Positions 1 through 64,000 of a DNA stretch of 64,000 nucleotides are shown piece by piece. The notes beneath the pieces are model-generated. The model worked only from the letters and a program-made list of their open reading frames with translations, did not search any database and was not told the origin of the DNA. The translations under genes were made by a program, and so were the position numbers. Source of the stretch: a virus. Within the stretch, counting starts at the first letter, position 1, and each line of letters begins with the position of its first letter. Location of the stretch: positions 1 through 64,000 of IMG/VR virus record IMGVR_UViG_3300037114_000073; one strand, written 5' to 3'.

Positions 1-459
1 ACCATGAAATACTGGAACTGGTCTGATATCCATTTTTTCTAACTGTTTTTGCACACCATAGATAATAGGACATTCCTTTACATAATCAAATGTCAAATAG
101 AAGTCCCAATCTTTTCCTTCAGCTTTAACGAACCTGGCATAATACTTAATAGTCTTATCTCTAAGCTTTATCTCATCTCTTACTGACCATTTTCCTTTAG
201 CTCGGCGAATACCTTGTTTCTGTAAATTATGGAAACTAGCAGCACCTGAATCCATCATTATTCCAAGTTTATTCTTTATACTAACCTTTAATGACTCTTT
301 CATATTCTTCTGGTAATAGAATCCATCTTCACATACGTAAGCATAGGAGTAACAACGGTATTTAGCTCCCTGCTTTATCATATCCATCTCAGTCATTCCA
401 TATGTACCTGTTCCACTGAGATATAGTAAAGGCTTAACTTCACTGAGATGCAGTTTCAT
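1..459 (-). CDS. DpdA/TGT-like 7-deazaguanine transglycosylase (3' part beyond window)
   Basis: The first 153 residues of a gene that runs off the left edge; the ATG has GGAGAGG just upstream and overlaps the preceding gene by 20 nt. MDSGA at residues 69-73 resembles the DSGG/DSGA active-site motif of the tRNA-guanine transglycosylase fold, a FDY motif lies near 124-126, and PVFHG at 149-153 resembles the conserved PVFQG strand of that fold. In phages, TGT-fold proteins of the DpdA type replace guanine in DNA with a 7-deazaguanine base. The queC gene two genes upstream and queE and queD elsewhere in the window supply such a base, so I prefer a DNA enzyme over a tRNA enzyme. The catalytic half is outside the window, so the call rests on context and three short motifs. 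Confidence 0.55.
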   Translation of the reverse strand, partial: MKLHLSEVKPLLYLSGTGTYGMTEMDMIKQGAKYRCYSYAYVCEDGFYYQKNMKESLKVSIKNKLGIMMDSGAASFHNLQKQGIRRAKGKWSVRDEIKLRDKTIKYYARFVKAEGKDWDFYLTFDYVKECPIIYGVQKQLEKMDIRPVPVFHG

Positions 460-1366
460 TAAGCCTCTCCATATATACACGAATAGCATCCTGCAACTTA
501 GGATTAGCACCAGTAAAACGATACAAGCCTTGCCAATCCTTTATAATATCAATACTGGGATTAAACGTATGGTCTACGAGTAGTTGTCTACCAGAAGTGT
601 ATTCTCTATTTTTCCTATGACCATGAAAGTAATGAATAATCGTTCCTGGTAAGTATCCTATATTTCCTCTTATTACACTATATGCTCGATTTCCCCAGAC
701 TCTCCACTTATTACAGTATGGTGCTGTATATCCTTTCTCGAATGATACTTCAACGTGACCTAATAATCCCATTGTTATTCCAAGGTCTGCACTAGCGGTA
801 ATCGCCCAATCTGGTAGCATTCCTATTTGAGATAGAACTGATTTTCTAATTGCCCAGGGACCACCAACTATTTTCTCATTTAATGATGCTAATTGACTCC
901 AGTTTCTTTCTAATTGTATGTAAGAGTAAATGTAACTTTCAACTCTTTCCTCTAATGGCATAAAATTTGCATCTAAATCTTGACTATGACTAAACATCTG
1001 AACTGCATCATAACGATGCAATAACTTAATTGTATCTTCTGCCCAATTTGGATTTAACCAAATCTGATCCGGATCAGTCCAACAAATATACTCAGCACTT
1101 TCTGGTAGTCGTTGAATAAGTAAATTTAATGCAGCTTCTCTTCCCCATATCTCACAATCAGTTTTAAGCTGCAAATGATGTGCATTATCTGGACTTGTAA
1201 CTACAAACGGCGAATCTTTAAATGCAATCTCAGCTGTAAATAACGCAACTGCATATTTACTAGTAATATTATAAATATGATTTCTAAATATACTATAATT
1301 ACGATATCTAGATTCCCATCCTAATTTATTTTGCATTACACATAGAACATATAAAGTCTCATCCAT
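440..1366 (-). CDS. GT-A fold glycosyltransferase
   Basis: A 308-residue protein. The start was placed at the ATG with GAAAGG upstream, three bases after the queC stop; an earlier ATG would overlap queC and has no ribosome site. WTDPDQIW (about residues 97-104) is a DxD-type metal and sugar-nucleotide site of GT-A enzymes, and a GGPWAIRK segment followed by HYFHGHRKNR towards the C-terminus is the pattern of phage glycosyltransferases. No signal peptide or membrane segment is seen, so it acts in the cytoplasm. It lies between queC and the DpdA-like gene, so it might decorate modified DNA, but a virion or host-surface target is equally possible. Donor and acceptor cannot be read from the sequence. 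Confidence 0.7.
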   Translation of the reverse strand: MDETLYVLCVMQNKLGWESRYRNYSIFRNHIYNITSKYAVALFTAEIAFKDSPFVVTSPDNAHHLQLKTDCEIWGREAALNLLIQRLPESAEYICWTDPDQIWLNPNWAEDTIKLLHRYDAVQMFSHSQDLDANFMPLEERVESYIYSYIQLERNWSQLASLNEKIVGGPWAIRKSVLSQIGMLPDWAITASADLGITMGLLGHVEVSFEKGYTAPYCNKWRVWGNRAYSVIRGNIGYLPGTIIHYFHGHRKNREYTSGRQLLVDHTFNPSIDIIKDWQGLYRFTGANPKLQDAIRVYMERLNETASQ

Positions 1367-1368
1367 AC

Positions 1369-2178
1369 TTAGCCTTTCAAGATAGTCTTTAAAACTGTTC
1401 CTGGTGTTATAGCACATAAGTTACGATCATATGCACTCTTGTATGCTCTCCAAACATCCATGATCCACTTTCGTTTTTCCCACAAAGGAATACTAAGAAG
1501 TGATTTCTTAAACATATTCTTATTTGTACTTCTAGAACGTTTGAATTCTTCTATCCCCCAGAATACTGGATGCGAGAAGTAATCATCTATATCGTATAAC
1601 TTATTGTTTTCAAAAGCAACCCATCTATTAAAACATGGAGGACATTCTCCACACACAGTTCCTTTTAAACATCCTATTGTTTCACTGAGCTGGAATGGGG
1701 TGACTTTCTGATCTAACAGATATTTTACGACTTGTGTTTTTGTTTTATTCCCAAACGGTGCAAGTAATTCAATCTTACTTTTTGCATGGTATAGATTTTC
1801 TTTTGTTTGGCTATCGAATAATCTTTGCATTCGACGTAGAAATGGAAACCCTTTGTCTTCGGATAATTCTCCATGTAACATTCCAAATAAAATTGTGTTT
1901 CCATATAGTGCTGCTATCTCGAGTAAAAATATATTTCTAAGTGGAACATGTCCAACTTTATCTGAGAAGATACCCATGAACTTCATATCAACTACTTTAA
2001 AGTCCAGGTTTAAATCAAAACACATTTTCTTAGCTTTTACTATCTCTGCTATAGTATATGACGTATCTAAATTAACATACAACCCCATTATATCCTTGTA
2101 ACGTTCCTTTGCCCAGTAATAACAAGCTAACGAATCTAATCCTCCACTGAACAATACAATTACTTGGGAATCATCCAT
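1369..2178 (-). CDS. queC: 7-cyano-7-deazaguanine (preQ0) synthase QueC
   Basis: QueC is the ATP-dependent enzyme that turns 7-carboxy-7-deazaguanine into preQ0. The protein is 269 residues. It begins with the PP-loop ATP site FSGGLDSLACYYWA (residues 10-23) and ends with the zinc site CLKGTVCGECPPCFNRW, four cysteines in the QueC spacing. The ATG overlaps the stop of the upstream HNH gene (TAATG) and follows a purine-rich GGGGGAAGAG. With QueD and QueE in the same window this is a nearly complete preQ0 pathway. The next two genes are a glycosyltransferase and a DpdA-like protein, so preQ0 is probably destined for phage DNA rather than host tRNA. Confidence 0.88.
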   Translation of the reverse strand: MDDSQVIVLFSGGLDSLACYYWAKERYKDIMGLYVNLDTSYTIAEIVKAKKMCFDLNLDFKVVDMKFMGIFSDKVGHVPLRNIFLLEIAALYGNTILFGMLHGELSEDKGFPFLRRMQRLFDSQTKENLYHAKSKIELLAPFGNKTKTQVVKYLLDQKVTPFQLSETIGCLKGTVCGECPPCFNRWVAFENNKLYDIDDYFSHPVFWGIEEFKRSRSTNKNMFKKSLLSIPLWEKRKWIMDVWRAYKSAYDRNLCAITPGTVLKTILKG

Positions 2179-2714
2179 TACTCTTCCCCCTTCCAACTTT
2201 GATTATTTAATATTGCACTGATGTTCTGATGTGTAACTCCAAACTTATAGCCTAATCTTCTATGAGTATAACCTTTATATTTATATAACTTACGTATCTT
2301 ATGCACATCCTCTTTGGTTAATTTTGAAAACCCTTGATCCTCTCCTTTAGCAGCATGCGTATAATCAGAACGCCCTTTCTTTACTCTATCTTTACTATTA
2401 TCATCAGATGTCCCTAAAAATAAATGATTAGGATTACAACAAGGTGGATTGTCACATTTATGACAAACTTGTAATTTTTCCTTTCCATGTCTTTTAGGAA
2501 TTTTACCAATAAATAATCTATAAGCCACTACATGAGCATAAACAGTATGACAATACTTACACTTAAAATACTTATGGCCATAATTATTATTATTGCACCC
2601 TTGAAATTCCCAACATTCATCAAATGCTCCAATACTAATTCTAGATAAAAATCTAGCTATCATTAAACATTTTCTAAACCTGGGATACTTCTTAGCTGAT
2701 TCACTATGTGCCAT
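2178..2714 (-). CDS. HNH homing-type endonuclease with C-terminal helix-turn-helix
   Basis: A 178-residue free-standing HNH nuclease. The core reads DECWEFQG, then CHKCDNPPCCNPNHLFLGT (zinc-binding HNH of the phage HNH_3 type), and a C-terminal SKLTKEDVHKIRKLY...HRRLGYKFGVTHQNISAIL segment is an AP2/HTH-like DNA-binding unit that would set target specificity. SD AAGGATAAAG precedes the ATG. The stop overlaps the queC start, so the gene is spliced neatly into the operon. The enzyme at 58085-58630 shares the same architecture. Likely a selfish element; a role in packaging is less likely because it is far from the terminase. Confidence 0.82.
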   Translation of the reverse strand: MAHSESAKKYPRFRKCLMIARFLSRISIGAFDECWEFQGCNNNNYGHKYFKCKYCHTVYAHVVAYRLFIGKIPKRHGKEKLQVCHKCDNPPCCNPNHLFLGTSDDNSKDRVKKGRSDYTHAAKGEDQGFSKLTKEDVHKIRKLYKYKGYTHRRLGYKFGVTHQNISAILNNQSWKGEE

Positions 2715-2726
2715 AATTCTTTATCC

Positions 2727-3074
2727 TTAAAATGTAAACAACGATCTCCTTTGCCAGATTTCCTGGTGTGTCCATTGATCCCAGATTACATGTACTAACG
2801 ATTGTAATGCTGGTTTCCATCCAAACATTAACATTAGTACTGGAAAGTAAATCGTGTGTGAAAATCGATGTAAACGTAATAACACGGTTCCTTTAAGACT
2901 TATTTCTGGTGGAGTTATCCGATCTGTTTTAATCCAACTAATCAACATACAGATAACAAAAATACTGTCTGGTGCAAACTGCCAATACCATTTTCCTGGT
3001 AATAAAAGAGCAAACGTACAATGCCCAACTAAGTCTACTACTCGATATACTTCATCTCTTATAGTGTCGAGCAT
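2727..3074 (-). CDS. Small membrane protein resembling YdjM-type membrane-bound metal hydrolases
   Basis: A 115-residue protein with several hydrophobic stretches (about residues 18-26, 36-46 and 75-85). HRFSHTIYFP followed about 20 residues later by HVIWDQWTH recalls the HR-x-x-(T/S)H and H-x3-D-x-x-(T/S) metal-binding motifs of the YdjM/DUF457 family of inner-membrane hydrolases. It is shorter than typical members. SD AAGGA precedes the ATG and the structured RNA at 3094-3200 forms its leader. The function in the phage is unknown; envelope action is inferred. Confidence 0.5.
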   Translation of the reverse strand: MLDTIRDEVYRVVDLVGHCTFALLLPGKWYWQFAPDSIFVICMLISWIKTDRITPPEISLKGTVLLRLHRFSHTIYFPVLMLMFGWKPALQSLVHVIWDQWTHQEIWQRRSLFTF

Positions 3075-3093
3075 TGTACGTCCTTAAAATAAA

Positions 3094-3200
3094 TTCACGG
3101 GGTGTACGGCGTTTCTCAGAGCTCGGTCTATGGGATATAAGCACTTAGTCTTAACATCCGATCCCTTACCCTTCGCCTATAGAGTCATCAACCCCGTGAA
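3094..3200 (-). ncRNA. Putative structured RNA/leader element closed by a 10-bp stem
   Basis: A perfect 10-bp inverted pair (3094-3103 with 3191-3200) encloses 87 nt. Inside, TCTATGGGAT (3127-3136) can pair with ATCCC (3161-3165) and ATAGA (3179-3183), while GGCG (3108-3111) can pair with CGCC (3174-3177), crossing the ATAGA helix as in a pseudoknot. The element lies between two genes; its upstream arm is the last codons of the 54-residue gene and its downstream arm ends about 12 nt before the Shine-Dalgarno of the membrane-protein gene. It could be a leader switch, a processing element or a long-loop terminator. No tRNA or known ribozyme fold fits. Confidence 0.4.
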
Positions 3201-3352
3201 ACTTTTAAATTTTCGTAGTGGCAAGCACCTGGGTATGTGCTAACATCCTTTGGCCAAGAACATTCTAGAGTACCCGTCCGAGGATCAATCATGCCTCTAG
3301 TGCCACTACGTATTCTGCACGCTTTACTGACAACCTTATATCTGATTGCCAT
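3188..3352 (-). CDS. Small unknown protein, 54 aa
   Basis: Starts at an ATG 14 nt after the stop of the Ser/Lys-rich gene. A longer frame extends upstream but would overlap that gene by 155 nt, so the short form is preferred. Three cysteines and a GMIDPRTGTLECSWP segment look like a folded mini-protein. The last codons lie in the stem of the adjoining structured RNA. No strong ribosome site is seen. Confidence 0.45.
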   Translation of the reverse strand: MAIRYKVVSKACRIRSGTRGMIDPRTGTLECSWPKDVSTYPGACHYENLKVSRG

Positions 3353-3365
3353 GCGTGCATTCTTT

Positions 3366-3836
3366 TTACCGGAATGCTTTAGGGTCTTTCTTAAGATTAA
3401 GCATTCTATAGCGATCATGCGAATCGTCAAATTCCCATCTCCAACCTTTGGTATCTCCTGCTTTAACAGTTCGGAGCATTCCAGCAGCACTGCATTCCAT
3501 TTTCTTACACATTTTAACAAAATCCTTGTGCTTCATTCCTCCCTTTTTAATTAGTTCCTTAGCAAGTTTATTAGCACAGGAATCTGGTTGATAAGGTTCT
3601 TTCCAACTCTTCCACTGTGGCCCTTTAGGACCACGTGTTCCTTCTTTCTTAGACTTCTTATCTTTACCCTTAGCCTTCTTTTCCTTTTTCTCTTTCTTCA
3701 CTTTCTTACCTTTCTTCTTGCTCTTCTTACTGGAGGAATCACTAGCACTGCTATTGGATGCACTGCTATCGGAACTGCTTGCATTAGAACTGGAACTATC
3801 TGACGCTTCATCCTTATCCTTCTTATGTTTTGCCAT
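3366..3836 (-). CDS. Ser/Asp-rich and Lys-rich low-complexity protein, 156 aa
   Basis: The N-terminal 75 residues are a run of Ser, Asn, Asp and Ala followed by a Lys-dominated tract with KKSKK, KKEKKEKK and KKSKKE blocks. The C-terminal half (from about residue 78) looks folded, with ANKLAKELIKKGGMKHKDFVKMCKKM and a WRWEFDD motif. The order acidic-serine tract, basic tract, globular domain suggests a DNA- or RNA-associated protein, but the family is not recognised. SD GGAG precedes the ATG. It belongs to the operon started by the 6529-6557 promoter. Confidence 0.7.
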   Translation of the reverse strand: MAKHKKDKDEASDSSSSNASSSDSSASNSSASDSSSKKSKKKGKKVKKEKKEKKAKGKDKKSKKEGTRGPKGPQWKSWKEPYQPDSCANKLAKELIKKGGMKHKDFVKMCKKMECSAAGMLRTVKAGDTKGWRWEFDDSHDRYRMLNLKKDPKAFR

Positions 3837-3848
3837 CGTTATTCTCCT

Positions 3849-4145
3849 TTATTTTAATGCATCGGAATTAATTACAAATGTACCTGCTTGATAACTAGTA
3901 CTAGGCATTGATCCAGCTGTGGTGTATGTTGGGGCATAAGAATTATCAATTAATGCTCTATTACTTATCTGCCCTATAGATAATGGAGCTACTACTTTGT
4001 AAAAATCCTGTGTCGGATATTGCATTGCTTTCTTAAATTGTTCTACGGTATCATCTTCATCACCATCCGTATCTAAATGCCTCAATTTTCCCATAGCTGA
4101 TGGCTTCGCCGCTTTCTGCTTTTCTTCTTTAACAGAAGCGGCTAC
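3849..4145 (-). CDS. -1 frame extension of the 4142-4366 gene (98 codons), probably made by programmed frameshifting
   Basis: This open frame continues in the -1 frame from the slippery site at 4145-4151 without interruption to the stop at 3849. Its first ATG (4094) has no convincing ribosome site. The 17 codons before that ATG are open and code for a charged Lys/Glu/Ala linker (VAASVKEEKQKAAKPSA), then an acidic stretch DTDGDEDD and an Ala/Thr/Ser-rich C-terminus. Fused to the upstream product it would give about 172 residues. If the ATG at 4094 is used instead, it is an independent 81-residue protein. Function unknown. Confidence 0.6.
   Translation of the reverse strand, partial: VAASVKEEKQKAAKPSAMGKLRHLDTDGDEDDTVEQFKKAMQYPTQDFYKVVAPLSIGQISNRALIDNSYAPTYTTAGSMPSTSYQAGTFVINSDALK
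4108..4142 (-). other. Stem-loop directly downstream of the slippery site
   Basis: GCCGCTTCTG (4142-4133) pairs with CAG-A-AAGCGGC (4118-4108): ten base pairs with one bulged A and a 14-nt loop. It begins two nucleotides after the slippery heptamer. No T-run follows, which argues against a terminator and for a frameshift stimulator. Confidence 0.6.
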
Positions 4146-4366
4146 AAAGGGCGGATGATTATCTCAACATCATCTAGTTTATTATCGTATTCAGGTGGAA
4201 TGCTTTTAGCTGCCATCATTCCAACTTCTTTTTCACTAGTTGCAAGGATAGAAGTAATATCCTTTACGATGATTGACTTCTTATCGTCCAAAGGATTACC
4301 AGCTGCATCCTTCTTTTCCTTAGGATGATATAGAACTGCATATTCGAACAACTTTCCTTTTGCCAT
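4142..4366 (-). CDS. Small phage protein of unknown function, 74 aa, upstream partner of a frameshift pair
   Basis: Starts with MAKGKLFEYAVLYHPK; the second of two close ATGs is chosen because AAGGAG lies 7 nt before it. The fold looks beta-rich, ending in DDVEIIIRPL. I recall similar short proteins from marine and soil phages but no function. The last two sense codons with the preceding base form C-CCT-TTG, directly followed by TAG, so a fraction of ribosomes should slip into the 98-codon extension. Confidence 0.7.
   Translation of the reverse strand: MAKGKLFEYAVLYHPKEKKDAAGNPLDDKKSIIVKDITSILATSEKEVGMMAAKSIPPEYDNKLDDVEIIIRPL
4145..4151 (-). other. Slippery heptamer CCCTTTG (-1 programmed frameshift site)
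   Basis: In the reading phase of the upstream gene the bases are C CCT TTG, a full X-XXY-YYZ heptamer. The next zero-frame codon is TAG, and a 10-bp stem-loop begins two bases on. Slipping by -1 opens a 98-codon frame. Confidence 0.6.
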
Positions 4367-4383
4367 TTTCATTCTCCTTAATT

Positions 4384-4659
4384 TTAGTCCAATTCAACCA
4401 TTGCTAATATACTAGAATAGGGACTCATTCGTGCATGGAGTGATTTAGTTAATTTCGGTCCATTCGGTAGTCCAACAATTGTTAATTCATCAGGTATATG
4501 CATTCGATTTTCATCTGAAGATTGCTGATACTCACAAACTGCTGCATGTGTAAATACTGGATTTTCATTAACCATTACACATATTTGCTGATTAAACGTT
4601 ACTAACACCTTTTTAGTAACAAATGCTAGTGCTTCAGTTTTAGCTTCCTGTACTGCCAT
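4384..4659 (-). CDS. Unknown protein, 91 aa
   Basis: ATG chosen at MAVQEAKTEALAF because GAAAGGAA precedes it and it begins right after the stop of the zinc-binding gene; a longer frame upstream overlaps that gene. Predicted mixed alpha/beta with a helical N-terminus. Sits in the small-gene operon below the sigma-like gene. No family recognised. Confidence 0.65.
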   Translation of the reverse strand: MAVQEAKTEALAFVTKKVLVTFNQQICVMVNENPVFTHAAVCEYQQSSDENRMHIPDELTIVGLPNGPKLTKSLHARMSPYSSILAMVELD

Positions 4660-4660
4660 A

Positions 4661-4891
4661 CTAATATTCCTTTCTGTGATTGATGAACGATTTACATATA
4701 ACACTATCCTGACATTCCTGGCCACATGCTACTGTACTACTGTCATACATCTTTTTCTTCCCAAAACATCGTGCTTTACTTTTGTACATACTCTGGTAAC
4801 AATTTAAACATACACCTGTACTTGGAAAGTATCTTCCTTCTTGTACATCTTCTAACTTATAACGCTCCGGACATTGTGAACATGCAAACAT
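4661..4891 (-). CDS. Small multi-cysteine zinc-binding protein, 76 aa
   Basis: FACSQCP at the N-terminus and VCLNCYQ about 24 residues later form one four-Cys zinc ribbon; a second set (ARCFGKKK, VACGQECQDSVIC) follows. Its ATG overlaps the stop of the upstream gene (TAATG). Small zinc-ribbon proteins are common in phage accessory operons, where they bind nucleic acid or host proteins; the partner here is unknown. Confidence 0.65.
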   Translation of the reverse strand: MFACSQCPERYKLEDVQEGRYFPSTGVCLNCYQSMYKSKARCFGKKKMYDSSTVACGQECQDSVICKSFINHRKEY

Positions 4892-5391
4892 TATCGAAAA
4901 CTCGGTTCATCCCAACGTTCAATAATAAATCGAGTTCTACCGTTGTCGTTAGTGATTAGCAAGAATGGATCTTTTTCATCTGATTTTCTTGATTCATCAC
5001 TAATAAAGAATTTCATAGTTGGACACTCTGCTAGAATTGATTCTACTGTCTTTAAAACAGCAAATGGAACTGGCTTTTTATAAATTGTTTCCGAATCTCC
5101 AAAATTAAATCCTTGTACTACATCTGCAGCGCGCAATGGATACCATAACCAACGTATGAACTTTTCATTCAAATAATTCTTAACCTCCTCATAATCATAT
5201 ATACGCAATCCCAATCTACCAACTAGTACTGGAATTGTTATTACACCTAGTTTCTTGCACATTTCATAATATTCATCTGTAGGTTGTTCACTATATTCAG
5301 TTGCAACTGGTACTGGGGTAGGCGTTTCTTCTTCATCTTCTTCAACTGGAGAAGAATCTACGACTTCAACTACTTTTTTATTGAACCACAT
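4891..5391 (-). CDS. Unknown protein with acidic N-terminal tail, 166 aa
   Basis: The first 35 residues are acidic and Pro/Thr-rich (EEDEEETPTPVPV), followed by a globular alpha/beta domain with FIRWLWYPLRAADV and a C-terminal LLITNDNGRTRFIIERWDEPSF. The start has GGAG upstream. The family is not recognised. Lies between the SWIB gene and the zinc-binding gene in a tightly packed operon. Confidence 0.7.
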   Translation of the reverse strand: MWFNKKVVEVVDSSPVEEDEEETPTPVPVATEYSEQPTDEYYEMCKKLGVITIPVLVGRLGLRIYDYEEVKNYLNEKFIRWLWYPLRAADVVQGFNFGDSETIYKKPVPFAVLKTVESILAECPTMKFFISDESRKSDEKDPFLLITNDNGRTRFIIERWDEPSFR

Positions 5392-5402
5392 AAATTTCTC
5401 CT

Positions 5403-5708
5403 TTAGCTTAAATGTTTACTAATAGCTCCAGCGATTTCCGTCATGAATATTGCGCCCTTAGGAATCTTAATCTTCTTGCCACGCATTTCAATTGTACGTT
5501 TGTCTTTAATCAACTTCTTAAATATAGGTTCCATCCTTTCATCACACTGGATAATGCGACCATCTTCATGCTTCTGATTTAACTTGTGCTTCTTTATATG
5601 CTTCCAGATTGATTTCGTGACTTCTTTCCTTGATAGTTTCTTTTCTTTTACTATTGCTTGTAGTTCCTCACTGCACTTCATTTCCTTATCTAACCCTTTA
5701 CCTGCCAT
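5403..5708 (-). CDS. SWIB/MDM2-domain protein
   Basis: A 101-residue protein that is almost entirely a SWIB domain: LSRKEVTKSIWKHIKKHKL (about residues 25-43), then IIQCDERMEPIF and a C-terminal IFMTEIAGAISKHL helix match the conserved order of the family. SWIB domains are best known from chromatin remodellers, chlamydial proteins and DNA topoisomerase fusions, and stand-alone copies occur in some large DNA viruses and phages. A role in DNA compaction or transcription is plausible, and it directly follows the sigma-like gene. SD AAGGAG precedes the ATG. Confidence 0.82.
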   Translation of the reverse strand: MAGKGLDKEMKCSEELQAIVKEKKLSRKEVTKSIWKHIKKHKLNQKHEDGRIIQCDERMEPIFKKLIKDKRTIEMRGKKIKIPKGAIFMTEIAGAISKHLS

Positions 5709-5725
5709 ATTGTTTCTCCTTTAAT

Positions 5726-6466
5726 TTATAACATCCTCTCAACTATAGGCGTTGGATTCGAAAGATCATATGGAATTCCTAACAACTTCCTAGATAAACT
5801 ATCTAAACATCCTGGTGATCGAATTAAATGCAAACAATCACTGCACGTTACATTATGACACTTACATAATTCCCTAAATTCCTTTGATACTCTTTTAAAT
5901 CGTTTTCCACTCTTATGTATTCTGGTATTGACATCTTTACAAAGGAACCACTGCACGAATGCGACTTGCATTGGAAATGATGCTTGTCTGTATATTTCTT
6001 GCAAGGCAGGAACAACTACACACTCGGTTAGCAGATTATCGATTATTGACTGTGGAGATACTACCAATGCTGGAATGAATCCAACTACATCATCTAACGA
6101 TGCTTCTCCTCTCTGAGATAATCTTTGTTCCATAGCTTGCATTGAAATATGTGGAATTGGTTTTCCTTGTGTTGTCTTTGATTTAAATGGTCGTGTCCAT
6201 CCTCTTTGTTGTGCTGAATGAAACTCGAGATATTCATTTATATAGAACTGATGTAACCTGTGATATGCAGCTGTACTGAATGATGCTAACTCAGGATTAT
6301 ACTTGTAACTCAAACTAACAAGCTGTACCATTCCATCTTCTATCATGTCCTCTACTCCAATCCAAATACGTGTCTGGATTGAAAGTCTTCGCCACGCTTT
6401 CCACGCTAGCATGGCAACTAATGAGCGATAACTTTCAAGATTGATAGATGACTTTTTACGTCTCAC
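5726..6466 (-). CDS. Sigma-70-like RNA polymerase factor (region 2 recognised)
   Basis: A 246-residue protein. VEDMIEDGMVQLVSLSYKYNPELASFSTAAYHRLHQFYI matches sigma region 2.1-2.3 (DLIQEG...FDP...FSTYA.W.I); a C-terminal helical part with a CKCHNVTCSDC cluster replaces a clear region 4. The start is placed at a GTG with AAGGAG ten bases upstream; an ATG at 6502 lies inside the leader hairpin and has no ribosome site. It is the first gene after the strongest promoter in the window. It could direct RNA polymerase to the 13-nt motif promoters found four times here, but that link is inference. A non-sigma DNA-binding protein is the alternative. Confidence 0.6.
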   Translation of the reverse strand: MRRKKSSINLESYRSLVAMLAWKAWRRLSIQTRIWIGVEDMIEDGMVQLVSLSYKYNPELASFSTAAYHRLHQFYINEYLEFHSAQQRGWTRPFKSKTTQGKPIPHISMQAMEQRLSQRGEASLDDVVGFIPALVVSPQSIIDNLLTECVVVPALQEIYRQASFPMQVAFVQWFLCKDVNTRIHKSGKRFKRVSKEFRELCKCHNVTCSDCLHLIRSPGCLDSLSRKLLGIPYDLSNPTPIVERML

Positions 6467-6495
6467 TTGTTGTAGACTCCTTATACAAAAGAAAA

Positions 6496-6523
6496 TGTCC
6501 ATGAGGACGAAGCCCCAAGGACA
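6496..6523 (-). other. Stem-loop at the predicted 5' end of the transcript
   Basis: TGTCC pairs with GGACA and an inner GGGG with CCTC around a CTTCGT loop. It begins at about +1 of the promoter at 6529-6557 and is followed by TTTTCTTTT. It may protect the 5' end of the mRNA or act as an attenuator. Confidence 0.5.
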
Positions 6524-6528
6524 GGATA

Positions 6529-6557
6529 ATTATAATGAATTTTCGTGCATTTGTCAA
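6529..6557 (-). promoter_or_regulatory. Perfect sigma-70 promoter
   Basis: TTGACA (6552-6557), 17-bp spacer, TATAAT (6529-6534), both hexamers exact. It lies in the gap between the exonuclease gene and the sigma-like gene and would drive the whole left-hand operon. Transcript start predicted near 6522. Confidence 0.88.
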
Positions 6558-6587
6558 TCTATATTTCATGCAATGAATATAAGGTTC

Positions 6588-7733
6588 TCAAGGTATTTGC
6601 CAGAGCTCAGTTCTACGTGCAAGGATCGATGCAAGTTCGTACCTTGTAAGTGAGAAACTTACCCTCCTAAATGCATCTGGTGATTTCCCTTTTGCATGTC
6701 TATAAAAACGACTATTCTTTACAAGGCTCTCAAATATTGGAAACAACTTTTCTCTGACATCTCTACTCAACAACTTATCATCTGGATCACAAACTAGTTT
6801 GCACAACTTGTAGTTGCCATGTAACGCTGGCCATACATGTTCAATTCCACCTGGGAAGTATTTACCAAAATCTTGTCTTGCATCATCTGATATATGCTCA
6901 CATACGGACTGGGAAGGATCTATTCCTGCTTCCAGCATTTGTTTAGCTCTGACGGGCCCTATCTTTTTTAAATGTGGCAAGTTATCAGATGAATCTCCAG
7001 TTAATGCACGATACTTGGTCCAATCTTCCACACTGACTCCGTATTCATTTAATACGTCATCTGCTTTTACTTTAGTTAATTTTCCTTCCTTCATCTTGGT
7101 AATTATTCTGACTTGTGGCCACGCAAGTAACTGGTAGAAATCTCTATCTCCACTGTTTATGTATACTTTGCAATCCTCATCTAATTCAATAAAACGTTTC
7201 GCTAACATCGCTATCATATCATCACATTCTAGTGCGGGGACTTCAAAGTTTCGAATTCCCATTCCTTCTAATATCATCTTAAGTACTGGTATTTGGAGCA
7301 ATGCTCGTTCTCTTGGAGTTTCAGGATACTTTGGTTTCTTACCTTTTTTCTTCTCATCTTCTGGATGATGCCGATTGGCTTTATAACCTTTGGCTTTTAT
7401 TTTCTTCTTTGCTTCATTCATTCCAAAATAATCCAAAGATTGCTGAACCATTATATCCGTATAAGCACTTAATTCTGATTCTTCTGGTTCGGGTAGAGTA
7501 TCTAATTGTGGTAATGTAGACATAAATTTATGACGCCACGTTTCTCCTCTTCCGTCCCATACCCACACTATTGCTGCATCTGGTAACTTGGTATGAATAC
7601 TTAGCATAGAAGTAAGACACCCATATATCGCTCCAGTTGGCTTTCCAGAACTAGTTGTTAAAAAATTATGAACATGTGCCTGACGAAAAATTTGATTTCT
7701 GCCATCAATTAAGACAACCTGGCTTCGTACCAT
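6588..7733 (-). CDS. 5'-3' exonuclease / flap endonuclease (FEN family)
   Basis: A 381-residue member of the Pol I 5'-nuclease and T4 RNase H/T5 D15 group, which trims RNA primers and flaps on the lagging strand. The N-terminal VVLIDGRNQIFRQAH carries the first metal-binding Asp, INSGDRDFYQLLAW a middle acidic site, and LTGDSSDNLPHLKKIGPVRAKQML is the helix-hairpin-helix motif with the last metal-binding aspartates. AAAGGGGG precedes the ATG, which overlaps the end of the upstream nuclease gene by 25 nt. Primase, replicative helicase and SF2 helicase lie upstream, so this is the replication module. Confidence 0.88.
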   Translation of the reverse strand: MVRSQVVLIDGRNQIFRQAHVHNFLTTSSGKPTGAIYGCLTSMLSIHTKLPDAAIVWVWDGRGETWRHKFMSTLPQLDTLPEPEESELSAYTDIMVQQSLDYFGMNEAKKKIKAKGYKANRHHPEDEKKKGKKPKYPETPRERALLQIPVLKMILEGMGIRNFEVPALECDDMIAMLAKRFIELDEDCKVYINSGDRDFYQLLAWPQVRIITKMKEGKLTKVKADDVLNEYGVSVEDWTKYRALTGDSSDNLPHLKKIGPVRAKQMLEAGIDPSQSVCEHISDDARQDFGKYFPGGIEHVWPALHGNYKLCKLVCDPDDKLLSRDVREKLFPIFESLVKNSRFYRHAKGKSPDAFRRVSFSLTRYELASILARRTELWQIP

Positions 7734-8467
7734 ATAACCCCCTTTAAAAAAGTAGGGTGGTAATTTTTAATAGCGTATTCTGTTAATCGTAATACTTTGT
7801 AACCATTTTTCTTATATACTACATCTTTAATTTTATCTCGCCTAATTCTATCCGGTAGAGAATGCCAATATGTTCCGTCACACTCAATAACTAAACTGTT
7901 CTCAATTAAAAAATCAGCGATAAATCCACAAATATGTGCTTGAGCTTTATACTTCAGTTTCATTTCAACTAATAATTTTTCAACTGCAACCTCAATTTTA
8001 GTGGGACGACTGCGTAAAGCTTTTGCTAAATTTTTCCAGTACTGTGGATTGTGTTTTTGTCGTTTTAACGCCCTGGCATTCCTCCTTATCCAATCTGGAT
8101 CATTACTTCTTTTCCTTGCACCTTCCATCATTTTAGATCTATTATTTTGCCACAAGTTTGAAAACATATTACTAAAAAATTTATGAGCCTCAGGAATACG
8201 CATCCAATGACCTAAACAATAGTCTGATCCCGGTGATTTAGGAGTTTCACCACATCCACACTTACAAAAATCATTCCTATTACGTAATTTTTCCTTTAAC
8301 TTATTTATTTCATATTGTTCTTCTTCAGCTTTTTCAACAGATGTTAATTTCAATTTATGTACCCGAACCATATGTTTTCTATATTCTTCATTTTCCCATT
8401 GATGTGTAACAATTCTACTTATACGTCTGCGAGTTTTCTTCGAATGTTTGCATTCTCCCTTAGGCAT
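7709..8467 (-). CDS. Mobile endonuclease: NUMOD3-like repeats plus Vsr/DUF559-type nuclease
   Basis: A 252-residue protein. The N-terminus is basic with NUMOD3-like Trp/Asp-Pro-x-Trp/Tyr repeats. A CKCGCGETPKSP...YCLGHW cysteine cluster sits near residues 78-97. The C-terminal domain (from about 165) has ICGFIADFLIENSLVIECDGTYWHS, the D...E-x-D core of Vsr-like PD-(D/E)xK nucleases, followed by GYKVLRLTE. The design matches the nuclease genes at 36617 and 60982, so it is probably a homing-type element inserted before the exonuclease gene. Confidence 0.75.
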   Translation of the reverse strand: MPKGECKHSKKTRRRISRIVTHQWENEEYRKHMVRVHKLKLTSVEKAEEEQYEINKLKEKLRNRNDFCKCGCGETPKSPGSDYCLGHWMRIPEAHKFFSNMFSNLWQNNRSKMMEGARKRSNDPDWIRRNARALKRQKHNPQYWKNLAKALRSRPTKIEVAVEKLLVEMKLKYKAQAHICGFIADFLIENSLVIECDGTYWHSLPDRIRRDKIKDVVYKKNGYKVLRLTEYAIKNYHPTFLKGVIWYEARLS

Positions 8468-8477
8468 ATATCACCAA

Positions 8478-8696
8478 TTAATAACCTGTTAAATTATGCT
8501 CTTCATTTCGATCATCACTTGCATGCCTAAACCAATCAGTATAATATTCATTATACTTAACTATTTGAAACGCACCCTGGCGGTCCTCATGACTTATAGA
8601 TAAATTATACTTTTTACATACAGCAATAATTGCATCAGTAAATTCTTCTAAATCCTGCACTACAACAAATTCTTTACCATTCCATTCATAACTCAT
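8478..8696 (-). CDS. Unknown protein, 72 aa
   Basis: Small acidic protein starting MSYEWNGKEFVVV, with a central helical segment (DAIIAVCKKYNL). It sits in the replication operon between the primase-side small gene and the mobile nuclease. No family recognised. Confidence 0.55.
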   Translation of the reverse strand: MSYEWNGKEFVVVQDLEEFTDAIIAVCKKYNLSISHEDRQGAFQIVKYNEYYTDWFRHASDDRNEEHNLTGY

Positions 8697-8704
8697 ATGT
8701 TACC

Positions 8705-8887
8705 TTAGTGCTTTCCAAATATCTGTTCAAAGTGTGATAATTTACCTGTCCTGTCCAAGATTTCTTTTATCTCCATCAACAGTAGTACACATTCTTTTTG
8801 TAATCTATACCCAATTGTAGAAGCTGTATCATTATCTGCACCCCAAAATTGCATACGCTCTACTTCGTCTTTAGTTAGTCTACTCAT
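8705..8887 (-). CDS. Unknown helical protein, 60 aa
   Basis: ATG preceded by GGAGGG inside the 3' end of the primase gene; overlap of 8 nt. Largely alpha-helical (LTKDEVERMQFWGADNDTAS then a long amphipathic helix). Family not recognised; translational coupling with primase suggests a replication-related accessory. Confidence 0.6.
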   Translation of the reverse strand: MSRLTKDEVERMQFWGADNDTASTIGYRLQKECVLLLMEIKEILDRTGKLSHFEQIFGKH

Positions 8888-9827
8888 CAAACGCCCTCCA
8901 AGCAGCTAATTTCTCAACTAACGATTCTGTGAATGTTTCCGCTCTCTCCAACCTACTTTTTATTTCTGATGTTTCCATTTCATCTGGGTCACGCTTATCG
9001 AATGAATCACCTTCAATCATTCCTTTTGGTAAGATAACTTTTACAATCTTATCTTTTAACTTATTTCGTATAGAGATTAATCCTTCTACGCCGGCATCAT
9101 CTGGGTCCATCCATAGAACTATTCTTTTGTAATGTTTTAATAATCCTACCTGGTCATCTTTCAACGAGTGTCCTAGAAGTCCTAAGGAATCTATTCCTAA
9201 CTTTTTAGAAGCATGTTCTATTACTAGTGCTGTAATTACTGATTCGCTTAATACACAGGTACTATGTTTCTTTTCTGGCAAATTGTAAATACACTTAGCT
9301 CCTACTGAATTCTTGTATTTAGGTTCTTGCTTACCTGTGAAATCTCTTCCTACTAATCCTGTAAGTACTCCACTTAAATAGACTGGAAACACAACTCTAT
9401 AAGCCATGGGACCGATTAGAGAATATCCTATTTTATTATCTCGTATTTGGTCACTAGTAATACCTCTTTTTCTTACAAAATCTCTTGCACGCCAAAACCA
9501 AGAATCTTCTTTATGACGTACCTTAACTAATAATTCAAACCCCTCTGGAAGTTCTAGTTCCATATGTTTTTTCTTCCGTTTGCGTTTTTCTTGCTGTGCT
9601 TCTATATCTCCTGTGTCTAACGCTTCCTGTAACTTATTGAATGTATACTCTCCATAACCTTTCCAACCACATCCATCGTTGAAACAACTGGCTAATCCAC
9701 TTCTTACATTTACACCTAAACGGAATCTCTGCTCATAACAAAACGGACAACAGATAAATATCTCTTCATCATCTCTTCCCTGGTGATAATCTATTTCTGC
9801 TGCTTCGAGAGCATCAATCAGATTCAT
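8880..9827 (-). CDS. DnaG-type DNA primase
   Basis: A 315-residue primase. The N-terminal CHC2-like zinc ribbon has cysteines at 26/27, 30, 48 and 53; a basic linker KRKRKKKH follows; the core contains a Toprim domain with VLSESVITALVIEH (acidic glutamate) and IVLWMDPDDAGVEG (the DxD pair). It makes RNA primers for lagging-strand synthesis together with the helicase at 11227-12591. It is shorter than bacterial DnaG and lacks a helicase-binding C-domain. Its upstream neighbour is the insertion-split gene described below. Confidence 0.85.
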   Translation of the reverse strand: MNLIDALEAAEIDYHQGRDDEEIFICCPFCYEQRFRLGVNVRSGLASCFNDGCGWKGYGEYTFNKLQEALDTGDIEAQQEKRKRKKKHMELELPEGFELLVKVRHKEDSWFWRARDFVRKRGITSDQIRDNKIGYSLIGPMAYRVVFPVYLSGVLTGLVGRDFTGKQEPKYKNSVGAKCIYNLPEKKHSTCVLSESVITALVIEHASKKLGIDSLGLLGHSLKDDQVGLLKHYKRIVLWMDPDDAGVEGLISIRNKLKDKIVKVILPKGMIEGDSFDKRDPDEMETSEIKSRLERAETFTESLVEKLAAWRAFDE

Positions 9828-9930
9828 AATTAATCTTTAGTTTCATGGAAAATATACGTTTATTCGCCACAAAATAATACCTAATCCTATAATAAGAAAT
9901 ACAACTAAACTTAAAGCAATTCGTCTAAGA

Positions 9931-9938
9931 ATTATTTG
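9931..9938. repeat. Target site duplication, left copy
   Basis: ATTATTTG directly outside the left inverted repeat; identical to 10479-10486. Confidence 0.75.
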
Positions 9939-9960
9939 GGGATTTATATACTTAACTCCC
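9939..9960. repeat. Terminal inverted repeat, left
   Basis: 22 bp reading GGGATTTATA then TACTTAACTCCC on the plus strand. Its reverse complement matches the right repeat at 19 of 22 positions. The stop codon of the first cargo gene begins at its inner edge. Confidence 0.75.
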
Positions 9961-10268
9961 TAAGCTCTTTCGTTTGACTTCTCTGGAGGAAAATCCCCCA
10001 AGTCGTAATCCTTCAGCTTCAGAAATACATGCCACTCGCAGCCGCTGGCGTCTTCCGGGTACACGGTGCCGCGTTTGTGATAGAAACTAGCCGTCACTGT
10101 GCCGTCTGCATGAACGTGATGCAGGCCAATCCCCGACCACTGACCGCAGTTGCAACGAATGAGCGGCTTGAGGTACTTGCCGTCCTGTGTGACTGGCGAC
10201 CAACCAGGACTTTTTGCATACCAGTCATCGCCTTCCGTGATCTTAGGAATTTCTATGAAATCAGCCAC
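9960..10268 (-). CDS. Insertion cargo protein 1, 102 aa, unknown
   Basis: GTG start with GAGG upstream, overlapping the stop of cargo protein 2. Contains an IRCNCGQWSGIGLHHVHADG segment (two Cys, two His) and GCEWHVFLKL, which look like a small metal-binding beta fold. The GC-rich codons differ sharply from neighbouring phage genes, a sign of recent arrival. It stops exactly at the inner edge of the inverted repeat. Function not recognised. Confidence 0.65.
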   Translation of the reverse strand: MADFIEIPKITEGDDWYAKSPGWSPVTQDGKYLKPLIRCNCGQWSGIGLHHVHADGTVTASFYHKRGTVYPEDASGCEWHVFLKLKDYDLGDFPPEKSNERA

Positions 10269-10443
10269 CGAAACCTCTAGCGATCTGCGAATTAATCATG
10301 ACCTCAATCCGCTGTTGTTCGTCGTGCTCAAGAGGGCCGTTGGCTTTCGTCCATTCCGCAGCACGTTCAATGCGCTCGGTAAGGTCATCCATGCCGTCTA
10401 TAAGCGTCCATCCATCAGTGATCTCCGCGAATTCAGCACGCAT
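10261..10443 (-). CDS. Insertion cargo protein 2, 60 aa, unknown
   Basis: ATG with GGAG seven bases upstream. Predicted all-helical: DDLTERIERAAEW and DEQQRIEVMINSQIARG. GC-rich codon use as in its partner. Together the two genes fill the whole interior of the 540-bp element. Function unknown. Confidence 0.65.
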   Translation of the reverse strand: MRAEFAEITDGWTLIDGMDDLTERIERAAEWTKANGPLEHDEQQRIEVMINSQIARGFGG

Positions 10444-10576
10444 TTTCAATCTCCAAGGGAGTCAAGTATGTAATTCCCATTATTTGCCACTTCTCATTGT
10501 CTATTGTAAACATACCTATAAATGCTATAAGTATAAAGAGTAAATATATAGTACCTACAATTTTAAGTAAAATCAT
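10433..10576 (-). CDS. Truncated membrane protein, 47 aa
   Basis: Starts with an ATG overlapping the stop of the upstream gene (ATGA), with AGGAATAAG upstream. Residues 2-24 form a hydrophobic helix. From residue 33 on, the codons come from the inserted element, ending in a TGA just inside it. It is the surviving 5' half of the split 61-codon gene. Confidence 0.55.
   Translation of the reverse strand: MILLKIVGTIYLLFILIAFIGMFTIDNEKWQIMGITYLTPLEIENAC
10457..10478. repeat. Terminal inverted repeat, right
   Basis: 22 bp reading GGGAGTCAAG then TATGTAATTCCC on the plus strand; inverted partner of 9939-9960 with three mismatches. Confidence 0.75.
10479..10486. repeat. Target site duplication, right copy
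   Basis: ATTATTTG, identical to 9931-9938, directly outside the right inverted repeat. Confidence 0.75.
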
Positions 10577-10926
10577 TTCTTATTCCTGTGCTTATGTTTA
10601 TGCTCTACTGTTTTCTTCCAAGGACGTTTCTTCTCGGTTTCCTCTGCTACGTGTTTAATTGCTTTCGCCATTCTGGAAGTAGCTTTTATTCTTTCTTTTA
10701 GGTAATTTCTCAGAGGATTGTTTATTATGTGCCTTTTATTTACATGCTTTAAAATACGTTTTCCTTCTCTTGATCTAGCATAAGACATAAATGCTCTAAC
10801 ATACTGAGCACAAACGTTTGCCATCTGTATACTGTCTGTCTTGGTACCGTAAGTTTTCAGACGTTTTTTCTCTAACGAAAACTTCTGTGCTAGTAGATCG
10901 CGTATTTCTTCAATCTTTAAGCTCAC
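10573..10926 (-). CDS. Unknown basic helical protein, 117 aa
   Basis: Largely alpha-helical and increasingly basic, ending in a KHKHRNKK tail. The ATG overlaps the previous stop (ATGA), and its own stop overlaps the start of the split membrane-protein gene. Basic tail and replication-module location suggest nucleic-acid binding, but no family is recognised. Confidence 0.65.
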   Translation of the reverse strand: MSLKIEEIRDLLAQKFSLEKKRLKTYGTKTDSIQMANVCAQYVRAFMSYARSREGKRILKHVNKRHIINNPLRNYLKERIKATSRMAKAIKHVAEETEKKRPWKKTVEHKHKHRNKK

Positions 10927-11168
10927 TCTATTTCCTCAGCTTCGACATGTAATGTTACTCTATACTTTTTAGATGCATCTAACCCAGATAGCTGAATATA
11001 TGTACAAGCGTTGTGCCACTTATTACTTTCTTCCCTACTTTTAACTTCATTTCCTGTTGATATTGAATTGAAACAAGCACATTCGCAATCTCCAGTCCAG
11101 TATCCTTCATGTACTTCATCAAACAAAATAATTTTCTTTGGTGGATCAGTTGATTTCATTGTAACCAT
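10923..11168 (-). CDS. Unknown protein, 81 aa
   Basis: First gene after the promoter motif at 11190-11202; GAGG lies about a dozen bases before the ATG. Contains FDEVHEGYWTGDCECACFNS and a C-terminal YRVTLHVEAEEIE strand. The three clustered Cys may bind metal. Family not recognised. Confidence 0.55.
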   Translation of the reverse strand: MVTMKSTDPPKKIILFDEVHEGYWTGDCECACFNSISTGNEVKSREESNKWHNACTYIQLSGLDASKKYRVTLHVEAEEIE

Positions 11169-11189
11169 ATAATTTTCTATCCTCAAGTA

Positions 11190-11202
11190 TATTATACAGA
11201 TT
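11190..11202 (-). promoter_or_regulatory. Promoter motif copy 1 (AATCTGTATAATA)
   Basis: Exact 13-nt motif containing a TATAAT -10 box at 11191-11196. Transcript start predicted near 11184. No TTGACA lies at -35; instead a 10-bp tandem repeat lies just upstream. Confidence 0.7.
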
Positions 11203-11210
11203 TGGATGAA

Positions 11211-11234
11211 TCGTATCTAATCGTATTTAATCGT
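11211..11234. repeat. 10-bp tandem repeat upstream of promoter copy 1
   Basis: TCGTATCTAA, TCGTATTTAA and a partial TCGT follow one another, covering about -22 to -45 of the promoter. They may be binding sites for an activator or initiator protein; the last unit overlaps the helicase stop codon. Confidence 0.4.
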
Positions 11235-12591
11235 GATGCTTCTTGTGTTGTTTTACGGCCTCTTCTGTCAGTTCTCTATCGTAGAATATGGCTCTCTCGA
11301 AGTCTCCCATGATAGGCCATCCACGATTCATCTTATCGTAACGATGTATCGCTATGTTTATATAACGACTGTCATCACCCCATTCTTCTGGACCGTCACC
11401 GACTCCTATTCCCATCGCACAACGTCGCATCTTGGAAATGTCTGTCGCTGAATCATCTCCTCTAACAATCATCTTCCTTTGACCGGTCCCTCTTTTTGTT
11501 TGTGCAAACATCCACAACCATAAATCTCTTCTGGCAGCAAAATGTTTTGCTTCTTGGTATATTATTTTACTTTCTCTTGTCTCAGCATTGTCACCTTTGA
11601 AATGTTCTGGTGGTAGTATACCTTCATCTGAATCAACTATAACTACATCAGCGGTGAATCCTTGATTCCGATAGTTTTCCCAGACTTCTTCTATCCGCTG
11701 CATACTCATTCCACCATCGGTTCCATCTACTACTTTTATATCTGCACGTAATTTAACTAGTGCACGTCTGAGTCTACGTTTTAGTTTACTAGACTTATCG
11801 AATAAATACTTCATCTTAATACCAGCAAAACTGGAATCAAGACGATCTTCGACCATTTCAAGATTATCTTCTAATGTAAAATGCAGGACTTTAAATCCTT
11901 GCAACGCGTACGCGTGATCGAAATGAACTGCCAATGTGGATTTTCCAGTTTTGTATTTAGCTACTACGATTCCCATTTCTCCGCGTGGAAATGTTCTGAC
12001 TTCTTTATCTAATGGATCTATAAATAGATAAGGGAATTTCCTGTTTACATTCTTTTCTCTACGCCTAATCCTTCGTTTTATTTCTTCATCATTGGAATAA
12101 TTACTGACTTTCAAATTATTATCGAATACTTCCAATGCATTTTTACAGATACGTCTGAACTTACTATCTGATAACTCTCCTTTTTCCTGGGCATCAATTA
12201 AATCATGGATCGCTTTACGTTTATTTTCCCTTTGTTTATATTCTGCTACTTTACGTTCTATGGCTTCTACTGCTACTAGGTTATCTGTATGACGTATCTT
12301 TTCTACAAGTTCGGTTAATCGTTCTCTGGATTTACCTCCAAGTTTACGTTTATGTTCTCTGATATAATCTAAGACATCTGTTCTTAACATTCCACCAATT
12401 GGTTCTCTGTAATCATGCCAATATTTAAATGCGAGTTCTGCTATTATGTATGCTTCCGGTATTCCTTCATTCTTTCTGGGTTTAAAATCAACTGGAGATA
12501 ATAGACCACTTGTCTTCTTTAAGAAGTTCTTATCTCTGCACACAAATGCTAGGAGTCTTTCCTGGAACTCAGCATCTCTGAAATAACTCAT
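11227..12591 (-). CDS. DnaB-like replicative helicase
   Basis: A 454-residue RecA-fold ATPase. The ATG with CAGGAG upstream overlaps the stop of the preceding small gene (ATGA). A helical N-terminal region (about 1-180) resembles the DnaB N-domain and linker; Walker A is AKYKTGKST (211-219), slightly unusual with a Lys-Thr before GKS; Walker B is DVVIVDSDEGI; an AQTKRGTG segment follows where DnaB has its Q/S sensor. The C-terminus is KQHKKHHD. With the primase downstream it would form the phage primosome. Confidence 0.78.
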   Translation of the reverse strand: MSYFRDAEFQERLLAFVCRDKNFLKKTSGLLSPVDFKPRKNEGIPEAYIIAELAFKYWHDYREPIGGMLRTDVLDYIREHKRKLGGKSRERLTELVEKIRHTDNLVAVEAIERKVAEYKQRENKRKAIHDLIDAQEKGELSDSKFRRICKNALEVFDNNLKVSNYSNDEEIKRRIRRREKNVNRKFPYLFIDPLDKEVRTFPRGEMGIVVAKYKTGKSTLAVHFDHAYALQGFKVLHFTLEDNLEMVEDRLDSSFAGIKMKYLFDKSSKLKRRLRRALVKLRADIKVVDGTDGGMSMQRIEEVWENYRNQGFTADVVIVDSDEGILPPEHFKGDNAETRESKIIYQEAKHFAARRDLWLWMFAQTKRGTGQRKMIVRGDDSATDISKMRRCAMGIGVGDGPEEWGDDSRYINIAIHRYDKMNRGWPIMGDFERAIFYDRELTEEAVKQHKKHHD

Positions 12592-12743
12592 GCAATCTCC
12601 TGTAGAGTGCATTTTGTAGGATTAACTGGTATTAGCTTATGGGCCTCAGCTGCGTCACGATTGGAAATGGCGCGTGCTTGGAGTGGACTGGCATAGTAGG
12701 ATGGGTAGTCTCGTAGCGTGGCATTTAAACGCATTCTTGTCAT
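12588..12743 (-). CDS. Small unknown protein, 51 aa
   Basis: Starts immediately after the stop of the upstream gene (TAA-ATG) and ends with ATGA overlapping the helicase start, so it is tightly coupled on both sides. The frame MTRMRLNATLRDYPSYYASP continues to KCTLQEIA. Its position just before the helicase suggests a helicase loader or accessory, but there is no motif to support that. Confidence 0.6.
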   Translation of the reverse strand: MTRMRLNATLRDYPSYYASPLQARAISNRDAAEAHKLIPVNPTKCTLQEIA

Positions 12744-12998
12744 TTATAATTCCTGATCGCACCTAGCACATCTTACACTAACTACTTTCTCACAACTGGG
12801 GCAATACTTTTGTGGTAACTCTTTTATTTTAATTGCTTTAATTATATCTTCTACTGTTGTGTAATGTGGTGGTAAATCTAATTCCTGAGCTATTCGTGCT
12901 ATTTCAGCATCATGACTTTTCATTTCTTGTACTAACTTTGCATCTAACTTATTAACTTCATTTAATACTTTTCTTACATCCTCATTTAAAGTAGTCAT
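12744..12998 (-). CDS. Coiled-coil protein with C-terminal zinc ribbon, 84 aa
   Basis: The first 40 residues form an amphipathic helix (VRKVLNEVNKLDAKLVQEM). The C-terminus has CPSCEKVVSVRCARC, a four-Cys zinc ribbon. The ATG overlaps the stop of the upstream gene. Likely a DNA- or protein-binding accessory of the replication module; function unknown. Confidence 0.65.
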   Translation of the reverse strand: MTTLNEDVRKVLNEVNKLDAKLVQEMKSHDAEIARIAQELDLPPHYTTVEDIIKAIKIKELPQKYCPSCEKVVSVRCARCDQEL

Positions 12999-13633
12999 AA
13001 AGTTTCCGGTTTGAAAGGATTATTACGATAACTACGTTTCTTCATCTGTTCTTCTAGCTTGTCCCTGGTAATGTGTTCTTTTTTCATATAACTTCTGTAG
13101 TAAGTCAAAAATTGCTTTGGAGTACTAAAGTCAGAGAGGTTTAATATTCTACCATTGGTATCTCGCATTGAACTGGGATCAGATCTTGAATGTACTCCAT
13201 CATCATTTAGTTTCTCTAACTTATGTAATTGGTTTTGGATAATACGTTCTCTTTCTTCAGCCAACCACATTTGTATATTCTCTCCATTGGGATATAGCTT
13301 CTTAATACTTTCCTGGAGTATCTGTTCTGATTTCTTTCCAATTAAAGTCGAGACTCTTACGTTTAATCCTGCGCGTTTCATTTTCTTGCTTCTTCTTTGT
13401 ACGAATGTTTCCCAGAATGGAAGTAATATAATTAATATGAACTTTAGCGAGACTTTGTATTTATCTTCCCAGACTTTTAATGTTAACAATGAATATTGAT
13501 CGTTTTTTGTTAACCATAACTTCACGGTTTCATTACGCATACTACCTAATACTTCTTCTGTATACTGGAGATAAGATCTTACTGTACTATCTAACTGTTT
13601 GAGTTCTCGTTTAATGATATCTGATTTGTCCAT
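12995..13633 (-). CDS. Unknown protein, 212 aa
   Basis: Helical, charged protein; one hydrophobic stretch FILIILLPFWETF near residue 70 could be a buried helix or a membrane segment. ATG chosen at MDKSDIIKRELK; an upstream in-frame TTG is possible. A 115-bp leader with a long palindrome precedes it. Family not recognised. Confidence 0.6.
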   Translation of the reverse strand: MDKSDIIKRELKQLDSTVRSYLQYTEEVLGSMRNETVKLWLTKNDQYSLLTLKVWEDKYKVSLKFILIILLPFWETFVQRRSKKMKRAGLNVRVSTLIGKKSEQILQESIKKLYPNGENIQMWLAEERERIIQNQLHKLEKLNDDGVHSRSDPSSMRDTNGRILNLSDFSTPKQFLTYYRSYMKKEHITRDKLEEQMKKRSYRNNPFKPETL

Positions 13634-13708
13634 ATGACCATTGACCAATGACGTAATGACTATTGGTACGTTTATACGTTTAATGTTAATATTATTAAAT
13701 GTTAAGTG

Positions 13709-13734
13709 TTCTTATATTCTAAAGAATATAAGAA
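13709..13734. promoter_or_regulatory. 12-bp AT-rich palindrome with 2-nt centre
   Basis: TTCTTATATTCT (13709-13720), AA, AGAATATAAGAA (13723-13734) are a perfect inverted pair. It stands in the 115-bp gap before the 212-residue gene. No T-run follows and the stem has almost no GC, so an operator or replication-related site is more likely than a terminator. Confidence 0.45.
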
Positions 13735-13748
13735 GTGAAACTTGTCAT

Positions 13749-13955
13749 TTATTTATCTGGAACAAGTGTAGGTCCTTCTATCTTTTTCAGGAAAGTAAAG
13801 TTCCAATGTTGTATCTTCTTATATCCATCTAACAATACAAGTGCGCAGCCATCTTTTCCGACTCCTGTAATTACTCCTGTTCTGCATTTTAAAAATCCAT
13901 TGTAACTGGGTAATACCTCGACTCGTGTTCCTTTTATCATTTCTGATTTAAGCAT
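13749..13955 (-). CDS. Small SH3-like (KOW-type) beta protein, 68 aa
   Basis: ATG with GAGG six bases upstream, inside the end of the previous gene. RVEVLPSYNGFLKCRTGVITGVGKDGCALVLLDG has the alternating pattern and glycine turns of an SH3/KOW barrel. Often such small proteins bind RNA or ribosomes; the role here is unknown. Confidence 0.55.
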   Translation of the reverse strand: MLKSEMIKGTRVEVLPSYNGFLKCRTGVITGVGKDGCALVLLDGYKKIQHWNFTFLKKIEGPTLVPDK

Positions 13956-14130
13956 CGTTGCCTCGTTTGGGGTGATCTTTTCTATCAAGTGGTAACTGGT
14001 GAAAACTATAACTGCAATGTGTACACGTTCGTTTTAGACTATCTAATTGAACGTCGTATGTTGACATTAAATTTTCACACCCACATTTAGGGCAGCTTGC
14101 TTGGAGTCTGAACTGTTCAAAGTTACTCAT
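13948..14130 (-). CDS. Zinc-ribbon protein, 60 aa
   Basis: CPKCGC at residues 13-18 and CTHC at 36-39 make a CxxC-CxxC zinc ribbon. AAGGAT precedes the ATG, which overlaps the stop of the helicase gene (ATGA). Likely nucleic-acid binding; specific role unknown. Confidence 0.65.
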   Translation of the reverse strand: MSNFEQFRLQASCPKCGCENLMSTYDVQLDSLKRTCTHCSYSFHQLPLDRKDHPKRGNDA

Positions 14131-15716
14131 GGCTTATCCTTCTTTATTTCTTTTTGTAACCATTTTTCTGATTGCTTTAATATTTTACTGGAAGATAGGT
14201 CTTCGTTGTATTCAATCTTCTTTATTATGATACCTGCTTTTCTAAGTGCACGCATTCGCTTCTTGGTGGCTGTATGTAACCAATTCTTCTTTTTCCTATC
14301 TTTATCCCTGGAATCGGTATCACTAATGTCGATGCAAATTAACCCGCTCTTGTCTTTGTGTAATCTGACTCCTCTTCCGAATATCTGGATAGTATCGTTT
14401 TGGTTTGGTTTTGCAGCTGCATTGATGATTAGATCAACTCTCTTTATATCAATACCTTTTTTGAAAACTTTATTTACTAATAGGCATTTAATTTCTCCGG
14501 TTTCAAACTTATCTTTACTTTTGAACCGATCTTTAACAGCTATACCTTTTCCTTTATACGTTCCAGCTACAATTTTATGTGGTACTTTTCTTACTCTTAA
14601 TCGTTCACTTATCTCTTCCAGGTGAAGTAAACGTTCTACGTATACGATTACGTACTTATTATTCTTTACTGCTCTTCGAACTAGGTTACAAATTAAATGG
14701 TTGCGTTCTCCGTTCTTAATTACTTTCTTTTCATATATCTCTTTTGAATCCCACCCTCTGATATTGTCAACGCTATTTTTATACTGGAGTGAAACACATA
14801 TTCCTCTACTTAGTACTCCTTCTTGCATTCCACGCTGTACGGGGTACTCATAAATTACAGGTCCACATAAAGAGTAAGCTTTTATACGAGTGTGTTTCTG
14901 GGATAAGCCTAACGTTGCAGTTAAACCTATAACAGAAAGTGGACGTGCTATGTTTATTACGTCAAAGTTCGAGCGATTTAGCATTTCGTGAATCTCATCA
15001 ATAATCAGTACGTCCACTCGTTTGAACCACTTTAAAAATTTCTCATCGTTTCTATGTAAGTGTAAAGTTTGAATTGTTCCTACTGTTACACGTTCCAATC
15101 TGAACTTTGATTCTCCTACGTATCCTACTTTCTCTCCTAAATGTTTGGATATCTCTTCTTGTGCTTGCCTTAATAGAACTAACTGGTCGACTATAAATAA
15201 TATGTCACAGTCTAATCTAGATGCTAACATACTCGCGATCCGCGTTTTCCCTGAGCCGGTGCAGTTTAGGATTAGACCACCTTTTCCTGCCTGGCATTGT
15301 TCTTCTAATTTATCAACACATGTATTCTGGAAATAATACTTTCCTTCAGATTTAATCCAATACTTTTTATTCCGGATACATGGTAAATCCATTCTTTTAA
15401 TAACTTCAAACTTTATGTTTTCCTTATCGTCTATTTCTTTTCTAGTAGCCCAAAATAAACCTGCTGGTACTCTATCTCGTTTCAGTAACTTTATCTTTCC
15501 ATCCCACACTGGAAGATAATCGTGATCGTACTCTTCATCTTTTCTGTGGTATTGATTGCAGTTCTTACATTTTCTGTACCAAGGTCTGGACTTTAACATG
15601 TACCCGTAATTCGATACTGGATAGGACCAGTACTTTAGGAGTGTATTGTAGTCGTATGGCTGGGACAGTAGTGCTGTGCGGTTGGAAATCTGGACCTTGA
15701 TAGTATGGCGGCTCAC
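14127..15716 (-). CDS. Superfamily 2 DNA/RNA helicase (UvsW/RadD-like)
   Basis: A 529-residue DExH helicase. A CKNCNQYHRKDEEYDHD zinc-like motif lies near residues 50-66; Walker A is NCTGSGKTR (151-159); motif II is DEIH (240-243); motif III is GLTATLG; the C-terminal RecA domain has a motif VI IFGRGVRLHKDKSG. Domain order and size resemble UvsW-type helicases that act on branched DNA during replication and recombination. The start is a GTG at the predicted transcript start, with no room for a Shine-Dalgarno, so a leaderless mRNA is likely. The frame ends with an ATGA overlap. Confidence 0.85.
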   Translation of the reverse strand: MSRHTIKVQISNRTALLSQPYDYNTLLKYWSYPVSNYGYMLKSRPWYRKCKNCNQYHRKDEEYDHDYLPVWDGKIKLLKRDRVPAGLFWATRKEIDDKENIKFEVIKRMDLPCIRNKKYWIKSEGKYYFQNTCVDKLEEQCQAGKGGLILNCTGSGKTRIASMLASRLDCDILFIVDQLVLLRQAQEEISKHLGEKVGYVGESKFRLERVTVGTIQTLHLHRNDEKFLKWFKRVDVLIIDEIHEMLNRSNFDVINIARPLSVIGLTATLGLSQKHTRIKAYSLCGPVIYEYPVQRGMQEGVLSRGICVSLQYKNSVDNIRGWDSKEIYEKKVIKNGERNHLICNLVRRAVKNNKYVIVYVERLLHLEEISERLRVRKVPHKIVAGTYKGKGIAVKDRFKSKDKFETGEIKCLLVNKVFKKGIDIKRVDLIINAAAKPNQNDTIQIFGRGVRLHKDKSGLICIDISDTDSRDKDRKKKNWLHTATKKRMRALRKAGIIIKKIEYNEDLSSSKILKQSEKWLQKEIKKDKP

Positions 15717-15721
15717 ATGTT

Positions 15722-15734
15722 TATTATACAGATT
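15722..15734 (-). promoter_or_regulatory. Promoter motif copy 2 (AATCTGTATAATA)
   Basis: Exact motif with TATAAT at 15723-15728. A 15-nt block CTAGTTCAAATAAGA, also found at copy 4, lies upstream and overlaps the stop of the tail-fibre gene. Transcript start predicted at the GTG of the SF2 helicase. Confidence 0.7.
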
Positions 15735-15753
15735 TCGCTAGATCTTATTTGAA

Positions 15754-16725
15754 CTAGGATGAAATCCATACATTTGGTTGCTGTCCTGTGATTAAGGCAG
15801 GTGGAGTAGGCGGTGGTGGCGGGGTACCTCCCACATAGTATACTGCTAGCCCGAAGCAATTCAAATTGTAAGTCATCACTGTCGGTGTAAATGTACTAGT
15901 TGTATATACTAATTTTGCAACAACTCCAAATGATGAATCGTTTACTTCGGCTGGTGACCAAGTCTGCTTCAACTGACTCATCGCAAAACCTTTGTAGGCA
16001 GGATAGTTGGGGTATCCTCCACAACTTCCATAACTACCTCCAAGCTGCACATCGGCCAAAGTTGGACACGTTACAACCCAATCTGTAGTAGTTATAGGTG
16101 AGTCATCTGCAACTCCTGAAAAACCAACACTACTTACGACATACGGAGATGCTTGAGCTGACACCCCGGTGCCTTGATACTCGAATTCAGCTTCATTAAA
16201 CCTTGGATCAAACATATAATACTGACTTCCACCACTGGTTAGTCCAACACCTCCCCCCATTAAAATTAAATCTCCATGGCTATCCGAACCATGCCCTTTA
16301 AGTGCTGCTGCTATTCCAAGTATAGTTGCTCCAGTTGGAATAGCAAAACCGTAACCTGTAAGCATTATATAATCGGTAGAAAAATCCTGTCCGGTTGGAT
16401 CATGAAACGTGGTTGTTACTACAGCATATGAACCATCATCCGCTAACGCATTACTTGGATTTGCCCATGACCCAGCTGTTGATGGATACGATGTTGCAAA
16501 AGTATCAGCATATGTTGAAGCTGATGTTGCTGTAGTACTATATACTCCTATTATTCCAGGATAATTATCATTACTTGCTCCTAACCAAGATAGATCATAA
16601 CCAGGACCACCACTAGATGACGGATCAGCTGGAGTACATCCTCCTCCATCACATAAACAGAATGCTAGATCCCATGATGTATGATCGCAACTTGTGAGTG
16701 ACGCACAATTAACTACAGCTGTCAT
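15754..16725 (-). CDS. Tail fibre or receptor-binding protein candidate
   Basis: A 323-residue Ser/Thr/Gly/Tyr-rich protein with no long helices. YGFAIPTGATILGIAAALKG resembles the beta-sandwich repeats of phage fibre proteins (F-x-IP-x-GA-x-I-x-GI). A proline stretch GGTPPPPPTPPAL precedes the C-terminus. Two Cys pairs near the N-terminus (CASLTSC, CLCDGGGC) are unusual. It is the last gene of the structural operon, after the tail-tip protein, the normal place for a receptor-binding protein. Confidence 0.6.
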   Translation of the reverse strand: MTAVVNCASLTSCDHTSWDLAFCLCDGGGCTPADPSSSGGPGYDLSWLGASNDNYPGIIGVYSTTATSASTYADTFATSYPSTAGSWANPSNALADDGSYAVVTTTFHDPTGQDFSTDYIMLTGYGFAIPTGATILGIAAALKGHGSDSHGDLILMGGGVGLTSGGSQYYMFDPRFNEAEFEYQGTGVSAQASPYVVSSVGFSGVADDSPITTTDWVVTCPTLADVQLGGSYGSCGGYPNYPAYKGFAMSQLKQTWSPAEVNDSSFGVVAKLVYTTSTFTPTVMTYNLNCFGLAVYYVGGTPPPPPTPPALITGQQPNVWISS

Positions 16726-16727
16726 GA

Positions 16728-16913
16728 CTATTTCTCCACACGAATGATTTGTCTTACATTTAACTTTCTTCTAAGCATAGCCAATGATCTTCGGTAAGTA
16801 TTCTTTATATCATTCTTACAAATCCAAGCTTTGCATAATTCACACCACTCACACTCTTTTAATGTTTCATCATTATCTAATAATTTACAAACATCGCATA
16901 CTTTATGTTCCAT
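16728..16913 (-). CDS. Zinc-binding protein between tail genes, 61 aa
   Basis: CDVCKLLDNDETLKECEWC, then CKAWICKND, gives two or more CxxC pairs. Overlaps the end of the tail-tip gene by 11 nt. Similar short Cys-rich proteins with an AWIC-x-x-D motif occur next to tail genes in other phages; function unknown. Confidence 0.65.
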   Translation of the reverse strand: MEHKVCDVCKLLDNDETLKECEWCELCKAWICKNDIKNTYRRSLAMLRRKLNVRQIIRVEK

Positions 16914-19900
16914 AGTATTTTGTCCCTGATAATGTCATACCAAAGTTTCCTGCATTCGTGTCTAAACTATTCTGGCTAACTACTTTAACTAAATCTCCTA
17001 CGTGGAATACGATACTAGTGGCAAAATTAGACGTGAAAGCGCCCACGTTACTTCCTGCGGGGAACGTAATAGTTCCAATTGCTGTATCTGTTAGTGATCC
17101 TTTGAGTCTCTGGTAAATCGTAAATGTATACGTAGATGTCGGTGCTGACTCTAAATAAGCTTGACTGGGAACAAAACTATTATAAAATTGTACTACCTGA
17201 TCAAATGGAATCCTGGCCATTGCTGTTCCTGTTGCCATTAATCCATTATACGTAGAACCTATCGTGTATGATGCTATATTCGGTGCTCCACTTACTGCTC
17301 CACTCACTCCTGGCCATACAACGAAACTAGGAACCCCATCTCCTAGAGCATCAAACGGAGTTACTTTAATTAGACGTGGATTTAGATAGTCAGAAGGCGG
17401 AAGATTCGCTTGAAGCAGTATCTGAGGATTATTTGGATGGTCGATTGTGTACTTACTATATGTAACTCCACTATTTACATCCAACGTTTCTACACGATGT
17501 CCGTTTGGACTACCTGTTAATAACTGCCAAGCTATTCCTTGGTATACTGGAATAACGGTTAAACCTGTAATCGCTGGAACATTAAATGATGGAATAATCG
17601 TTGCTAATGAATAATCCCAGGTCAAGTTAAAGAAGTAAGCAGCTAATCCTGCAATTCTACTTCCACCATTCGCTGCCTCGAGTAGACTTAATGCGTCTGC
17701 TAAATTTGACTGTGTTAAGTCTATCACTAAATCTGATGGAGCTGTTACTGTTCTTTGAATTAACGTTCCTGGTGGTGCATCTGGCAAGAATGCCGAGAAT
17801 GCTATCGTTGTCGGTATTCCTGCAACTAATCCGTTCAATGGAACATTAGAACACGAGAATGGCGTTGTAACTGGTACTCCACCTTCAATGCTAACGTTTA
17901 TTCCTCCACCTGGTAATAGTGCATTAGGAATATAAAACGTAAATATAGTGCTACTTACTACACTTAAAACCTGCCACGTTCCGCAAAAGAACGATCCATT
18001 TGCTGGTACAAATCCAAAGCCTGCGGGGTATGGATTTTCTGTTAATCCATTTAATGCCATCGCGGCGTTAATTACTGCTAACTGTCCTATGCCTAAATTA
18101 TGTGCAGTCTGCGTGACTACTGTCGCTACATTATTTACAAAACTTCCACTTGCTGCATTTACGTAACCGGCCCCTCTTGAAACTAACTGTGCTGTTCCAA
18201 CTGTTAGATACTGGAATCCGATTGGAACTTTCGTTGGGCCTATATTTGTAGGGTATGATAATAAATAGCTATCTTCTGTGCTATACGTTCCTGGTGATAT
18301 TACTGATCCAAACGTTACACCATTACTATTCGGTGAAGTTCCTACAGATGTAACTATTTTGAAACCATTAAACGAATTATCTGAATAACATATTTCACTT
18401 ATTATATCTCCGACTTCAAATACTGGCGATAAGCCATTTGTTGTATTAGGAAGTATCTGAAACTGTGAACAAGAAAAATCTGCAAATGGTGTAGCAGGTG
18501 CTGGTAACGGTTGCTGTGATCTACCAAATGCTGTTACATTATAAACCGGATTTGCATCTGGAATCTCAATAAAGAAATTATTTAAATTTCCAGTTCCTGC
18601 TAATGCTCTTACTTCTAAACCGTATATATCTCTAACATCCCCTGCAAAGTCTAGTACTATATCTGTGGAGTTAAAACTTACTAGTGCTGGAGCAGCTGGT
18701 ATTAGTGGATATACTACACGTAGAGCTTTACTAAATCTAGAAACATACGGGCCATTTACAGCTCTTAAATACCATGTTTGATCCCGTACTGTTCTGGGAA
18801 GTGTAAATGTACTAGATGTAAAAAATCCTATTCTACCTTGATCAGCTATGCCCCATCCTGAATCTACACTTCTTACTTCACACCCTGTAATCGGTAATGT
18901 TCCCAAACTAACAGAAATGTAATTTCCTGTTGCAGAATTAACTACAGAAGTAACTACTGCATTATCTAAAGTAGGTAAATAATAATTCAGTACTTGTTCT
19001 AGAGTAATCGGATTCGGTGGTGCCACTGTCTGTGTTGGAGTTAAAACGTTTTGGTCTCTTTCTAAGAATGCTGGCAGTAATTTCTCTAAGTACAGATCAG
19101 GACCATAATCAATTCCTATACTTAATACTTCCTGCTTCATTTCTAAGATCTGTACTCTTACTGTATTACTCGCAAAGTTCTGTCCTGTAACACCTCTTGT
19201 CGGAGCATTGATATATAGAAACCTCCCGGCCATCGGGTAATTATACATCGATGGAGAAAATAAATTTTCAAACTTATAGGGAATTGTTTCTACTGTATAC
19301 GTTCCCTGGAATTGGGGATATTCTCTATCTAGTATTGCGGCTCCTGCTGCGGCTTCGCATTCAGCGGATGTTCTTGGCAGCGGAGATAGATTATTCATTA
19401 TAGCTGAGCGTATTCCATTATCTCCTGTAATGGATGCTTCATTAGATATAGCAACTAAGTCCTGAACTCTGGCCACACTTTGGCCTGCTGCCCAACTTTG
19501 AAACGCTATTCTGGACCCAACTGCTGGAATATCGTCTGTATAAAAGCCTAATGCATAAGCTTCACCTTGTGCTGATATCTGTGCTGTCTGATTATCTTGA
19601 CCTTCTCCTAACTGATACACTATAGCTGGAGATAATTGTGATGGCAGCCAAGGAAGATTTCCTCCCGATGCTCCTGTGAGTGACCGTACTGTTAGATATC
19701 CTTGTGGTGGTAAACTTAATAGAGTGTAGTTAATTGATACGTTTAGATCTATTCCATTTAACAAACAATACAACGCAAACGGTGGCAGTGATGCATTATA
19801 CTGTGTGTACTGTGTTATTATTGGTGCTGGTGCTGATGGGAATAATCCAAACAACGGATTCTGTTCTTCAATTACATACACTCCTAGATTTACATCTGTA

Positions 19901-21573
19901 ATTACCCATGTTATGCTTCCAGACGCAACTAGGTTTTGATTGCCGTAGGTCGCCGTCTGGGTCATGTTTGTATATGGCCGAGTGTACCTAGTTGGAGCTC
20001 CGGCACCGATCCACGTCTGTAATAGGTACTGATGATTTGCTTGGGTTACTACTGGCTGTCCTACAAACTGTCCATTGTAGATTGGCTGAATAACTAATCC
20101 AGCTGCTCCTGATGCGGTAACGAATACTGCATTCGATCCAAATGTTATTGTTCCTGAATCTGTTGCTGGACCATATGCTGCGGCATAAGTAAATGATCCT
20201 TGGGCAGTAATAACGTAATTACCGGTATTCTGTGCTATTCCTACTACAGTCTGTTGTGTTCCATTTAAGAAACTAGCTCCTCCGAAACTAGCACAACTCA
20301 TTACATATCCGGGCTGTAAATTCGTTGGAGCTATTCCATTAATTTGTAGCTGGACTAGATTGGTATTTCCTTGTGTGATAGTTACTGATACTACTGTAAA
20401 CGTTCCAATATTTGATTGGCCTGTGATACCAAATCCTGCCAAACAATTTCCTGGAGTAAAACCGGATGAGCCGAATATAGCTCCTATTAAACCTCCACCA
20501 CCACTTGCTGTATCATTGAATGTAATTGAACCATGCTGTAGATTTATTCCACCACCTAGTTCTAATCCATTCTGTGCTTGTATAAATGTGGCATTTACTT
20601 GTGGCACATATACTGCTAATGGTGATCCTTTCTGTACTACGTTTAAAGCACCTAAAGCATTACCATTACCATCTGCTAGACTAATTACATTTTCTGGATC
20701 ATTTACTATCCACGTTCCTTGTGCAAATGTACTTTCAGTCCAATCATCCTGTAAAAGTATATCTGATGTTCCTTGGAATACTTGATGCTTTAACTGAAAG
20801 TTACTTGTGAATCCATCTCCAACAAAATAATCAACGCAATTCGTTTGTGGTTCAACATCTCCGATAACTATACAATCATTTACTGGAGGTACGGTAACTA
20901 CACCCGTGGACATCTGTGCTGGGCTTATTTGGCTCTCTAGCTGCGTTTGCTCATTATAAGCAATTCCAAGCGGTGCATCTCCGAATGGTTGATAAATAAA
21001 CTTTTTATTTATTACCTTGTAATGATAACGATTTGCATCTGCAAATGTTTTAGCTATATCTGACCATGTCTGAGTAGGATCATACTGATAATATGGAATG
21101 AGTGTACCACTAGCGGCTAGAGAAGTTGTATCTAAAAATCCAGGATTTAATGCTTGAGCTATTGCTCCTAGGATTTGTGAATCTGTTTGATTTACGAATG
21201 CTGGTATATAGGATACAACTTGGGAATTAAGTATCCATTCTTCAGAGGTTACTTGTACATTGTAATTGTACTGTGCTTTCTTAGAATTGGCAGCTGTAGC
21301 AGCTAAGCCTAAATATACTCTTTCTGGTTCTGTAGTTACTACTCCTGTAGCTAATATTTTCCCTGATCCATATCCTCCATTTAGAGCATACACTTCACTT
21401 TGAATCGTTACGTATGTTCCTCGTTTCGGTGAAACAAAAGTATTATCAACGGGGGAGAGCTGGAAAGTTATTAGCGTAGGAACATTTAACGAATCTTCTA
21501 TTGTTACAGAGCCCGTGACAACGTGGCGAGTGTAATCAACCGTTCCTGCTGTCGTCGTAAAAAGGATCTTCAT
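16903..21573 (-). CDS. Tail-tip / baseplate hub protein, 1556 aa
   Basis: A very large beta-rich protein directly after the tape measure gene, the standard place of the siphovirus tail hub. The first 250 residues (VDYTRHVVTGSVTIEDSL, then WSDIAKTFADAN) look like the gp27-type hub domain; the middle holds Gly/Thr-rich beta domains; from about residue 930 fibronectin-III-like segments appear (SGWGIADQGRIGFF, TWYLRAVNGPYVS). The C-terminus lacks an obvious peptidase. The start overlaps the tape measure stop by one base. It probably anchors the receptor-binding protein encoded downstream. Confidence 0.75.
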   Translation of the reverse strand: MKILFTTTAGTVDYTRHVVTGSVTIEDSLNVPTLITFQLSPVDNTFVSPKRGTYVTIQSEVYALNGGYGSGKILATGVVTTEPERVYLGLAATAANSKKAQYNYNVQVTSEEWILNSQVVSYIPAFVNQTDSQILGAIAQALNPGFLDTTSLAASGTLIPYYQYDPTQTWSDIAKTFADANRYHYKVINKKFIYQPFGDAPLGIAYNEQTQLESQISPAQMSTGVVTVPPVNDCIVIGDVEPQTNCVDYFVGDGFTSNFQLKHQVFQGTSDILLQDDWTESTFAQGTWIVNDPENVISLADGNGNALGALNVVQKGSPLAVYVPQVNATFIQAQNGLELGGGINLQHGSITFNDTASGGGGLIGAIFGSSGFTPGNCLAGFGITGQSNIGTFTVVSVTITQGNTNLVQLQINGIAPTNLQPGYVMSCASFGGASFLNGTQQTVVGIAQNTGNYVITAQGSFTYAAAYGPATDSGTITFGSNAVFVTASGAAGLVIQPIYNGQFVGQPVVTQANHQYLLQTWIGAGAPTRYTRPYTNMTQTATYGNQNLVASGSITWVITDVNLGVYVIEEQNPLFGLFPSAPAPIITQYTQYNASLPPFALYCLLNGIDLNVSINYTLLSLPPQGYLTVRSLTGASGGNLPWLPSQLSPAIVYQLGEGQDNQTAQISAQGEAYALGFYTDDIPAVGSRIAFQSWAAGQSVARVQDLVAISNEASITGDNGIRSAIMNNLSPLPRTSAECEAAAGAAILDREYPQFQGTYTVETIPYKFENLFSPSMYNYPMAGRFLYINAPTRGVTGQNFASNTVRVQILEMKQEVLSIGIDYGPDLYLEKLLPAFLERDQNVLTPTQTVAPPNPITLEQVLNYYLPTLDNAVVTSVVNSATGNYISVSLGTLPITGCEVRSVDSGWGIADQGRIGFFTSSTFTLPRTVRDQTWYLRAVNGPYVSRFSKALRVVYPLIPAAPALVSFNSTDIVLDFAGDVRDIYGLEVRALAGTGNLNNFFIEIPDANPVYNVTAFGRSQQPLPAPATPFADFSCSQFQILPNTTNGLSPVFEVGDIISEICYSDNSFNGFKIVTSVGTSPNSNGVTFGSVISPGTYSTEDSYLLSYPTNIGPTKVPIGFQYLTVGTAQLVSRGAGYVNAASGSFVNNVATVVTQTAHNLGIGQLAVINAAMALNGLTENPYPAGFGFVPANGSFFCGTWQVLSVVSSTIFTFYIPNALLPGGGINVSIEGGVPVTTPFSCSNVPLNGLVAGIPTTIAFSAFLPDAPPGTLIQRTVTAPSDLVIDLTQSNLADALSLLEAANGGSRIAGLAAYFFNLTWDYSLATIIPSFNVPAITGLTVIPVYQGIAWQLLTGSPNGHRVETLDVNSGVTYSKYTIDHPNNPQILLQANLPPSDYLNPRLIKVTPFDALGDGVPSFVVWPGVSGAVSGAPNIASYTIGSTYNGLMATGTAMARIPFDQVVQFYNSFVPSQAYLESAPTSTYTFTIYQRLKGSLTDTAIGTITFPAGSNVGAFTSNFATSIVFHVGDLVKVVSQNSLDTNAGNFGMTLSGTKYYGT

Positions 21574-24500
21574 TACGGTGTTTCTCTACGGAAGTTACCA
21601 CTACCATATCTACCACGAGTCTGATATACCTGATTAAGCATTGATTCTAAAACTGGAGATCCAGTATTACTATTATTTACTGCCGATAGTGTATCCTGCA
21701 ATGATTGCATATATTGCATCTCTAACTGTATCTGACTTTGTCGTGCACTGATAACTGTCATTTCTAGACTAGCTCTTTGCTGGGTAATATTTAACAATGT
21801 CTGATGCGTTTGTACTAGATCTGATGTTGAACTAGACGTTGGTGGAGCACTTGTTCCCATCATCGTATTTAATGCACTAACAATTGGATTAGATAATACA
21901 GTTCCTTTAGTTGGCGGTAAGAGTAGCTCAGGACCATTTTCTCCAACCATAACTGGAGCTGTAATATCACCACCACTTGCAGCACCGGGAGGATTAGCTG
22001 CTTGGCTCTGCAACCAAGAAACCAATCCAGTCATATCAAAGCCTTCAATTTCACCTTGCTGTACATACTGGGATGCGTCTGATGCTGCTGATGCATATTG
22101 TCCGGCTAAAATCATATTCGGAAAATTAGGATCTAATCCTGCTACGTAAGATGCTGCACTAGCGTCTGTTGCTGGTATTGCAGACAACCAATTTGTAATT
22201 CCATACTGTCCTTGTGTAGCAGTAGGTGGAACATTTCCCGCTAATCCTAATTCCTGGAGCAGAGTATACATAATACCTGATTCAGTTGGCATTGCTCCTG
22301 AACTCATTAAATTTGTAATCGTTGCCGATAAAGCTCCACTAGACATACCTGATTGCAATGCAGTTACAACTTGTGCTAGAGCTTGGACTTGCAATATCTG
22401 GTAATTGGCTTGTTCTTCTTGTGCTTCTAATAATTGCGTTTCCAATCCAATTCTAGTAGTAGCTAATCCAAATATTTGCTGCTCTGATGCTACCTTATAC
22501 TGCTGTAAGGATATTTCTTCATTGATCTGCTCTAACTGCATATCTCTTTGATATCGTAACTGACCAATTTCTTGTCCTTTGGTCATTGCAGTTGTACGCT
22601 GTCTAGTTAATACACCTTGTGTCAAGACATCGTATTCTTGCTGAGCTTCCTGATTTATTATCTGCTGTCTCTGGTATTCAAGATTAATTAGAGTCAACGC
22701 ATCTTGAATTGCTTGCTGCTGTGCCTGGTTTAATTGCTGACTTAATGTTGTAACATATTGCTGTAGACTATCATTTAGATATTGATTAGCTGCTGCTACT
22801 TCCTGAGCGTTACCTTGAGCTGCAGAAGCGAATTGCTGATACTTCTGAATTATCTGATCCAATGACTGGAGATAGTCTTGGAATTGAATCGGATTTGACA
22901 ATTCCATCAACGACGTACTTAGATTTTCAAGTATTACTGACTGCTGACTTACAAGTGCATTTATTTGTGTATCTATTTGTTCAATTACAGCCTGAGCTTG
23001 GCTTGGAGTATAACCTTTCTTAGCCCCTTTACCTCCACCTTTACCACCCTTTGGATTCTGGGATAATAATGCGATTGCTTGCTGACGTTCTTGGCGCAGA
23101 TCAGAAATTGCTTGTGACATGGAAATAGTTCCAGCCGCCATATCTGATACTATGGATTGCATTTGAGTCTGGATCTTATGAATGTCCTCTGTTAGACTTT
23201 TTGTTTTAGATCCAAATATTCCACCTAATGTTCCTCCGACTCCAGCTCCTATTAAAGCACCCCAAGGACCAAACATTGCTCCTTCTTGCATTCCTGATGC
23301 TGCTCCACTTAAGGCACCTGCTCCTCCGGATTTTCCACTAGTTACTCCTTTAACCATTCCCATTACACCTGATATAACAGATGTTAATGCAGTTTCAAAT
23401 TGAGTTAATCTATCTGATAAAGGTTCTGTGGCTTTAAACAACCCTGTAAAAGACTGAGTAAGGCTTGTGATTATATTTGTAGGACCCGTAGCTGTAGCTG
23501 CACCACCTGTAGTAGCAGCTATATCATTTTGTCTTACTGCTTCCTTATGCTGTTGCATTATAGCAGCATTATAATCAACTGACTTTGATATATCTTGACT
23601 TGCTCCTGCCATATTACCAAATAATTCTGATGCACCTGCTGCTGTTCTACTTCTTGGTATTGCACCAGCTAAGCCTGATATAGAACTAAATATTCCACCC
23701 AATGGCCGGCTCATATTTTGTGACTTAATAAGTTCAAGATTTAACTTTTGTATCTCTAACGTAGTCTTTTCTATGTCTTCTTGCAACTTCAACCAATCGT
23801 CAGATCCCTTCTTCGGTGTCTGTTGCATTAAATCATTAAGATGTTGCTGAGCTAATCCTAATAACTGTTGTCTAGCACCAGTTTCTACTCCTGCTGATCT
23901 TCCTGTTATATCTCCCTGGGCAATATTTACTTGTGTCTGATATGGTCTTGTACTTAACTGGTATTTGGTTTGCAGGGTCTTTAATTTTATTTCATCCTGT
24001 TGCCCCATTAATAACGTTACTTGTTTCTCACCATTAATTTTTGCTTCTGCAATCTGACTATTTATCTTAGCTGTTTCTGCTGCATTATTTTTAGCTGCTC
24101 CCAACTGATCTTGAAGTCCTGTTACTGTAATTTGAGTTTCTTGGTTAATTAAATCTCTACGTTGCTGTAGATAATCATCTGCTCCAACTAACCCTTGTTT
24201 AAATTCCTGTTCTAATATCTGTAATCGTTCTTGTACACCATCTTTAGCTATCTTTGATAATGCATCAACATAAGTGCGATAAGCTGCTTCTTTATCTGCT
24301 GCCGATTGTTTATCTAATCCGGCACCCTTTTGTTGATAAGCTGTATTCTCAGAAACAAATTTTTGTTGTGCTCCTAGATTAGCAACGTCAACTTGCTTTT
24401 TAATTATGTCAGCTGGAGTTCCGGATTCTTTACCTTGTACACGTATACTTTTAATCTTAGCATCTCGTTCTTCTTCTATATCTCTAATCTTAGCTTCATG

Positions 24501-26369
24501 TTCAGCTTTGTTTATTGCTCTTTGTTTTGTGACTTCAGTATATAGATCTATCGTTCCAGCTTCATATGCAGCTTTAGTAGCATCTTCTTGCTTCTTTAAA
24601 TACTCCAATGCCATTTCATATTTAATTTGAGCAGTTTCCTTAGCTATCTGTAACTCTAATTGCTGACGTTGTTTCGTAGCAGATGGATTAAAGTTTACAT
24701 CTTGCTGAGGGCCTGCTTTTTCTGGTTTTCCCTTATTTAATCCATAACCTTCTCTTATAACTCCAGCTACATCTGCTCCATATTGCAAACGAGAATCAGC
24801 TATTTTGGTATCAATGGAATCAAATATAGCTTTGGCAGCAGAAAACTTACCTTTTGCAACTGCTTCTGCTATATCACCAGCTGCACTAATATGGATAGCT
24901 GCTTCATTAGCATACTGGGATAGAGTTAAAAATCCTAACGATAAATCCATAATAAGTTCTTTAAACGGACTTATCTTTTTCTGTGCTTGTTCAACACTAG
25001 ACGCTACACCTGTAAGTGCATCTACTACCTGGAAGAAAGCAGTAACTGATGTCTTTAAAAGATTAAATGTTGAAATTATTAAATTTAACCCCGGCATTAC
25101 TAAATCTAATGCATCACCTATTCTTGATCCTATGAATTCGGCAAATTCTGATAGTATTGGTGTAAGCTTTGTTAGAACTCCAGACAACTCTGAAATAACA
25201 TTTTTAAATCCATCAGTTCGTGTAATAGATACAGCCATATCATCAATAACATTTTTCTGTACAGTTAACCACTGTTTAAATAATTCTGGTAATGTAGCTG
25301 CTGGAGTTCCTATTGCTTTTTCTCTGGCTTCAAGTGCAGCTAAGACTTGATTAAACTGGAGTGTATTTCTTGTGGTTGCATCCATCGCGGAACTCACTCC
25401 CTTTAATTGCAGTTCTTGACGAGTGAGTCCTGTTACCATCGCTAATACTTGAGCACGTCCAGTTTTAGATGCTCGTTCTAATGCAGCCATTGCTGTCGGT
25501 GCATCTTTACCTTGAGCTCTTGCTAAATTTACTGTTGCTGCCACTAACCGTACTATCGAATCATTGCTTACTTTTAATCCTTGTTGCATGTAATTATTTG
25601 CTATGCGATACAAGGATACGTCATCAGCCAATCCACGTGTTGCTGTTCTAAGCTTATTAAGATAATCAGACGGATCAGTACCGGATCTAGCAGTTAATTT
25701 TTCAAACTGTTCTCTTAACTGTACAGCTGGACCAGTAGCATCTAATAATGCTTGCCCTAGAGAATGTATTTTCTGGCCAGCTGAATCTAATAACTTAATA
25801 GCACCTTCTCCGATTAATCCTCCAGTTAATACTCCTCCTGCTATACTTCCTAACATTCCACCACCAGCAATTCCACTTACGAATCTACCTATACCTCCCA
25901 TTAATCCACTACCACCACCGCTACCAGATTGGGCTTTCTGCTGGCGAAGTTGTTCTTGTGTCTGACGTTGCTGGAATGCATACTGCTGTTGGGCTAGACG
26001 TAATTTCTCTTGTTCTAATCGTACAGTTCCTTGTGCTAATACTTGTTGCTTTTTAACTTCTGTGGTCTCGAGTACTCTCTGCTGAATGGTGGTGCGAATA
26101 GCTTCTTGCTGCTGTTTCTGCCATACCGCTTTTGCTCGATCTACTTCTTGTAATACTTTCGCTTCTGCTTGTAAACGTTTCTGGTCTGCTATCTGCTGTC
26201 TGGTTAAATCAATTGATTCTTTCTGTGTTGCTTTTTGCTGAGCAGCATCTCGTTTTGCCGCTTCATTGACTGTATTTAACTGGGATTTGATTTCATTAAT
26301 GGCAGTTTTCCAATCGGACGTAGAAATTCCGAGCTTGATCAGAAGTTTCTTAATTGGTTCATCTGCCAT
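21573..26369 (-). CDS. Tape measure protein, 1598 aa
   Basis: The longest gene in the window. The N-terminal 150 residues are a Gln/Lys-rich coiled coil; glycine-rich hydrophobic blocks follow (GSGLMGGIGRFVSGIAGG); long helical, Gln-rich coiled coils fill the middle; a second glycine-rich hydrophobic block (MFGPWGALIGAGVGGTLGG) lies near residue 1040. This order is typical of tape measures, which set tail length and enter the host at DNA ejection. Tail length rule-of-thumb for such a protein is roughly 0.15 nm per residue, so a long tail is expected. It follows the two chaperone frames, as in lambda. Confidence 0.88.
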   Translation of the reverse strand: MADEPIKKLLIKLGISTSDWKTAINEIKSQLNTVNEAAKRDAAQQKATQKESIDLTRQQIADQKRLQAEAKVLQEVDRAKAVWQKQQQEAIRTTIQQRVLETTEVKKQQVLAQGTVRLEQEKLRLAQQQYAFQQRQTQEQLRQQKAQSGSGGGSGLMGGIGRFVSGIAGGGMLGSIAGGVLTGGLIGEGAIKLLDSAGQKIHSLGQALLDATGPAVQLREQFEKLTARSGTDPSDYLNKLRTATRGLADDVSLYRIANNYMQQGLKVSNDSIVRLVAATVNLARAQGKDAPTAMAALERASKTGRAQVLAMVTGLTRQELQLKGVSSAMDATTRNTLQFNQVLAALEAREKAIGTPAATLPELFKQWLTVQKNVIDDMAVSITRTDGFKNVISELSGVLTKLTPILSEFAEFIGSRIGDALDLVMPGLNLIISTFNLLKTSVTAFFQVVDALTGVASSVEQAQKKISPFKELIMDLSLGFLTLSQYANEAAIHISAAGDIAEAVAKGKFSAAKAIFDSIDTKIADSRLQYGADVAGVIREGYGLNKGKPEKAGPQQDVNFNPSATKQRQQLELQIAKETAQIKYEMALEYLKKQEDATKAAYEAGTIDLYTEVTKQRAINKAEHEAKIRDIEEERDAKIKSIRVQGKESGTPADIIKKQVDVANLGAQQKFVSENTAYQQKGAGLDKQSAADKEAAYRTYVDALSKIAKDGVQERLQILEQEFKQGLVGADDYLQQRRDLINQETQITVTGLQDQLGAAKNNAAETAKINSQIAEAKINGEKQVTLLMGQQDEIKLKTLQTKYQLSTRPYQTQVNIAQGDITGRSAGVETGARQQLLGLAQQHLNDLMQQTPKKGSDDWLKLQEDIEKTTLEIQKLNLELIKSQNMSRPLGGIFSSISGLAGAIPRSRTAAGASELFGNMAGASQDISKSVDYNAAIMQQHKEAVRQNDIAATTGGAATATGPTNIITSLTQSFTGLFKATEPLSDRLTQFETALTSVISGVMGMVKGVTSGKSGGAGALSGAASGMQEGAMFGPWGALIGAGVGGTLGGIFGSKTKSLTEDIHKIQTQMQSIVSDMAAGTISMSQAISDLRQERQQAIALLSQNPKGGKGGGKGAKKGYTPSQAQAVIEQIDTQINALVSQQSVILENLSTSLMELSNPIQFQDYLQSLDQIIQKYQQFASAAQGNAQEVAAANQYLNDSLQQYVTTLSQQLNQAQQQAIQDALTLINLEYQRQQIINQEAQQEYDVLTQGVLTRQRTTAMTKGQEIGQLRYQRDMQLEQINEEISLQQYKVASEQQIFGLATTRIGLETQLLEAQEEQANYQILQVQALAQVVTALQSGMSSGALSATITNLMSSGAMPTESGIMYTLLQELGLAGNVPPTATQGQYGITNWLSAIPATDASAASYVAGLDPNFPNMILAGQYASAASDASQYVQQGEIEGFDMTGLVSWLQSQAANPPGAASGGDITAPVMVGENGPELLLPPTKGTVLSNPIVSALNTMMGTSAPPTSSSTSDLVQTHQTLLNITQQRASLEMTVISARQSQIQLEMQYMQSLQDTLSAVNNSNTGSPVLESMLNQVYQTRGRYGSGNFRRETP

Positions 26370-26372
26370 TTA

Positions 26373-26816
26373 TCACCGCCTAATCCCGTAAGCTTGTCTT
26401 ATTTGATTCGACATATCACTCTCATCGCGTATTTTACTTATACCTGTTGGCATAGGAATGCCCAGACGTCTTTCAAAATAACCTCTGGCTTCTTCTCCCT
26501 TTACTTTACTAAGATCAATCTCTCCGTCCTCGTTAAAAAAGTGCTCAGGCATACCCTCTGGTCCGATGTCATCAGCACTGTACTTATTACCTTTCCTTCC
26601 CTTTTTCTTTTTAGCCGGCATGTCTTTTTGTAAGTTATGGTGCATTTCCTGACTACGCCATGCCATTAATACTAATTCTGACTTCGTAAATCTTTCCTCT
26701 ATTTCTCGTAAGGGCATATGAAACGTCTCTATCAACGAGCTTGCTGCTGCAACGTTTGGAAGGATAGACCGCCCAGCATCGTCTGGGTCGTCTGGCCACT
26801 TGACGAGAGTTTGGAG
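26373..26816 (-). CDS. Tail assembly chaperone T-part, read by -1 frameshift
   Basis: This frame is open from the slippery site to its stop, 147 codons. The 27 codons before the first usual start (a TTG at 26735) encode a sensible LQTLVKWPDDPDDAG...NVAAASS linker, then IETFHMPLREIEERFT and VLMAWRSQEM, a pattern seen in the second half of phage tail chaperone fusions. A Lys-rich KKKKGRKGNK segment follows. Fused to the upstream frame it gives about 372 residues. The chaperone pair keeps the tape measure soluble during tail assembly. Independent initiation is unlikely because there is no ribosome site. Confidence 0.75.
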   Translation of the reverse strand, partial: LQTLVKWPDDPDDAGRSILPNVAAASSLIETFHMPLREIEERFTKSELVLMAWRSQEMHHNLQKDMPAKKKKGRKGNKYSADDIGPEGMPEHFFNEDGEIDLSKVKGEEARGYFERRLGIPMPTGISKIRDESDMSNQIRQAYGIRR

Positions 26817-27490
26817 AAAAAATCCTTTAACCGATTTACCATTATCTGTGCTTCAATAATGTTCCACTGACGCATAGATGAAATATTACCTTGCACCCAC
26901 GTGCGATTTATATCTTTACGCTTATCAAATGGATTTAATACAATGACTGTAGCATCAGCCATCATATCTGGAGCTTCATCAAATAATTCTAAGAAAGCGT
27001 GTACTTTCTTTTCAAATGGCTGATCTATTTCTGACTGGGAGAAAGCTTGGAGTGCTCCAATTTTAGTTAGGATTGTTTCTTTGAACTGACGGTAGAATTT
27101 CTTTTCAGCAGCTTGTGGTAATTCGCGTAGAGTAAAAACTTCTGATTTTTCTTCGTCTTTGTCATTTACATAATCTACCTTAACTGTAAAGGTAGCATAT
27201 TCTTGAGATAGCAATTGCTGAATATCATCATGTGATGGAGGTTTCTGTTGTTCTTTCCATTCATTGAATACCTTTTGAATTCCTTCATTTGCTATCTTTT
27301 CTGAATCTTTTCTGACTTGATCTAATTCTGTATTCTTCCATATCTTTAAAATTTCTTCGTATTCACCTCTTATTGCTACCCTTAGCTGTCTTTCAAGTAT
27401 TGATCGATTCATCCAGTCTGCTGGTTGTGCATCTTTAGGAACATCAAGCGGGACCTCTACTTCTTTCGTTTCCTGTTTCTCGTCTGCCAT
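26732..27490 (-). CDS. Tail assembly chaperone G-part, 252 aa
   Basis: AAGGGAG precedes the ATG. A charged N-terminus (EKQETKEVEVPLDVP) is followed by helical domains. It sits between the tail tube and tape measure genes, where siphoviruses encode the gpG/gpGT pair, and contains a T TTT TTC slippery heptamer 28 codons before its stop. The ordinary product is 252 residues; the frameshifted one continues in the -1 frame. No sequence family was recognised beyond this arrangement. Confidence 0.7.
   Translation of the reverse strand: MADEKQETKEVEVPLDVPKDAQPADWMNRSILERQLRVAIRGEYEEILKIWKNTELDQVRKDSEKIANEGIQKVFNEWKEQQKPPSHDDIQQLLSQEYATFTVKVDYVNDKDEEKSEVFTLRELPQAAEKKFYRQFKETILTKIGALQAFSQSEIDQPFEKKVHAFLELFDEAPDMMADATVIVLNPFDKRKDINRTWVQGNISSMRQWNIIEAQIMVNRLKDFFSKLSSSGQTTQTMLGGLSFQTLQQQAR
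26816..26822 (-). other. Slippery heptamer TTTTTTC (-1 programmed frameshift site)
   Basis: In frame as T TTT TTC within codons for Asp-Phe-Phe. The -1 frame is open for 147 codons beyond it. Position matches the lambda G/GT frameshift. Confidence 0.7.
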
Positions 27491-27545
27491 GTTTATCTCC
27501 CTTTATCATTTTACTAATCTTTATACTTCGATTTAAACCTGGGTA

Positions 27546-27575
27546 GGAGTGGGCCAACCCTCATTAACCCACTCC
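27546..27575. other. Stem-loop in the gap after the tail tube gene (8-bp stem)
   Basis: GGAGTGGG and CCCACTCC form an 8-bp stem with a 14-nt loop. No T-run follows. It could limit read-through from the tail tube gene into the chaperones or set mRNA stability. Confidence 0.45.
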
Positions 27576-27586
27576 ATCCAGATTAT

Positions 27587-27610
27587 GTTGCACCCCATAC
27601 ACCGTGCAAC
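27587..27610. other. Stem-loop directly after the tail tube gene (7-bp stem)
   Basis: GTTGCAC and GTGCAAC form a 7-bp stem just downstream of the major tail protein stop. A stabilising 3' end or partial terminator would explain high expression of the tube protein relative to later genes. Confidence 0.45.
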
Positions 27611-27617
27611 AATATTA

Positions 27618-28733
27618 CTAAATTGCAGCTGCTTCAAAACCTCGGAAGTAGTATGCTTTGTATGCTACAACTGTTTCACCGTCTAGTGGATCATCAAATG
27701 CTAGTGCATTGAATTGAGCATCCAACTGAAATCCGCTCTCATCGGTGGTACCAGCATTTTCAATCGTCCACGCTGCGGCTACATCTTTATTCTGTGCAAT
27801 AGACAAGTGCGGATAATAAATAACCAACTGCGCACCGTCTACTGTGTTACACATCATTAACCCAGTCCATTCGCCGATAAACGTTCCACCTTCTCTAGCG
27901 GCGAATCCCTTAATTGCTTGACACCGAACTTGTGGACTAATAAAGCTTGTAAATGTAGTCCCTGTAAAATTCGGAGTAGGATTACCTGATCCTCCACCAA
28001 CAAATGGCTGGTCGAGGGTTAATACGTTGGCATTAATTGCTGTTACTCTAGCTACAAAATCTGAATTCTTTCTTATATAATCAACGTCTGTTATTGCCCC
28101 TTGATAAACGTTGACACCTGCGTCACCGACTGCCCCTCCGAACTGTCCTGGTACGTAATCCTGATCAGCTACGATATAACTTCCAACACTGATCTGGGCA
28201 GCTGATGCAGAAGTGACTGTTAACGTTGGAGCTGTGTTTTGTGGTGCGTTCCAGGCTACGGGTGATCCTGGAGAGTAATTTGTTACAGTAGTAGATGCTG
28301 CACCTGATGCTGACAACGGTCCAGCTGTTCCACCACTTAGTCCAGTAGCAGCGAATAGATTCATTACGTTTGAACCGGTAGCTAAACGATACTGCATTCT
28401 ACCGTACTCATTAAACTGACATTCAAACGATTCTGCTACTTGACCTCTGTACTGCGCTCTGATTGCACCACGATAACCTGAAGCTACTTGACCAATCTTA
28501 CTTCCGACTGTTAGCTTAAAGTTTTTAATCCATCCAAGATCTGCCAATCCAAACGGCGGATAGTAGGAATCAAATGGACCCTGTGTTAAATCTACGATTG
28601 TAGGACCTGACACCGTACTAGCTACTGCTGAACCTAATGCAATATTGTACGGTGCAAAGTAAGCTCGCCATCCAGCTCCGACTACTAATTTATTCTTTCT
28701 GAACGGTTGTTGCAAACTCTTTGGAAAACTCAT
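27618..28733 (-). CDS. Major tail (tube) protein
   Basis: A 371-residue beta-rich protein with Gly, Ala, Ser and Thr in excess. Features include LGWIKNFKLTVGSKIGQVASGYRGAIRAQYRG and ECQFNEYGRMQYRLA, which fit a tube-forming beta barrel, and an inserted Ser/Thr/Gly-rich domain of about 100 residues in the middle. It lies between head-tail joining genes and the chaperones and has its own leader with a hairpin and AAGGAG, and hairpins after its stop, all in keeping with high expression. Assignment is by position and composition; no family motif was recognised. Confidence 0.65.
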   Translation of the reverse strand: MSFPKSLQQPFRKNKLVVGAGWRAYFAPYNIALGSAVASTVSGPTIVDLTQGPFDSYYPPFGLADLGWIKNFKLTVGSKIGQVASGYRGAIRAQYRGQVAESFECQFNEYGRMQYRLATGSNVMNLFAATGLSGGTAGPLSASGAASTTVTNYSPGSPVAWNAPQNTAPTLTVTSASAAQISVGSYIVADQDYVPGQFGGAVGDAGVNVYQGAITDVDYIRKNSDFVARVTAINANVLTLDQPFVGGGSGNPTPNFTGTTFTSFISPQVRCQAIKGFAAREGGTFIGEWTGLMMCNTVDGAQLVIYYPHLSIAQNKDVAAAWTIENAGTTDESGFQLDAQFNALAFDDPLDGETVVAYKAYYFRGFEAAAI

Positions 28734-28843
28734 TGTGTCTCCTTTTCGTCACTTTACGTGACTGGGAAAGAGCTGCTTCTTTACGATGCAGTCTCATTTA
28801 TATATCCATCTTAATAATCTGAGTTTTCCATACTACATTATTC

Positions 28844-29368
28844 TTAACTGGTAATAGGATCTGTCATATCTACTAATCTTGTTGCTCCGGCTCCATATAT
28901 TAATCCTGACGGTGTATCTAGTTTAGAATGAAATTCTATCGGCTTCCATAAAATAAATTCTACTGGATTTTCTGGTGCTGATATCCAATTTCCATTTCCA
29001 TCTAATGACCAAGTAAACTTTTCGGCAAAGTTTGGATAAGAACCGTACAATAACTCACCTTTCATTTGCAATGAAGTACGAAATTTAGTTCCGCGATTTG
29101 CTTGCCTTATTCCTGGTGTTAAATCTGTTCCTTGGTTTATCCATACCCACTGTACATTACGAAATAACACTGGTGTTTGTGCTGAATAAAAATTATGCCC
29201 TAATGGAGTATCTGCTAAATCTAAAAGATAAAATGCATCAAATTTAATATTCTTACTAGGCCAATCTTGAGCTGCTAATAATCCTGCTACTACACGAGCA
29301 GGATTCATTATTAAAATCCTAGCTTTTACATATTGGTAGTAGCTATCTATGGAATCACTATAACTCAC
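28844..29368 (-). CDS. Head-tail joining / tail terminator candidate, 174 aa
   Basis: Starts in the last codons of the pentapeptide gene (ATGA-type overlap). It lies just before the tail tube gene, where tail terminators are found, and has an alpha/beta composition with SYSDSIDSYYQYVKARI at the N-terminus. The family is not recognised, so the role is inferred from place only. Confidence 0.45.
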   Translation of the reverse strand: MSYSDSIDSYYQYVKARILIMNPARVVAGLLAAQDWPSKNIKFDAFYLLDLADTPLGHNFYSAQTPVLFRNVQWVWINQGTDLTPGIRQANRGTKFRTSLQMKGELLYGSYPNFAEKFTWSLDGNGNWISAPENPVEFILWKPIEFHSKLDTPSGLIYGAGATRLVDMTDPITS

Positions 29369-29862
29369 ATCTGCCTCGTAGCGTAGAGGTTTCTAAGTAC
29401 GGCAAACTTTTCTTCCCCAAAAAATAATGTTAACTTATCTTTATCTTCTGGTGTAGGAGGTTCCATAAGTAAACCGTAGAACAAAAATCCGTACCACATT
29501 CCTGGGTCTACTTTCATTCCTTTCCAGCTTCTACATTCCATTGTAAATGTAGCACCTAGAAAATCCTTTACTCCACGAAAGTCAGCATCGCAGAGACTAG
29601 CATCTTTAAAATTAGCTCTATGTAGATTTGATCCTGACCAATGGGAGAACATTAATTCTGCTCCCTCGAACTGAGCAAACTTACAATTAGTATCCTTGAA
29701 ATTAGCATATGGACATGAAGCTGAACGAAAGTCAGCTTTACTTAAATCCATTCCAGTGAAATCAGCCCCATGTAACTTTAATCCTCTAAAATTAGCTGGT
29801 CTTCCACTTTTTTCTGCTACTTCACAGATAGCATTAAGCTGTTCACGGGTCCATTGTGCCAT
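29365..29862 (-). CDS. Pentapeptide repeat protein, 165 aa
   Basis: ATG chosen at MAQWTREQL, preceded by AGAGGAAT. From about residue 23 the sequence follows A(D/N)(L/F)xx repeats: FRGLKLHGADFTGMDLSKADF, then YANFKDTNCKFAQFEGAELM, then LHRANFKDASLCDADFRG. About 14 repeats would form a right-handed quadrilateral beta helix. Some pentapeptide proteins mimic DNA and inhibit gyrase, but this one sits among head-tail genes and may be structural. Next to it is a mobile HNH gene. Confidence 0.75.
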   Translation of the reverse strand: MAQWTREQLNAICEVAEKSGRPANFRGLKLHGADFTGMDLSKADFRSASCPYANFKDTNCKFAQFEGAELMFSHWSGSNLHRANFKDASLCDADFRGVKDFLGATFTMECRSWKGMKVDPGMWYGFLFYGLLMEPPTPEDKDKLTLFFGEEKFAVLRNLYATRQM

Positions 29863-29876
29863 AAAATCATTCCTCT

Positions 29877-30413
29877 TTATGCAGCATGTAACTCTTTCCA
29901 AGTTTTATGTACAAGAATAGGCCAAATAGTAGCCTGGGTAAGGTTGAATTTTTCAGCTAATTCTTGTTGGGTATACTTATTAGTTACATCCAACTTACGT
30001 ATCTTCCTAACCATATCCCAATTCAATTTTGCACTCGGATTATTTTCACCATGTGTATCACGTCCTGCTGCTCCAAACTTAGCTCCATGTTTAAGAGCAT
30101 GTTTTATATTCTTAATTCCAGTCTTATATTCTAAATTCTTGTAGTAATTATTTACCTTCTTTAAATCTTTATGGTTTATCTGCAAACCTTTTGGCCGAGG
30201 TCCGATAAATGCTGCAGCAACTAATTTATGTACAAAGTAACACTTATTTTTTCCATCTACATATAATTGAACTGCAACATATCCTTTATGAGTTCGTCCA
30301 AGTTTAATCATTTTTCCGACATATGTGTTAGACCCCGGCTTAGCTCTACGTACTTTACCGTGGTCAGAGATTTCATAACTTCCATCTCCAAATTCCTTCC
30401 ATATTTCTTTCAT
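29877..30413 (-). CDS. NUMOD4-HNH homing-type endonuclease
   Basis: Residues 1-20 (EIWKEFGDGSYEISDHGKVRR) are a NUMOD4 motif, followed by the HNH core VHKLVAAAFIGPRPKGLQINHKDLKKVNNYYKNLEY and a C-terminal KLNWDMVRKIRKL...TQQELAEKFNLTQATI helix-turn-helix. This three-part layout is that of phage homing nucleases. It separates two head-tail genes and was probably inserted there. The C-terminal HTH resembles that of the HNH enzyme at 58085-58630. Confidence 0.85.
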   Translation of the reverse strand: MKEIWKEFGDGSYEISDHGKVRRAKPGSNTYVGKMIKLGRTHKGYVAVQLYVDGKNKCYFVHKLVAAAFIGPRPKGLQINHKDLKKVNNYYKNLEYKTGIKNIKHALKHGAKFGAAGRDTHGENNPSAKLNWDMVRKIRKLDVTNKYTQQELAEKFNLTQATIWPILVHKTWKELHAA

Positions 30414-30447
30414 ATATAATCATCCTTTTAAAGTAACTGGTGGAGAG

Positions 30448-30957
30448 TTATTCCTCTCCACCTATTACTAGTAGTCTTGTATCATCACTATCGTCAAGCA
30501 TTGGATCACCTGCTTTAACTACTCTGAAGCTCTTACTCAAATCTCCGGTATCAACTGGAGCATGATCTGCTATTATTTGAGCACAGATCTTCATAGCTTT
30601 TTCAGCAGCTTTTTCCAATTCTTCTGTTATTCCTTTTGCATTTGTACTCTTAAATTTTACTTTACCTAACTCTTGCTTTAAGACTTCCCAGTACTGGTTT
30701 TCGTTTATTTTAATATACCCAAATGGAGCACTAATACTTAACCATACCTGTTCCCCATTTGGATTAGTGCCTAGGACGGTCTTTGGTCCTGGTTTGGTTT
30801 GGCGTACGTTCCCCCATTCCCAAACTTCAGCGTAGGCAGCTGCATCACCTGTACTTGCTACTCCAGCTGTTATTTCCTGGTCGTGTTCTAACATCTCAAG
30901 CAGAAATTCATCAAGATGATCAAACATTGCAGTCGCGTATACAGTTGGAACAGCCAT
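30448..30957 (-). CDS. HK97 gp10-like tail completion protein, 169 aa
   Basis: DHAPVDTGDLSKSFRVVKAG (about residues 130-150) is the APVDTG-L-x-S motif of the HK97 gp10 family of tail completion or connector proteins. A helical stretch before it and YAEVWEWGN near the N-terminus fit as well. Its neighbours are head-tail genes. The start overlaps the previous stop by one base. Confidence 0.7.
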   Translation of the reverse strand: MAVPTVYATAMFDHLDEFLLEMLEHDQEITAGVASTGDAAAYAEVWEWGNVRQTKPGPKTVLGTNPNGEQVWLSISAPFGYIKINENQYWEVLKQELGKVKFKSTNAKGITEELEKAAEKAMKICAQIIADHAPVDTGDLSKSFRVVKAGDPMLDDSDDTRLLVIGGEE

Positions 30958-31337
30958 TACTTTAGGATCTGGAAAATGCCGACTAGCAAATTATACGTGG
31001 CTGAATCCGAACTCGTGGTAAGCAAACCACCAGTCGGGGCAGTCAAGCTAGCTGGCGATACCATTGAACCACCAAGAATATAATTCAACTTCATCTGTAT
31101 TTCTTGGAAGCTCAACAAAACCGATTTTACCATTCCTGGCAAATCTTCAATCGGTCCAGCTGCTGCAATTGCTGCTGCGGTCGCTGTTGCGCTATATGGC
31201 TGGTTAGCAATTGCAGTCGTCATGTCTGTAAGTATCTGGGTAGAGTTACCGACATCCATCTTCATAGGGTTGGAATCAAACCATACATTCCGCTCCCCCA
31301 TGTTATTGTCCACAATCATCTTAGAAAAATTACGCAT
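30957..31337 (-). CDS. Unknown structural-module protein, 126 aa
   Basis: AGGAGG precedes the ATG. Ala/Thr-rich centre (ANQPYSATATAAAIAAAG) followed by a helix VKSVLLSFQEIQMKLNYIL. Lies between connector-type genes, so a minor virion protein is likely; no family recognised. Confidence 0.6.
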   Translation of the reverse strand: MRNFSKMIVDNNMGERNVWFDSNPMKMDVGNSTQILTDMTTAIANQPYSATATAAAIAAAGPIEDLPGMVKSVLLSFQEIQMKLNYILGGSMVSPASLTAPTGGLLTTSSDSATYNLLVGIFQILK

Positions 31338-31347
31338 TGTATTCCTC

Positions 31348-31662
31348 CTATATCCTTGGCCTAAAGGCCTGGTTGAATTGTATTGACTGCCGTTTGAAAC
31401 TATCTGTTACAGGTGAAAGATCATTTAAACTAATAGTTACTTTCTGTGTAATTCCACCTTGCTTTGGAACTGACACGTCCGCGGTATGTTCTCCGACTGC
31501 TAGAATCCTTCCAACAATAACTTCACTCGTAGTTGGGCCTGACCTATTAGACTTCCTACGAATAATTACATCTGTATTTGGTGTAAAAACATCTTTACTA
31601 ACTACAGGTGGAAGATTTAATTGTAGACTTCCTGCTCCGTCAATCATACCTCTTAAATTCAT
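31348..31662 (-). CDS. Unknown structural-module protein, 104 aa
   Basis: Beta-rich: VIIRRKSNRSGPTTSEVIVGRILAVG and QKVTISLNDL look like a small barrel. Near the head-tail connector genes; could be a head closure protein, but no motif confirms it. Confidence 0.55.
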   Translation of the reverse strand: MNLRGMIDGAGSLQLNLPPVVSKDVFTPNTDVIIRRKSNRSGPTTSEVIVGRILAVGEHTADVSVPKQGGITQKVTISLNDLSPVTDSFKRQSIQFNQAFRPRI

Positions 31663-31674
31663 TTTACCTCCTCT

Positions 31675-32193
31675 CTAAGGCTGTAATACTTCAACTGAAC
31701 CACCCTGTAATGCTATCTCATTAAAGTTTGCAGTGACGGTCCAACTTATTCTCTGTCCTGCTAATTCTCTGGGATTAATATCTACAATTGAAAACATTCT
31801 ATTATCATACACAAACCCTATAACTGGAGTTTTAGTATCCCAGTTACGGAATACGTCATACGGATCTGTTATATTTGGATACTGTAGCATCATATTACTA
31901 ACAAAAGTGTCACTAATAAAGAATCTTCTAGCTCCAAACTGTAATCGCCCACCACTTAGTCCAATGTCATGGCTAGATATTGCTGTTACAGCTGGTGGTG
32001 GATCAATTAATATATCTGTAAATCCTGTCATTGCGGCTGCTGTTCCAGTCGGTGCAAAACTAACTCCCACTTCTTGCCAATCACCTTCCGGTTGAAAATT
32101 CTGTGCCCGGAGGAAACATTGCAGTCCACCTCTGGTATAACGAAGCTGTCCATCCAAAACCATCTCTAACCCGGAAGCGTATAGTATTCCCAT
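31675..32193 (-). CDS. Unknown structural-module protein, 172 aa
   Basis: Beta-rich, with SWTVTANFNEIALQGGSVEVLQP at the C-terminus. Encoded in the connector block between capsid and tail genes. Likely a virion protein; family not recognised. Confidence 0.55.
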   Translation of the reverse strand: MGILYASGLEMVLDGQLRYTRGGLQCFLRAQNFQPEGDWQEVGVSFAPTGTAAAMTGFTDILIDPPPAVTAISSHDIGLSGGRLQFGARRFFISDTFVSNMMLQYPNITDPYDVFRNWDTKTPVIGFVYDNRMFSIVDINPRELAGQRISWTVTANFNEIALQGGSVEVLQP

Positions 32194-32200
32194 TGTTAAA

Positions 32201-32524
32201 TCAACGCGAAGGAATTGATTCCCAAGGATTCTTTCTACCTAATTCATGTAATGTAGATGGCTGACTTACATCCCGATCTGTTTTAACCGAATACGTTGGT
32301 TTCATTCCAGGTGCAAGCAATCTATTCAATTGCCCAACTTTGCGCTCTGCCTCTTCCCTTGTTTTATGTGTACTAACAACCCTGATTTTTCCGGTATCAG
32401 GATTATTTTCAATTACTTTATGCCTGCCACTTCCGGGGCCACCAGCGGAGATATCTATTCCTACTGCATTTTGTAATCCCATTTGCTCTGCTGGTTTATC
32501 TAACATCTCTCTGATAGTTGCCAT
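32201..32524 (-). CDS. Small virion-module protein with GGPGSGRH motif, 107 aa
   Basis: ISAGGPGSGRHKVIENN (about residues 25-41) carries GGPGSGRH, a motif repeated in the otherwise unrelated protein at 45456-45731 and known to recur in phage proteins. The rest is a short helix-strand protein with a KTREEAERKVGQLNRLL helix. GGAG precedes the ATG. Function unknown. Confidence 0.65.
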   Translation of the reverse strand: MATIREMLDKPAEQMGLQNAVGIDISAGGPGSGRHKVIENNPDTGKIRVVSTHKTREEAERKVGQLNRLLAPGMKPTYSVKTDRDVSQPSTLHELGRKNPWESIPSR

Positions 32525-32534
32525 CTTATTCTCC

Positions 32535-33422
32535 TCAGTAAGCCATCATGGATTTATAAGGATCTAAAATTCGGTCAACTGTTGTATCAATTAAATCTGG
32601 TGAGAAAGAAATATTAGCTGTTCCGGATGTAGTTATAGAGCGTAAACCTGTCGTACCACCACCACGTGATAAGAAATTTTTCACTAACATCGCACATGCT
32701 TGTTTAACTGCTCGTGGCATATTTAGCGGATCAAACCCGGAATCGTAACACACAACTATTTCACTGTACTGTGATAAATACAAACCTGCTGGTACCCATA
32801 TCTCTCCTGTTTGGACATCAAAATCACTCATGGTTAAATCTATAGGAGACCAATTTGGTGGGCCTCCGAAAAATCCTGCTATCATTAAAATATTAGCTCC
32901 ATAAGACAGGTCTGGATAAATCTGTTGTGTACCACGTCTTCCGTAACTATATCTTCCACTTGCCCCAATGATAGGACTAATCGTAGATCCTGGAACCCCA
33001 ACTATCGGTATCGTAGCTGGTTGCACACCTGTGTAGAAATAATTCGTGTATAAAAGATTAGTCGCTCCGACTAAAGTCTTTCCTGTAGGATTTAATGGAA
33101 CATTATTTGCTGATGCTTGGAGATTATTTACAGTACTGGTTGAAATAGCAACTAATGGTTTAAAACTTAAACGTACTATGTTCCGGTTTGGAGCTTGCAT
33201 TAACAATCGTTCGAAGTATGTACTGTAGACTAATGATCCTTGACCAGTTCCATCTACTCTTCCACAGTGTACATCAATTAAACTGGATGCAGCATCTACT
33301 AAGCTTAATATTTGCGGTGTCTTATTAGCGTCGGGTAGACCGTAGGCAGTGAGTTCGTTGGGCAAAATAAATCTAGGTGTAAATGGTCCTCTTGCTGGGA
33401 TCGGTAGTGGTGAGGAACTCAT
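32535..33422 (-). CDS. Head-tail connector (adaptor) protein, 295 aa
   Basis: The C-terminal MPRAVKQACAMLVKNFLSRGGG followed by a final DRILDPYKSMMAY is the pattern of head-tail adaptors (gp6/gp15-like), and the N-terminal ELTAYGLPD...LSLVDAASSLIDVHCGR helix supports it. A beta insertion of about 130 residues lies between these. Its ATG overlaps the stop of the mobile nuclease gene. It should form the ring below the portal. Confidence 0.65.
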   Translation of the reverse strand: MSSSPLPIPARGPFTPRFILPNELTAYGLPDANKTPQILSLVDAASSLIDVHCGRVDGTGQGSLVYSTYFERLLMQAPNRNIVRLSFKPLVAISTSTVNNLQASANNVPLNPTGKTLVGATNLLYTNYFYTGVQPATIPIVGVPGSTISPIIGASGRYSYGRRGTQQIYPDLSYGANILMIAGFFGGPPNWSPIDLTMSDFDVQTGEIWVPAGLYLSQYSEIVVCYDSGFDPLNMPRAVKQACAMLVKNFLSRGGGTTGLRSITTSGTANISFSPDLIDTTVDRILDPYKSMMAY

Positions 33423-33889
33423 TATGCTGCCTTATTAGGATGAAATTCTAAAACTTCTGCTAAATGCTTACCATGAAACATCCATAACTTTACATCTGGA
33501 TACTGTTTGTAAAAAGCTTCCATCTTTCTCTCATTTGCTTTTGTAAATCTTCCTTTTAATTCAATATAAACCCCTTGATCTGGTAAGTAAAAATCTGGTG
33601 TATAACTGACACCTTTCCAACGTCCTTTACCAACATTAAACCATCGTGGCTCGTATATCCACTCTACTTCACCCTGGTCTAACCATAATGCAAAAGCAAC
33701 TTCCCATCCAGAACGCATTTCTATCTGCTTGTCATATTTACTTGGATACCAAGACTTATACTTGTTGTACTGCGGTAGTCTCCCAATTAATTTCTTTAAA
33801 CTTTTAGTTATTTTAAGTCGGCCTTGGGCAAGACGTTTTTGATGCTTTTCTCCACTGTGTTTCTTCGAATTGCACATATAACATCTCAC
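33422..33889 (-). CDS. PD-(D/E)xK endonuclease (TnsA/homing-type), 155 aa
   Basis: GTG start with AAGGAGG upstream. A Cys-rich start (CYMCNSKKHSGEKH) is followed by GWEVAFALWLDQGEVEWIYEP, then VSYTPDFYLPDQGVYIELKGRFT, a clear E...PD...ExK nuclease core of the TnsA-like group. It lies between the major capsid and the connector genes, with a one-base overlap downstream. Most likely a mobile nuclease. Confidence 0.78.
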   Translation of the reverse strand: MRCYMCNSKKHSGEKHQKRLAQGRLKITKSLKKLIGRLPQYNKYKSWYPSKYDKQIEMRSGWEVAFALWLDQGEVEWIYEPRWFNVGKGRWKGVSYTPDFYLPDQGVYIELKGRFTKANERKMEAFYKQYPDVKLWMFHGKHLAEVLEFHPNKAA

Positions 33890-33914
33890 CCAAGACCTCC
33901 TTAATTACCTATAA

Positions 33915-34949
33915 TTACCTTACTGTCCAGACATGGCTGTGACAGTAGCTAGCCCCCTTCGCAACTACACTTCCAAATTTCAGAATTGTAAATTGCGCAG
34001 CGAGATTCCCTAGCAAACCGAGCTGGAATACCCTAGGCACAGGTGAAGTCAGCCAGTGATATTCTACGAACTCCTCGGATAACACGAAGCCTTCATACTG
34101 GTTGTTAGTAACTCCAGCTGAATTAAGCCCAGATGATAACAACACAGGAATAAAGGGTTCAGGTACAAGTGGTAAGAGACCAGCTTGAGTGGGAATCGCT
34201 TTAACGATTACACCTGGCTGGATCTCTGTTTCGTTAAAATATAACTGGAACGATTTTGCTTCCCGATCGATCAAGTCATTAAATAGCGGAGACGAATACC
34301 ACGCACTGGGCTTGACTTCAAAGTCGGTGCGGGATACCATCTTAGCTACTTGTGTCTTGATTCCATCGACAAGAGAACCGGTTGCACTGATTTGCAGATT
34401 CTGACTATATCCTGGAGGTGCTGTGTTAGTTCCTACAATTAGAGTAGGAGCATTTAGGATCTGTCCAGAGATACCAAAGTACTGTAGAGTAGTCGGGATA
34501 ATTAAATTTGTATCCGAACCAATCCACAGTTCTTTATCATGCTCTTTCAGTACAGAATCAACTGCATCAGTAAGATCCTTAGCTTCAAGGTAAGCAAACT
34601 GTCCTTGCTGCTGGTTCACTTCCACATCGAAAATGGAATAGTTAATCTGAGCGACTAATGCTTTCAGCGTAACTACCTGTTCGATTCTCTGTGGTTGCGT
34701 GGCTACATTTGTTATTACCCTTGGATCTGTAGCCTGAGCGGTTGGAATTGCTATTTCTTCGAAGTATCTCGAAGGTTGTCCGGTTGCTGGTGTTTGATTA
34801 ATTCGTTGACCTAACACGCCTCTTCGACGTACTAGATCGAATATCTCGGACTGGTATTTATTTGTTTCAATAGCGCCCGGTCCGAGGAAATCAGCGGCTG
34901 CGCTGATACTACCAATTGCTTTACCACGCCTTACGTTTCCTGCTCCCAT
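33915..34949 (-). CDS. Major capsid protein (HK97-fold)
   Basis: A 344-residue protein right after the protease/scaffold gene. TNKYQSEIFDLVRRRGVLGQRINQTPATGQPSRYFEEI at the N-terminus, KALVAQINYSIFDVEVN and DVILKEHDKELWIG-like helices, and VPEPFIPVLLSSG are consistent with an HK97-fold capsid protein. GGAGG precedes the ATG. The C-terminus (GASYCHSHVWTVR) is slightly unusual. Confidence 0.8.
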   Translation of the reverse strand: MGAGNVRRGKAIGSISAAADFLGPGAIETNKYQSEIFDLVRRRGVLGQRINQTPATGQPSRYFEEIAIPTAQATDPRVITNVATQPQRIEQVVTLKALVAQINYSIFDVEVNQQQGQFAYLEAKDLTDAVDSVLKEHDKELWIGSDTNLIIPTTLQYFGISGQILNAPTLIVGTNTAPPGYSQNLQISATGSLVDGIKTQVAKMVSRTDFEVKPSAWYSSPLFNDLIDREAKSFQLYFNETEIQPGVIVKAIPTQAGLLPLVPEPFIPVLLSSGLNSAGVTNNQYEGFVLSEEFVEYHWLTSPVPRVFQLGLLGNLAAQFTILKFGSVVAKGASYCHSHVWTVR

Positions 34950-34982
34950 CTGATTGCCTCCATTTAGATTTAACTCCGGACG

Positions 34983-36620
34983 CTATGCACGTCCATAACT
35001 ACGTTCTATTTTACCATCATCCAATAATCCTTCTTGCTCTAACTGCATCTTCATTGCCATCCGTTGTTCTGGTTCAATACGAATGCCTTGGGATGCTGCA
35101 ATGGCAAACATATTATCTACCAACTCTACGGACATTACTTGACCAGCTGCTTTGATTTCACCTAGGTTATATCCTGCTTTTGCTGCTAGGTTAGTCAACT
35201 CATGTGGAACTGCTGACCGACGACTTTCCAGATCAGTAAAATGTTCCAAACTGGCTTGCATAGATCCGATCTGGTTTTTGTACTTCTTCCGGTCTGCTTT
35301 GTGTTGCTCAGCCATTGCCAACATTGTCTTCTTCATCTTGCGATTAGAAGCATGTAGAGTATGTAGCTGCACTGCTGCCGCCTCCAGTCCAGGGAAAGGC
35401 TTCTTGAACTTCATTTTCTTATCTTTTCCGGAATGTATACGGCCTTTTGCTACATTCCCCTTGAAATGTTCTTTCTGCTTGGGAATACCAGTTACAGTTG
35501 TTTTATTACCCCGATTGGAGGCATCCTTATTTATTTCTCCGGGCCCTTCACTTGGATCTTCTAGTTCCAAGTCTTCCATTGCTTCTAGATCACTTGCATC
35601 ACTGGCATCGGATGAATCCGAAGCGGAACCATCGGATGCAGACGGATCGGAAGCCATACCCTTTTTAAAAGGATTTCCTGCTGCTTCCATTTCTGCTTCC
35701 TCTTCTTCTTCATCATCGTCTTCGTGACCTTTTGCATGAAGTACGACCTCATCGTCGTCATCTTCATCGTTATCTTGCGCGGCTGCTTGAATAAGATGGA
35801 GACCTTTTATCTCCTCAAATCCTTCCAATACAGTCTGGTTGGATGCTTTGATCTCATTTACTATGGGACCCAGCACCGTTTGCAGTGATCCAGTAATTGC
35901 CTGAGTAATTAGAGCAAGGTTACCTTGGTCATGATCCGACTCTCTGGCCGCGGCAACTTTCCTCTTTACATCTTTTACGTGCTTTGCCATTACCTTTTCT
36001 CCCTCTTCTCTGTCCTTTAACGCGGCCAGAGAAAGTTTATCTCTCGATGCACTGAGTGATGTATTAGTGTATGCAGCTGCGTCTTTCTTTAGAATAGTCG
36101 CACCTGTGAATACAAAGTCGGTTAAATCCCAAACTGGTGCGTTCTCATTTTCTACCCACACCGATCCAAGCTCCATGCTTTGTCCTAATGCCTTTTGTTT
36201 CAAATCGCGTTCAGCTTCAGGAAAATCTCTTTTCCATACAAATCCTTCTGTCCATACATCTCGACCTTCGCGCCATGCTTTTGTAATTACTCCAACCTTA
36301 TGTGAAGTTTGATGCTCATCCATATCTGATGGATCATAATTAACTGCCATTCCAATTAAACCCGATAATCGCTTATCTAATATATCTTGCCTAACTAAAA
36401 TTCTGTGCCCTTGGGACCCATGTGGTGGCTTATCTGATGGCTCATTTACTCGTAACAGTACCCCCTTAAACGGTAATTTATTAATATGTTTATCATTAGC
36501 TTTTACATCTGAAAATGTAATAACTGATCCAGCATACATAGCTGTAATATGCTTAGCTATAGTACATGCGTTAGTATTTCCTCTACCACACGCACGAAGT
36601 AATGTAGATGATACTCTCAT
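34983..36620 (-). CDS. Prohead protease fused to scaffold-like region, 545 aa
   Basis: N-terminal protease part (about 1-190): LIGMAVNYDPSDMDEHQTSHKVGVITKAWREG and FTGATILKKDAAAYTNTSL match prohead protease domains (GMPVN...H...VG.I..A and FTGA.IL...AAY..T). A low-complexity acidic middle (DNDEDDDDE, EDDDEEEEEAE, then a SDASD repeat) leads to a helical C-terminus that looks like a scaffold. Such protease-scaffold fusions mature HK97-type capsids. The ATG overlaps the stop of the mobile nuclease gene upstream (ATGA). Confidence 0.75.
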   Translation of the reverse strand: MRVSSTLLRACGRGNTNACTIAKHITAMYAGSVITFSDVKANDKHINKLPFKGVLLRVNEPSDKPPHGSQGHRILVRQDILDKRLSGLIGMAVNYDPSDMDEHQTSHKVGVITKAWREGRDVWTEGFVWKRDFPEAERDLKQKALGQSMELGSVWVENENAPVWDLTDFVFTGATILKKDAAAYTNTSLSASRDKLSLAALKDREEGEKVMAKHVKDVKRKVAAARESDHDQGNLALITQAITGSLQTVLGPIVNEIKASNQTVLEGFEEIKGLHLIQAAAQDNDEDDDDEVVLHAKGHEDDDEEEEEAEMEAAGNPFKKGMASDPSASDGSASDSSDASDASDLEAMEDLELEDPSEGPGEINKDASNRGNKTTVTGIPKQKEHFKGNVAKGRIHSGKDKKMKFKKPFPGLEAAAVQLHTLHASNRKMKKTMLAMAEQHKADRKKYKNQIGSMQASLEHFTDLESRRSAVPHELTNLAAKAGYNLGEIKAAGQVMSVELVDNMFAIAASQGIRIEPEQRMAMKMQLEQEGLLDDGKIERSYGRA

Positions 36621-37489
36621 TGTATGTACTTTGTAAGCGATTTACCTATAGGATTTTCATAAATAACTACATATTCATACTTATGCATATCACAATATTT
36701 TCGTGCAGCTGGTTCTTTTTGAGGCCAATCTTTGTCTTGTGGACCTTTTAATTCAAAAATATATTTATCACCATTAGTAAATTCAACTAAGAAATCTGGA
36801 TAATGTTTGTGTCTTGAGCCGTCTTTCTTATAATATTTAATTCCAAAAGGCTCACATACAAAACTTTTAACTATAGAACTACTATCGAGTATCAGTATAA
36901 ATGCACGTTCCCATCCACAACGATGATATACTCTCCCGGCTTTAATAGTGTTAATAAAACCACGATCCATATTCTTATATCCCATAGTTTGGGACATTTT
37001 CTCTCTATAAGCTGGATCATCCCATCTCTTACTAGCTGCTTTCTTTAAAGATTTAATTCTTTTAGCTCTGGAAATAGGATCTTTCCATGCTTGTTTCAAA
37101 TACTCAACCATCATCTCTTTATAGTCGGGGTCTTCCCACGTTTCCTTACTTCTCTCGGAAGCTAGTTGTCTTGCTGCTTTAGTACCTCTCATCTTCTTTA
37201 TTTGAACAGAACGTTTAGCATAATATTCGGGATCATCCCAAAGTGCCTGTATCTTTGCTACCCGTTTTTCCTGGACCTCTGGGCAACGAGACTGATGATA
37301 CCTTACAAACTTACCTTTTTCTTTTACTTCTTCCCCACACTCACATTTACAATAAAAAGGACCCTCATGATCTAACTTATATTGAATACTTAACCGATTT
37401 TCAAACTTTCTACTATTATGTCCATGTACATATTTATGGGTACATTCATCGCCACAACCACAATCGCAAAAATGTATAGTATGTCTCAT
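36617..37489 (-). CDS. Mobile endonuclease: zinc motifs, four NUMOD3-like repeats, TnsA-like nuclease, 290 aa
   Basis: N-terminal CDCGCGDEC...YVHGHN and CKCECGEEV...RYHQSRC zinc motifs; then four repeats of the form W-x-D-P-x-Y (ALWDDPEYYAKRS, ETWEDPDYKEM, QAWKDPISRAK, KRWDDPAYREKM); then GRVYHRCGWERAFILILD and YPDFLVEFTNGDKYIFELKG, a complete TnsA-like PD-(D/E)xK core. The gene fills the exact junction between portal and protease, overlapping both by 4 nt, so its presence costs the operon nothing. Confidence 0.8.
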   Translation of the reverse strand: MRHTIHFCDCGCGDECTHKYVHGHNSRKFENRLSIQYKLDHEGPFYCKCECGEEVKEKGKFVRYHQSRCPEVQEKRVAKIQALWDDPEYYAKRSVQIKKMRGTKAARQLASERSKETWEDPDYKEMMVEYLKQAWKDPISRAKRIKSLKKAASKRWDDPAYREKMSQTMGYKNMDRGFINTIKAGRVYHRCGWERAFILILDSSSIVKSFVCEPFGIKYYKKDGSRHKHYPDFLVEFTNGDKYIFELKGPQDKDWPQKEPAARKYCDMHKYEYVVIYENPIGKSLTKYIQ

Positions 37490-39531
37490 TGGTATGGGTT
37501 ATTCTTTCCTGGTTTCAATCTCTTCTTTGGTTTCCCAGTTTTCATTGGAACATCATTAACTCTATCTTTACCTTCTTGATCTAAGAATCTACCACCACTT
37601 CTCGGATATTTTCCACGTTCTGGATTCTTTCTTATCTGCTGGTTGATCGAAGGTCCAAACACACCTCTCCGGTTTATAGTTTTTTCTGCCAAACTTTCCT
37701 GATGACTATCTTCCTGGAACTTATCAAGTTGTAGTTGTTCGTCTACTTTAGTAACTGGATCTGGTAATACCTCTTCTTCCAGTTCAGCTTGCTTCTCAGT
37801 TTGGAAGTATTCCCTAAGCTCATCTGATATCTGATCTAAAATACCAGGTTGCTGCTGTTCCATCTGTTGTGGTAATTGCTGTCCTTGAGGAAGTATCCCA
37901 AGCTCTTGATAAAGCTGTATTGTCCCTGGGTCCATTTGAGCTATATCTTGTGCACTGAATTGCATACTTGTACTACCAATGGAACCTCCTGGGGCTCCTG
38001 TACCACCACGTCCTCCGCCTCCGCCACCTGTCATACCACCACTACTACTTCCCATTCCTCCACCACCACCTGGACTTCCACCGGGTGCTCCCGTTGCACT
38101 ACCTGTTAATTTAGCTTGTGCTTCTACTAAGAGTAATTGTTTCTGCATCTGCGTTAGCTTGCCCCACGGTCCGGGAAGTGGTGACATGTCATTAGCTTTT
38201 CTAATCTCATCGGACGTTATAGAGTCCATCATATACAACTTCTGCTGGACTGCTACTCTTATAACTGGATCAGGATCGTCAAGGTTGCTGAATTCAAATT
38301 CTAAATCTTTCCAACCTAGATCATCATGTATCCATTGTCTGGTAAATGCTGTCTGGAATCTTGTTGCTACTGGTACTACAGCATTCCTCCAATCAGATAC
38401 TGCCATCACTTGTGCAGTTGAACGATTGGCATTCTCTGTCATGTTTAAAGCTTGTGGAGATAAATCAAAAGCTGCGGCTATGATTTCAATAAGAAACTTC
38501 TGCCAATCTAGTAACAAATCATCTACTGTGACTGGAGTTACATCGACTACATCTGGTTTCTTTAATCCTGCTATGAGAGAAAGTTTAGATTGACCTTCAA
38601 TCTCATTCATTACATGTCGACGTACTTCTTGGATCTTAGCAGTACTTACTGTTTGCTCCCACCATAACCACGTTTTATGGATCTGATCTGATCCAGCTCT
38701 CCCTGACATTTCCTGTACGCCAAGGAATGAGTTAACTGCATTGAATGCGACTTCAAGTCTTCCTAGACCAAATGGAGTAGCTGTACGGATATTATCTCGT
38801 ATGTACATCAACTCATCTGTCAGAAATGTAACTATACCACGCTCACCTTTTAATCCTGTCATCTGTGCATAGCGTGGTCTATCGGGAGTTGACTCCGTCC
38901 AATCGAGGAATATTCTCAGTGTAGATGAATCTACTGCCCAAAACTTTGTTGGACGTTTCGCATATGGAGTAGCTCTATGTTCTGCTACTGCTGCTCCGTT
39001 CAACAGGAAATCTTCTACCATCTGTTCTAGAAGATCTCTAAACGATTCACCTGTGTTATTCGGACGTTTCAACGTCTCAGTTGCAATATGAATTCTTTTT
39101 TCTCGATCACCATTCTCATCGTCAGTAAAATCTTTCGTAGGCTTAATTTGCCATTTAAACGAAAGAACAGAGTTTTTGACAAGATTCATTGCACGTCTGG
39201 GAATGGGAGTTTCTGAAAATCTCCGGAGGGCGTAAGGCGTGTTCTTTAGAACTGGCTGGTTAAGGCGGTGCAAAGCTTCGGGCAGATAAGGAAAGGCCCA
39301 ACTACGGCGATCAACAATATCGAATACTTGACCACTCTGTACAGCTTGAATTTCTGAAATTTGTTTCTGTCTAACTAATGACCACTCGTTCCTAGGAGTA
39401 TTCTTTAATTCCTCAGCATGTGTTACCTCTAATACCCGTACTACTTCTCGTGTTACCAGATATTTAGAAACCCTGGCACGAAGGTCTTCCCTCCAGTGGA
39501 ATAGTAAACGCCATAGCTTACGGAGGAACAT
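37486..39531 (-). CDS. Portal protein, 681 aa
   Basis: Portal core: RRAMNLVKNSVLSFKWQIKP (about residues 115-135), then FRDLLEQMVEDFLLNGAAVAE, ELMYIRDNIRTATPFGLGRLEVAFNAVNSFL and DLSPQALNMTENANRSTAQVMA, which follow the order of siphovirus portals. From about residue 470 a Gly/Ser-rich, then Gln-rich tail (GAPGGSPGGGGGMG; QQLPQQMEQQQP) extends it beyond the usual length. It is the first gene after the 39540-39568 promoter, and its ATG lies about two bases after the predicted transcript start. No better start is seen. Confidence 0.85.
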   Translation of the reverse strand: MFLRKLWRLLFHWREDLRARVSKYLVTREVVRVLEVTHAEELKNTPRNEWSLVRQKQISEIQAVQSGQVFDIVDRRSWAFPYLPEALHRLNQPVLKNTPYALRRFSETPIPRRAMNLVKNSVLSFKWQIKPTKDFTDDENGDREKRIHIATETLKRPNNTGESFRDLLEQMVEDFLLNGAAVAEHRATPYAKRPTKFWAVDSSTLRIFLDWTESTPDRPRYAQMTGLKGERGIVTFLTDELMYIRDNIRTATPFGLGRLEVAFNAVNSFLGVQEMSGRAGSDQIHKTWLWWEQTVSTAKIQEVRRHVMNEIEGQSKLSLIAGLKKPDVVDVTPVTVDDLLLDWQKFLIEIIAAAFDLSPQALNMTENANRSTAQVMAVSDWRNAVVPVATRFQTAFTRQWIHDDLGWKDLEFEFSNLDDPDPVIRVAVQQKLYMMDSITSDEIRKANDMSPLPGPWGKLTQMQKQLLLVEAQAKLTGSATGAPGGSPGGGGGMGSSSGGMTGGGGGGRGGTGAPGGSIGSTSMQFSAQDIAQMDPGTIQLYQELGILPQGQQLPQQMEQQQPGILDQISDELREYFQTEKQAELEEEVLPDPVTKVDEQLQLDKFQEDSHQESLAEKTINRRGVFGPSINQQIRKNPERGKYPRSGGRFLDQEGKDRVNDVPMKTGKPKKRLKPGKNNPYQ

Positions 39532-39539
39532 CTAGACAT

Positions 39540-39568
39540 ATACTAGTAGATATTTTCTTGTCTGTCAA
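39540..39568 (-). promoter_or_regulatory. Sigma-70 promoter for the structural operon
   Basis: TTGACA (39563-39568), 17-bp spacer, TAGTAT (39540-39545; 4 of 6). Transcript start near 39533, almost at the portal ATG. Confidence 0.65.
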
Positions 39569-39691
39569 ATTATTAATTTTCGGAGTAGGAACTTACCTAA
39601 ATATAGCTGCGGCTTATCTAAATATTCAATAAGTACTGCAATTGTATATACTAAGTGTTTTCTTGGATTTTTAGCGTTTAGACATACAAAA

Positions 39692-39723
39692 AGCCCAGCA
39701 CCACGTTTTTGTGGCACTGGGCT
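39692..39723 (-). terminator. Rho-independent terminator after the envelope cassette
   Basis: AGCCCAG-T-GCCAC loop GTGG-T-GCTGGGCT, a long GC-rich stem, followed by TTTTT on the minus strand. It ends the unit that includes the TadE-like protein and lipoprotein, and isolates it from the structural promoter. Confidence 0.85.
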
Positions 39724-39734
39724 AATTATTTAAA

Positions 39735-39866
39735 TTAAAATCCTCTGGCTGCAAACATTCGTCTTAAAAAGTTCTGCATAAACATAAATGCTACTATTGC
39801 TCTATCTTCTTCAATCATTCGATTGTAGAACTGGACAAAGAGTTCGAAGCAATCTTCACTGTTCAT
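39735..39866 (-). CDS. Small protein, 43 aa
   Basis: ATG with AAGGGTGG upstream; a longer frame upstream overlaps the membrane gene and has no ribosome site. Helical with MIEEDRAIVAFMFMQNFLRRMFA, possibly amphipathic. Last gene before the terminator. Function unknown. Confidence 0.6.
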   Translation of the reverse strand: MNSEDCFELFVQFYNRMIEEDRAIVAFMFMQNFLRRMFAARGF

Positions 39867-39867
39867 T

Positions 39868-40023
39868 TTACCACCCTTTACAATAATCACTTTTAGACAT
39901 GTCCAAACTTGAATGTCTACAAAAGTCACCATGTAATTGAAACAGTGTCCCTTGTTCAAATCCAAGGAAAAATAAAGCAGCACCCCAAACAATACATAAA
40001 ATTACAATATACTTTGCATTCAT
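39868..40023 (-). CDS. Small protein with N-terminal membrane anchor or signal, 51 aa
   Basis: ATG overlaps the stop of the lipoprotein gene (ATGA), a coupled start. Residues 3-24 are hydrophobic (YIVILCIVWGAALFFLGF); the rest is polar with three Cys (one at 36 and one near the end). Either a signal peptide with a small exported Cys-rich domain or an anchored protein. Probably acts with the lipoprotein at the envelope. Confidence 0.65.
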   Translation of the reverse strand: MNAKYIVILCIVWGAALFFLGFEQGTLFQLHGDFCRHSSLDMSKSDYCKGW

Positions 40024-40976
40024 TGCTGCAACTCCAAAATTCCTGAGTCTCCACTAACATCATCTTGCAACCATATTCTATTATCGTTCAGTGGCATGTA
40101 ACCGCTGAACGATTGTTCCCGCCCAAAACCACTAACAAAAGTATCCAAATTAAAATACGAACCAATCACTGTCCCCGACAAGCCGAAAGGTTCGCTATTA
40201 TCATCACCGGTAGCAGTAATTGACAAACCCGACTGAGATAGAGTTAATGTAATTGTTTCCATTGATTCTATTTGATCGTTTGCCAAGGTCCCAATCCACG
40301 TTCCATTGAACCGTGGCTGCACCGGAGTACCTAAAAACGATCCTGAATCGTTTAATGGACATCCACTCAATCCTTGGTTGTTAGGTCCAACATAGTTTCC
40401 TGTCATAGTCCCATCAGAATTTATATCTGCTGTAGTTTGCACACTCTCCTGACTTCCTGTTGACAATACAAGATTAAAGTTAAGATTGAAACTATCATCG
40501 GATATAGTCCCTGTCAGACCTCCACTCTCAGGACCAGAATCTGCACAATCTAAAGAAGCTGATTGGTAGCTCGGTCCTGATAGTTGAGCAAACATAACCA
40601 ATTGCCCAGCACTACTAGTAGCAGTAATGTTGTCTCCTGACTGCTGCAAATTAACTTCCACTAAGTTTGCTTGTGGAGTACCAACTTCATCTCCCGCTTG
40701 AGGATTAGGAGTAAAACGAAACTCCCAAGGACCCGCTAAATTAATTACAGGTGCCGGAGGCGACGGTGGAACAGGCGGGGTAGGAATCGGAATAGGCGGA
40801 GGCACTGGTACTGGTGGAGTAGGACTTGGCGGTACAGGTGGTGGAGTAGGTGCCGGCATCGGAACTGGTACTGGAGTAGATACTGGTGGTAAAACAGGAA
40901 GCTGTGCGGAGGTAATATTTCCTCCCCCGCACGCAACCATAATTAAAGTAGCTAATAGTACAATTAAGATTTTCAT
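40020..40976 (-). CDS. Predicted lipoprotein with Pro-rich linker, 318 aa
   Basis: MKILIVLLATLIMVACGGG is a lipoprotein signal peptide with lipobox (MVAC). Then a Pro/Val-rich linker of about 55 residues (PTPPPVPPSPTPP pattern), then two homologous-looking beta domains (LAGPWEFRFTPN; FNGTWIGTLANDQ), each with G-T-x-S/G turns. This resembles exported lipoproteins of Acidobacteriota. AGGAGA precedes the ATG. A phage lipoprotein may block superinfection or change host envelope; the function here is not shown. Confidence 0.7.
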   Translation of the reverse strand: MKILIVLLATLIMVACGGGNITSAQLPVLPPVSTPVPVPMPAPTPPPVPPSPTPPVPVPPPIPIPTPPVPPSPPAPVINLAGPWEFRFTPNPQAGDEVGTPQANLVEVNLQQSGDNITATSSAGQLVMFAQLSGPSYQSASLDCADSGPESGGLTGTISDDSFNLNFNLVLSTGSQESVQTTADINSDGTMTGNYVGPNNQGLSGCPLNDSGSFLGTPVQPRFNGTWIGTLANDQIESMETITLTLSQSGLSITATGDDNSEPFGLSGTVIGSYFNLDTFVSGFGREQSFSGYMPLNDNRIWLQDDVSGDSGILELQQ

Positions 40977-40983
40977 ATCTCTC

Positions 40984-41103
40984 CTACTTGTCCCAAGACT
41001 GTTTCATACTGTGAGCTGATCTCTGTAGGTTAATAAAAGATCTAATTACTAACCAAACGTAACCAGCAATTACAATACCACCAAACAACAATTTAATACT
41101 CAT
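40984..41103 (-). CDS. Single-pass membrane protein, 39 aa
   Basis: ATG overlaps the stop of the TadE-like gene (ATGA). Residues 4-22 (KLLFGGIVIAGYVWLVI) form a transmembrane helix, followed by a short polar tail rich in Ser, Gln and Lys. Encoded between TadE-like protein and lipoprotein; likely part of the same envelope complex. Confidence 0.65.
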   Translation of the reverse strand: MSIKLLFGGIVIAGYVWLVIRSFINLQRSAHSMKQSWDK

Positions 41104-41483
41104 GTTGTTCCTCCTGGTAATGCGGATGTTCCTGTTCTACGTATTGTCATCTTAGGAAACCAAACACCTAGTGCTTTATAGTTGTACGTCATCACTGTGG
41201 TGCAAGATGTAAAATTACATTGTGCTGATACTACAGTTAAATCCTGAACATGCATTCCTACGTTTGTTGCTAACTGAATCGTATACAGTGTTGGATTATT
41301 TGCTCCTGTACAAGCGTCTCCTTTTATTGCTTCACACCTTGCGACTTCAGTTACGATGTAATCTAGATCTGCAGCTCGTTCAATACTCCACTGAATGTCA
41401 ATCAATCCAAAAGAAATAAAAACGAACAATGGTAAAATAACTGCAAATTCAAGGATTGCTTGACCTTTTTGTTTTTGTTTCAT
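41100..41483 (-). CDS. TadE-like pseudopilin protein, 127 aa
   Basis: KGQAILEFAVILPLFVFISFGLIDIQ (residues 6-31) is the TadE/TadG N-terminus (G-x-A-x-x-E-F-A-x-x-x-P) with a prepilin-type Gly/Glu pattern and a long hydrophobic helix. The remainder is a short periplasmic domain with four Cys. TadE proteins belong to the tight-adherence (Flp) pilus of bacteria and archaea and are unexpected in a phage. Either it modifies a host pilus or secretion system, for example to block a pilus receptor, or it is a captured host gene. Downstream genes overlap it. Confidence 0.75.
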   Translation of the reverse strand: MKQKQKGQAILEFAVILPLFVFISFGLIDIQWSIERAADLDYIVTEVARCEAIKGDACTGANNPTLYTIQLATNVGMHVQDLTVVSAQCNFTSCTTVMTYNYKALGVWFPKMTIRRTGTSALPGGTT

Positions 41484-41489
41484 ATGGCC

Positions 41490-41672
41490 TCACTCTTTTT
41501 CGAGTATGATTTTAACTTTTGTGCCGACTGGGAATAATGTTGCATCTTCTTGTGATGCATTAATTATCACATTATACCAATCTTTTTCTAAAATAATATT
41601 GATATGCTTCTTACTAAGAGTATTATGGTGTGCTTCTACTGTCCATCCATCTAACACTAAACTTGTTGTCAT
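41490..41672 (-). CDS. Unknown protein, 60 aa
   Basis: ATG with GAGGAG four bases upstream. Beta-rich, with NVIINASQEDATLFPVGTKVKIILEK. Located before the TadE-like gene. Family not recognised. Confidence 0.55.
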   Translation of the reverse strand: MTTSLVLDGWTVEAHHNTLSKKHINIILEKDWYNVIINASQEDATLFPVGTKVKIILEKE

Positions 41673-41680
41673 ATAACTCC

Positions 41681-41917
41681 TCACTTTATGATTTTAAGAT
41701 CATAAACTGTTCCAATTTCTTCCTGGTAACGCATTATTTTCCCATCAGTTGTTACATGAGCAAAACTTAAACCACTAAGTGTTATTACATCCCCGTTTTC
41801 ATCGCAATGATCTAGTGGAGCTAATGCCCTACCTCCTCCCTCATGCACTTCTTTTAACAACCAATATGTAGTTCTCTTAAATTTAACTTTCATAGTTTCT
41901 AATAACTTAGGGATCAT
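41681..41917 (-). CDS. Unknown protein, 78 aa
   Basis: Two possible ATGs (41917 and 41893) without a strong ribosome site. A 10-codon frame with GAGG upstream overlaps the first ATG and may couple translation. Beta-rich. Function unknown. Confidence 0.5.
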   Translation of the reverse strand: MIPKLLETMKVKFKRTTYWLLKEVHEGGGRALAPLDHCDENGDVITLSGLSFAHVTTDGKIMRYQEEIGTVYDLKIIK

Positions 41918-41945
41918 TTACTAATGTTACTGTCTTCATAGTACC

Positions 41946-42137
41946 TCACTTTATGATTCGAACGGTGACTTCTACTCCCTTAACTTTCTCGAGGCTGACT
42001 CCTAATACTTTCTTAGCTGCTTCTTTGTTGATGTAGATAGTAGAGAACAACGGATTCTCTTCATCTTCATCTGCATTGAATCGTACACTATGCCTCTTAG
42101 GATCCATATTTGTGAACTTCTGAGTCGCATGTGACAT
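41946..42137 (-). CDS. Unknown protein, 63 aa
   Basis: GGAG precedes the ATG. Contains SVRFNADEDEENPLFSTIYI and a C-terminal strand KGVEVTVRIIK, similar in style to the two genes that follow. Function unknown. Confidence 0.55.
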   Translation of the reverse strand: MSHATQKFTNMDPKRHSVRFNADEDEENPLFSTIYINKEAAKKVLGVSLEKVKGVEVTVRIIK

Positions 42138-42138
42138 T

Positions 42139-42870
42139 TTATTTTCTCCTCTTCTTTTTCTTTAATGGCATTCTAACAACTCCTGGACTCCTACGCTTGG
42201 GTCTACGTCTTGGCTTAACTTTTGCTTCTCGTTTATAAATATCGGTTACTAGTCTGTCATTTAATTCTTCCAAGGTGCCAACGCGCTTTTTCAAAAACTG
42301 ATTTTCCTCATCTAACTTTTTTAATGTTGTGGTCAAAACAAAGTTTGCTCTGTGTGCAGAGTGTCCTAGTATGTCTAATCGCTGCCATGCTTCACTAGGA
42401 TCTTGCATGACACCTTCTGGCTGACGATCACCCGGGTCCAGTTTTATTTCTGTCAATTGCCGTTTAAAGAATAATGCGACTTCAATTCCATGGTAACTGA
42501 CTACGTAGACTTTTCCTCTATCTCCTATTTCTGTACACGCCCAATAATTAGTTAACGTTGTTTGTTGTTCTGCAAATTCAAGTAAAGGCATTCCTGCTGC
42601 ATCATGAGCTTTAATCCTTACACTTAACGCCTGGGGTAAAGTCATTGCTTCTGGTCCGGTCGTTATTGTTTTCAATGTAGCTTCTACAAAGTCTCGATCT
42701 GTTTTAGTCATCTGTTGAATGGTAAGGACTGTGTGTCTAAGTTTATCGTAAACATATCCTTTGTGATAGCGGACTCCAGCATGGCTAATTTGGTTTACTG
42801 GCCCTGCTGACTTCAACCCCGCTCTTGGCTTTACGAATTTCCTCTTTTTCTTTTTGCCACGTAATGTCAT
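42139..42870 (-). CDS. Unknown basic protein, 243 aa
   Basis: ATG with GAGGAA nine bases upstream. Both ends are very basic (RGKKKKRKFVKPR; KPRRRPKRRSPG...KKKKRRK), with a globular middle and a coiled coil LDEENQFLKKRVGTLEELNDRL near residue 200. It might bind DNA or RNA. Overlaps the previous gene by 86 nt in another frame. No family recognised. Confidence 0.6.
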   Translation of the reverse strand: MTLRGKKKKRKFVKPRAGLKSAGPVNQISHAGVRYHKGYVYDKLRHTVLTIQQMTKTDRDFVEATLKTITTGPEAMTLPQALSVRIKAHDAAGMPLLEFAEQQTTLTNYWACTEIGDRGKVYVVSYHGIEVALFFKRQLTEIKLDPGDRQPEGVMQDPSEAWQRLDILGHSAHRANFVLTTTLKKLDEENQFLKKRVGTLEELNDRLVTDIYKREAKVKPRRRPKRRSPGVVRMPLKKKKRRK

Positions 42871-43027
42871 TATGAATTTCCTCAATCTTCATTTTCATAC
42901 GAGTAACAGCTCTGTAGAGAGTTCCCAGCGTTTGGATTACATCTTCATCTAAATGATATAAGATTGCCCTTTCTCTTGCCTGGAATAGATCATATTGTGC
43001 TTGGTCTAAGTGTTCTCTTATGGTCAT
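42785..43027 (-). CDS. Unknown helical protein, 80 aa
   Basis: ATG overlaps the stop of the upstream gene (ATGA). Helical: HLDQAQYDLFQARERAILYHL. Its last 86 nt overlap the next gene in a different frame, an unusually long overlap; the C-terminal part may be under dual constraint. Confidence 0.55.
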   Translation of the reverse strand: MTIREHLDQAQYDLFQARERAILYHLDEDVIQTLGTLYRAVTRMKMKIEEIHNDITWQKEKEEIRKAKSGVEVSRASKPN

Positions 43028-43293
43028 ACTTTCCTCTTGGACTTAGCAAGTACACGCTTATCAAATTCCTTTTGTGTTTCACCTGGGATGCGTTGATTAA
43101 CTTGAGTGTACCAATCACACGAACATTCTGCTCTCTTACACCCTCCGCCTAAAGTGTGATGATGATGCGGATGCCCACAGTCGCATACGTAAATATGTCC
43201 ATCACTTAATGGGCAATGATTGCATGGGATTCTTTCTAATGTCCTAGCTGCTCTCAGTTTTAAAAATGTTTCTTTACTCAACTTTATCACCAC
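43024..43293 (-). CDS. Cys/His-rich zinc-binding protein, 89 aa
   Basis: GTG start with AAGGAGG upstream. CNHCPLSDGHIYVCDCGHPHHHH followed by CKRAECSCDW gives eight Cys and several His for two zinc sites. Located between the GT9 gene and a helical small gene. Function unknown. Confidence 0.6.
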   Translation of the reverse strand: MVIKLSKETFLKLRAARTLERIPCNHCPLSDGHIYVCDCGHPHHHHTLGGGCKRAECSCDWYTQVNQRIPGETQKEFDKRVLAKSKRKV

Positions 43294-44179
43294 TTACCTC
43301 CTTAGCTTTGAAACGTTGGATTGCTTTTCCTAATGTAAATACTAACTGAGCTGGGCTCACGTGCACCGGATCCATTTGTACGAATTCTAAATTTGGATTT
43401 CCTTTGGGAAGTATGTAGTGCTGTGCTAGGCACCTGGGATACATTTCAAACATCGGTGTTTCTTGTGATGCACCAAGGTGTGCCATGCCGTTATCAATTG
43501 TGACTAACAACTTTGCTTTCTGCATGATTAGTGCTAACCGATTTAAAGGTATACCAAACATCTGTTCGCCAAACTCTTTTAATATATCTGGAACAATATC
43601 TGTTGGAGCACCTAAAAATCTAATTGGTGTGTCTGGATACTCATTCTGAATTAATTGTAATACTGGTTTCCACTTAAAGAAAGGTAAACATTTATTCGGA
43701 GGAAGTCCTGGTGTATTCTTATCTCTGCTTTCACACGATGCTGAGAACATTGATATTAAAATCATTCCTTTTAATTCTTCTTGATATAGAACATTATCTA
43801 ATGTTGGATTCATTGCAAATATTTCTGGTATATATGTGGGCTTTAATCGTTCAATACCTCCTGTTAATTCAACACCTAACATCTTCGCATATGATTCTGC
43901 AATGTGGCACTTATCCTGGTCACTAATGATGAATGCTTTATTTACGTCGAAGTTAAATTCAAAGTCGAACGTTCCTTCTAGACGATTAAAGAATGTTTGT
44001 ATCTTTACTAAATCTCTTACCATTCCCTGGTATAAAGGAGCAACGTGATCTGGTAATGTCTGCATGATTATTTCATCTTGCAGAGAATTTAATCCTTGTT
44101 TCTTTATCCACGTTCTCCAGGCTGGTGAAATATTCAATGCATCGCCTATCAGGTTATTGCTCTTGAATAGTACTCTCAT
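43274..44179 (-). CDS. GT9-like (heptosyltransferase-fold) glycosyltransferase, 301 aa
   Basis: N-terminal MRVLFKSNNLIGDALNISPAW is the GT9 first strand and loop (G-D-x-L-x-x-x-P); ILISMFSASCESRDKNTPGLPPNKCLPF and LVTIDNGMAHLGASQETPMFEMYP match the nucleotide-sugar binding half. GT9 enzymes build lipopolysaccharide core in bacteria; in phages they may modify DNA or surface sugars. Shares its fold with the 57271-58080 protein but not obvious close similarity. It overlaps the next gene start. Confidence 0.7.
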   Translation of the reverse strand: MRVLFKSNNLIGDALNISPAWRTWIKKQGLNSLQDEIIMQTLPDHVAPLYQGMVRDLVKIQTFFNRLEGTFDFEFNFDVNKAFIISDQDKCHIAESYAKMLGVELTGGIERLKPTYIPEIFAMNPTLDNVLYQEELKGMILISMFSASCESRDKNTPGLPPNKCLPFFKWKPVLQLIQNEYPDTPIRFLGAPTDIVPDILKEFGEQMFGIPLNRLALIMQKAKLLVTIDNGMAHLGASQETPMFEMYPRCLAQHYILPKGNPNLEFVQMDPVHVSPAQLVFTLGKAIQRFKAKEVSGDKVE

Positions 44180-45021
44180 GTAACTTCCTCCTTAGGTTTT
44201 GCACGTCTCACAACTGTTCTTGGCCCATCTTCTCGTTGGCAGTATTCGTTGAAATTATTTAAGAGAGATAAGACTGCTGGGTATCTATCTGCTTGATCTA
44301 CTTTCATGATGCCAATTTTCTTTCCTCTTGTGTCTACAACTGCTTCACGTGCTGCAGCTTCTGTTAATACTGGAAGTAAGAGAATTACTGCGGATAGTAA
44401 TCCTTTCTTACGTGCAAGTTTTCTGAGATCAGAAACCAATCTTCTGTCTAAAGTTATATTTCCTTCAATGCTTATCCTATGCGGGGCTGAGATTTTATCA
44501 ACGGTTAACTTTATTCTTTTTCCTTCTGAGTTTACTGGTTGCAAGGAATCACTCAACAACTTTAGGAATGCTCCATGCTTATCTTGGAGCCGTTCTTTCC
44601 GGTGAATTAATCCTTTCTTTTCTTTTGTATATTTCCTCAAGTAACTTTTTAGTTTAGGAACTTGGTAACTTGCTGCCATGATTTCATACTGGGCTATGGC
44701 TCCTGTGAATGCTGATTCTTTGTAGATTGAATTATTCGATTTAATTCCTGCTTCTCTTTGTTTCTCTGCATCATTTAAAGCACGCAACTGTCTGGTGGTA
44801 AACTTCTTTTTGTATTTCAAAAACACTTGTACGTGATCGTACCATGTCATCGCTTTTGCTAGTGCGGTAACTCTCTGGTCGATGTCTGTTGATACTAGAT
44901 CTTTGTAGATTTTCTTAAGATCACCTCGTTTAGGTCTGCTTGGTTTCGGTGCTGGGATTGGTCTTGGCTTCTTGTATCGTTTCAACTTCGGTCGTCCGTG
45001 TTTCCCTGCTGGAGTTGCCAT
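44176..45021 (-). CDS. Unknown basic protein, 281 aa
   Basis: Very basic N-terminus (GKHGRPKLKRYKKPRPIPAPKPSRPKRGD), then a long helical region. A hydrophobic stretch LSAVILLLPVLTEAAAREAVV near residue 215 could be a buried helix. The stop overlaps the GT9 start (ATGA). Family not recognised; DNA binding is a guess from charge. Confidence 0.55.
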   Translation of the reverse strand: MATPAGKHGRPKLKRYKKPRPIPAPKPSRPKRGDLKKIYKDLVSTDIDQRVTALAKAMTWYDHVQVFLKYKKKFTTRQLRALNDAEKQREAGIKSNNSIYKESAFTGAIAQYEIMAASYQVPKLKSYLRKYTKEKKGLIHRKERLQDKHGAFLKLLSDSLQPVNSEGKRIKLTVDKISAPHRISIEGNITLDRRLVSDLRKLARKKGLLSAVILLLPVLTEAAAREAVVDTRGKKIGIMKVDQADRYPAVLSLLNNFNEYCQREDGPRTVVRRAKPKEEVT

Positions 45022-45166
45022 AGATTGTTTTCACCTCAATTTGTTCAAACCAATGTTCTGGAAATTGTTCTGCTTCACTTAACATACGAATTGCGGAAGG
45101 AAAATCATCTGCCATTACACGATATATTTTATCCTGATCTGATGTAAAGAAAAATTCATACGGCAT
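44930..45166 (-). CDS. Unknown protein, 78 aa
   Basis: ATG with AGGAGGAAT directly upstream. Begins MPYEFFFTSDQDKIYRVMADD. Overlaps the following gene by 92 nt in another frame. Function unknown. Confidence 0.5.
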   Translation of the reverse strand: MPYEFFFTSDQDKIYRVMADDFPSAIRMLSEAEQFPEHWFEQIEVKTIYGNSSRETRTTEVETIQEAKTNPSTETKQT

Positions 45167-45194
45167 AATTCCTCCTAGTGGATAGTTTCTGGTT

Positions 45195-45455
45195 TCAAAT
45201 ATCGTTAGCGCCGCCATTAATGATATGTGGTACAGCCCATCGAAGAACTGTTGCTACTGCTTCTGCAACTTCTGGTGAAGGATCCCATTCAAAAAAGTCA
45301 TTGTTGTTTGCTGCACCTCCTATCTTTTTTGCAATGAATTCTACTCCGACACGGTGAACTACAGAAGCTGCATTACGGGCGTCACTATTAGTTGGCCTTT
45401 TCCCTTGAACTCCTAGTCCTGCAGGCATAACGAATTTTAGTTTCGGTAGTGTCAT
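45195..45455 (-). CDS. Unknown protein, 86 aa
   Basis: ATG directly follows the stop of the upstream gene. Ala/Val-rich; SDARNAASVVHRVGVEFIAKKIGGA and VAEAVATVLRWAVPHI suggest two helices. Function unknown. Confidence 0.55.
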   Translation of the reverse strand: MTLPKLKFVMPAGLGVQGKRPTNSDARNAASVVHRVGVEFIAKKIGGAANNNDFFEWDPSPEVAEAVATVLRWAVPHIINGGANDI

Positions 45456-45731
45456 TTAATCTCCTTTTGGATTAAAGAATTTGTCATATCTATCATACGT
45501 GTTCTCAGCTTCATTCTGATTTAGAAAAGATTGAAACTCATTTCCTCCTCCTAATTTCCTGGGATAAGAAACTCCGTACATTTTCACACCATCTCGTTCA
45601 ACTGTTACAAGAGAAACTTCACCTGATTTCTTTATAACAGTTGGCTTAGGCTGTTTTATCTTTCGTCCTGTAGAATGCCTACCACTACCAGGTCCTCCTG
45701 ATCTAATATTTATTTCATCATTTAGTTTCAT
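45456..45731 (-). CDS. Small protein with GGPGSGRH motif, 91 aa
   Basis: ATG chosen with AGGAG upstream. NIRSGGPGSGRHSTGRKIKQ near the N-terminus repeats the GGPGSGRH motif found in the virion-module protein at 32201-32524; the rest differs. A beta-rich C-terminal part follows. The shared motif may be a processing or recognition site. Function unknown. Confidence 0.6.
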   Translation of the reverse strand: MKLNDEINIRSGGPGSGRHSTGRKIKQPKPTVIKKSGEVSLVTVERDGVKMYGVSYPRKLGGGNEFQSFLNQNEAENTYDRYDKFFNPKGD

Positions 45732-45741
45732 TGTGCCACTC

Positions 45742-46188
45742 CTAGTGGATAGTTTCTGTTTTCTTACCACTGTCATTTAATGCTTCGAATACTTTGGTTT
45801 GCTCACTGGAAGTTAATTTATTGTAGCTTTTTCTGAACTTCATATGAGATAGTTCATTAACTATTTCCTGCTGACGTATTACACTATCTGGTAATGGAGG
45901 ATTTCCGTTAATAAAGGATCTAACGGAATAAAGTAGCACTGTTCCGTTTGGTGCTTGTTTGGATTTAATAAATCGTTTCTTAGCTGCTCTTCGTGATTTA
46001 TTTGTATGAATTACTACATCACTTTTAAACTCGTGATAGAAGGGCTTTTTGTGTTGTTTTCCCGTTTGGCTTATAGTTCGTAGCTGCGTTACGTTGGCAT
46101 TACGTGCGTTCTGTTTTGTGGGTGATGCTTTGGTATGGGTAGATTCACCCGGGGGATTTACGCGTGTTTTGGAATTATTAATTACCAT
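45742..46188 (-). CDS. Unknown basic protein, 148 aa
   Basis: N-terminus rich in Asn, Thr, Lys and Pro and probably disordered; C-terminal half helical. Overlaps the upstream gene end by 7 nt. Family not recognised. Confidence 0.5.
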   Translation of the reverse strand: MVINNSKTRVNPPGESTHTKASPTKQNARNANVTQLRTISQTGKQHKKPFYHEFKSDVVIHTNKSRRAAKKRFIKSKQAPNGTVLLYSVRSFINGNPPLPDSVIRQQEIVNELSHMKFRKSYNKLTSSEQTKVFEALNDSGKKTETIH

Positions 46189-46379
46189 TTAACTCCTCCT
46201 GGACTACAGTAATAATGTATTAAGTCTTCTCTGATCGTTGTAACAATATTTCTTATGAATTCTTCCATCTTAGGTACTTCACTTTTACGCATGAAACTAA
46301 CTGGAATAAGAAATTCATGGTCATCTATTTCAACGAAGAATTTAAGCTTATCCGGAATGTGAATTATTTTTATATGCAT
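46182..46379 (-). CDS. Unknown protein, 65 aa
   Basis: Begins MHIKIIHIPDKLKFFVEIDD, a beta hairpin, then a helix MEEFIRNIVTTIRED. Lies just after the 46390-46410 hairpin, so it may depend on readthrough or on its own translation signal. No family recognised. Confidence 0.5.
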   Translation of the reverse strand: MHIKIIHIPDKLKFFVEIDDHEFLIPVSFMRKSEVPKMEEFIRNIVTTIREDLIHYYCSPGGVKW

Positions 46380-46389
46380 AAATAATTAA

Positions 46390-46410
46390 ACCGCAGATTT
46401 CGGCTGCGGT
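46390..46410 (-). terminator. Stem-loop with T-rich tail, weak terminator or leader
   Basis: ACCGCAG and CTGCGGT form a 7-bp GC-rich stem, followed on the minus strand by TTAATTATTT. It stands immediately before the 65-residue gene, so it could reduce downstream expression. Confidence 0.5.
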
Positions 46411-46422
46411 GCCCGGTTAGAA

Positions 46423-46497
46423 TTAACTGGTAATGATTACCACAATAACAATGGTAACCACGACTATTATTATTCCTACCCACATTGGTATCGTCAC
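46423..46497 (-). CDS. Possible 24-residue transmembrane peptide
   Basis: GTG start just after the upstream stop, then PMWVGIIIVVVTIVIVVIITS, a bare membrane helix. An ATG lies at the fifth codon. No clear ribosome site. A micro membrane protein is plausible beside other membrane genes of this phage, but short hydrophobic frames also arise by chance in AT-rich DNA. Confidence 0.35.
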   Translation of the reverse strand: MTIPMWVGIIIVVVTIVIVVIITS

Positions 46498-46498
46498 T

Positions 46499-46747
46499 TT
46501 AGGCAGCTTTCTTTGCTTCCTTCTTAATTGCCTTCTTTACTGCTCTATTCAAAAGGCTATTCAGTTGTCCTTGATATTTGACTAATTCCTGAGATAGTTT
46601 ATTCATTGAATCGATAGCTTTTGTAATTCGCTTCTCAGCTTTCCTTACTGCTTTGAGACTCTTCTTACTGAATTCAATTAAGTGAAATATTCGTAAGTCC
46701 ACTGACTTTCCTTCAAACGACATTTCAAGTATATTCTTCTTTGCCAT
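46499..46747 (-). CDS. Lys-rich coiled-coil protein, 82 aa
   Basis: Heptad-like helix from about residue 26 to the end (KKSLKAVRKAEKRITKAID...LLNRAVKKAIKKEAKKA). Strongly basic. Could bind DNA or form a structural bundle. Function unknown. Confidence 0.6.
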   Translation of the reverse strand: MAKKNILEMSFEGKSVDLRIFHLIEFSKKSLKAVRKAEKRITKAIDSMNKLSQELVKYQGQLNSLLNRAVKKAIKKEAKKAA

Positions 46748-46749
46748 TC

Positions 46750-47076
46750 TCAGTCTCCTGTATTTTCAAATGTATTTTCTACGATTTGTTCTTCAACATC
46801 ATCAACTTCTGTTCCGGATTCATCAACTCGTTTTCCAGCTGCATTTTCTTGTTCTATTTCTGTGGCATTAGTTTCAGCATACTTTAGAGCACCAGTTTGA
46901 CGACTCCAGATCCAATTGCCTTCACTGGTGGAGAGTTTAATTTCCTTAGATAGAACTTTAACTTCTACCTGGTGTTCCTTGGAAATGAACTTACTCTTGG
47001 GAAGTAAGTAACCATCCTTCGAATTGATTCCTTTTGGTGCCAATTTTTGCTTTTTAGTTACTTTCTTTTTTACCAT
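46750..47076 (-). CDS. Unknown protein, 108 aa
   Basis: Basic N-terminus (KKKVTKKQKLAPKG), beta-type middle (VEVKVLSKEIKLSTSEGNWIWS) and an acidic Glu-rich tail. Overlaps the previous gene by 23 nt. Family not recognised. Confidence 0.55.
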   Translation of the reverse strand: MVKKKVTKKQKLAPKGINSKDGYLLPKSKFISKEHQVEVKVLSKEIKLSTSEGNWIWSRQTGALKYAETNATEIEQENAAGKRVDESGTEVDDVEEQIVENTFENTGD

Positions 47077-47302
47077 GTTTCCTCCTTTTGAAATGATGAT
47101 ACATACTTTCTTTTCCTAGCAAAGCACAGGTTGCTAACAATTCATAATACCGTCTTCTTGGATCGTCTCTTAGATCAGCCTCCTTTACAAGTTTATGTAC
47201 AAACTTTGGAATTAAACTTTTCTTTGGACGATGTCCTAAATGTCTTTGCAACTGGAGTAAGTGTTCTATTCCAATGTGGAAGGCGTCACGATTGAGAGTC
47301 AT
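47054..47302 (-). CDS. Unknown helical protein, 82 aa
   Basis: Helical with a basic tail (HHFKRRKHGKKES). Its ends overlap both neighbours by 17-23 nt, typical for this dense small-gene block. Family not recognised. Confidence 0.5.
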   Translation of the reverse strand: MTLNRDAFHIGIEHLLQLQRHLGHRPKKSLIPKFVHKLVKEADLRDDPRRRYYELLATCALLGKESMYHHFKRRKHGKKESN

Positions 47303-47471
47303 TTTCCGCCTTTCTCAGGACTTCTTTTGCTAGTTGTATAGCTTCAAAGAATTCTCCTGCATGATCGACAAAATCAGCAGCGTCACACTTAGACATGTCA
47401 TCACCGAAACTGTCTAATGGAAGAGTCTTCAATGCTTCGAGAGCTTCTTGTAGTAATTGTTCTCGATTCAT
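47286..47471 (-). CDS. Unknown acidic helical protein, 61 aa
   Basis: Reads MNREQLLQEALEALKTL, two or three amphipathic helices, overall acidic. ATG overlaps the upstream stop (ATGA). Function unknown. Confidence 0.55.
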   Translation of the reverse strand: MNREQLLQEALEALKTLPLDSFGDDMSKCDAADFVDHAGEFFEAIQLAKEVLRKAENDSQS

Positions 47472-47797
47472 GCTACGTACCTCTCATTCGGCTCCACGTT
47501 CAAGCTCGTGACTGGAACTTTTGATTCTTCAGCAATATCGTCTTGCTTTGACTTCCATTTGTCTCCGAACAACTTCTTTGCAAGTTTCTTCCACTCTTCT
47601 TTCCACTCAACTGATGTTCTCTCATACGACTGTAGAACAAGTTTGTACGGTGAATGTTTGGGAGCATACTCTTCCAACTTCTCAGCTTCCATTAACTTCT
47701 TCAATTCATCCACCAGATCTTTTTCCTTTTTCTTTTTGTCTGAAATTTCTGCTTTCAGAAGCGCCAGCTCGGTAACAACCTCCGCGGATAGCTTCAT
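47468..47797 (-). CDS. Coiled-coil protein, 109 aa
   Basis: VVTELALLKAEISDKKKKEKDLVDELKKLMEAEKLEEYA is a coiled coil of about 40 residues, followed by a WKEEWKKLAKKLFGDKWKS helix. The beginning resembles gp-type small coiled-coil proteins that accompany recombination proteins in phages, but this is not specific. GGAG precedes the ATG. Confidence 0.6.
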   Translation of the reverse strand: MKLSAEVVTELALLKAEISDKKKKEKDLVDELKKLMEAEKLEEYAPKHSPYKLVLQSYERTSVEWKEEWKKLAKKLFGDKWKSKQDDIAEESKVPVTSLNVEPNERYVA

Positions 47798-47811
47798 TGT
47801 AGTCTCCTTTT

Positions 47812-48012
47812 TTAGAGTTCGTTATCTTTGTGGTACTGCATATGCTGCTTAAATTCGCCTTCCAACTGTCTGACATGAAGTGCGAGTTCTATACTCAATC
47901 GACATACCTCATTTACATCTCTTCGATCAGCTGGTAATTGATCACCTCCAACTAATTCAGTGTAGCTTCTCTGTTGCTTCTCAAGCCCTTGAATGATCTC
48001 CGTGATTGTCAT
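47812..48012 (-). CDS. Unknown helical protein, 66 aa
   Basis: Starts at an ATG overlapping the previous stop (ATGA). All helical (EIIQGLEKQQRSYTELVG; RLSIELALHVRQLEGEF). Function unknown. Confidence 0.55.
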   Translation of the reverse strand: MTITEIIQGLEKQQRSYTELVGGDQLPADRRDVNEVCRLSIELALHVRQLEGEFKQHMQYHKDNEL

Positions 48013-48245
48013 TCTGCCCTCCGTAGAAGATATACACCTGGATCATCTGTTGCCTGGTACAAATTTAATCTTTTGTGTGCAGCAATCAACTGATCTTGCA
48101 ATGTTTCCATTTTCTTTTTGATGTACAAATAACAATAAGCTGCATCACCGCAAAATTCGGAACCACCTGGAGTAAGATCTTCCAAAGCTCTCATTGGATT
48201 TTCCCTATACAATTTACTTCTTGCAGCTGTTAATTCCTGTGGCAT
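48009..48245 (-). CDS. Unknown helical protein, 78 aa
   Basis: First gene after promoter motif copy 3, with a strong AAGGAGG before the ATG. Helical; includes FCGDAAYCYLYIKKKMETLQDQLIAAH. Function unknown. Confidence 0.6.
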   Translation of the reverse strand: MPQELTAARSKLYRENPMRALEDLTPGGSEFCGDAAYCYLYIKKKMETLQDQLIAAHKRLNLYQATDDPGVYLLRRAE

Positions 48246-48264
48246 CCGTTTTCCTCCTTGTGTT

Positions 48265-48277
48265 TATTATACAGATT
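48265..48277 (-). promoter_or_regulatory. Promoter motif copy 3 (AATCTGTATAATA)
   Basis: Exact motif with TATAAT at 48266-48271. Transcript start predicted near 48259, followed by a normal ribosome site. No -35 consensus. Confidence 0.7.
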
Positions 48278-48287
48278 TGGTCGCTTT

Positions 48288-49823
48288 TTATTGTACGGAA
48301 GCTTTCTGTTTGTAGACTTGTTCTTCTGAGAGCGGGGAGTTAGCTGCTTTCTCTAGTTCTGCTCTCTCATCCTGTTCCCGCTTCACAATCATCTCTACTA
48401 CTAACTTCACATCCTCCAGTGAGGTATATGGTGCATGTAGTCTTCGGAGTTCAGGTGACATTGAACTCTGATAGAACATATCTCCACGACTCATCAGGTT
48501 CTCTGCTCCTTTGGTAGAGAGAATAGTTCTGCTGTCAGCATTGCTTGGCAGACGGAAGCAAAGTCTGGTTGGGAAATTAGCTTTGATACTTCCCTTGATC
48601 AGGCTAACGTCCGGCCGCTGCGTCGCTGCAATGACATGAATACCACTTGCACGACTGCGTGCAACGATGACAGAGAGTTTACTGGAATTGGATTTAGCTT
48701 CGTCTCGATCCAATGATGGTCCGATAATGTCTGCGAGTTCATCGATCATAACCACTATGTAAGGAAGTTTGTGTTCCTTATTGAGTAGGTTATACTCGTG
48801 AATATTGCGAACATCCATCTGCCCAATCTTATCCAAACGCAGCTGAGTTTCCTTCACACACCAATTCAACGCTTCCATTGTTTTGTAAACGTTGGTGCAA
48901 ATCGGAAACTGTAAATGTGGTATTCCAGCGAATGCTTTGAATTCTACTCCTTTCGTATCGGAAATGATCAGCTTTAATTCTCGCGGATTCATTGTCCAGG
49001 TAATTCCCAACGCGATGGAATGCTGAACAGTAGATTTTCCACTTCCGGTTGTTCCAGCAATTAACAAATGTGGCTGGTCAGTGAGATCATCCACAAATGG
49101 ATTTCCACTACTGTCAATTCCAAAGTTCAATGGAATTGGCTTGTGCTTATCTCGTGTTTCAATCTGCATGTAATCTGCAACGTTGCTTAGAGTATCCCGG
49201 AACAATACCATCTTGCGATTCTTGTTGGGAACAAATACTCCTACAGCTGATTCCCCGGGCATTCTCTTTACTACGATTGACTCTGCTCCCAATGAGACTG
49301 CAAAATCCTTGCTCATTGATTCAAGATGGGCAACTTTTGTTTTTCGGACTGGAAAGAAACGATAGGTACTGATGATTGGTCCTACACTTACAGGGCCAAC
49401 AAATTCAGCATGGCGACCCAGGACTTCGATCTTCTCAGCTAACGTTTCCACGATTTCTTTCTGTTCAGGTGTAAGCTTCTCCTTTGCTTTCTTGGCTTTT
49501 ACTTCCGGAGTGTTCTCAAAAGTACTCGTTACCTTTTCCAACATATGTGCCTTATCTTTTTCAGATAAGTTTACCAAACTCAATCTGAGCCTGTCACTGT
49601 GCGGACGATGACGCTTGGCTCCTCTCACTTGTTCAACTCTTTCTCCGTTGACTGTTATGAACTCTCCGCTTACGTTAATGCAACGATGCCCTGGGAATAC
49701 ACCACAACGCGGGCAAACAATTGAGAGAACTGGATCGGTGATCTTCTTGTGCTTGCTGGAATGCTTTGACTTCGATACATGCTTCGACTTGGACTTCGAT
49801 ACAGACTTTACTTTATGTGACAT
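48288..49823 (-). CDS. FtsK/SpoIIIE-type DNA translocase with N-terminal zinc finger, 511 aa
   Basis: AAGGAGATC precedes the chosen ATG. Order: a Lys/Ser/His repeat (KSKSKHVSKSKHSSKHKK, 8-27), a zinc finger CPRCGVFPGHRC (37-48) continuing to NVSGEFI and HRPHSDR, the FtsK alpha domain (GPVSVGPIISTYRFFPVRKT), then the beta motor with Walker A GTTGSGKST (257-265) and Walker B IVVMIDELADI. The C-terminal gamma (DNA-recognition) domain and N-terminal membrane anchor of bacterial FtsK are missing. In a phage this motor might segregate a plasmid-like prophage, resolve or move DNA, or aid packaging. Confidence 0.85.
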   Translation of the reverse strand: MSHKVKSVSKSKSKHVSKSKHSSKHKKITDPVLSIVCPRCGVFPGHRCINVSGEFITVNGERVEQVRGAKRHRPHSDRLRLSLVNLSEKDKAHMLEKVTSTFENTPEVKAKKAKEKLTPEQKEIVETLAEKIEVLGRHAEFVGPVSVGPIISTYRFFPVRKTKVAHLESMSKDFAVSLGAESIVVKRMPGESAVGVFVPNKNRKMVLFRDTLSNVADYMQIETRDKHKPIPLNFGIDSSGNPFVDDLTDQPHLLIAGTTGSGKSTVQHSIALGITWTMNPRELKLIISDTKGVEFKAFAGIPHLQFPICTNVYKTMEALNWCVKETQLRLDKIGQMDVRNIHEYNLLNKEHKLPYIVVMIDELADIIGPSLDRDEAKSNSSKLSVIVARSRASGIHVIAATQRPDVSLIKGSIKANFPTRLCFRLPSNADSRTILSTKGAENLMSRGDMFYQSSMSPELRRLHAPYTSLEDVKLVVEMIVKREQDERAELEKAANSPLSEEQVYKQKASVQ

Positions 49824-49885
49824 TTTGATCTCCTTGATTTTTGAAATGTGGCGTTTTAGGTATGCGCTCCCCACCTAGTTACAAG

Positions 49886-50344
49886 TTATGCAGACTTCTT
49901 CTTCATGGTATGGACCTTTCCCTTCAATACAACCTTTCCTTTCTTGGTGCCAATCGAAATTCGCTGGCGGTGTGGGCGGTTGCGCTTCTCCCCCTTCTTC
50001 ATCTTGATCTTCTCTCCGCCAGTGATGATGAACTCACCTGAGACGTTTACGCAGCGATGACCACGCTTCGATTTGCACAAAGGGCAATCAATAGTGGAAA
50101 TAACTTTGGAAAAAATCTCCACAACTTTGGGAGAGATCTTCTTGCTATGCTTGGTGGACTTCTCAGACTTCTCAGACTTCTCAGACTTCGTGGAATGCTT
50201 CTTGGAGCTCTTTGACTTCATCATATTAATTCTCCTTTGTATTCGTTGATTGTTAAAATCTGTCTGGTAGCACTCATCAGAACAATAACTTTTCTTCTTA
50301 CGAGCACTCCAGAACGATAGTAGCTTTCCACATTGACAGTTCAT
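49886..50344 (-). CDS. Zinc-finger protein homologous to the FtsK N-terminus, 152 aa
   Basis: The full frame starts with a MNCQCGKLL...SYCSDECYQTDF zinc motif and overlaps the upstream gene by 4 nt. A second, strong start lies at 50224 (AAAGGAGAATTAAT upstream) after this motif, so two forms of 152 and 112 residues are possible. The rest has a repeated Lys/Ser/Glu linker, then CPLCKSKRGHRC, NVSGEFI and RNRPHRQR, matching the FtsK zinc finger almost residue by residue. It may bind the same target as the motor. Confidence 0.7.
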   Translation of the reverse strand: MNCQCGKLLSFWSARKKKSYCSDECYQTDFNNQRIQRRINMMKSKSSKKHSTKSEKSEKSEKSTKHSKKISPKVVEIFSKVISTIDCPLCKSKRGHRCVNVSGEFIITGGEKIKMKKGEKRNRPHRQRISIGTKKGKVVLKGKVHTMKKKSA

Positions 50345-50631
50345 TTGGCATCGTTTATTGCTTGAATTACCTGCTGCATTTCATTCCAATAGATTGCTAC
50401 TAATTGTCGAAGCTGTTGCTTATCCAACGACTCTGTATAAGCATCAATTTCTAACGGTGTACGATGCAATGCCAGATCGCAAGTAAGCTTGGCAACGTTC
50501 CGTTTCAAACGTTCATGCCACTCTTTTTGGCGAGCGGCAGCTCCAGTTGTAATCGTGTTTGCAATGTCTGTAACGTATGCTTCAATCTTTTCCTGCACAC
50601 GATTATCCTGAACAAATCGATGAAATATCAT
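50341..50631 (-). CDS. Unknown helical protein, 96 aa
   Basis: ATG with AGGAGGAAAG upstream. All-helical (VQEKIEAYVTDIANTI; LRQLVAIYWNEMQQVIQAIND). Overlaps both neighbours by 4 nt. Function unknown. Confidence 0.6.
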   Translation of the reverse strand: MIFHRFVQDNRVQEKIEAYVTDIANTITTGAAARQKEWHERLKRNVAKLTCDLALHRTPLEIDAYTESLDKQQLRQLVAIYWNEMQQVIQAINDAK

Positions 50632-50852
50632 GCTCTTTCCTCCTGAATTCTTCGGCAAGTTTGGCAATCGTCTTTGGGGTTGAATACTCCCTTTTCATAC
50701 AAATGGTCAACGAACTTTCCGCAGAGTGATTTTCTGGGAGTACCATATCCACCCAGTATATCTTTTACGGAAAGTGCTAAATGACATGTAGAACTTCCAC
50801 ACGCAACAAGTACATACGGATATTCTTTACTTGGTGCCAATTTCTTATCCAT
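50628..50852 (-). CDS. Small zinc-binding protein, 74 aa
   Basis: VACGSSTCHLAL, KSLCGKF and DCQTCRRI supply five Cys and a His. Similar Cys spacing occurs in short phage accessory proteins. Overlaps both neighbours. Function unknown. Confidence 0.6.
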   Translation of the reverse strand: MDKKLAPSKEYPYVLVACGSSTCHLALSVKDILGGYGTPRKSLCGKFVDHLYEKGVFNPKDDCQTCRRIQEERA

Positions 50853-51114
50853 AGATTAATTTTTCCTCCTTCCCATCTTTCTGCACAACAAAAACTCGCG
50901 TGAGAGGCCCGAACGAATCCCCATCTCCGGTGTAAACTCGGAGAACACGATAACCAAGGTCAGCAAGCTTGGGCCTGGCTGTTTTCTGTTCCCAATCGTA
51001 CCACGTCAAACCACTTTTGTTATTGAATTGAGGAAATGCAGTAGATGGCTGGGAACAAAATCCCAGTTCATAATCCGCTGCATCATTCCCAATAACATCA
51101 AGCAGATTTTGCAT
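50845..51114 (-). CDS. Unknown protein, 89 aa
   Basis: Alpha/beta small protein, MQNLLDVIGNDAADYELGF to FVVQKDGKEEKLIYG. Overlaps the HNH gene end by 17 nt. Family not recognised. Confidence 0.55.
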   Translation of the reverse strand: MQNLLDVIGNDAADYELGFCSQPSTAFPQFNNKSGLTWYDWEQKTARPKLADLGYRVLRVYTGDGDSFGPLTRVFVVQKDGKEEKLIYG

Positions 51115-51397
51115 GTTGTCTCTCCTTCATATGAAAGCTTCTGTGGCAAGTCCGATGGCAAGGTTTCCGGTTTGACGCATCATTGTTTTTGTGGTTGCCA
51201 TCCTGGTGGTGGATGGTGAGCTTCGTTTTGATGGGAATTGATCCCCTGATGATATGCCAAGTGCCATCGTCTGCAATCAAGTCTTCTAGCTTCAGTAAAG
51301 GTTCTTTGCAGAAATAGCACTTGGTTGCAGTTCCGAAATGATTCATCATCATTCGAAGCATTCTGAGTTCTGATCGACTACTTTTTCGCATGCTCAT
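51098..51397 (-). CDS. Small HNH endonuclease, 99 aa
   Basis: CYFCKEPLL, then KLTIHHQDGNHKNNDASN and CHRTCHRSFH form a compact HNH domain: zinc Cys pairs around HH...N...H. No DNA-binding extension, unlike the homing enzymes elsewhere. HNH proteins close to terminase often help in packaging cos-type genomes, and the terminase gene lies about 2 kb away, so packaging is possible here. Overlaps neighbours by 4-17 nt. Confidence 0.72.
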   Translation of the reverse strand: MSMRKSSRSELRMLRMMMNHFGTATKCYFCKEPLLKLEDLIADDGTWHIIRGSIPIKTKLTIHHQDGNHKNNDASNRKPCHRTCHRSFHMKERQHAKSA

Positions 51398-51576
51398 CCG
51401 ACATACTCCCCTGAAGAGAGAAGTCTGTCTTTGTAAATAACAAAAAATTTCAAACCCTTCTGCACCACTTTCGTTTCAACTCTCGCCTGAGATGCCAACT
51501 GTTTTGCTGCGCGCTCAGCTGCAGAAAGCTTGAAATGTTCACTCGATTCAAACCATCCAAATTCATAAGTTTTCAT
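51394..51576 (-). CDS. Unknown protein, 60 aa
   Basis: ATG coupled to the SWIM gene stop (ATGA). Reads MKTYEFGWFESSEHFKLSAAERAAKQLAS then a beta stretch FFVIYKDRLL. Function unknown. Confidence 0.55.
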   Translation of the reverse strand: MKTYEFGWFESSEHFKLSAAERAAKQLASQARVETKVVQKGLKFFVIYKDRLLSSGEYVG

Positions 51577-51722
51577 GCTGCCCTCCGCGTGGTGCCAATC
51601 GATTTCAGTTGAAGAATGTGTTTACAATCTTTTCTGGGAGTAGCAAAGTGCCATGCAGGACAACTGCAGGACCACTTTCGTCCGCGGAGAGTAATTGAAT
51701 ATTTTCGTCGCGCGTCGCTCAT
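51573..51722 (-). CDS. SWIM-type zinc finger mini-protein, 49 aa
   Basis: The frame YSITLRGRKWSCSCPAWHF...DCKHILQLKSIG shows the SWIM signature CxCxxxxx..CxH with the conserved Pro-x-Trp, a zinc motif that binds DNA or protein. At 49 residues it is the motif and little else. The stop overlaps the next start (ATGA), supporting translation; the ATG has no strong ribosome site. An overlapping frame on the same strand is less convincing. Confidence 0.65.
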   Translation of the reverse strand: MSDARRKYSITLRGRKWSCSCPAWHFATPRKDCKHILQLKSIGTTRRAA

Positions 51723-51746
51723 GGAACTGATTTTGAAAAACTTTTT

Positions 51747-52004
51747 TCATAATTCACACTCCGCTTCCATACTCCCATGAACCTGGATATAGCACTCGTC
51801 GCACAGTTGACCGTGACCGCATTCAATGGAAGCGGCTTGCTTTTCACACGCTTCACAATAATCATCGGGAACGCGTTTTCCTTCTCGTGTCACTTTTGTG
51901 AATGTAGCGGTCATGGGATTAATTTCTCCGAAAGTGGAAGGCCTAACAGTCCATACATCTGCTGGACCAAATACTTCACGGCGAACACGTTCACGAATTT
52001 TCAT
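51747..52004 (-). CDS. Zinc-binding protein, 85 aa
   Basis: ATG with GGAGGACA upstream. The C-terminal half holds CEACEKQAASIECGHGQLCDEC, a RING-like or zinc-ribbon Cys/His set. The N-terminal half is basic. Coupled to the tiny membrane protein upstream (ATGA). Function unknown. Confidence 0.62.
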   Translation of the reverse strand: MKIRERVRREVFGPADVWTVRPSTFGEINPMTATFTKVTREGKRVPDDYCEACEKQAASIECGHGQLCDECYIQVHGSMEAECEL

Positions 52005-52072
52005 ATTGTCCTCCAGAGCACCGTAATAAAGAAAACCACTGAGCAAAGGTAGATGTAGAAGTTTATTTTCAT
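52001..52072 (-). CDS. Tiny membrane protein, 23 aa
   Basis: Both ends overlap the neighbouring genes by ATGA, so it is translated in step with them. The sequence MKINFYIYLCSVVFFITVLWRTI is one membrane helix and little else. Its precise double coupling argues that it is a real gene rather than a chance frame. Confidence 0.55.
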   Translation of the reverse strand: MKINFYIYLCSVVFFITVLWRTI

Positions 52073-52284
52073 AGCATCACCCCCGCTTGCATAATCACAC
52101 GGCATTTACCACTGCGGGCTCCGGAAATGTTCTTTTGGTTTTTGCTGGTGATATGTGTGCGAGTCGTTTTCGCCAAAGTGCCGACTTCGAAATTTCTGTG
52201 TGATTGAATCTCGTCGCGGACTTCTTCGTCCACGTAAACTTTTAGAGGTACACCATTTACTGTTATGTTGCTCAGATCCGGCAT
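52069..52284 (-). CDS. Unknown protein, 71 aa
   Basis: Starts MPDLSNITVNGVPLKVYVDEEV with a beta hairpin; the C-terminal part is basic with SGARSGKC. GGAG precedes the ATG. Function unknown. Confidence 0.55.
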   Translation of the reverse strand: MPDLSNITVNGVPLKVYVDEEVRDEIQSHRNFEVGTLAKTTRTHITSKNQKNISGARSGKCRVIMQAGVML

Positions 52285-52321
52285 CGTAATCTCCTATGGA
52301 GTGGATGGTATCGGAATTTCG

Positions 52322-52345
52322 TGGTGCCAACGGAAATTTTAGTTT
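52322..52345. repeat. 24-bp direct repeat, copy 1
   Basis: Identical to 52680-52703. On the coding strand it contains AAATTTCCGTTGGCACCA and stands between a stop codon and the next ribosome site. Confidence 0.65.
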
Positions 52346-52552
52346 TTATCGTTTTGGAATGTGACCTGTTGCTTGCTTGCGAAAATGTGGATTATCAAAG
52401 GCAAAAAACTTATGCACCATTTTCTTCTGCTGAACATCGCTCGGATATCCTGAAATTGCTGCAACATATTCTGCAGTCATTTTCTTTCTGCGTGCAAGAG
52501 ATGGCTTCGATTTTGCCAACTCCAAAGTTAATGTTTCATGTTTATAAACCAT
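52346..52552 (-). CDS. Unknown basic protein, 68 aa
   Basis: ATG with GGAG upstream, overlapping the end of the 35-residue gene. Basic, with SKPSLARRKKMTAEYVAAISG. Ends next to direct-repeat copy 1. Function unknown. Confidence 0.5.
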   Translation of the reverse strand: MVYKHETLTLELAKSKPSLARRKKMTAEYVAAISGYPSDVQQKKMVHKFFAFDNPHFRKQATGHIPKR

Positions 52553-52649
52553 TTCTCCAACCTGGAGATAAGGAATAATTGATTTCAGCTTCGGATTTCA
52601 AAACCCAAGGATATGAGCGAGCAATCTTTTTCAATTCTGATTTCGTCAT
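52542..52649 (-). CDS. Small protein, 35 aa
   Basis: Strong AAAAGGAGAATTAAC before the ATG. Reads MTKSELKKIARSYPWVLKSE. Its end overlaps the next gene by 11 nt. Function unknown. Confidence 0.5.
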   Translation of the reverse strand: MTKSELKKIARSYPWVLKSEAEINYSLSPGWRNGL

Positions 52650-52679
52650 GTTAATTCTCCTTTTGAATTTTTTGTTCGA

Positions 52680-52703
52680 TGGTGCCAACGGAAATTTTAG
52701 TTT
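52680..52703. repeat. 24-bp direct repeat, copy 2
   Basis: Identical to 52322-52345. The coding-strand part touches the last codons of the SH3-like gene. Confidence 0.65.
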
Positions 52704-52915
52704 CAAAGTTTTTCAACATCAAATTCGGTGCAAGTGATTCCCGTATTTTTTGTCAGCTGAATCATCAACGAAAATTTTGCATTTTTCACATGGTTAACTT
52801 TTTGTAGTGGATCAGGGGTGATGCAACGAACAGTACCAATCGCACCAAAAGCACTTTCATAGGAACGACGAGTGGTTGTAACTTTAACGCGATCACCAAC
52901 TTTTAATGTTTTCAT
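52703..52915 (-). CDS. Small SH3-like protein, 70 aa
   Basis: First gene after the 52997-53025 promoter; AAGGAG precedes the ATG. KVGDRVKVTTTRRSYESAFGAIGTVRCITPDPL follows the KOW/SH3 pattern of strand, turn and glycine. Function unknown. Confidence 0.6.
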   Translation of the reverse strand: MKTLKVGDRVKVTTTRRSYESAFGAIGTVRCITPDPLQKVNHVKNAKFSLMIQLTKNTGITCTEFDVEKL

Positions 52916-52996
52916 ACGACGTTTCTCCTTTTCTACAATGTGTGAATTCATTGGCCTTTACGAAGGTGCATATTCTACACTTCGTGCATACCATTA

Positions 52997-53025
52997 TTGT
53001 AGATTCTGGAGGTATGCCTGTCAAG
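52997..53025 (-). promoter_or_regulatory. Sigma-70 promoter
   Basis: TTGACA (53020-53025), 17-bp spacer, TACAAT (52997-53002). A stem ACGAAG/CTTCGT starts about seven bases after the predicted transcript start. Drives the small-gene block. Confidence 0.82.
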
Positions 53026-53035
53026 GAAAAAACAG

Positions 53036-53048
53036 GTTATTTTAACCA
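53036..53048 (-). terminator. Weak terminator after the terminase gene
   Basis: GGTTA and TAACC form a 5-bp stem with a 3-nt loop, followed by TGTTTTTT on the minus strand. The next promoter begins right after it, marking an operon border. Confidence 0.5.
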
Positions 53049-53103
53049 ATGTTTATGGGGTTCTCAGTGGCCTGGAATTGATTAAAGACTGTAAAATCGA
53101 GGA

Positions 53104-55014
53104 TTATGTAGGATCTTGCTCTGGCTTAAACTCTTGCGGAATATCGCCATACTTTTCTTTATGCGGTTTAATTTCTGCAGGCAAATAACCCAATCTTCTG
53201 CTGCGAACAATTTGAGCAATAGCAAATGCCATCACACAGTCATCATGGCAGCCAACGTCTCCTTCTGGTCTTCCTTGTTTATCCTGGTTGCGAACGAAAG
53301 TGCTCATTTCCTCAATAAGCTTAAGGCTGTGAATTTTATTGGGAAATTCACTGAGATAATATTTTGCACGATTTAATGCCAGTGGACGAGTTTTCGGTGT
53401 TGTAGGGAATCCATCTATTTCCCGCTGTCTTCCTTGGCCACCATCCTGAGCTTTTTCTGTGATATGCCCTCTCCCCCATCCTTCCTTCCACCAATCTCTA
53501 TGCTTGTAAATATTCATGTAGGAACACGCACGCTGCATTGTAAGAATTACCGTTCCTCCATCATTGTTTCTTTCCACAGCGACAAGTGCATTATTATATC
53601 GTTCCCCTAGATCTGCTAAATCCCAACCAAATTCTTCTGGTAATAATTGTGAACGATATTCTGCAACTTGCTCTCCAGATTCTTCGTCAATTACCTCAGC
53701 AACGCTCCAGTCCAATCTGCTTGCGGGATCTTCATCACTGCCGACTTCCAATCCGGATGCTACGTCTGCTCCGATAATATAATTATGATGTGGCTTTTCT
53801 TGTTTGAAGATTGTAATTTTCCCATGCTTTTCCCTGGGAGAGTATGCAAGTAATTCTTTATAACGCTGACGAACGATTTCCTTATCGAAAAATGAACTGC
53901 CGGTTAATAGGAAACAGGTAATATCGTCTTCAGGATATTTCTCATCGAACTCATCTCTTAATTGTTCCTTCTTCATTCTGCGCCAAGCAATTTGATTTAG
54001 ATTTACTTGGACGCTTATTTGTTCCTGGTCTGCAATAAATAATAATTCGTCCTTCTGTAAAGAATCCTGTTCGACTGGTTTATCAAGATAATATTCATCA
54101 TGACGATTCCAGGTATGAAAGTGATATGTGAATTCTCTATATCCTTTTCCAGTGTCTCTTGCTCTCATACATTCGGAAAAGAAATACCCGCCATGTCCAT
54201 TGGCGGTGGATTCCATATCGAATGTTCCATCTTTCGGAATCGCTTCTTTCATATTTGCAAGAGTGGCCTCAGGACTTCCTTCCCATCTTGCGACTTCAGT
54301 TGCCACTACATGCTGGAGAGTTAATCCTTGCCCAACTTCTTCGACTTCAGCTGATGCACAACGAATAGCACAATCAATCTGATCAAATATTATTTCTTTT
54401 CTGTTGGACGCTACCGTGTGAAGTAGATGCTGGTGGAGTTCCTGTGCAAAGGAATTCTTTGAACGATCAAAAGGATCAACCATTCCAAACAGATTGTATA
54501 CGCGTTTAAGCATTCTAAAATGTGCTGTTGCATACTCACCTGTCTGGGAAATGAGAAGGCCATTATGTCCGGGATTTAAAATACAAGGAAGAAATAAACG
54601 GCGGATAATCATATACGTCGTGTATCCGCCTTGCCGTGGCTTTAGGAATATATTTCTTGAGCCAAGCTTTGATTCAATATCTCTTTGGATTGTATTTAAA
54701 GCAAAAGGAACAAGGTTACGGTTCCAGAAGATTGATTCAGATGGGAGTATTTCTTTTTCACCCTTTTCAGGCTGCTTACGCTGAATCCAACAAAAACGCA
54801 GCATGAACTCCTCAGGTCCATACTGCGTCCAAAGGTTTTGTAGTTGGAATAATTGTTCTTTTACACGACCGGGATCTGGTCCGTGGTAAGCATCTTTTGA
54901 TCTAGCAAATCCATATGTAGATTTTTGTGGTTGTACTAATTGCAGTCTTTCGGCAACAAGCTTTTTTACTAAAAGCTGGATCCCAGGATTAGAACTTTTA
55001 ACTAGAGCCCCCAT
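53104..55014 (-). CDS. terL: Terminase large subunit
   Basis: A 636-residue packaging motor. ATPase part: IFLKPRQGGYTTYM (about 122-135) is a terminase-type Walker A with an unusual Thr-Tyr end, and VATEVARWEG follows the expected acidic region. Nuclease part: NYIIGADVASGLE (first metal Asp), VAVERNNDGG and HDDCVMAFAIAQ (last acidic pair). It cuts and packages concatemeric DNA with the portal. No small subunit was recognised near it; it may be one of the small genes or outside the window. Confidence 0.88.
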   Translation of the reverse strand: MGALVKSSNPGIQLLVKKLVAERLQLVQPQKSTYGFARSKDAYHGPDPGRVKEQLFQLQNLWTQYGPEEFMLRFCWIQRKQPEKGEKEILPSESIFWNRNLVPFALNTIQRDIESKLGSRNIFLKPRQGGYTTYMIIRRLFLPCILNPGHNGLLISQTGEYATAHFRMLKRVYNLFGMVDPFDRSKNSFAQELHQHLLHTVASNRKEIIFDQIDCAIRCASAEVEEVGQGLTLQHVVATEVARWEGSPEATLANMKEAIPKDGTFDMESTANGHGGYFFSECMRARDTGKGYREFTYHFHTWNRHDEYYLDKPVEQDSLQKDELLFIADQEQISVQVNLNQIAWRRMKKEQLRDEFDEKYPEDDITCFLLTGSSFFDKEIVRQRYKELLAYSPREKHGKITIFKQEKPHHNYIIGADVASGLEVGSDEDPASRLDWSVAEVIDEESGEQVAEYRSQLLPEEFGWDLADLGERYNNALVAVERNNDGGTVILTMQRACSYMNIYKHRDWWKEGWGRGHITEKAQDGGQGRQREIDGFPTTPKTRPLALNRAKYYLSEFPNKIHSLKLIEEMSTFVRNQDKQGRPEGDVGCHDDCVMAFAIAQIVRSRRLGYLPAEIKPHKEKYGDIPQEFKPEQDPT

Positions 55015-55018
55015 TCAG

Positions 55019-55579
55019 TTATTGTGCAACCTCACTGGGAGTAGCTCCTCTCGACATGCTAACACCACTAGTGGTAACAGACGAAATCTTATTAGTAAGC
55101 ACTCGTATCTTTTTGCTAACTTCAGCATCACCTTGGTAATCAATTGTACCCAAAACCCCGCAATAAGGAAGATCTTTCTGATTAACTTCTTCTCGAACTA
55201 AACGATAATATTTATCGTCAAGATACGATCCTGTTGACATTCCCTCGAAATGTGCAAATGCTATACGAGATCCTATTTCAAAAGACGAACGATGATAAAT
55301 TGTTTCGTCTGATTCTCCACCTTCACTATCAATAATTACCCTACGTACTGTATAAGGTTTCCAAACTGCGATAACTATTCCTTCATAGACTGTTTTTTGC
55401 TGGGCGGTTTCTGCTAAAATAATTCCCCCTTCAGTAACGTGTTCCTTAGGGAGTACCCTTGTTAAACAATACGGATAATTAGGAATAAAACGTCTACCAC
55501 CAATATTTAATTCATATATTTCCTGGCAAATAGACGAAAGCTTTTTCTCAAGTAACGCGATTCTCTTTTCATTATTCAT
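55019..55579 (-). CDS. GroES-like co-chaperonin, 186 aa
   Basis: Residues 31-75: YPYCLTRVLPKEHVTEGGIILAE followed by TVYEGIVIAVWKPY matches the GroES barrel (hinge, mobile loop with GGI-I-L, then G-V-x-A-V-G). An N-terminal coiled-coil segment (KRIALLEKKLSSI) and a long C-terminal tail are added. As with T4 gp31, it may replace or redirect the host GroES so that GroEL folds the large capsid protein. It lies directly before the terminase gene and after a zinc-ribbon gene. Confidence 0.75.
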   Translation of the reverse strand: MNNEKRIALLEKKLSSICQEIYELNIGGRRFIPNYPYCLTRVLPKEHVTEGGIILAETAQQKTVYEGIVIAVWKPYTVRRVIIDSEGGESDETIYHRSSFEIGSRIAFAHFEGMSTGSYLDDKYYRLVREEVNQKDLPYCGVLGTIDYQGDAEVSKKIRVLTNKISSVTTSGVSMSRGATPSEVAQ

Positions 55580-55938
55580 TGTTTTACCTTCGAGGCTAGA
55601 TTATTCATCTGTAACGTTTCTTTTACATTCTTTTCTGTTGGTGCAATTAATGATGATTGCTTTGTTTCTACTTTTGCCCAAGTAGGAATCATATATCCAT
55701 GAGAATTAAAATGGCTAACAGCGAATGTATAAGCTGTTCCACAATTGGGGCACTTATCTAACTTCTCATGTGCAAAAGCAATAACCGTTACGTCAATAGA
55801 ATTTAAAATTCTGGGTCTAGGAATCTTAACTACTATTTCTTCTTGACAGTTTTGGCATTTAAACCTAGCTGCTATTGGAAGTGCTCGTCCTGCATCTGGA
55901 ACTGGTTGTTGTGGTTGATTATTATTTTCTTCTGTCAT
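55576..55938 (-). CDS. Zinc-ribbon protein, 120 aa
   Basis: ATG with GGGGAG upstream. CQNCQEEIVV and CPNCGTAYTF give a CxxC...CxxC zinc ribbon about 35 residues apart. Stop overlaps the GroES-like start. Function unknown; DNA- or protein-binding role likely. Confidence 0.65.
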   Translation of the reverse strand: MTEENNNQPQQPVPDAGRALPIAARFKCQNCQEEIVVKIPRPRILNSIDVTVIAFAHEKLDKCPNCGTAYTFAVSHFNSHGYMIPTWAKVETKQSSLIAPTEKNVKETLQMNNLASKVKQ

Positions 55939-56714
55939 CGTACAAGCTCCCCTGTGCAAGCTGAAAATACTTTGTGTAGTTGAACCGATATTCTAAGACT
56001 CGGATATTGTTTCTGCCATTCTAGGCAACGTTGTAAATTATCATTATTTACTGAGTTCTCAAAATTGATCGGCTGGATAAACACGGGTTTCCTTTTTGAA
56101 AGCTCTACTAAGTCAATATCCCAAAAACTTTTATCGTCAAACATAACTTGCATCTTAAATAAATCATCGGTAGTAAAATTATCATCAATTAATACTTTTA
56201 ATTCATCTGCCCTATTAATCATCGATGAATAGCAATTAAGTTTCGGTGATAGTGTTACCCATATTCCTTGATCTAAATGCTTATTAACTGTTCCTGATGT
56301 TTCAATATGTATCTTCTTATCTTTATGCCATAGATAAGTAATTAATGTTGTAAGATCGTGATCTAATGGTTCTCCTCCTGTAATACAAACGTGTTCTACA
56401 TCAACTGGAATACGATTCATTAATTGTTCTATATTTAAACGTTCCTTTACACGATAATCGGTGTCACAAGGAAATTCTAATTCGTGTGCACTTGTACACT
56501 TGTGAGTATATACAGGAAGTAAAGGCATCATGTTAAGTTTATTCTCGATCATCTTCTGATTATCATTTAAAGGAAATAATTCATATCTATTCTTAGGATA
56601 AAGTTTACCAACACTGCATCCAGCTAAGCGAATAAAATATTGCATCTGTCCTGCATAACATCCCTCACCTTGTGGACTTACGAATATTTCACTTATTGGA
56701 TATTTCTTTTCCAT
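55935..56714 (-). CDS. queE: 7-carboxy-7-deazaguanine synthase QueE
   Basis: A radical SAM enzyme of 259 residues that contracts the carboxytetrahydropterin ring to 7-carboxy-7-deazaguanine. EIFVSPQGEGCYAGQMQYFIRLAGC matches the QueE start; the cluster cysteines are spread over an insertion (LAGC, HKC, then FPCDTDYR), a layout found in some QueE proteins instead of the compact CX3CX2C. CITGGEPLDH is the SAM-binding GGE motif. The ATG overlaps the preceding gene. It works between QueD (60394-60978) and QueC (1369-2178). Confidence 0.85.
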   Translation of the reverse strand: MEKKYPISEIFVSPQGEGCYAGQMQYFIRLAGCSVGKLYPKNRYELFPLNDNQKMIENKLNMMPLLPVYTHKCTSAHELEFPCDTDYRVKERLNIEQLMNRIPVDVEHVCITGGEPLDHDLTTLITYLWHKDKKIHIETSGTVNKHLDQGIWVTLSPKLNCYSSMINRADELKVLIDDNFTTDDLFKMQVMFDDKSFWDIDLVELSKRKPVFIQPINFENSVNNDNLQRCLEWQKQYPSLRISVQLHKVFSACTGELVR

Positions 56715-56895
56715 GCCACTTTGCTCCTTCTTCTTGTACTCTAGGTTGCGTTACACTATACAATACGTTTATGAATTGTGTAAGTAAATAAAAAGAATCT
56801 GCTGGGGTTAACGTACAACCCCTTAACTCTACAGTTAACTTATTACATATTTTATCTAAGACTTCTGTTTTCATATTACCTAATCCTATCGTCAT
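56689..56895 (-). CDS. Unknown protein, 68 aa
   Basis: ATG with GGAGGG upstream; overlaps queE by 26 nt and the preceding gene by 20. Helical (LDKICNKLTVELRG...DSFYLLTQFINVLYS). Function unknown. Confidence 0.55.
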   Translation of the reverse strand: MTIGLGNMKTEVLDKICNKLTVELRGCTLTPADSFYLLTQFINVLYSVTQPRVQEEGAKWHGKEISNK

Positions 56896-57328
56896 ACAAC
56901 CCTCCGGTTCTTTTTCTCTTGGCAACATCTCTTGATACCGTTGGTTCTTCTTTCTTTACTTCAAATCCGAAAACACGAAATAATGATTTAACTGCTCCGA
57001 ATAAACCGCCTACATACGGTGTCTTATCTCCTGTTTGTTCTTCATCTGGATATAGGATTAATATACCACCCTCTTGTGACATGTCTGCATCTATAGGGGT
57101 AGGCATCTTATTCATATCATTTGATAGATAATATTGTGTTAATACGACATCTTCGGGATTCTCTATTCCTGCTTCTTTCATTTCACAAATCTTACACTTG
57201 CTAATCGTTCTGATCAGAGGATTTACTGCTCGCATTATTTCTCTACCACATTGACGGCAGAAAATACTCCTCAGCCCGTCTGCTCTGACTCTTCCACCGT
57301 CCTGATGATGGGTGAACTCTCTTGCCAT
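56876..57328 (-). CDS. Zinc-ribbon protein, 150 aa
   Basis: CRQCGREIM and CKICEM, 20 residues apart, form a zinc ribbon near the N-terminus; the rest is of mixed structure. Overlaps the GT9-like gene by 58 nt in another frame and the next gene by 20 nt. Function unknown. Confidence 0.55.
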   Translation of the reverse strand: MAREFTHHQDGGRVRADGLRSIFCRQCGREIMRAVNPLIRTISKCKICEMKEAGIENPEDVVLTQYYLSNDMNKMPTPIDADMSQEGGILILYPDEEQTGDKTPYVGGLFGAVKSLFRVFGFEVKKEEPTVSRDVAKRKRTGGLYDDRIR

Positions 57329-58080
57329 AAATCCTCCCAGACTGAAAACAAAAAATTAGCTGTGACATTGTTTCCAACTACAGCACGATATTTATCTAGT
57401 CCTGAGTTACCGTATAATATTCCTTGCAGATTAGATGGAAAGAATTCTATGACTGACTTCTTTAATACGGCTGCTATATACGTTGCTGTACTTGCTTCTC
57501 CTATAACTATCTTTGCATGATTAATATATCCTATAAATGACATCGGAGCAGCTTCATATTTTTCCATTTCTCTACCATCTATGATTATATTTAATTCTGG
57601 ATAATTATTTAAAAGATAATCATAAAACTTTTGTGCTTCTTCTCCATCACCCCAGGGAAATATTAATACATCCATCATTAAATCTTTTTCTGGTTCTTCC
57701 ACCTGGAGTGCAGCTAATATAGGCCACTGTCCCGCTCCAGTTCCTATTAATGTATTCAACCCTGCGGTTATATGTATTCCAACTCTACTAGATATCTTTT
57801 CAGCACGTTGGAAATCAAAATTAATAAAACAATCAAATTCTCCTCTTTGCCATTCATTCCATCCTGAATAATCTACAACTGGTATGTTATCTTTGACTAC
57901 TCTCAATGCGGGTTCGAAGTATTTAAATTTCTCATCCATACGAATGGTTATTAGATAATGTTTTTCTCTTTCATTTCTCTGAGCTCCAGTTGCAGCTTGC
58001 AGAGAATAATCCTGGACTATAGCCATAGCTAGGAGAAAATCTCTTAGATTATCGGGCATCTGGATGAGGATTGAGTCCAT
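57271..58080 (-). CDS. GT9-like glycosyltransferase, 269 aa
   Basis: DSILIQMPDNLRDFLLAMAIVQDYS at the start and AKIVIGEASTATYIAAVLKKSVIEFFP in the second half follow the two Rossmann strands of the GT9/heptosyltransferase family, with the G-x-x-(S/A)-T...A sugar-nucleotide motif. Shorter than bacterial members. Next to a GT4 enzyme and an HNH gene. Target sugar and acceptor unknown. Confidence 0.6.
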   Translation of the reverse strand: MDSILIQMPDNLRDFLLAMAIVQDYSLQAATGAQRNEREKHYLITIRMDEKFKYFEPALRVVKDNIPVVDYSGWNEWQRGEFDCFINFDFQRAEKISSRVGIHITAGLNTLIGTGAGQWPILAALQVEEPEKDLMMDVLIFPWGDGEEAQKFYDYLLNNYPELNIIIDGREMEKYEAAPMSFIGYINHAKIVIGEASTATYIAAVLKKSVIEFFPSNLQGILYGNSGLDKYRAVVGNNVTANFLFSVWEDLWQESSPIIRTVEESEQTG

Positions 58081-58084
58081 AATT

Positions 58085-58630
58085 TTATTGCACCCTATAA
58101 GTCTTACCTTTTAATACAGCATAAATTGGCCAAGATGATACCTTAAACTTATCAGCTAAATCTTGTTGTGTATACTTTCCTGTTTTATATAATTTCTTTA
58201 TTTCTTTAACTTGTTCCATTGTTAGTTTAGAATGCCAATTATCCTCTCCTCTAAGCCCGTGCCATTCACGACGACCCTTCTTCATCATATCATGTACATT
58301 TTGTTTCTGTGTCCCTAACCATAAATGATTAGGATTTACACAAATAGGATTATCACAAGAATGACAAACTTTTAATCCATGACGACGACCTATAAAAAAC
58401 TCATACGAAGCTACATGAGCAAACTGTATCCGTTTTCCATGTAATTTGAATAAACACTTACCATAACCATAACTATCAGTTGCACCTTTCCATTCCCAAC
58501 ATTCATCTTCTTCACCTATATCTACATAATGTAAAAATTGTGCAAACTTAAAATAAATATCAAACTTCTTATAATTATAACGAGCTATTTGCTCACTCTG
58601 TGTTGGATGTACTTTTTGAGATTTAGACAT
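58085..58630 (-). CDS. HNH homing-type endonuclease with C-terminal helix-turn-helix, 181 aa
   Basis: DECWEWKGATDSYGYGK, then CHSCDNPICVNPNHLWLGT is the HNH core; the C-terminus has SKLTMEQVKEIKKLYKTGKYTQQDLADKFKVS, the same DNA-binding unit as in the enzymes at 2178-2714 and 29877-30413. Inserted between two glycosyltransferase-side genes. Likely a mobile element. Confidence 0.82.
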   Translation of the reverse strand: MSKSQKVHPTQSEQIARYNYKKFDIYFKFAQFLHYVDIGEEDECWEWKGATDSYGYGKCLFKLHGKRIQFAHVASYEFFIGRRHGLKVCHSCDNPICVNPNHLWLGTQKQNVHDMMKKGRREWHGLRGEDNWHSKLTMEQVKEIKKLYKTGKYTQQDLADKFKVSSWPIYAVLKGKTYRVQ

Positions 58631-58907
58631 GACTTTTTAATTTCTTATCTGGATCTACAAAAACAGCTTTGTAATAGCAACTCGGACATACAAAACTATT
58701 TTGAGCTTTCCCACCTAACTCAGGAAATAATGGCAAACAATGTTTTTTACGAAAATAAGTTCTACAAGTACTACACCAAAACATTTCTTCTCTTGGTTTC
58801 TTTCTTACATCCATCCAAGCTTCAGCAACGGCACTTCCAGCCATACATACAAATACTATAACCATTAAAACAATTAGAAAAACGATATGGTGTGAAATAA
58901 ATCTCAT
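58623..58907 (-). CDS. Membrane-anchored zinc-ribbon protein, 94 aa
   Basis: ATG chosen at MRFISHH; a longer frame overlaps the GT4 gene further. Residues 7-28 (IVFLIVLMVIVFVCMAGSAVA) form a membrane helix or signal anchor. CSTCRTYF and CPSCYYK form a zinc ribbon in the soluble part. Overlaps its two neighbours by 4 and 8 nt. Function unknown. Confidence 0.6.
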   Translation of the reverse strand: MRFISHHIVFLIVLMVIVFVCMAGSAVAEAWMDVRKKPREEMFWCSTCRTYFRKKHCLPLFPELGGKAQNSFVCPSCYYKAVFVDPDKKLKSHV

Positions 58908-59995
58908 TGGCTTAACACTTGCTTGAATACGTACTTCCACGTATCAGCTATAACAGCTGCATTATAAAATTTGAACATAACATTGTACATTTTTTGAGCA
59001 ATATCTTTTCTCATCTCGGGTTCGTTGATTAGTGTAGTTAATTTTGTTTTCCACTGGGAAATGGAATTGCAAAGTAACCATTTAAGATCGTCACCACCTA
59101 GTTCGCAGAATTCTCTATACGGTTGTACATCACTTACTAAACAAGGAATCTTTATTGCTGCGGCTTCAAGTAACTTGATATTCGATTTTGATCTGTTGAA
59201 TCTGCTATCTACCAGCGGTGCAATCGATATATCCCATCCCCAACTAGCAAAACGGTTTGCATATTCTCCTACGGCACATCCTTGTCTGTACCCCGTTTGT
59301 GGATGGATAGCTATTTTATTTGTAACGACTGTTCTTGATTTAGCTCTACCAACTAATCTACCTTGTTTATCATACTTAGCTTTCCAAGTATCTTTTATAT
59401 CTAATGCTGCTGCTCCTACAATCTGCATAATTGCTGTTGGATTCTTATCTAATACTTCTGGAATAATATCGAATACATCTTTGCAGTCTTCTGAATGTGT
59501 AGTAGAACCACCCCAACCGATCATTACTAGATTATCTTTTACTAAGTTTTTAGGATAGAAAAGATCTGTATCAATTGCATTAGGCACAATATAGATTGGT
59601 TTATTTAACCTGAATCCTGTACGTGCTGCTGATGCCAGCCTTTGAGTACTGACTGTTATTGCATCAGCTTCAGCTGCACATTTCCAAAACCCTTCTTGCA
59701 TAGAATCAAATACTTGTTTTCCAGGATTAGCAGATGGAAGATCCCAAAGGTTATCATCTGTGTCATAGATAACTTTTATTCCTACTTCTCTCATTCTCTT
59801 AATAGCATTCAAGTTATGATCTGATACTTGTCGCTGTACGATAGCTATCTTACATCCTTGTATTTCCCTTAAATCAACTGGTCCGAGTCTAAATACAAAA
59901 GACGATCCTGGAATATTTAAATGTGGTTGATACATACGCCACAAGGCACATCCATCAATCGCAGCTGGGAAGAAAACTATTTCAGATGGATTCAT
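58904..59995 (-). CDS. GT4-family glycosyltransferase, 363 aa
   Basis: A GT-B enzyme: N-terminal VFFPAAIDGCALWRMYQPH; middle GIKVIYDTDDNLWDLP and EADAITVSTQRLASA; then IYIVPNAIDTDLFYPKN (typical VPNGID-x-x-x-F), IGWGGSTTHSEDCKDV and SNIKLLEAAAIKIPCLVSDVQPYRE, the E-x7-E-like donor site. Such enzymes glycosylate lipids, polysaccharides, proteins or DNA. It lies in the same run as the GT9-like gene, so a sugar pathway is probable. Confidence 0.82.
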   Translation of the reverse strand: MNPSEIVFFPAAIDGCALWRMYQPHLNIPGSSFVFRLGPVDLREIQGCKIAIVQRQVSDHNLNAIKRMREVGIKVIYDTDDNLWDLPSANPGKQVFDSMQEGFWKCAAEADAITVSTQRLASAARTGFRLNKPIYIVPNAIDTDLFYPKNLVKDNLVMIGWGGSTTHSEDCKDVFDIIPEVLDKNPTAIMQIVGAAALDIKDTWKAKYDKQGRLVGRAKSRTVVTNKIAIHPQTGYRQGCAVGEYANRFASWGWDISIAPLVDSRFNRSKSNIKLLEAAAIKIPCLVSDVQPYREFCELGGDDLKWLLCNSISQWKTKLTTLINEPEMRKDIAQKMYNVMFKFYNAAVIADTWKYVFKQVLSQ

Positions 59996-60213
59996 TGCTT
60001 TACTTCCTTAGCTGATTTGAACTTAATAATTCCAAATGCCCCAAGTGGGTAGAATATTCCAGAGTCACCCCTTATTCCCATAGTACTGGTATACTTAACA
60101 AATACTTCCTTAGCTGATTTAATTGAGTCGGAATGAATTCTGATACTGTCGTACATTTTAGATTTCACTCTCTTGTATTTAACCAATGAGCTAAACTTTA
60201 TTTTTACGATCAT
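59992..60213 (-). CDS. Unknown protein, 73 aa
   Basis: Contains two similar SIKSAKEVF and KFKSAKEVK segments, a small internal repeat. ATG coupled to the upstream stop (ATGA). Family not recognised. Confidence 0.55.
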   Translation of the reverse strand: MIVKIKFSSLVKYKRVKSKMYDSIRIHSDSIKSAKEVFVKYTSTMGIRGDSGIFYPLGAFGIIKFKSAKEVKQ

Positions 60214-60527
60214 TTATGTTTTCCATGTGACTTAGACTTATGTTTAGATTTATGTTTCTTCTTATTGTCAGCTAACTGTTTTTTAAGCTTCTCTGTTTCG
60301 TATCCCACTGCTGTAACATCCTCATAACCAAGAATCCAAAGTGTATTTTTTCTTAACTGTTTAAGTACTTCACCAACTGGACGATAGGGATTTCTATCCC
60401 TTCCCTGTTTCTTCTTGGCTGCAGCTCGTCCCTTTTGATAGTAATGATTCTTCTTCATTCTTTTGATGTAATTTTCCAGATTCCTCAATGCTAACGTTCT
60501 GCGATCTATTCCTAACGATGATTTCAT
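60210..60527 (-). CDS. Basic Lys/His-rich protein, 105 aa
   Basis: ATG with GAGG upstream. Helical start (LALRNLENYIKRMKKNHYYQKGRAAAKKK) and a disordered basic end (KKKHKSKHKSKSHGKHK). Overlaps the 3' end of queD by 134 nt in another frame. Possibly nucleic-acid binding; family unknown. Confidence 0.55.
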   Translation of the reverse strand: MKSSLGIDRRTLALRNLENYIKRMKKNHYYQKGRAAAKKKQGRDRNPYRPVGEVLKQLRKNTLWILGYEDVTAVGYETEKLKKQLADNKKKHKSKHKSKSHGKHK

Positions 60528-60978
60528 AATCCTCACGCGTATATGTAGCTGAACATTTACTTGTCTCCCATAGTTTAACCTGTACTAAATTACAATCCAA
60601 ATGTGCTAATAATCCTGGTGCAACATCTTCTACAAAATACTGTGCTAAATTTTCTACTGTTGGATTACACGGAAGTCCTATTACTGCTGACGAATCGTGG
60701 CAGAATGCCATCGGTGCTGCTATTCTCATTGCTGTGTAAAGATGATCCTCTTTCCATAACAACATCTTATGATCCCAATTCTTTTCTAACCAATTACACA
60801 ATACATCTTTTACTACTCCAAAATCTAATACTCTTCCTAGTTTATCTAAACCATTCATGGAACCTATAGTTAATTCAAATCGATAATTATGCCCATGAAT
60901 ATTCCGACAGGCTCCTTCATGACCATATACTCTATGCCCCGCACAAATCTCATGCTCGCGGGTAATAAGGACTGCCAT
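60394..60978 (-). CDS. queD: 6-carboxy-5,6,7,8-tetrahydropterin synthase QueD
   Basis: Catalyses the first committed step of preQ0 synthesis from dihydroneopterin triphosphate. AGHRVYGHEGACRNIHGHNYRFELTI holds the three zinc His and the catalytic Cys; DHKMLL and PTVENLAQYF are further QueD signatures, and VKLWETSKCSATYT is the closing strand. The enzyme would normally end about residue 155; here 40 more residues (from RNRSQNV on) follow and overlap another gene in a second frame. They may be dispensable or the result of a late frameshift. Confidence 0.85.
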   Translation of the reverse strand: MAVLITREHEICAGHRVYGHEGACRNIHGHNYRFELTIGSMNGLDKLGRVLDFGVVKDVLCNWLEKNWDHKMLLWKEDHLYTAMRIAAPMAFCHDSSAVIGLPCNPTVENLAQYFVEDVAPGLLAHLDCNLVQVKLWETSKCSATYTREDYEIIVRNRSQNVSIEESGKLHQKNEEESLLSKGTSCSQEETGKG

Positions 60979-60981
60979 AAA

Positions 60982-61719
60982 TTAGCCTCCAATAAAGTTG
61001 AGCATTTCATCAATATCTATATCTTTAGAATATGAAACTAAAAACGTATACCCATATTTCTTACACCATTTCTCAGCGGATTCAAATTTAGCTTCGTCTT
61101 GTTTTGTAGTTCGTGTGCTAAATTCAATTACAAGTTTTTCACCTGTTAATAATGTAACATAATAATCTGGGAAGAAAGTTCGCTTTAATCCTTTCCATAC
61201 ATAAGATATACGCGGATAATCTTTCTTAAATTTTTTAACTGCTTCAACCATATCTAATAACATTGCAAACATTAATTCTATACCGGTATTACCATGGCAT
61301 ATTATTTCCCCACCTTTAGCAGTTTTAATTTCAACTCCATCATTGCATAACCCAGGCTTAGTACCACCGTTTGCATAAGAACGTAACAAACGTTGTTGAT
61401 TAGCTTTTCTATTGTATCTTTTACTATAATACTTAACTAGTTTACGTTTATGCCTCTCTCTCAATTTAGGATCACTATTTATCTTAATCTGACTCTCTGA
61501 ACGTAAACGACGTTGCTCTGGATCTTTAAATCGACGTCGTTGTCCTTTAGAAGCATTAACATGATACTCAGTAGAATTTAATACTTTCTTTCTTGCAACC
61601 ATAAAATGCTTTACATATAATTTATTATCCCATAATGCCTTTCTTAAACGTGACATCTTAGCTCTATATACTGGATCCTGCCAACGCTTATTAGCAGCTA
61701 TTTTGTGCGCTTCGGACAT
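60982..61719 (-). CDS. Mobile endonuclease: NUMOD3-like repeats plus TnsA-like nuclease, 245 aa
   Basis: AAGGAA precedes the ATG. N-terminal NKRWQDPVYRAKMSRLRKALWDNKLYVK and KGQRRRFKDPEQRRL are NUMOD3-like repeats. The C-terminal part has TGIELMFAMLLDMVEAV (helix with Glu), KRTFFPDYYVTLLTGEKLVIEFSTR (PD...E-x-S; the last catalytic residue is changed from Lys) and a closing AEKWCKKYGYTFLVS strand. Probably homing-type; the missing Lys may reduce activity. It lies between endonuclease VII and queD. Confidence 0.7.
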   Translation of the reverse strand: MSEAHKIAANKRWQDPVYRAKMSRLRKALWDNKLYVKHFMVARKKVLNSTEYHVNASKGQRRRFKDPEQRRLRSESQIKINSDPKLRERHKRKLVKYYSKRYNRKANQQRLLRSYANGGTKPGLCNDGVEIKTAKGGEIICHGNTGIELMFAMLLDMVEAVKKFKKDYPRISYVWKGLKRTFFPDYYVTLLTGEKLVIEFSTRTTKQDEAKFESAEKWCKKYGYTFLVSYSKDIDIDEMLNFIGG

Positions 61720-62144
61720 GGTTTCCTTAAACCTACAGTAGATTCATAACTCCGTAAATATTTAGCTGCACGTAAAAGGTTGATTGGTTTATCATGCCAC
61801 TTTCTAAGTCCTGTATTACAGGCCCAACACAACAATCCTCTTGTACTTCTTTTAAGTAATTCACGCTTAACCGACTTAATAGCTTTCTTTCGTACTTTAT
61901 TCTTCTTACGTATATCAAGAAACTCTTCCACTCTAGCTTGCCAATACCCACCTCTTTTAAAAGATACAACTTTTAACTTTTCTACCCAATGTGCATGGTC
62001 AACAGCAAGGGGTAGATTCTTCGGTGGCCGTCTACATATTGCACATTTGTGATGCTGTTCTTTGTCAACTCTTCTATACCACTTAAGACCTCTCCCATAT
62101 TTCCACTTAAGGTATACATCTCGTTTTCGTTCCTTTTCTGTCAC
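61698..62144 (-). CDS. Endonuclease VII-like Holliday junction resolvase, 148 aa
   Basis: CAICRRPPKNLPLAVDHAHWVEKLK and RGLLCWACNTGLRKWHDKPINLLRAAKYLRSY match the recombination endonuclease VII signature (C-x-x-C, DH-x-H, R-G-L-L-C-x-x-C-N-x-G). A basic insertion lies between the two halves. It cleaves branched DNA before packaging. The start is a GTG at the predicted transcript start of promoter copy 4, so a leaderless mRNA is likely. Its stop overlaps the mobile nuclease start by 22 nt. Confidence 0.78.
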   Translation of the reverse strand: MTEKERKRDVYLKWKYGRGLKWYRRVDKEQHHKCAICRRPPKNLPLAVDHAHWVEKLKVVSFKRGGYWQARVEEFLDIRKKNKVRKKAIKSVKRELLKRSTRGLLCWACNTGLRKWHDKPINLLRAAKYLRSYESTVGLRKPCPKRTK

Positions 62145-62148
62145 AATG

Positions 62149-62161
62149 TATTATACAGATT
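62149..62161 (-). promoter_or_regulatory. Promoter motif copy 4 (AATCTGTATAATA)
   Basis: Exact motif with TATAAT at 62150-62155, preceded by CTAGTTCAAATAAGA as at copy 2. The GTG of the endonuclease VII gene lies about at the predicted transcript start. Confidence 0.7.
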
Positions 62162-62180
62162 CAGTCTATTCTTATTTGAA

Positions 62181-62411
62181 CTAGTTGTACTTTCCGTAAA
62201 CAATTTCAAGTCTAGCAAATTGTTTAGGAGTTAATGCTTTCTCTTGTTTGATAAACCAATCAATCATACTTCCTACAAATTCAACTTCCCAAATCGATAG
62301 TTTATCTTCATCCTCTAAATGAGTAAGCATCGCTAGTGTACGTTTTCCTGTTTCATTTAAACCAGTACTGTCTACAGTAGAAGTGTGAGCTCTGACTCTT
62401 TTTCTAGCCAT
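62181..62411 (-). CDS. Unknown protein, 76 aa
   Basis: Overlaps the following gene by 40 nt at its start. The C-terminal half, FVGSMIDWFIKQEKALTPKQFARLEIVYGKY, is a helical pattern I recall from small phage proteins near replication or packaging genes, without function. Ends where promoter copy 4 begins. Confidence 0.55.
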   Translation of the reverse strand: MARKRVRAHTSTVDSTGLNETGKRTLAMLTHLEDEDKLSIWEVEFVGSMIDWFIKQEKALTPKQFARLEIVYGKYN

Positions 62412-62788
62412 GATTCACCTTCCTTATTTGCTACTTTATGTACTAGAATGTTACCTTTCTTTGTATGTCCTGCTGATGCCTGTATAATCGTAAGTTTCTT
62501 TCCTTGTAGATTTTTAACTCTTGCTCCGTTTACAAATTTAAGTTTTTTACGAACTGGAATAGTATCATATCCTGTATTTCTATCTGGTTGGGATGCTCTG
62601 GATATTACTTGGTCTTCTCTAACTTTACCTGTAGCTTTCAGCGCATTCAATACTCTACTATGGAATGGTGGTGCTCCTGCTTCCATTGACGATAATTGTG
62701 ATGAATCTGTCATCTTAGAAAAGTTATTTCCACCTACTGGTATTAATGCTGATGGTGGAAGTACTTCACCTTTTTTCTCATCTGCCAT
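62372..62788 (-). CDS. Unknown protein, 138 aa
   Basis: Starts MADEKKGEVLPPSALIP with AGGAGG upstream; beta-rich C-terminal half KLTIIQASAGHTKKGNILVHKV. Possibly a virion-associated protein. Family not recognised. Confidence 0.55.
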   Translation of the reverse strand: MADEKKGEVLPPSALIPVGGNNFSKMTDSSQLSSMEAGAPPFHSRVLNALKATGKVREDQVISRASQPDRNTGYDTIPVRKKLKFVNGARVKNLQGKKLTIIQASAGHTKKGNILVHKVANKEGESWLEKESELTLLL

Positions 62789-62800
62789 GTTACTCCTCCT

Positions 62801-63556
62801 TTAGTTAACTGTTACTGACTGCAAGTCCTGCAATAACTGTGCCTGGTTATAGGTGTTAGGTGCTACTCCTGATGCAACCCAATCCTGGGAAAGTAATGCA
62901 TACGCTTCTGAACAGTACTTGTGGAAGAACGGCCAGCTCATCGTAAGTAGTCCTCCCCATGTAATACAGGTAAGACCATTAACATCGTATTTAGGAACAA
63001 ATACACAATGTCCGCCCCATGATTCTGGAGCATCTGTTCCATCACTTACTGGAACTACATTCCAGGAAGTCTGTCCTTGGGCGGTAAGAGGAAGTTCTAC
63101 TCCAATATACGTTCCTCCAAACAAATAAATCGCTTGCTTTACATGTATCGGATTCAAAGGACTGACTGCCATAAAAGCTAGTAATTGATGACCGTCAAAT
63201 CCATTCTTTCTCCAATCATTTAACACATCTAATTCTACACCACCTTGATCTGTTGTAGGATCTCCAACTACGTATCCATCCCAATCAGAATAGTACTGGG
63301 TAATTATTTGATCTGGGAATGTTGGTAAACCTACGCCTGTAGCAACATCCCAAACTTGTACTGCATGGCCAGTGCCTGCTATGGTGCAACAGCTTAGTGT
63401 ATCATTTAACATCTCACCCCATTCGGTTACTCCTCCAGTGTAATCAGTTTCATCCGGAGGAGCTGGAGCTTGATCAGTATACTTAGACATGAGTAGTGTC
63501 CTCATGTCATGTCTGACTGCATTTTTACCTAACTTTACTTTTGTAAAGTCAATCAT
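62801..63556 (-). CDS. Papain-like cysteine protease-type protein, 251 aa
   Basis: EMLNDTLSCCTIAGTGHAVQVW (residues 48-69) holds the candidate catalytic Cys (56 or 57) after the N-terminus; WGGHCVFVPKYDVNGLTCITWGG (180-202) holds the candidate His (183), the order of papain-like enzymes. Phages of soil bacteria carry such proteins; they may be lytic or act on the virion or host. No signal peptide is seen. Its stop is 13 nt before the next gene, and its ATG is directly coupled to the upstream gene. Confidence 0.65.
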   Translation of the reverse strand: MIDFTKVKLGKNAVRHDMRTLLMSKYTDQAPAPPDETDYTGGVTEWGEMLNDTLSCCTIAGTGHAVQVWDVATGVGLPTFPDQIITQYYSDWDGYVVGDPTTDQGGVELDVLNDWRKNGFDGHQLLAFMAVSPLNPIHVKQAIYLFGGTYIGVELPLTAQGQTSWNVVPVSDGTDAPESWGGHCVFVPKYDVNGLTCITWGGLLTMSWPFFHKYCSEAYALLSQDWVASGVAPNTYNQAQLLQDLQSVTVN

Positions 63557-64000
63557 TAGTTACCCCACTTAACTTTTACTTGTTTAGCTGCATTATCCAC
63601 AACAGGATCATTGACTGATGTATGCAAAACAACGGTATACTTTTTCTTGAAATCACTTCCATTCTTTACAGTGAAAGGTTTTCCAAGTACAGTCTTAACT
63701 GGCTTGAGGCTGGTTTTACCTTCCAACTGTAGAATGAAATTATCTGCGGAGATAAGTGCTCCACCAATTGCATTAACTAGATTTTCAATCTTCTGTCTGG
63801 TTGCAGTATCCAAGACTTGAATTACAGTTAAAATACTGTCAACATCATTTTCACTTGTCTGGACTAATGAAGCTAGCGCAGTTTGGAATGTTTTATTCGT
63901 AGCTAAATCACTTTGATACTGGGTAATGTAGGATTCTACTGCTGCTACGTCTTTCTCACCTTTTGTGATCCAAGATTGAATTTGTGCATCAACAGTGGCT
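63556..64000 (-). CDS. Unknown protein, start beyond window, 147 residues seen
   Basis: The frame is open to the right edge. Visible part: ATVDAQIQSWITKGEKDVAA, then a helix, then LVNAIGGALISADNFILQLEGKTSLKPVKTVLGKPFTVKNG with a beta C-terminus. Its stop overlaps the protease start by one base. No family recognised; an N-terminal part is missing. Confidence 0.6.
   Translation of the reverse strand, partial: ATVDAQIQSWITKGEKDVAAVESYITQYQSDLATNKTFQTALASLVQTSENDVDSILTVIQVLDTATRQKIENLVNAIGGALISADNFILQLEGKTSLKPVKTVLGKPFTVKNGSDFKKKYTVVLHTSVNDPVVDNAAKQVKVKWGN

Follow-up and report, generated by a model that had tools for sequence, protein, structure and literature searches.

The endonuclease VII (EndoVII) gene of an uncultivated virus opens with a GTG five bases behind a TATAAT hexamer, which raises the question whether its transcript begins at the start codon itself, and what would read such a promoter. 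The window (the whole stretch of DNA that was analysed) comprises 64,000 of the 64,426 bases of the virus record, has a GC content of 38.6% and carries nearly all of its genes on the minus strand. It encodes a terminase, a portal protein, an FtsK-like protein, a DnaB-like helicase, a primase, a 5'-3' exonuclease, an SF2 helicase and EndoVII.

Searches with portal and capsid protein sequences detected relatives, whose contigs reach 131 kb in length; the window probably represents about half a genome. Portal, major capsid and EndoVII sequences each revealed no match in the phage collection, no 4-kb DNA match of the window was found, and searches of viral contigs with the EndoVII or helicase protein detected no close relatives. 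TerL relatives were too distant for use.

Start of the endonuclease VII gene

The features around the EndoVII start are:

61698-62144, minus strand: Endonuclease VII (PF02945) gene, GTG start, no Shine-Dalgarno (SD) sequence, 148 aa
62155-62150, minus strand: -10 hexamer TATAAT, 5 nt before the EndoVII GTG
62149-62161, minus strand: promoter core AATCTGTATAATA, one of four exact copies, ahead of EndoVII
62170-62184, minus strand: shared block CTAGTTCAAATAAGA, which includes the stop codon of the upstream gene and an AT-rich box near -30

The ORF 61698-62144 matched the Endonuclease_7 profile (PF02945) with 45.1 bits (cut-off 23.6) over profile positions 4-81 of 82, and the domain begins at residue 12. 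On the minus strand, TATAAT is followed by ACATT (62149-62145) and GTG (62144-62142). The frame is shut nine bases ahead of this GTG by a TAA that sits within the TATAAT, and the next usual in-frame start, the GTG at 61931, is 71 codons on and within the domain. Since the upstream frame is closed and the next usual start is inside the domain, the start should be the GTG at 62144 or ATT, a non-standard start one codon ahead of it. Neither an SD upstream of this GTG nor an alternative usual start carrying one was found; among the 89 window genes examined an SD is present in 69 and missing from 20. Coordinates, closed frame and missing SD all bear out the opening TATAAT-ACATT-GTG described in the earlier note.

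Copies of the promoter element in the window

The AATCTGTATAATA 13-mer has four exact copies in the window, all on the minus (coding) strand and each just before a gene; 60 dinucleotide-shuffled versions of the window contained none. The other three copies belong to the following features:

14127-15716, minus strand: SF2 helicase (UvsW-like) gene, GTG start 6 nt after TATAAT, no SD
15722-15757, minus strand: helicase promoter, second copy of block and core
48265-48277, minus strand: third core copy, before gene 48009-48245, which is leadered (SD AAGGAGG, ATG 20 nt after TATAAT)
11190-11202, minus strand: fourth core copy, before gene 10923-11168 (GAGGA, ATG 22 nt after TATAAT)

At the fourth copy a TTG at 4 nt is an alternative start; the leadered reading is preferred. 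Candidate NTG codons at +4 sharing the frame with an SD-led ATG were inspected by eye and dropped.

An upstream block common to the EndoVII and helicase sites had been noted before, and it holds: CTAGTTCAAATAAGA has just two exact copies in the window, at 62184-62170 and 15757-15743, and at both sites its TAG serves the preceding gene as stop codon. With up to three mismatches allowed, the 15-mer was found six times in the window against 4.26 expected, which is no enrichment; only the two exact copies matter. The layout at the helicase gene (TATAAT at 15728-15723, AAACAT, GTG at 15716) agrees with that at EndoVII in having a GTG after TATAAT, but its spacer is six bases and not five, so the two are not the same as had been claimed. 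Nor are they clearly two independent genes of one design, as a 36-nt stretch of their promoters is 81% identical, and the promoters could be copies of one another. Independent evidence for the layout has to come from the relatives.

The helicase gene and its orthologues

We collected 15 helicase orthologues, the window included, with 34-57% identity to the window protein over the aligned parts; a match in G18, nearly identical to that in G19, was left out of the count. The predicted N-termini of all 15 align with each other and with those of two annotated phage UvsW proteins, and this fixes the start codon. A -10 hexamer is found 5-6 nt ahead of it in five orthologues (GTG in the window and G29; ATG in G27, G20 and G32, the last with the hexamer TACTAT) and 9 nt ahead in three more (G33, G35, G28). 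The remaining seven are preceded by an SD, weak in some cases, or, in G19, overlap the preceding gene. Judged by these alignments, the putative leaderless state of the helicase gene has persisted or been regained over long periods, yet is not obligatory.

At EndoVII and helicase alike, a -10 hexamer within 5-9 nt precedes a start codon that is consistent with protein homology (the EndoVII domain and the helicase N-termini). The proposed leaderless-type start at both genes is supported, and the layout recurs in relatives. Folding of the two predicted 5' RNA ends gave weak structure (z 0.75 and 1.46 against shuffles) and was left out of the evidence because it does not differ clearly from shuffles.

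In two relatives the helicase orthologue is split in two with about 0.4-0.7 kb between the parts (coding strand 40932-43104 in G016 and 22651-24474 in G020). The insert in G016 encodes a relative of the window protein 60982-61719. An intron or intein with a homing endonuclease is a possible explanation for these inserts.

The element across related genomes

The strand bias of the core is also seen in relatives, where CTGTATAAT occurs 13 to 1 in G015 and 8 to 0 in G027. In G016 the core has drifted to TTTGTATAAT; G033 and G028 carry TGTATCAT. In an alignment of 26 sites from four genomes, positions -16 to -7 are nearly invariant (TCTGTATAAT; in G016 the C is a T) and include a conserved T-C-T-G at -16 to -13, beyond the hexamer. 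Around -32 to -29 lies a weak A-rich box, which is invisible at some sites (G15 62128 and 89302). As the 26 sites were picked by their TGTATAAT core, only alignment columns outside the core count as evidence.

The 13 genomes contain 52 coding-strand TGTATAAT sites, of which 10 lie inside genes, 12 have no start within 30 nt and 30 are usable. The start codon is 5-8 nt downstream in nine of the usable sites and 15-30 nt downstream in 21 (19 with SD), and none of the 30 has a start at 9-14 nt. Such a gap is expected if a leader must either be long enough for an SD or be missing altogether, and it agrees with transcription starting some 6-9 nt below the hexamer. By the same geometry the missing SD at spacings of 5-9 nt is partly a matter of room. 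Leaderlessness was also suggested to be the expression mode of this promoter class, and other motif-driven genes were proposed for comparison. That comparison gave a split picture, with nine of the 30 sites short-spaced and 19 with an SD leader; two of the four window sites likewise have ordinary SD leaders, so the class does not impose leaderlessness.

The association is also detectable independently of the motif. TATAAT stands 5-8 nt before the start in 7 of 254 SD-less genes (mean of 300 shuffles 0.41, maximum 3), whereas in SD genes it is mostly 15-23 nt before the start. For TANNNT at 5-8 nt, 36 SD-less genes were counted against a mean of 18.8 and a maximum of 31 in 300 shuffles. The observation exceeds chance. 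A contrast of TANNNT at 5-6 nt between SD-less (30/254) and SD genes (8/936) was set aside as biased, because the SD itself excludes a hexamer there and the stop codons TAA and TAG inflate the count. The exact promoter pattern was further detected in 14 viral-contig records; each had a single copy, the loci retrieved matched no protein of the window, and these hits were taken as chance.

Two sites with an ATG 8 nt after TGTATAAT and no SD (G024 42862 and G023 9065) precede homologous proteins of 164/165 aa, function unknown; from the shared layout this pair appears to be a second conserved leaderless gene.

The endonuclease VII locus in relatives

EndoVII was recognisable in two of the 13 relatives searched, G15 and G28, and starts directly at the promoter in neither. 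In G15, a homologue (59%) of the gene before EndoVII (window 62181-62411) is followed by the core and by an ATG 5 nt after TATAAT, which opens a 69-aa ORF; EndoVII starts at the overlapping stop of this ORF. The place of the promoter and the apparent leaderless layout are thus retained in G15 with a different first gene. The leaderless case for EndoVII itself therefore rests on the window and on synteny.

A sigma-like factor as candidate reader

A gene for a possible reader of the element lies at the other side of the window:

5726-6466, minus strand: divergent sigma70-family factor, GTG start with SD AAGGAG, ORF open from ATG 6502
6529-6557, minus strand: host-sigma-type promoter TTGACA-17-TATAAT (12/12), before the sigma-like gene

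The promoter at 6557-6529 is the sole 12/12 match in the scanned stretches 1-20000 and 45000-64000. In several relatives, the sigma-like family (window 5726-6502) adjoins the 5'-3' exonuclease gene. A search of a PDB set with the family profile revealed FliA at 1.4e-4. Sigma70_r2 matched five of ten scanned members (G019 6.4e-7, G23 0.001, G35 0.0071, G33 0.0079, window 0.14), G019 alone passing the cut-off, and the other five showed no match; Sigma70_r4 gave no matches in the four records searched. The structure model of the window protein is of middling confidence (pLDDT 67.8). Its residues 18-96, the predicted domain 2, superpose on SigE with Z 9.2 (2.0 A over 71 residues). Of the 50 structure matches listed, nearly all are sigma factors or RNA polymerase complexes; the best E value with Foldseek was 0.02. 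We conclude that the phage encodes a sigma70-family factor, albeit a divergent one that by itself falls under the Pfam cut-off in the window.

The gene at 4661-4891 (minus strand) encodes a small Cys-rich, zinc-ribbon-like protein, which adjoins the sigma-like gene in several relatives and is related to the segment behind the sigma-like region of the G019 protein.

In phiEco32, promoters read by the phage sigma (tAATGTAtA) have their start sites 6-8 bp downstream of the element (PMC8948821). These gp36 promoters resemble the ones described here in that the phage encodes a sigma, in having a single -10-type element that contains TGTATA and in the start 6-8 bp downstream, which is a predicted one in the present phage (PMC8948821). 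Unlike in phiEco32, the link between sigma and element is drawn here by analogy, and on this basis the divergent sigma70-family factor likely reads the promoter class. The word leaderless is absent from the phiEco32 paper (PMC8948821).

Proposed account

The -10 element, its spacing, the lack of an SD or another usual start and the recurrence in relatives can be read directly from the DNA. From these we infer, with a probability of roughly 0.74, that EndoVII is expressed from a (near-)leaderless mRNA made at a phage-sigma promoter and translated from a 5'-terminal GUG. Host polymerase would make the sigma-like factor early, from the host-type promoter, and host RNA polymerase carrying this factor would, as in phiEco32, read the element and start transcription 6-9 bases below the -10 hexamer. 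EndoVII would head a transcript whose 5' end lies at the GTG or within about two bases of it, although a leader of 1-5 nt may be present, and ribosomes would bind directly to the 5'-terminal GUG. Genes with a short SD-carrying leader would also be driven by this promoter class, so the leader layout would be set gene by gene.

Alternative explanations

A leaderless transcript could also arise if the element were a normal host sigma70 promoter whose -35 region is poor, the layout being a habit of the host, for example of Acidobacteriota. This explanation differs from the phage-sigma account only in the reader of the promoter, and we consider it possible but rather unlikely. TATAAT matches a host -10, two of the three capsid relatives from genome collections are in Acidobacteria/Terriglobia MAGs (the third MAG is labelled Bacillota), and 13.3% of the genes in three Acidobacteria genomes were reported to be leaderless (Zheng 2011, PMC3160421). 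However, the T-C-T-G and the A-rich box conserved beyond the hexamer are unlike TTGACA, the only complete sigma70 promoter detected is at another place, and binning of phage contigs into MAGs is weak evidence for a host. Moreover, 763 candidate starts from two relative-carrying MAGs, a small sample, showed no peak at 5-8 nt.

The position of the A-rich box, which would replace the -35 region ahead of replication and recombination genes, recalls T4 middle promoters, and as there a MotA-like phage activator bound at the -30 box might act with host sigma70. The box is weak and cannot be seen at sites such as the two in G15, and an activator of this kind is unlikely.

EndoVII might instead be translated by an SD-independent internal start on a longer operon transcript, TATAAT being a relic or serving other genes. 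Genes are indeed densely packed on one strand, and SD-less genes exist in the window. An internal start would be indifferent to its distance from the element, though, and the fixed spacing (5-6 nt at both genes, 5-8 nt in nine of 30 sites, the gap at 9-14 nt) counts against it; we regard such an origin as quite improbable. Reading by a single-subunit, T7-like RNA polymerase, for which a recurring element on one strand would be typical, is hardly credible with a -10-like core, no PF00940 match in four records (a search whose control was also silent) and no polymerase among 10, mostly large, G015 ORFs.

Relation to known leaderless systems

The UvsW helicase and endonuclease VII belong to the same protein families as in T4-type phages; the present phage is unrelated and its gene-start layout is another. 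In lambda, cI is a repressor gene with an AUG start. As with the leaderless cI mRNA, a phage gene would be read here from a 5'-terminal start (PMC9031893, PMC3160421), but from GUG, for replication/recombination genes and at a repeated promoter. Bacterial leaderless mRNAs (TANNNT about 12 bp above the start; PMC3160421) share the -10 hexamer near the start and the lack of an SD, whereas here the genes are those of a phage, the promoters have extra conserved bases and SD-led genes occur in the same class. As a leaderless start, GUG is described as working poorly in E. coli and Caulobacter (PMC9031893) and better in mycobacteria, Saccharopolyspora and Streptomyces (PMC9031893, PMC4633059). Mycobacterial leaderless RTG starts (PMC4633059) are similar in the use of GTG; unlike in mycobacteria, SD-led genes dominate in this phage.

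The further suggestion that leaderless starts serve when host translation is altered found no evidence in the sequence. It resembles the MazF stress-ribosome model, which, according to a review, other laboratories could not reproduce (PMC9031893). That a family of uncultivated large tailed phages runs a split regulon with its own sigma, and that the leaderless subset (helicase, EndoVII and several small proteins) has been retained through long evolution for an advantage in timing or resistance when SD-led translation is saturated or blocked in infection, is a very doubtful proposal.

Bacteria are already known to have leaderless genes, and phages to have single ones. In the phage lineage studied here, a single promoter class precedes both SD-led and putative leaderless genes. 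The helicase orthologues occur in either state and offer a natural experiment on what makes a gene leaderless. For uncultivated phages, a GTG right after TATAAT would be a practical rule in start calling.

Other features of the window

Genes similar to QueC, QueE and QueD are scattered on the minus strand (1369-2196, 55935-56714 and 60394-60978), which suggests a 7-deazaguanine DNA modification. Two paralogous HNH endonuclease genes (2178-2714 and 58085-58630, minus strand) have a 111-nt stretch in common at 70% and are likely homing endonucleases. An exact 24-nt direct repeat is found at 52322-52345 and 52680-52703, 358 nt apart.
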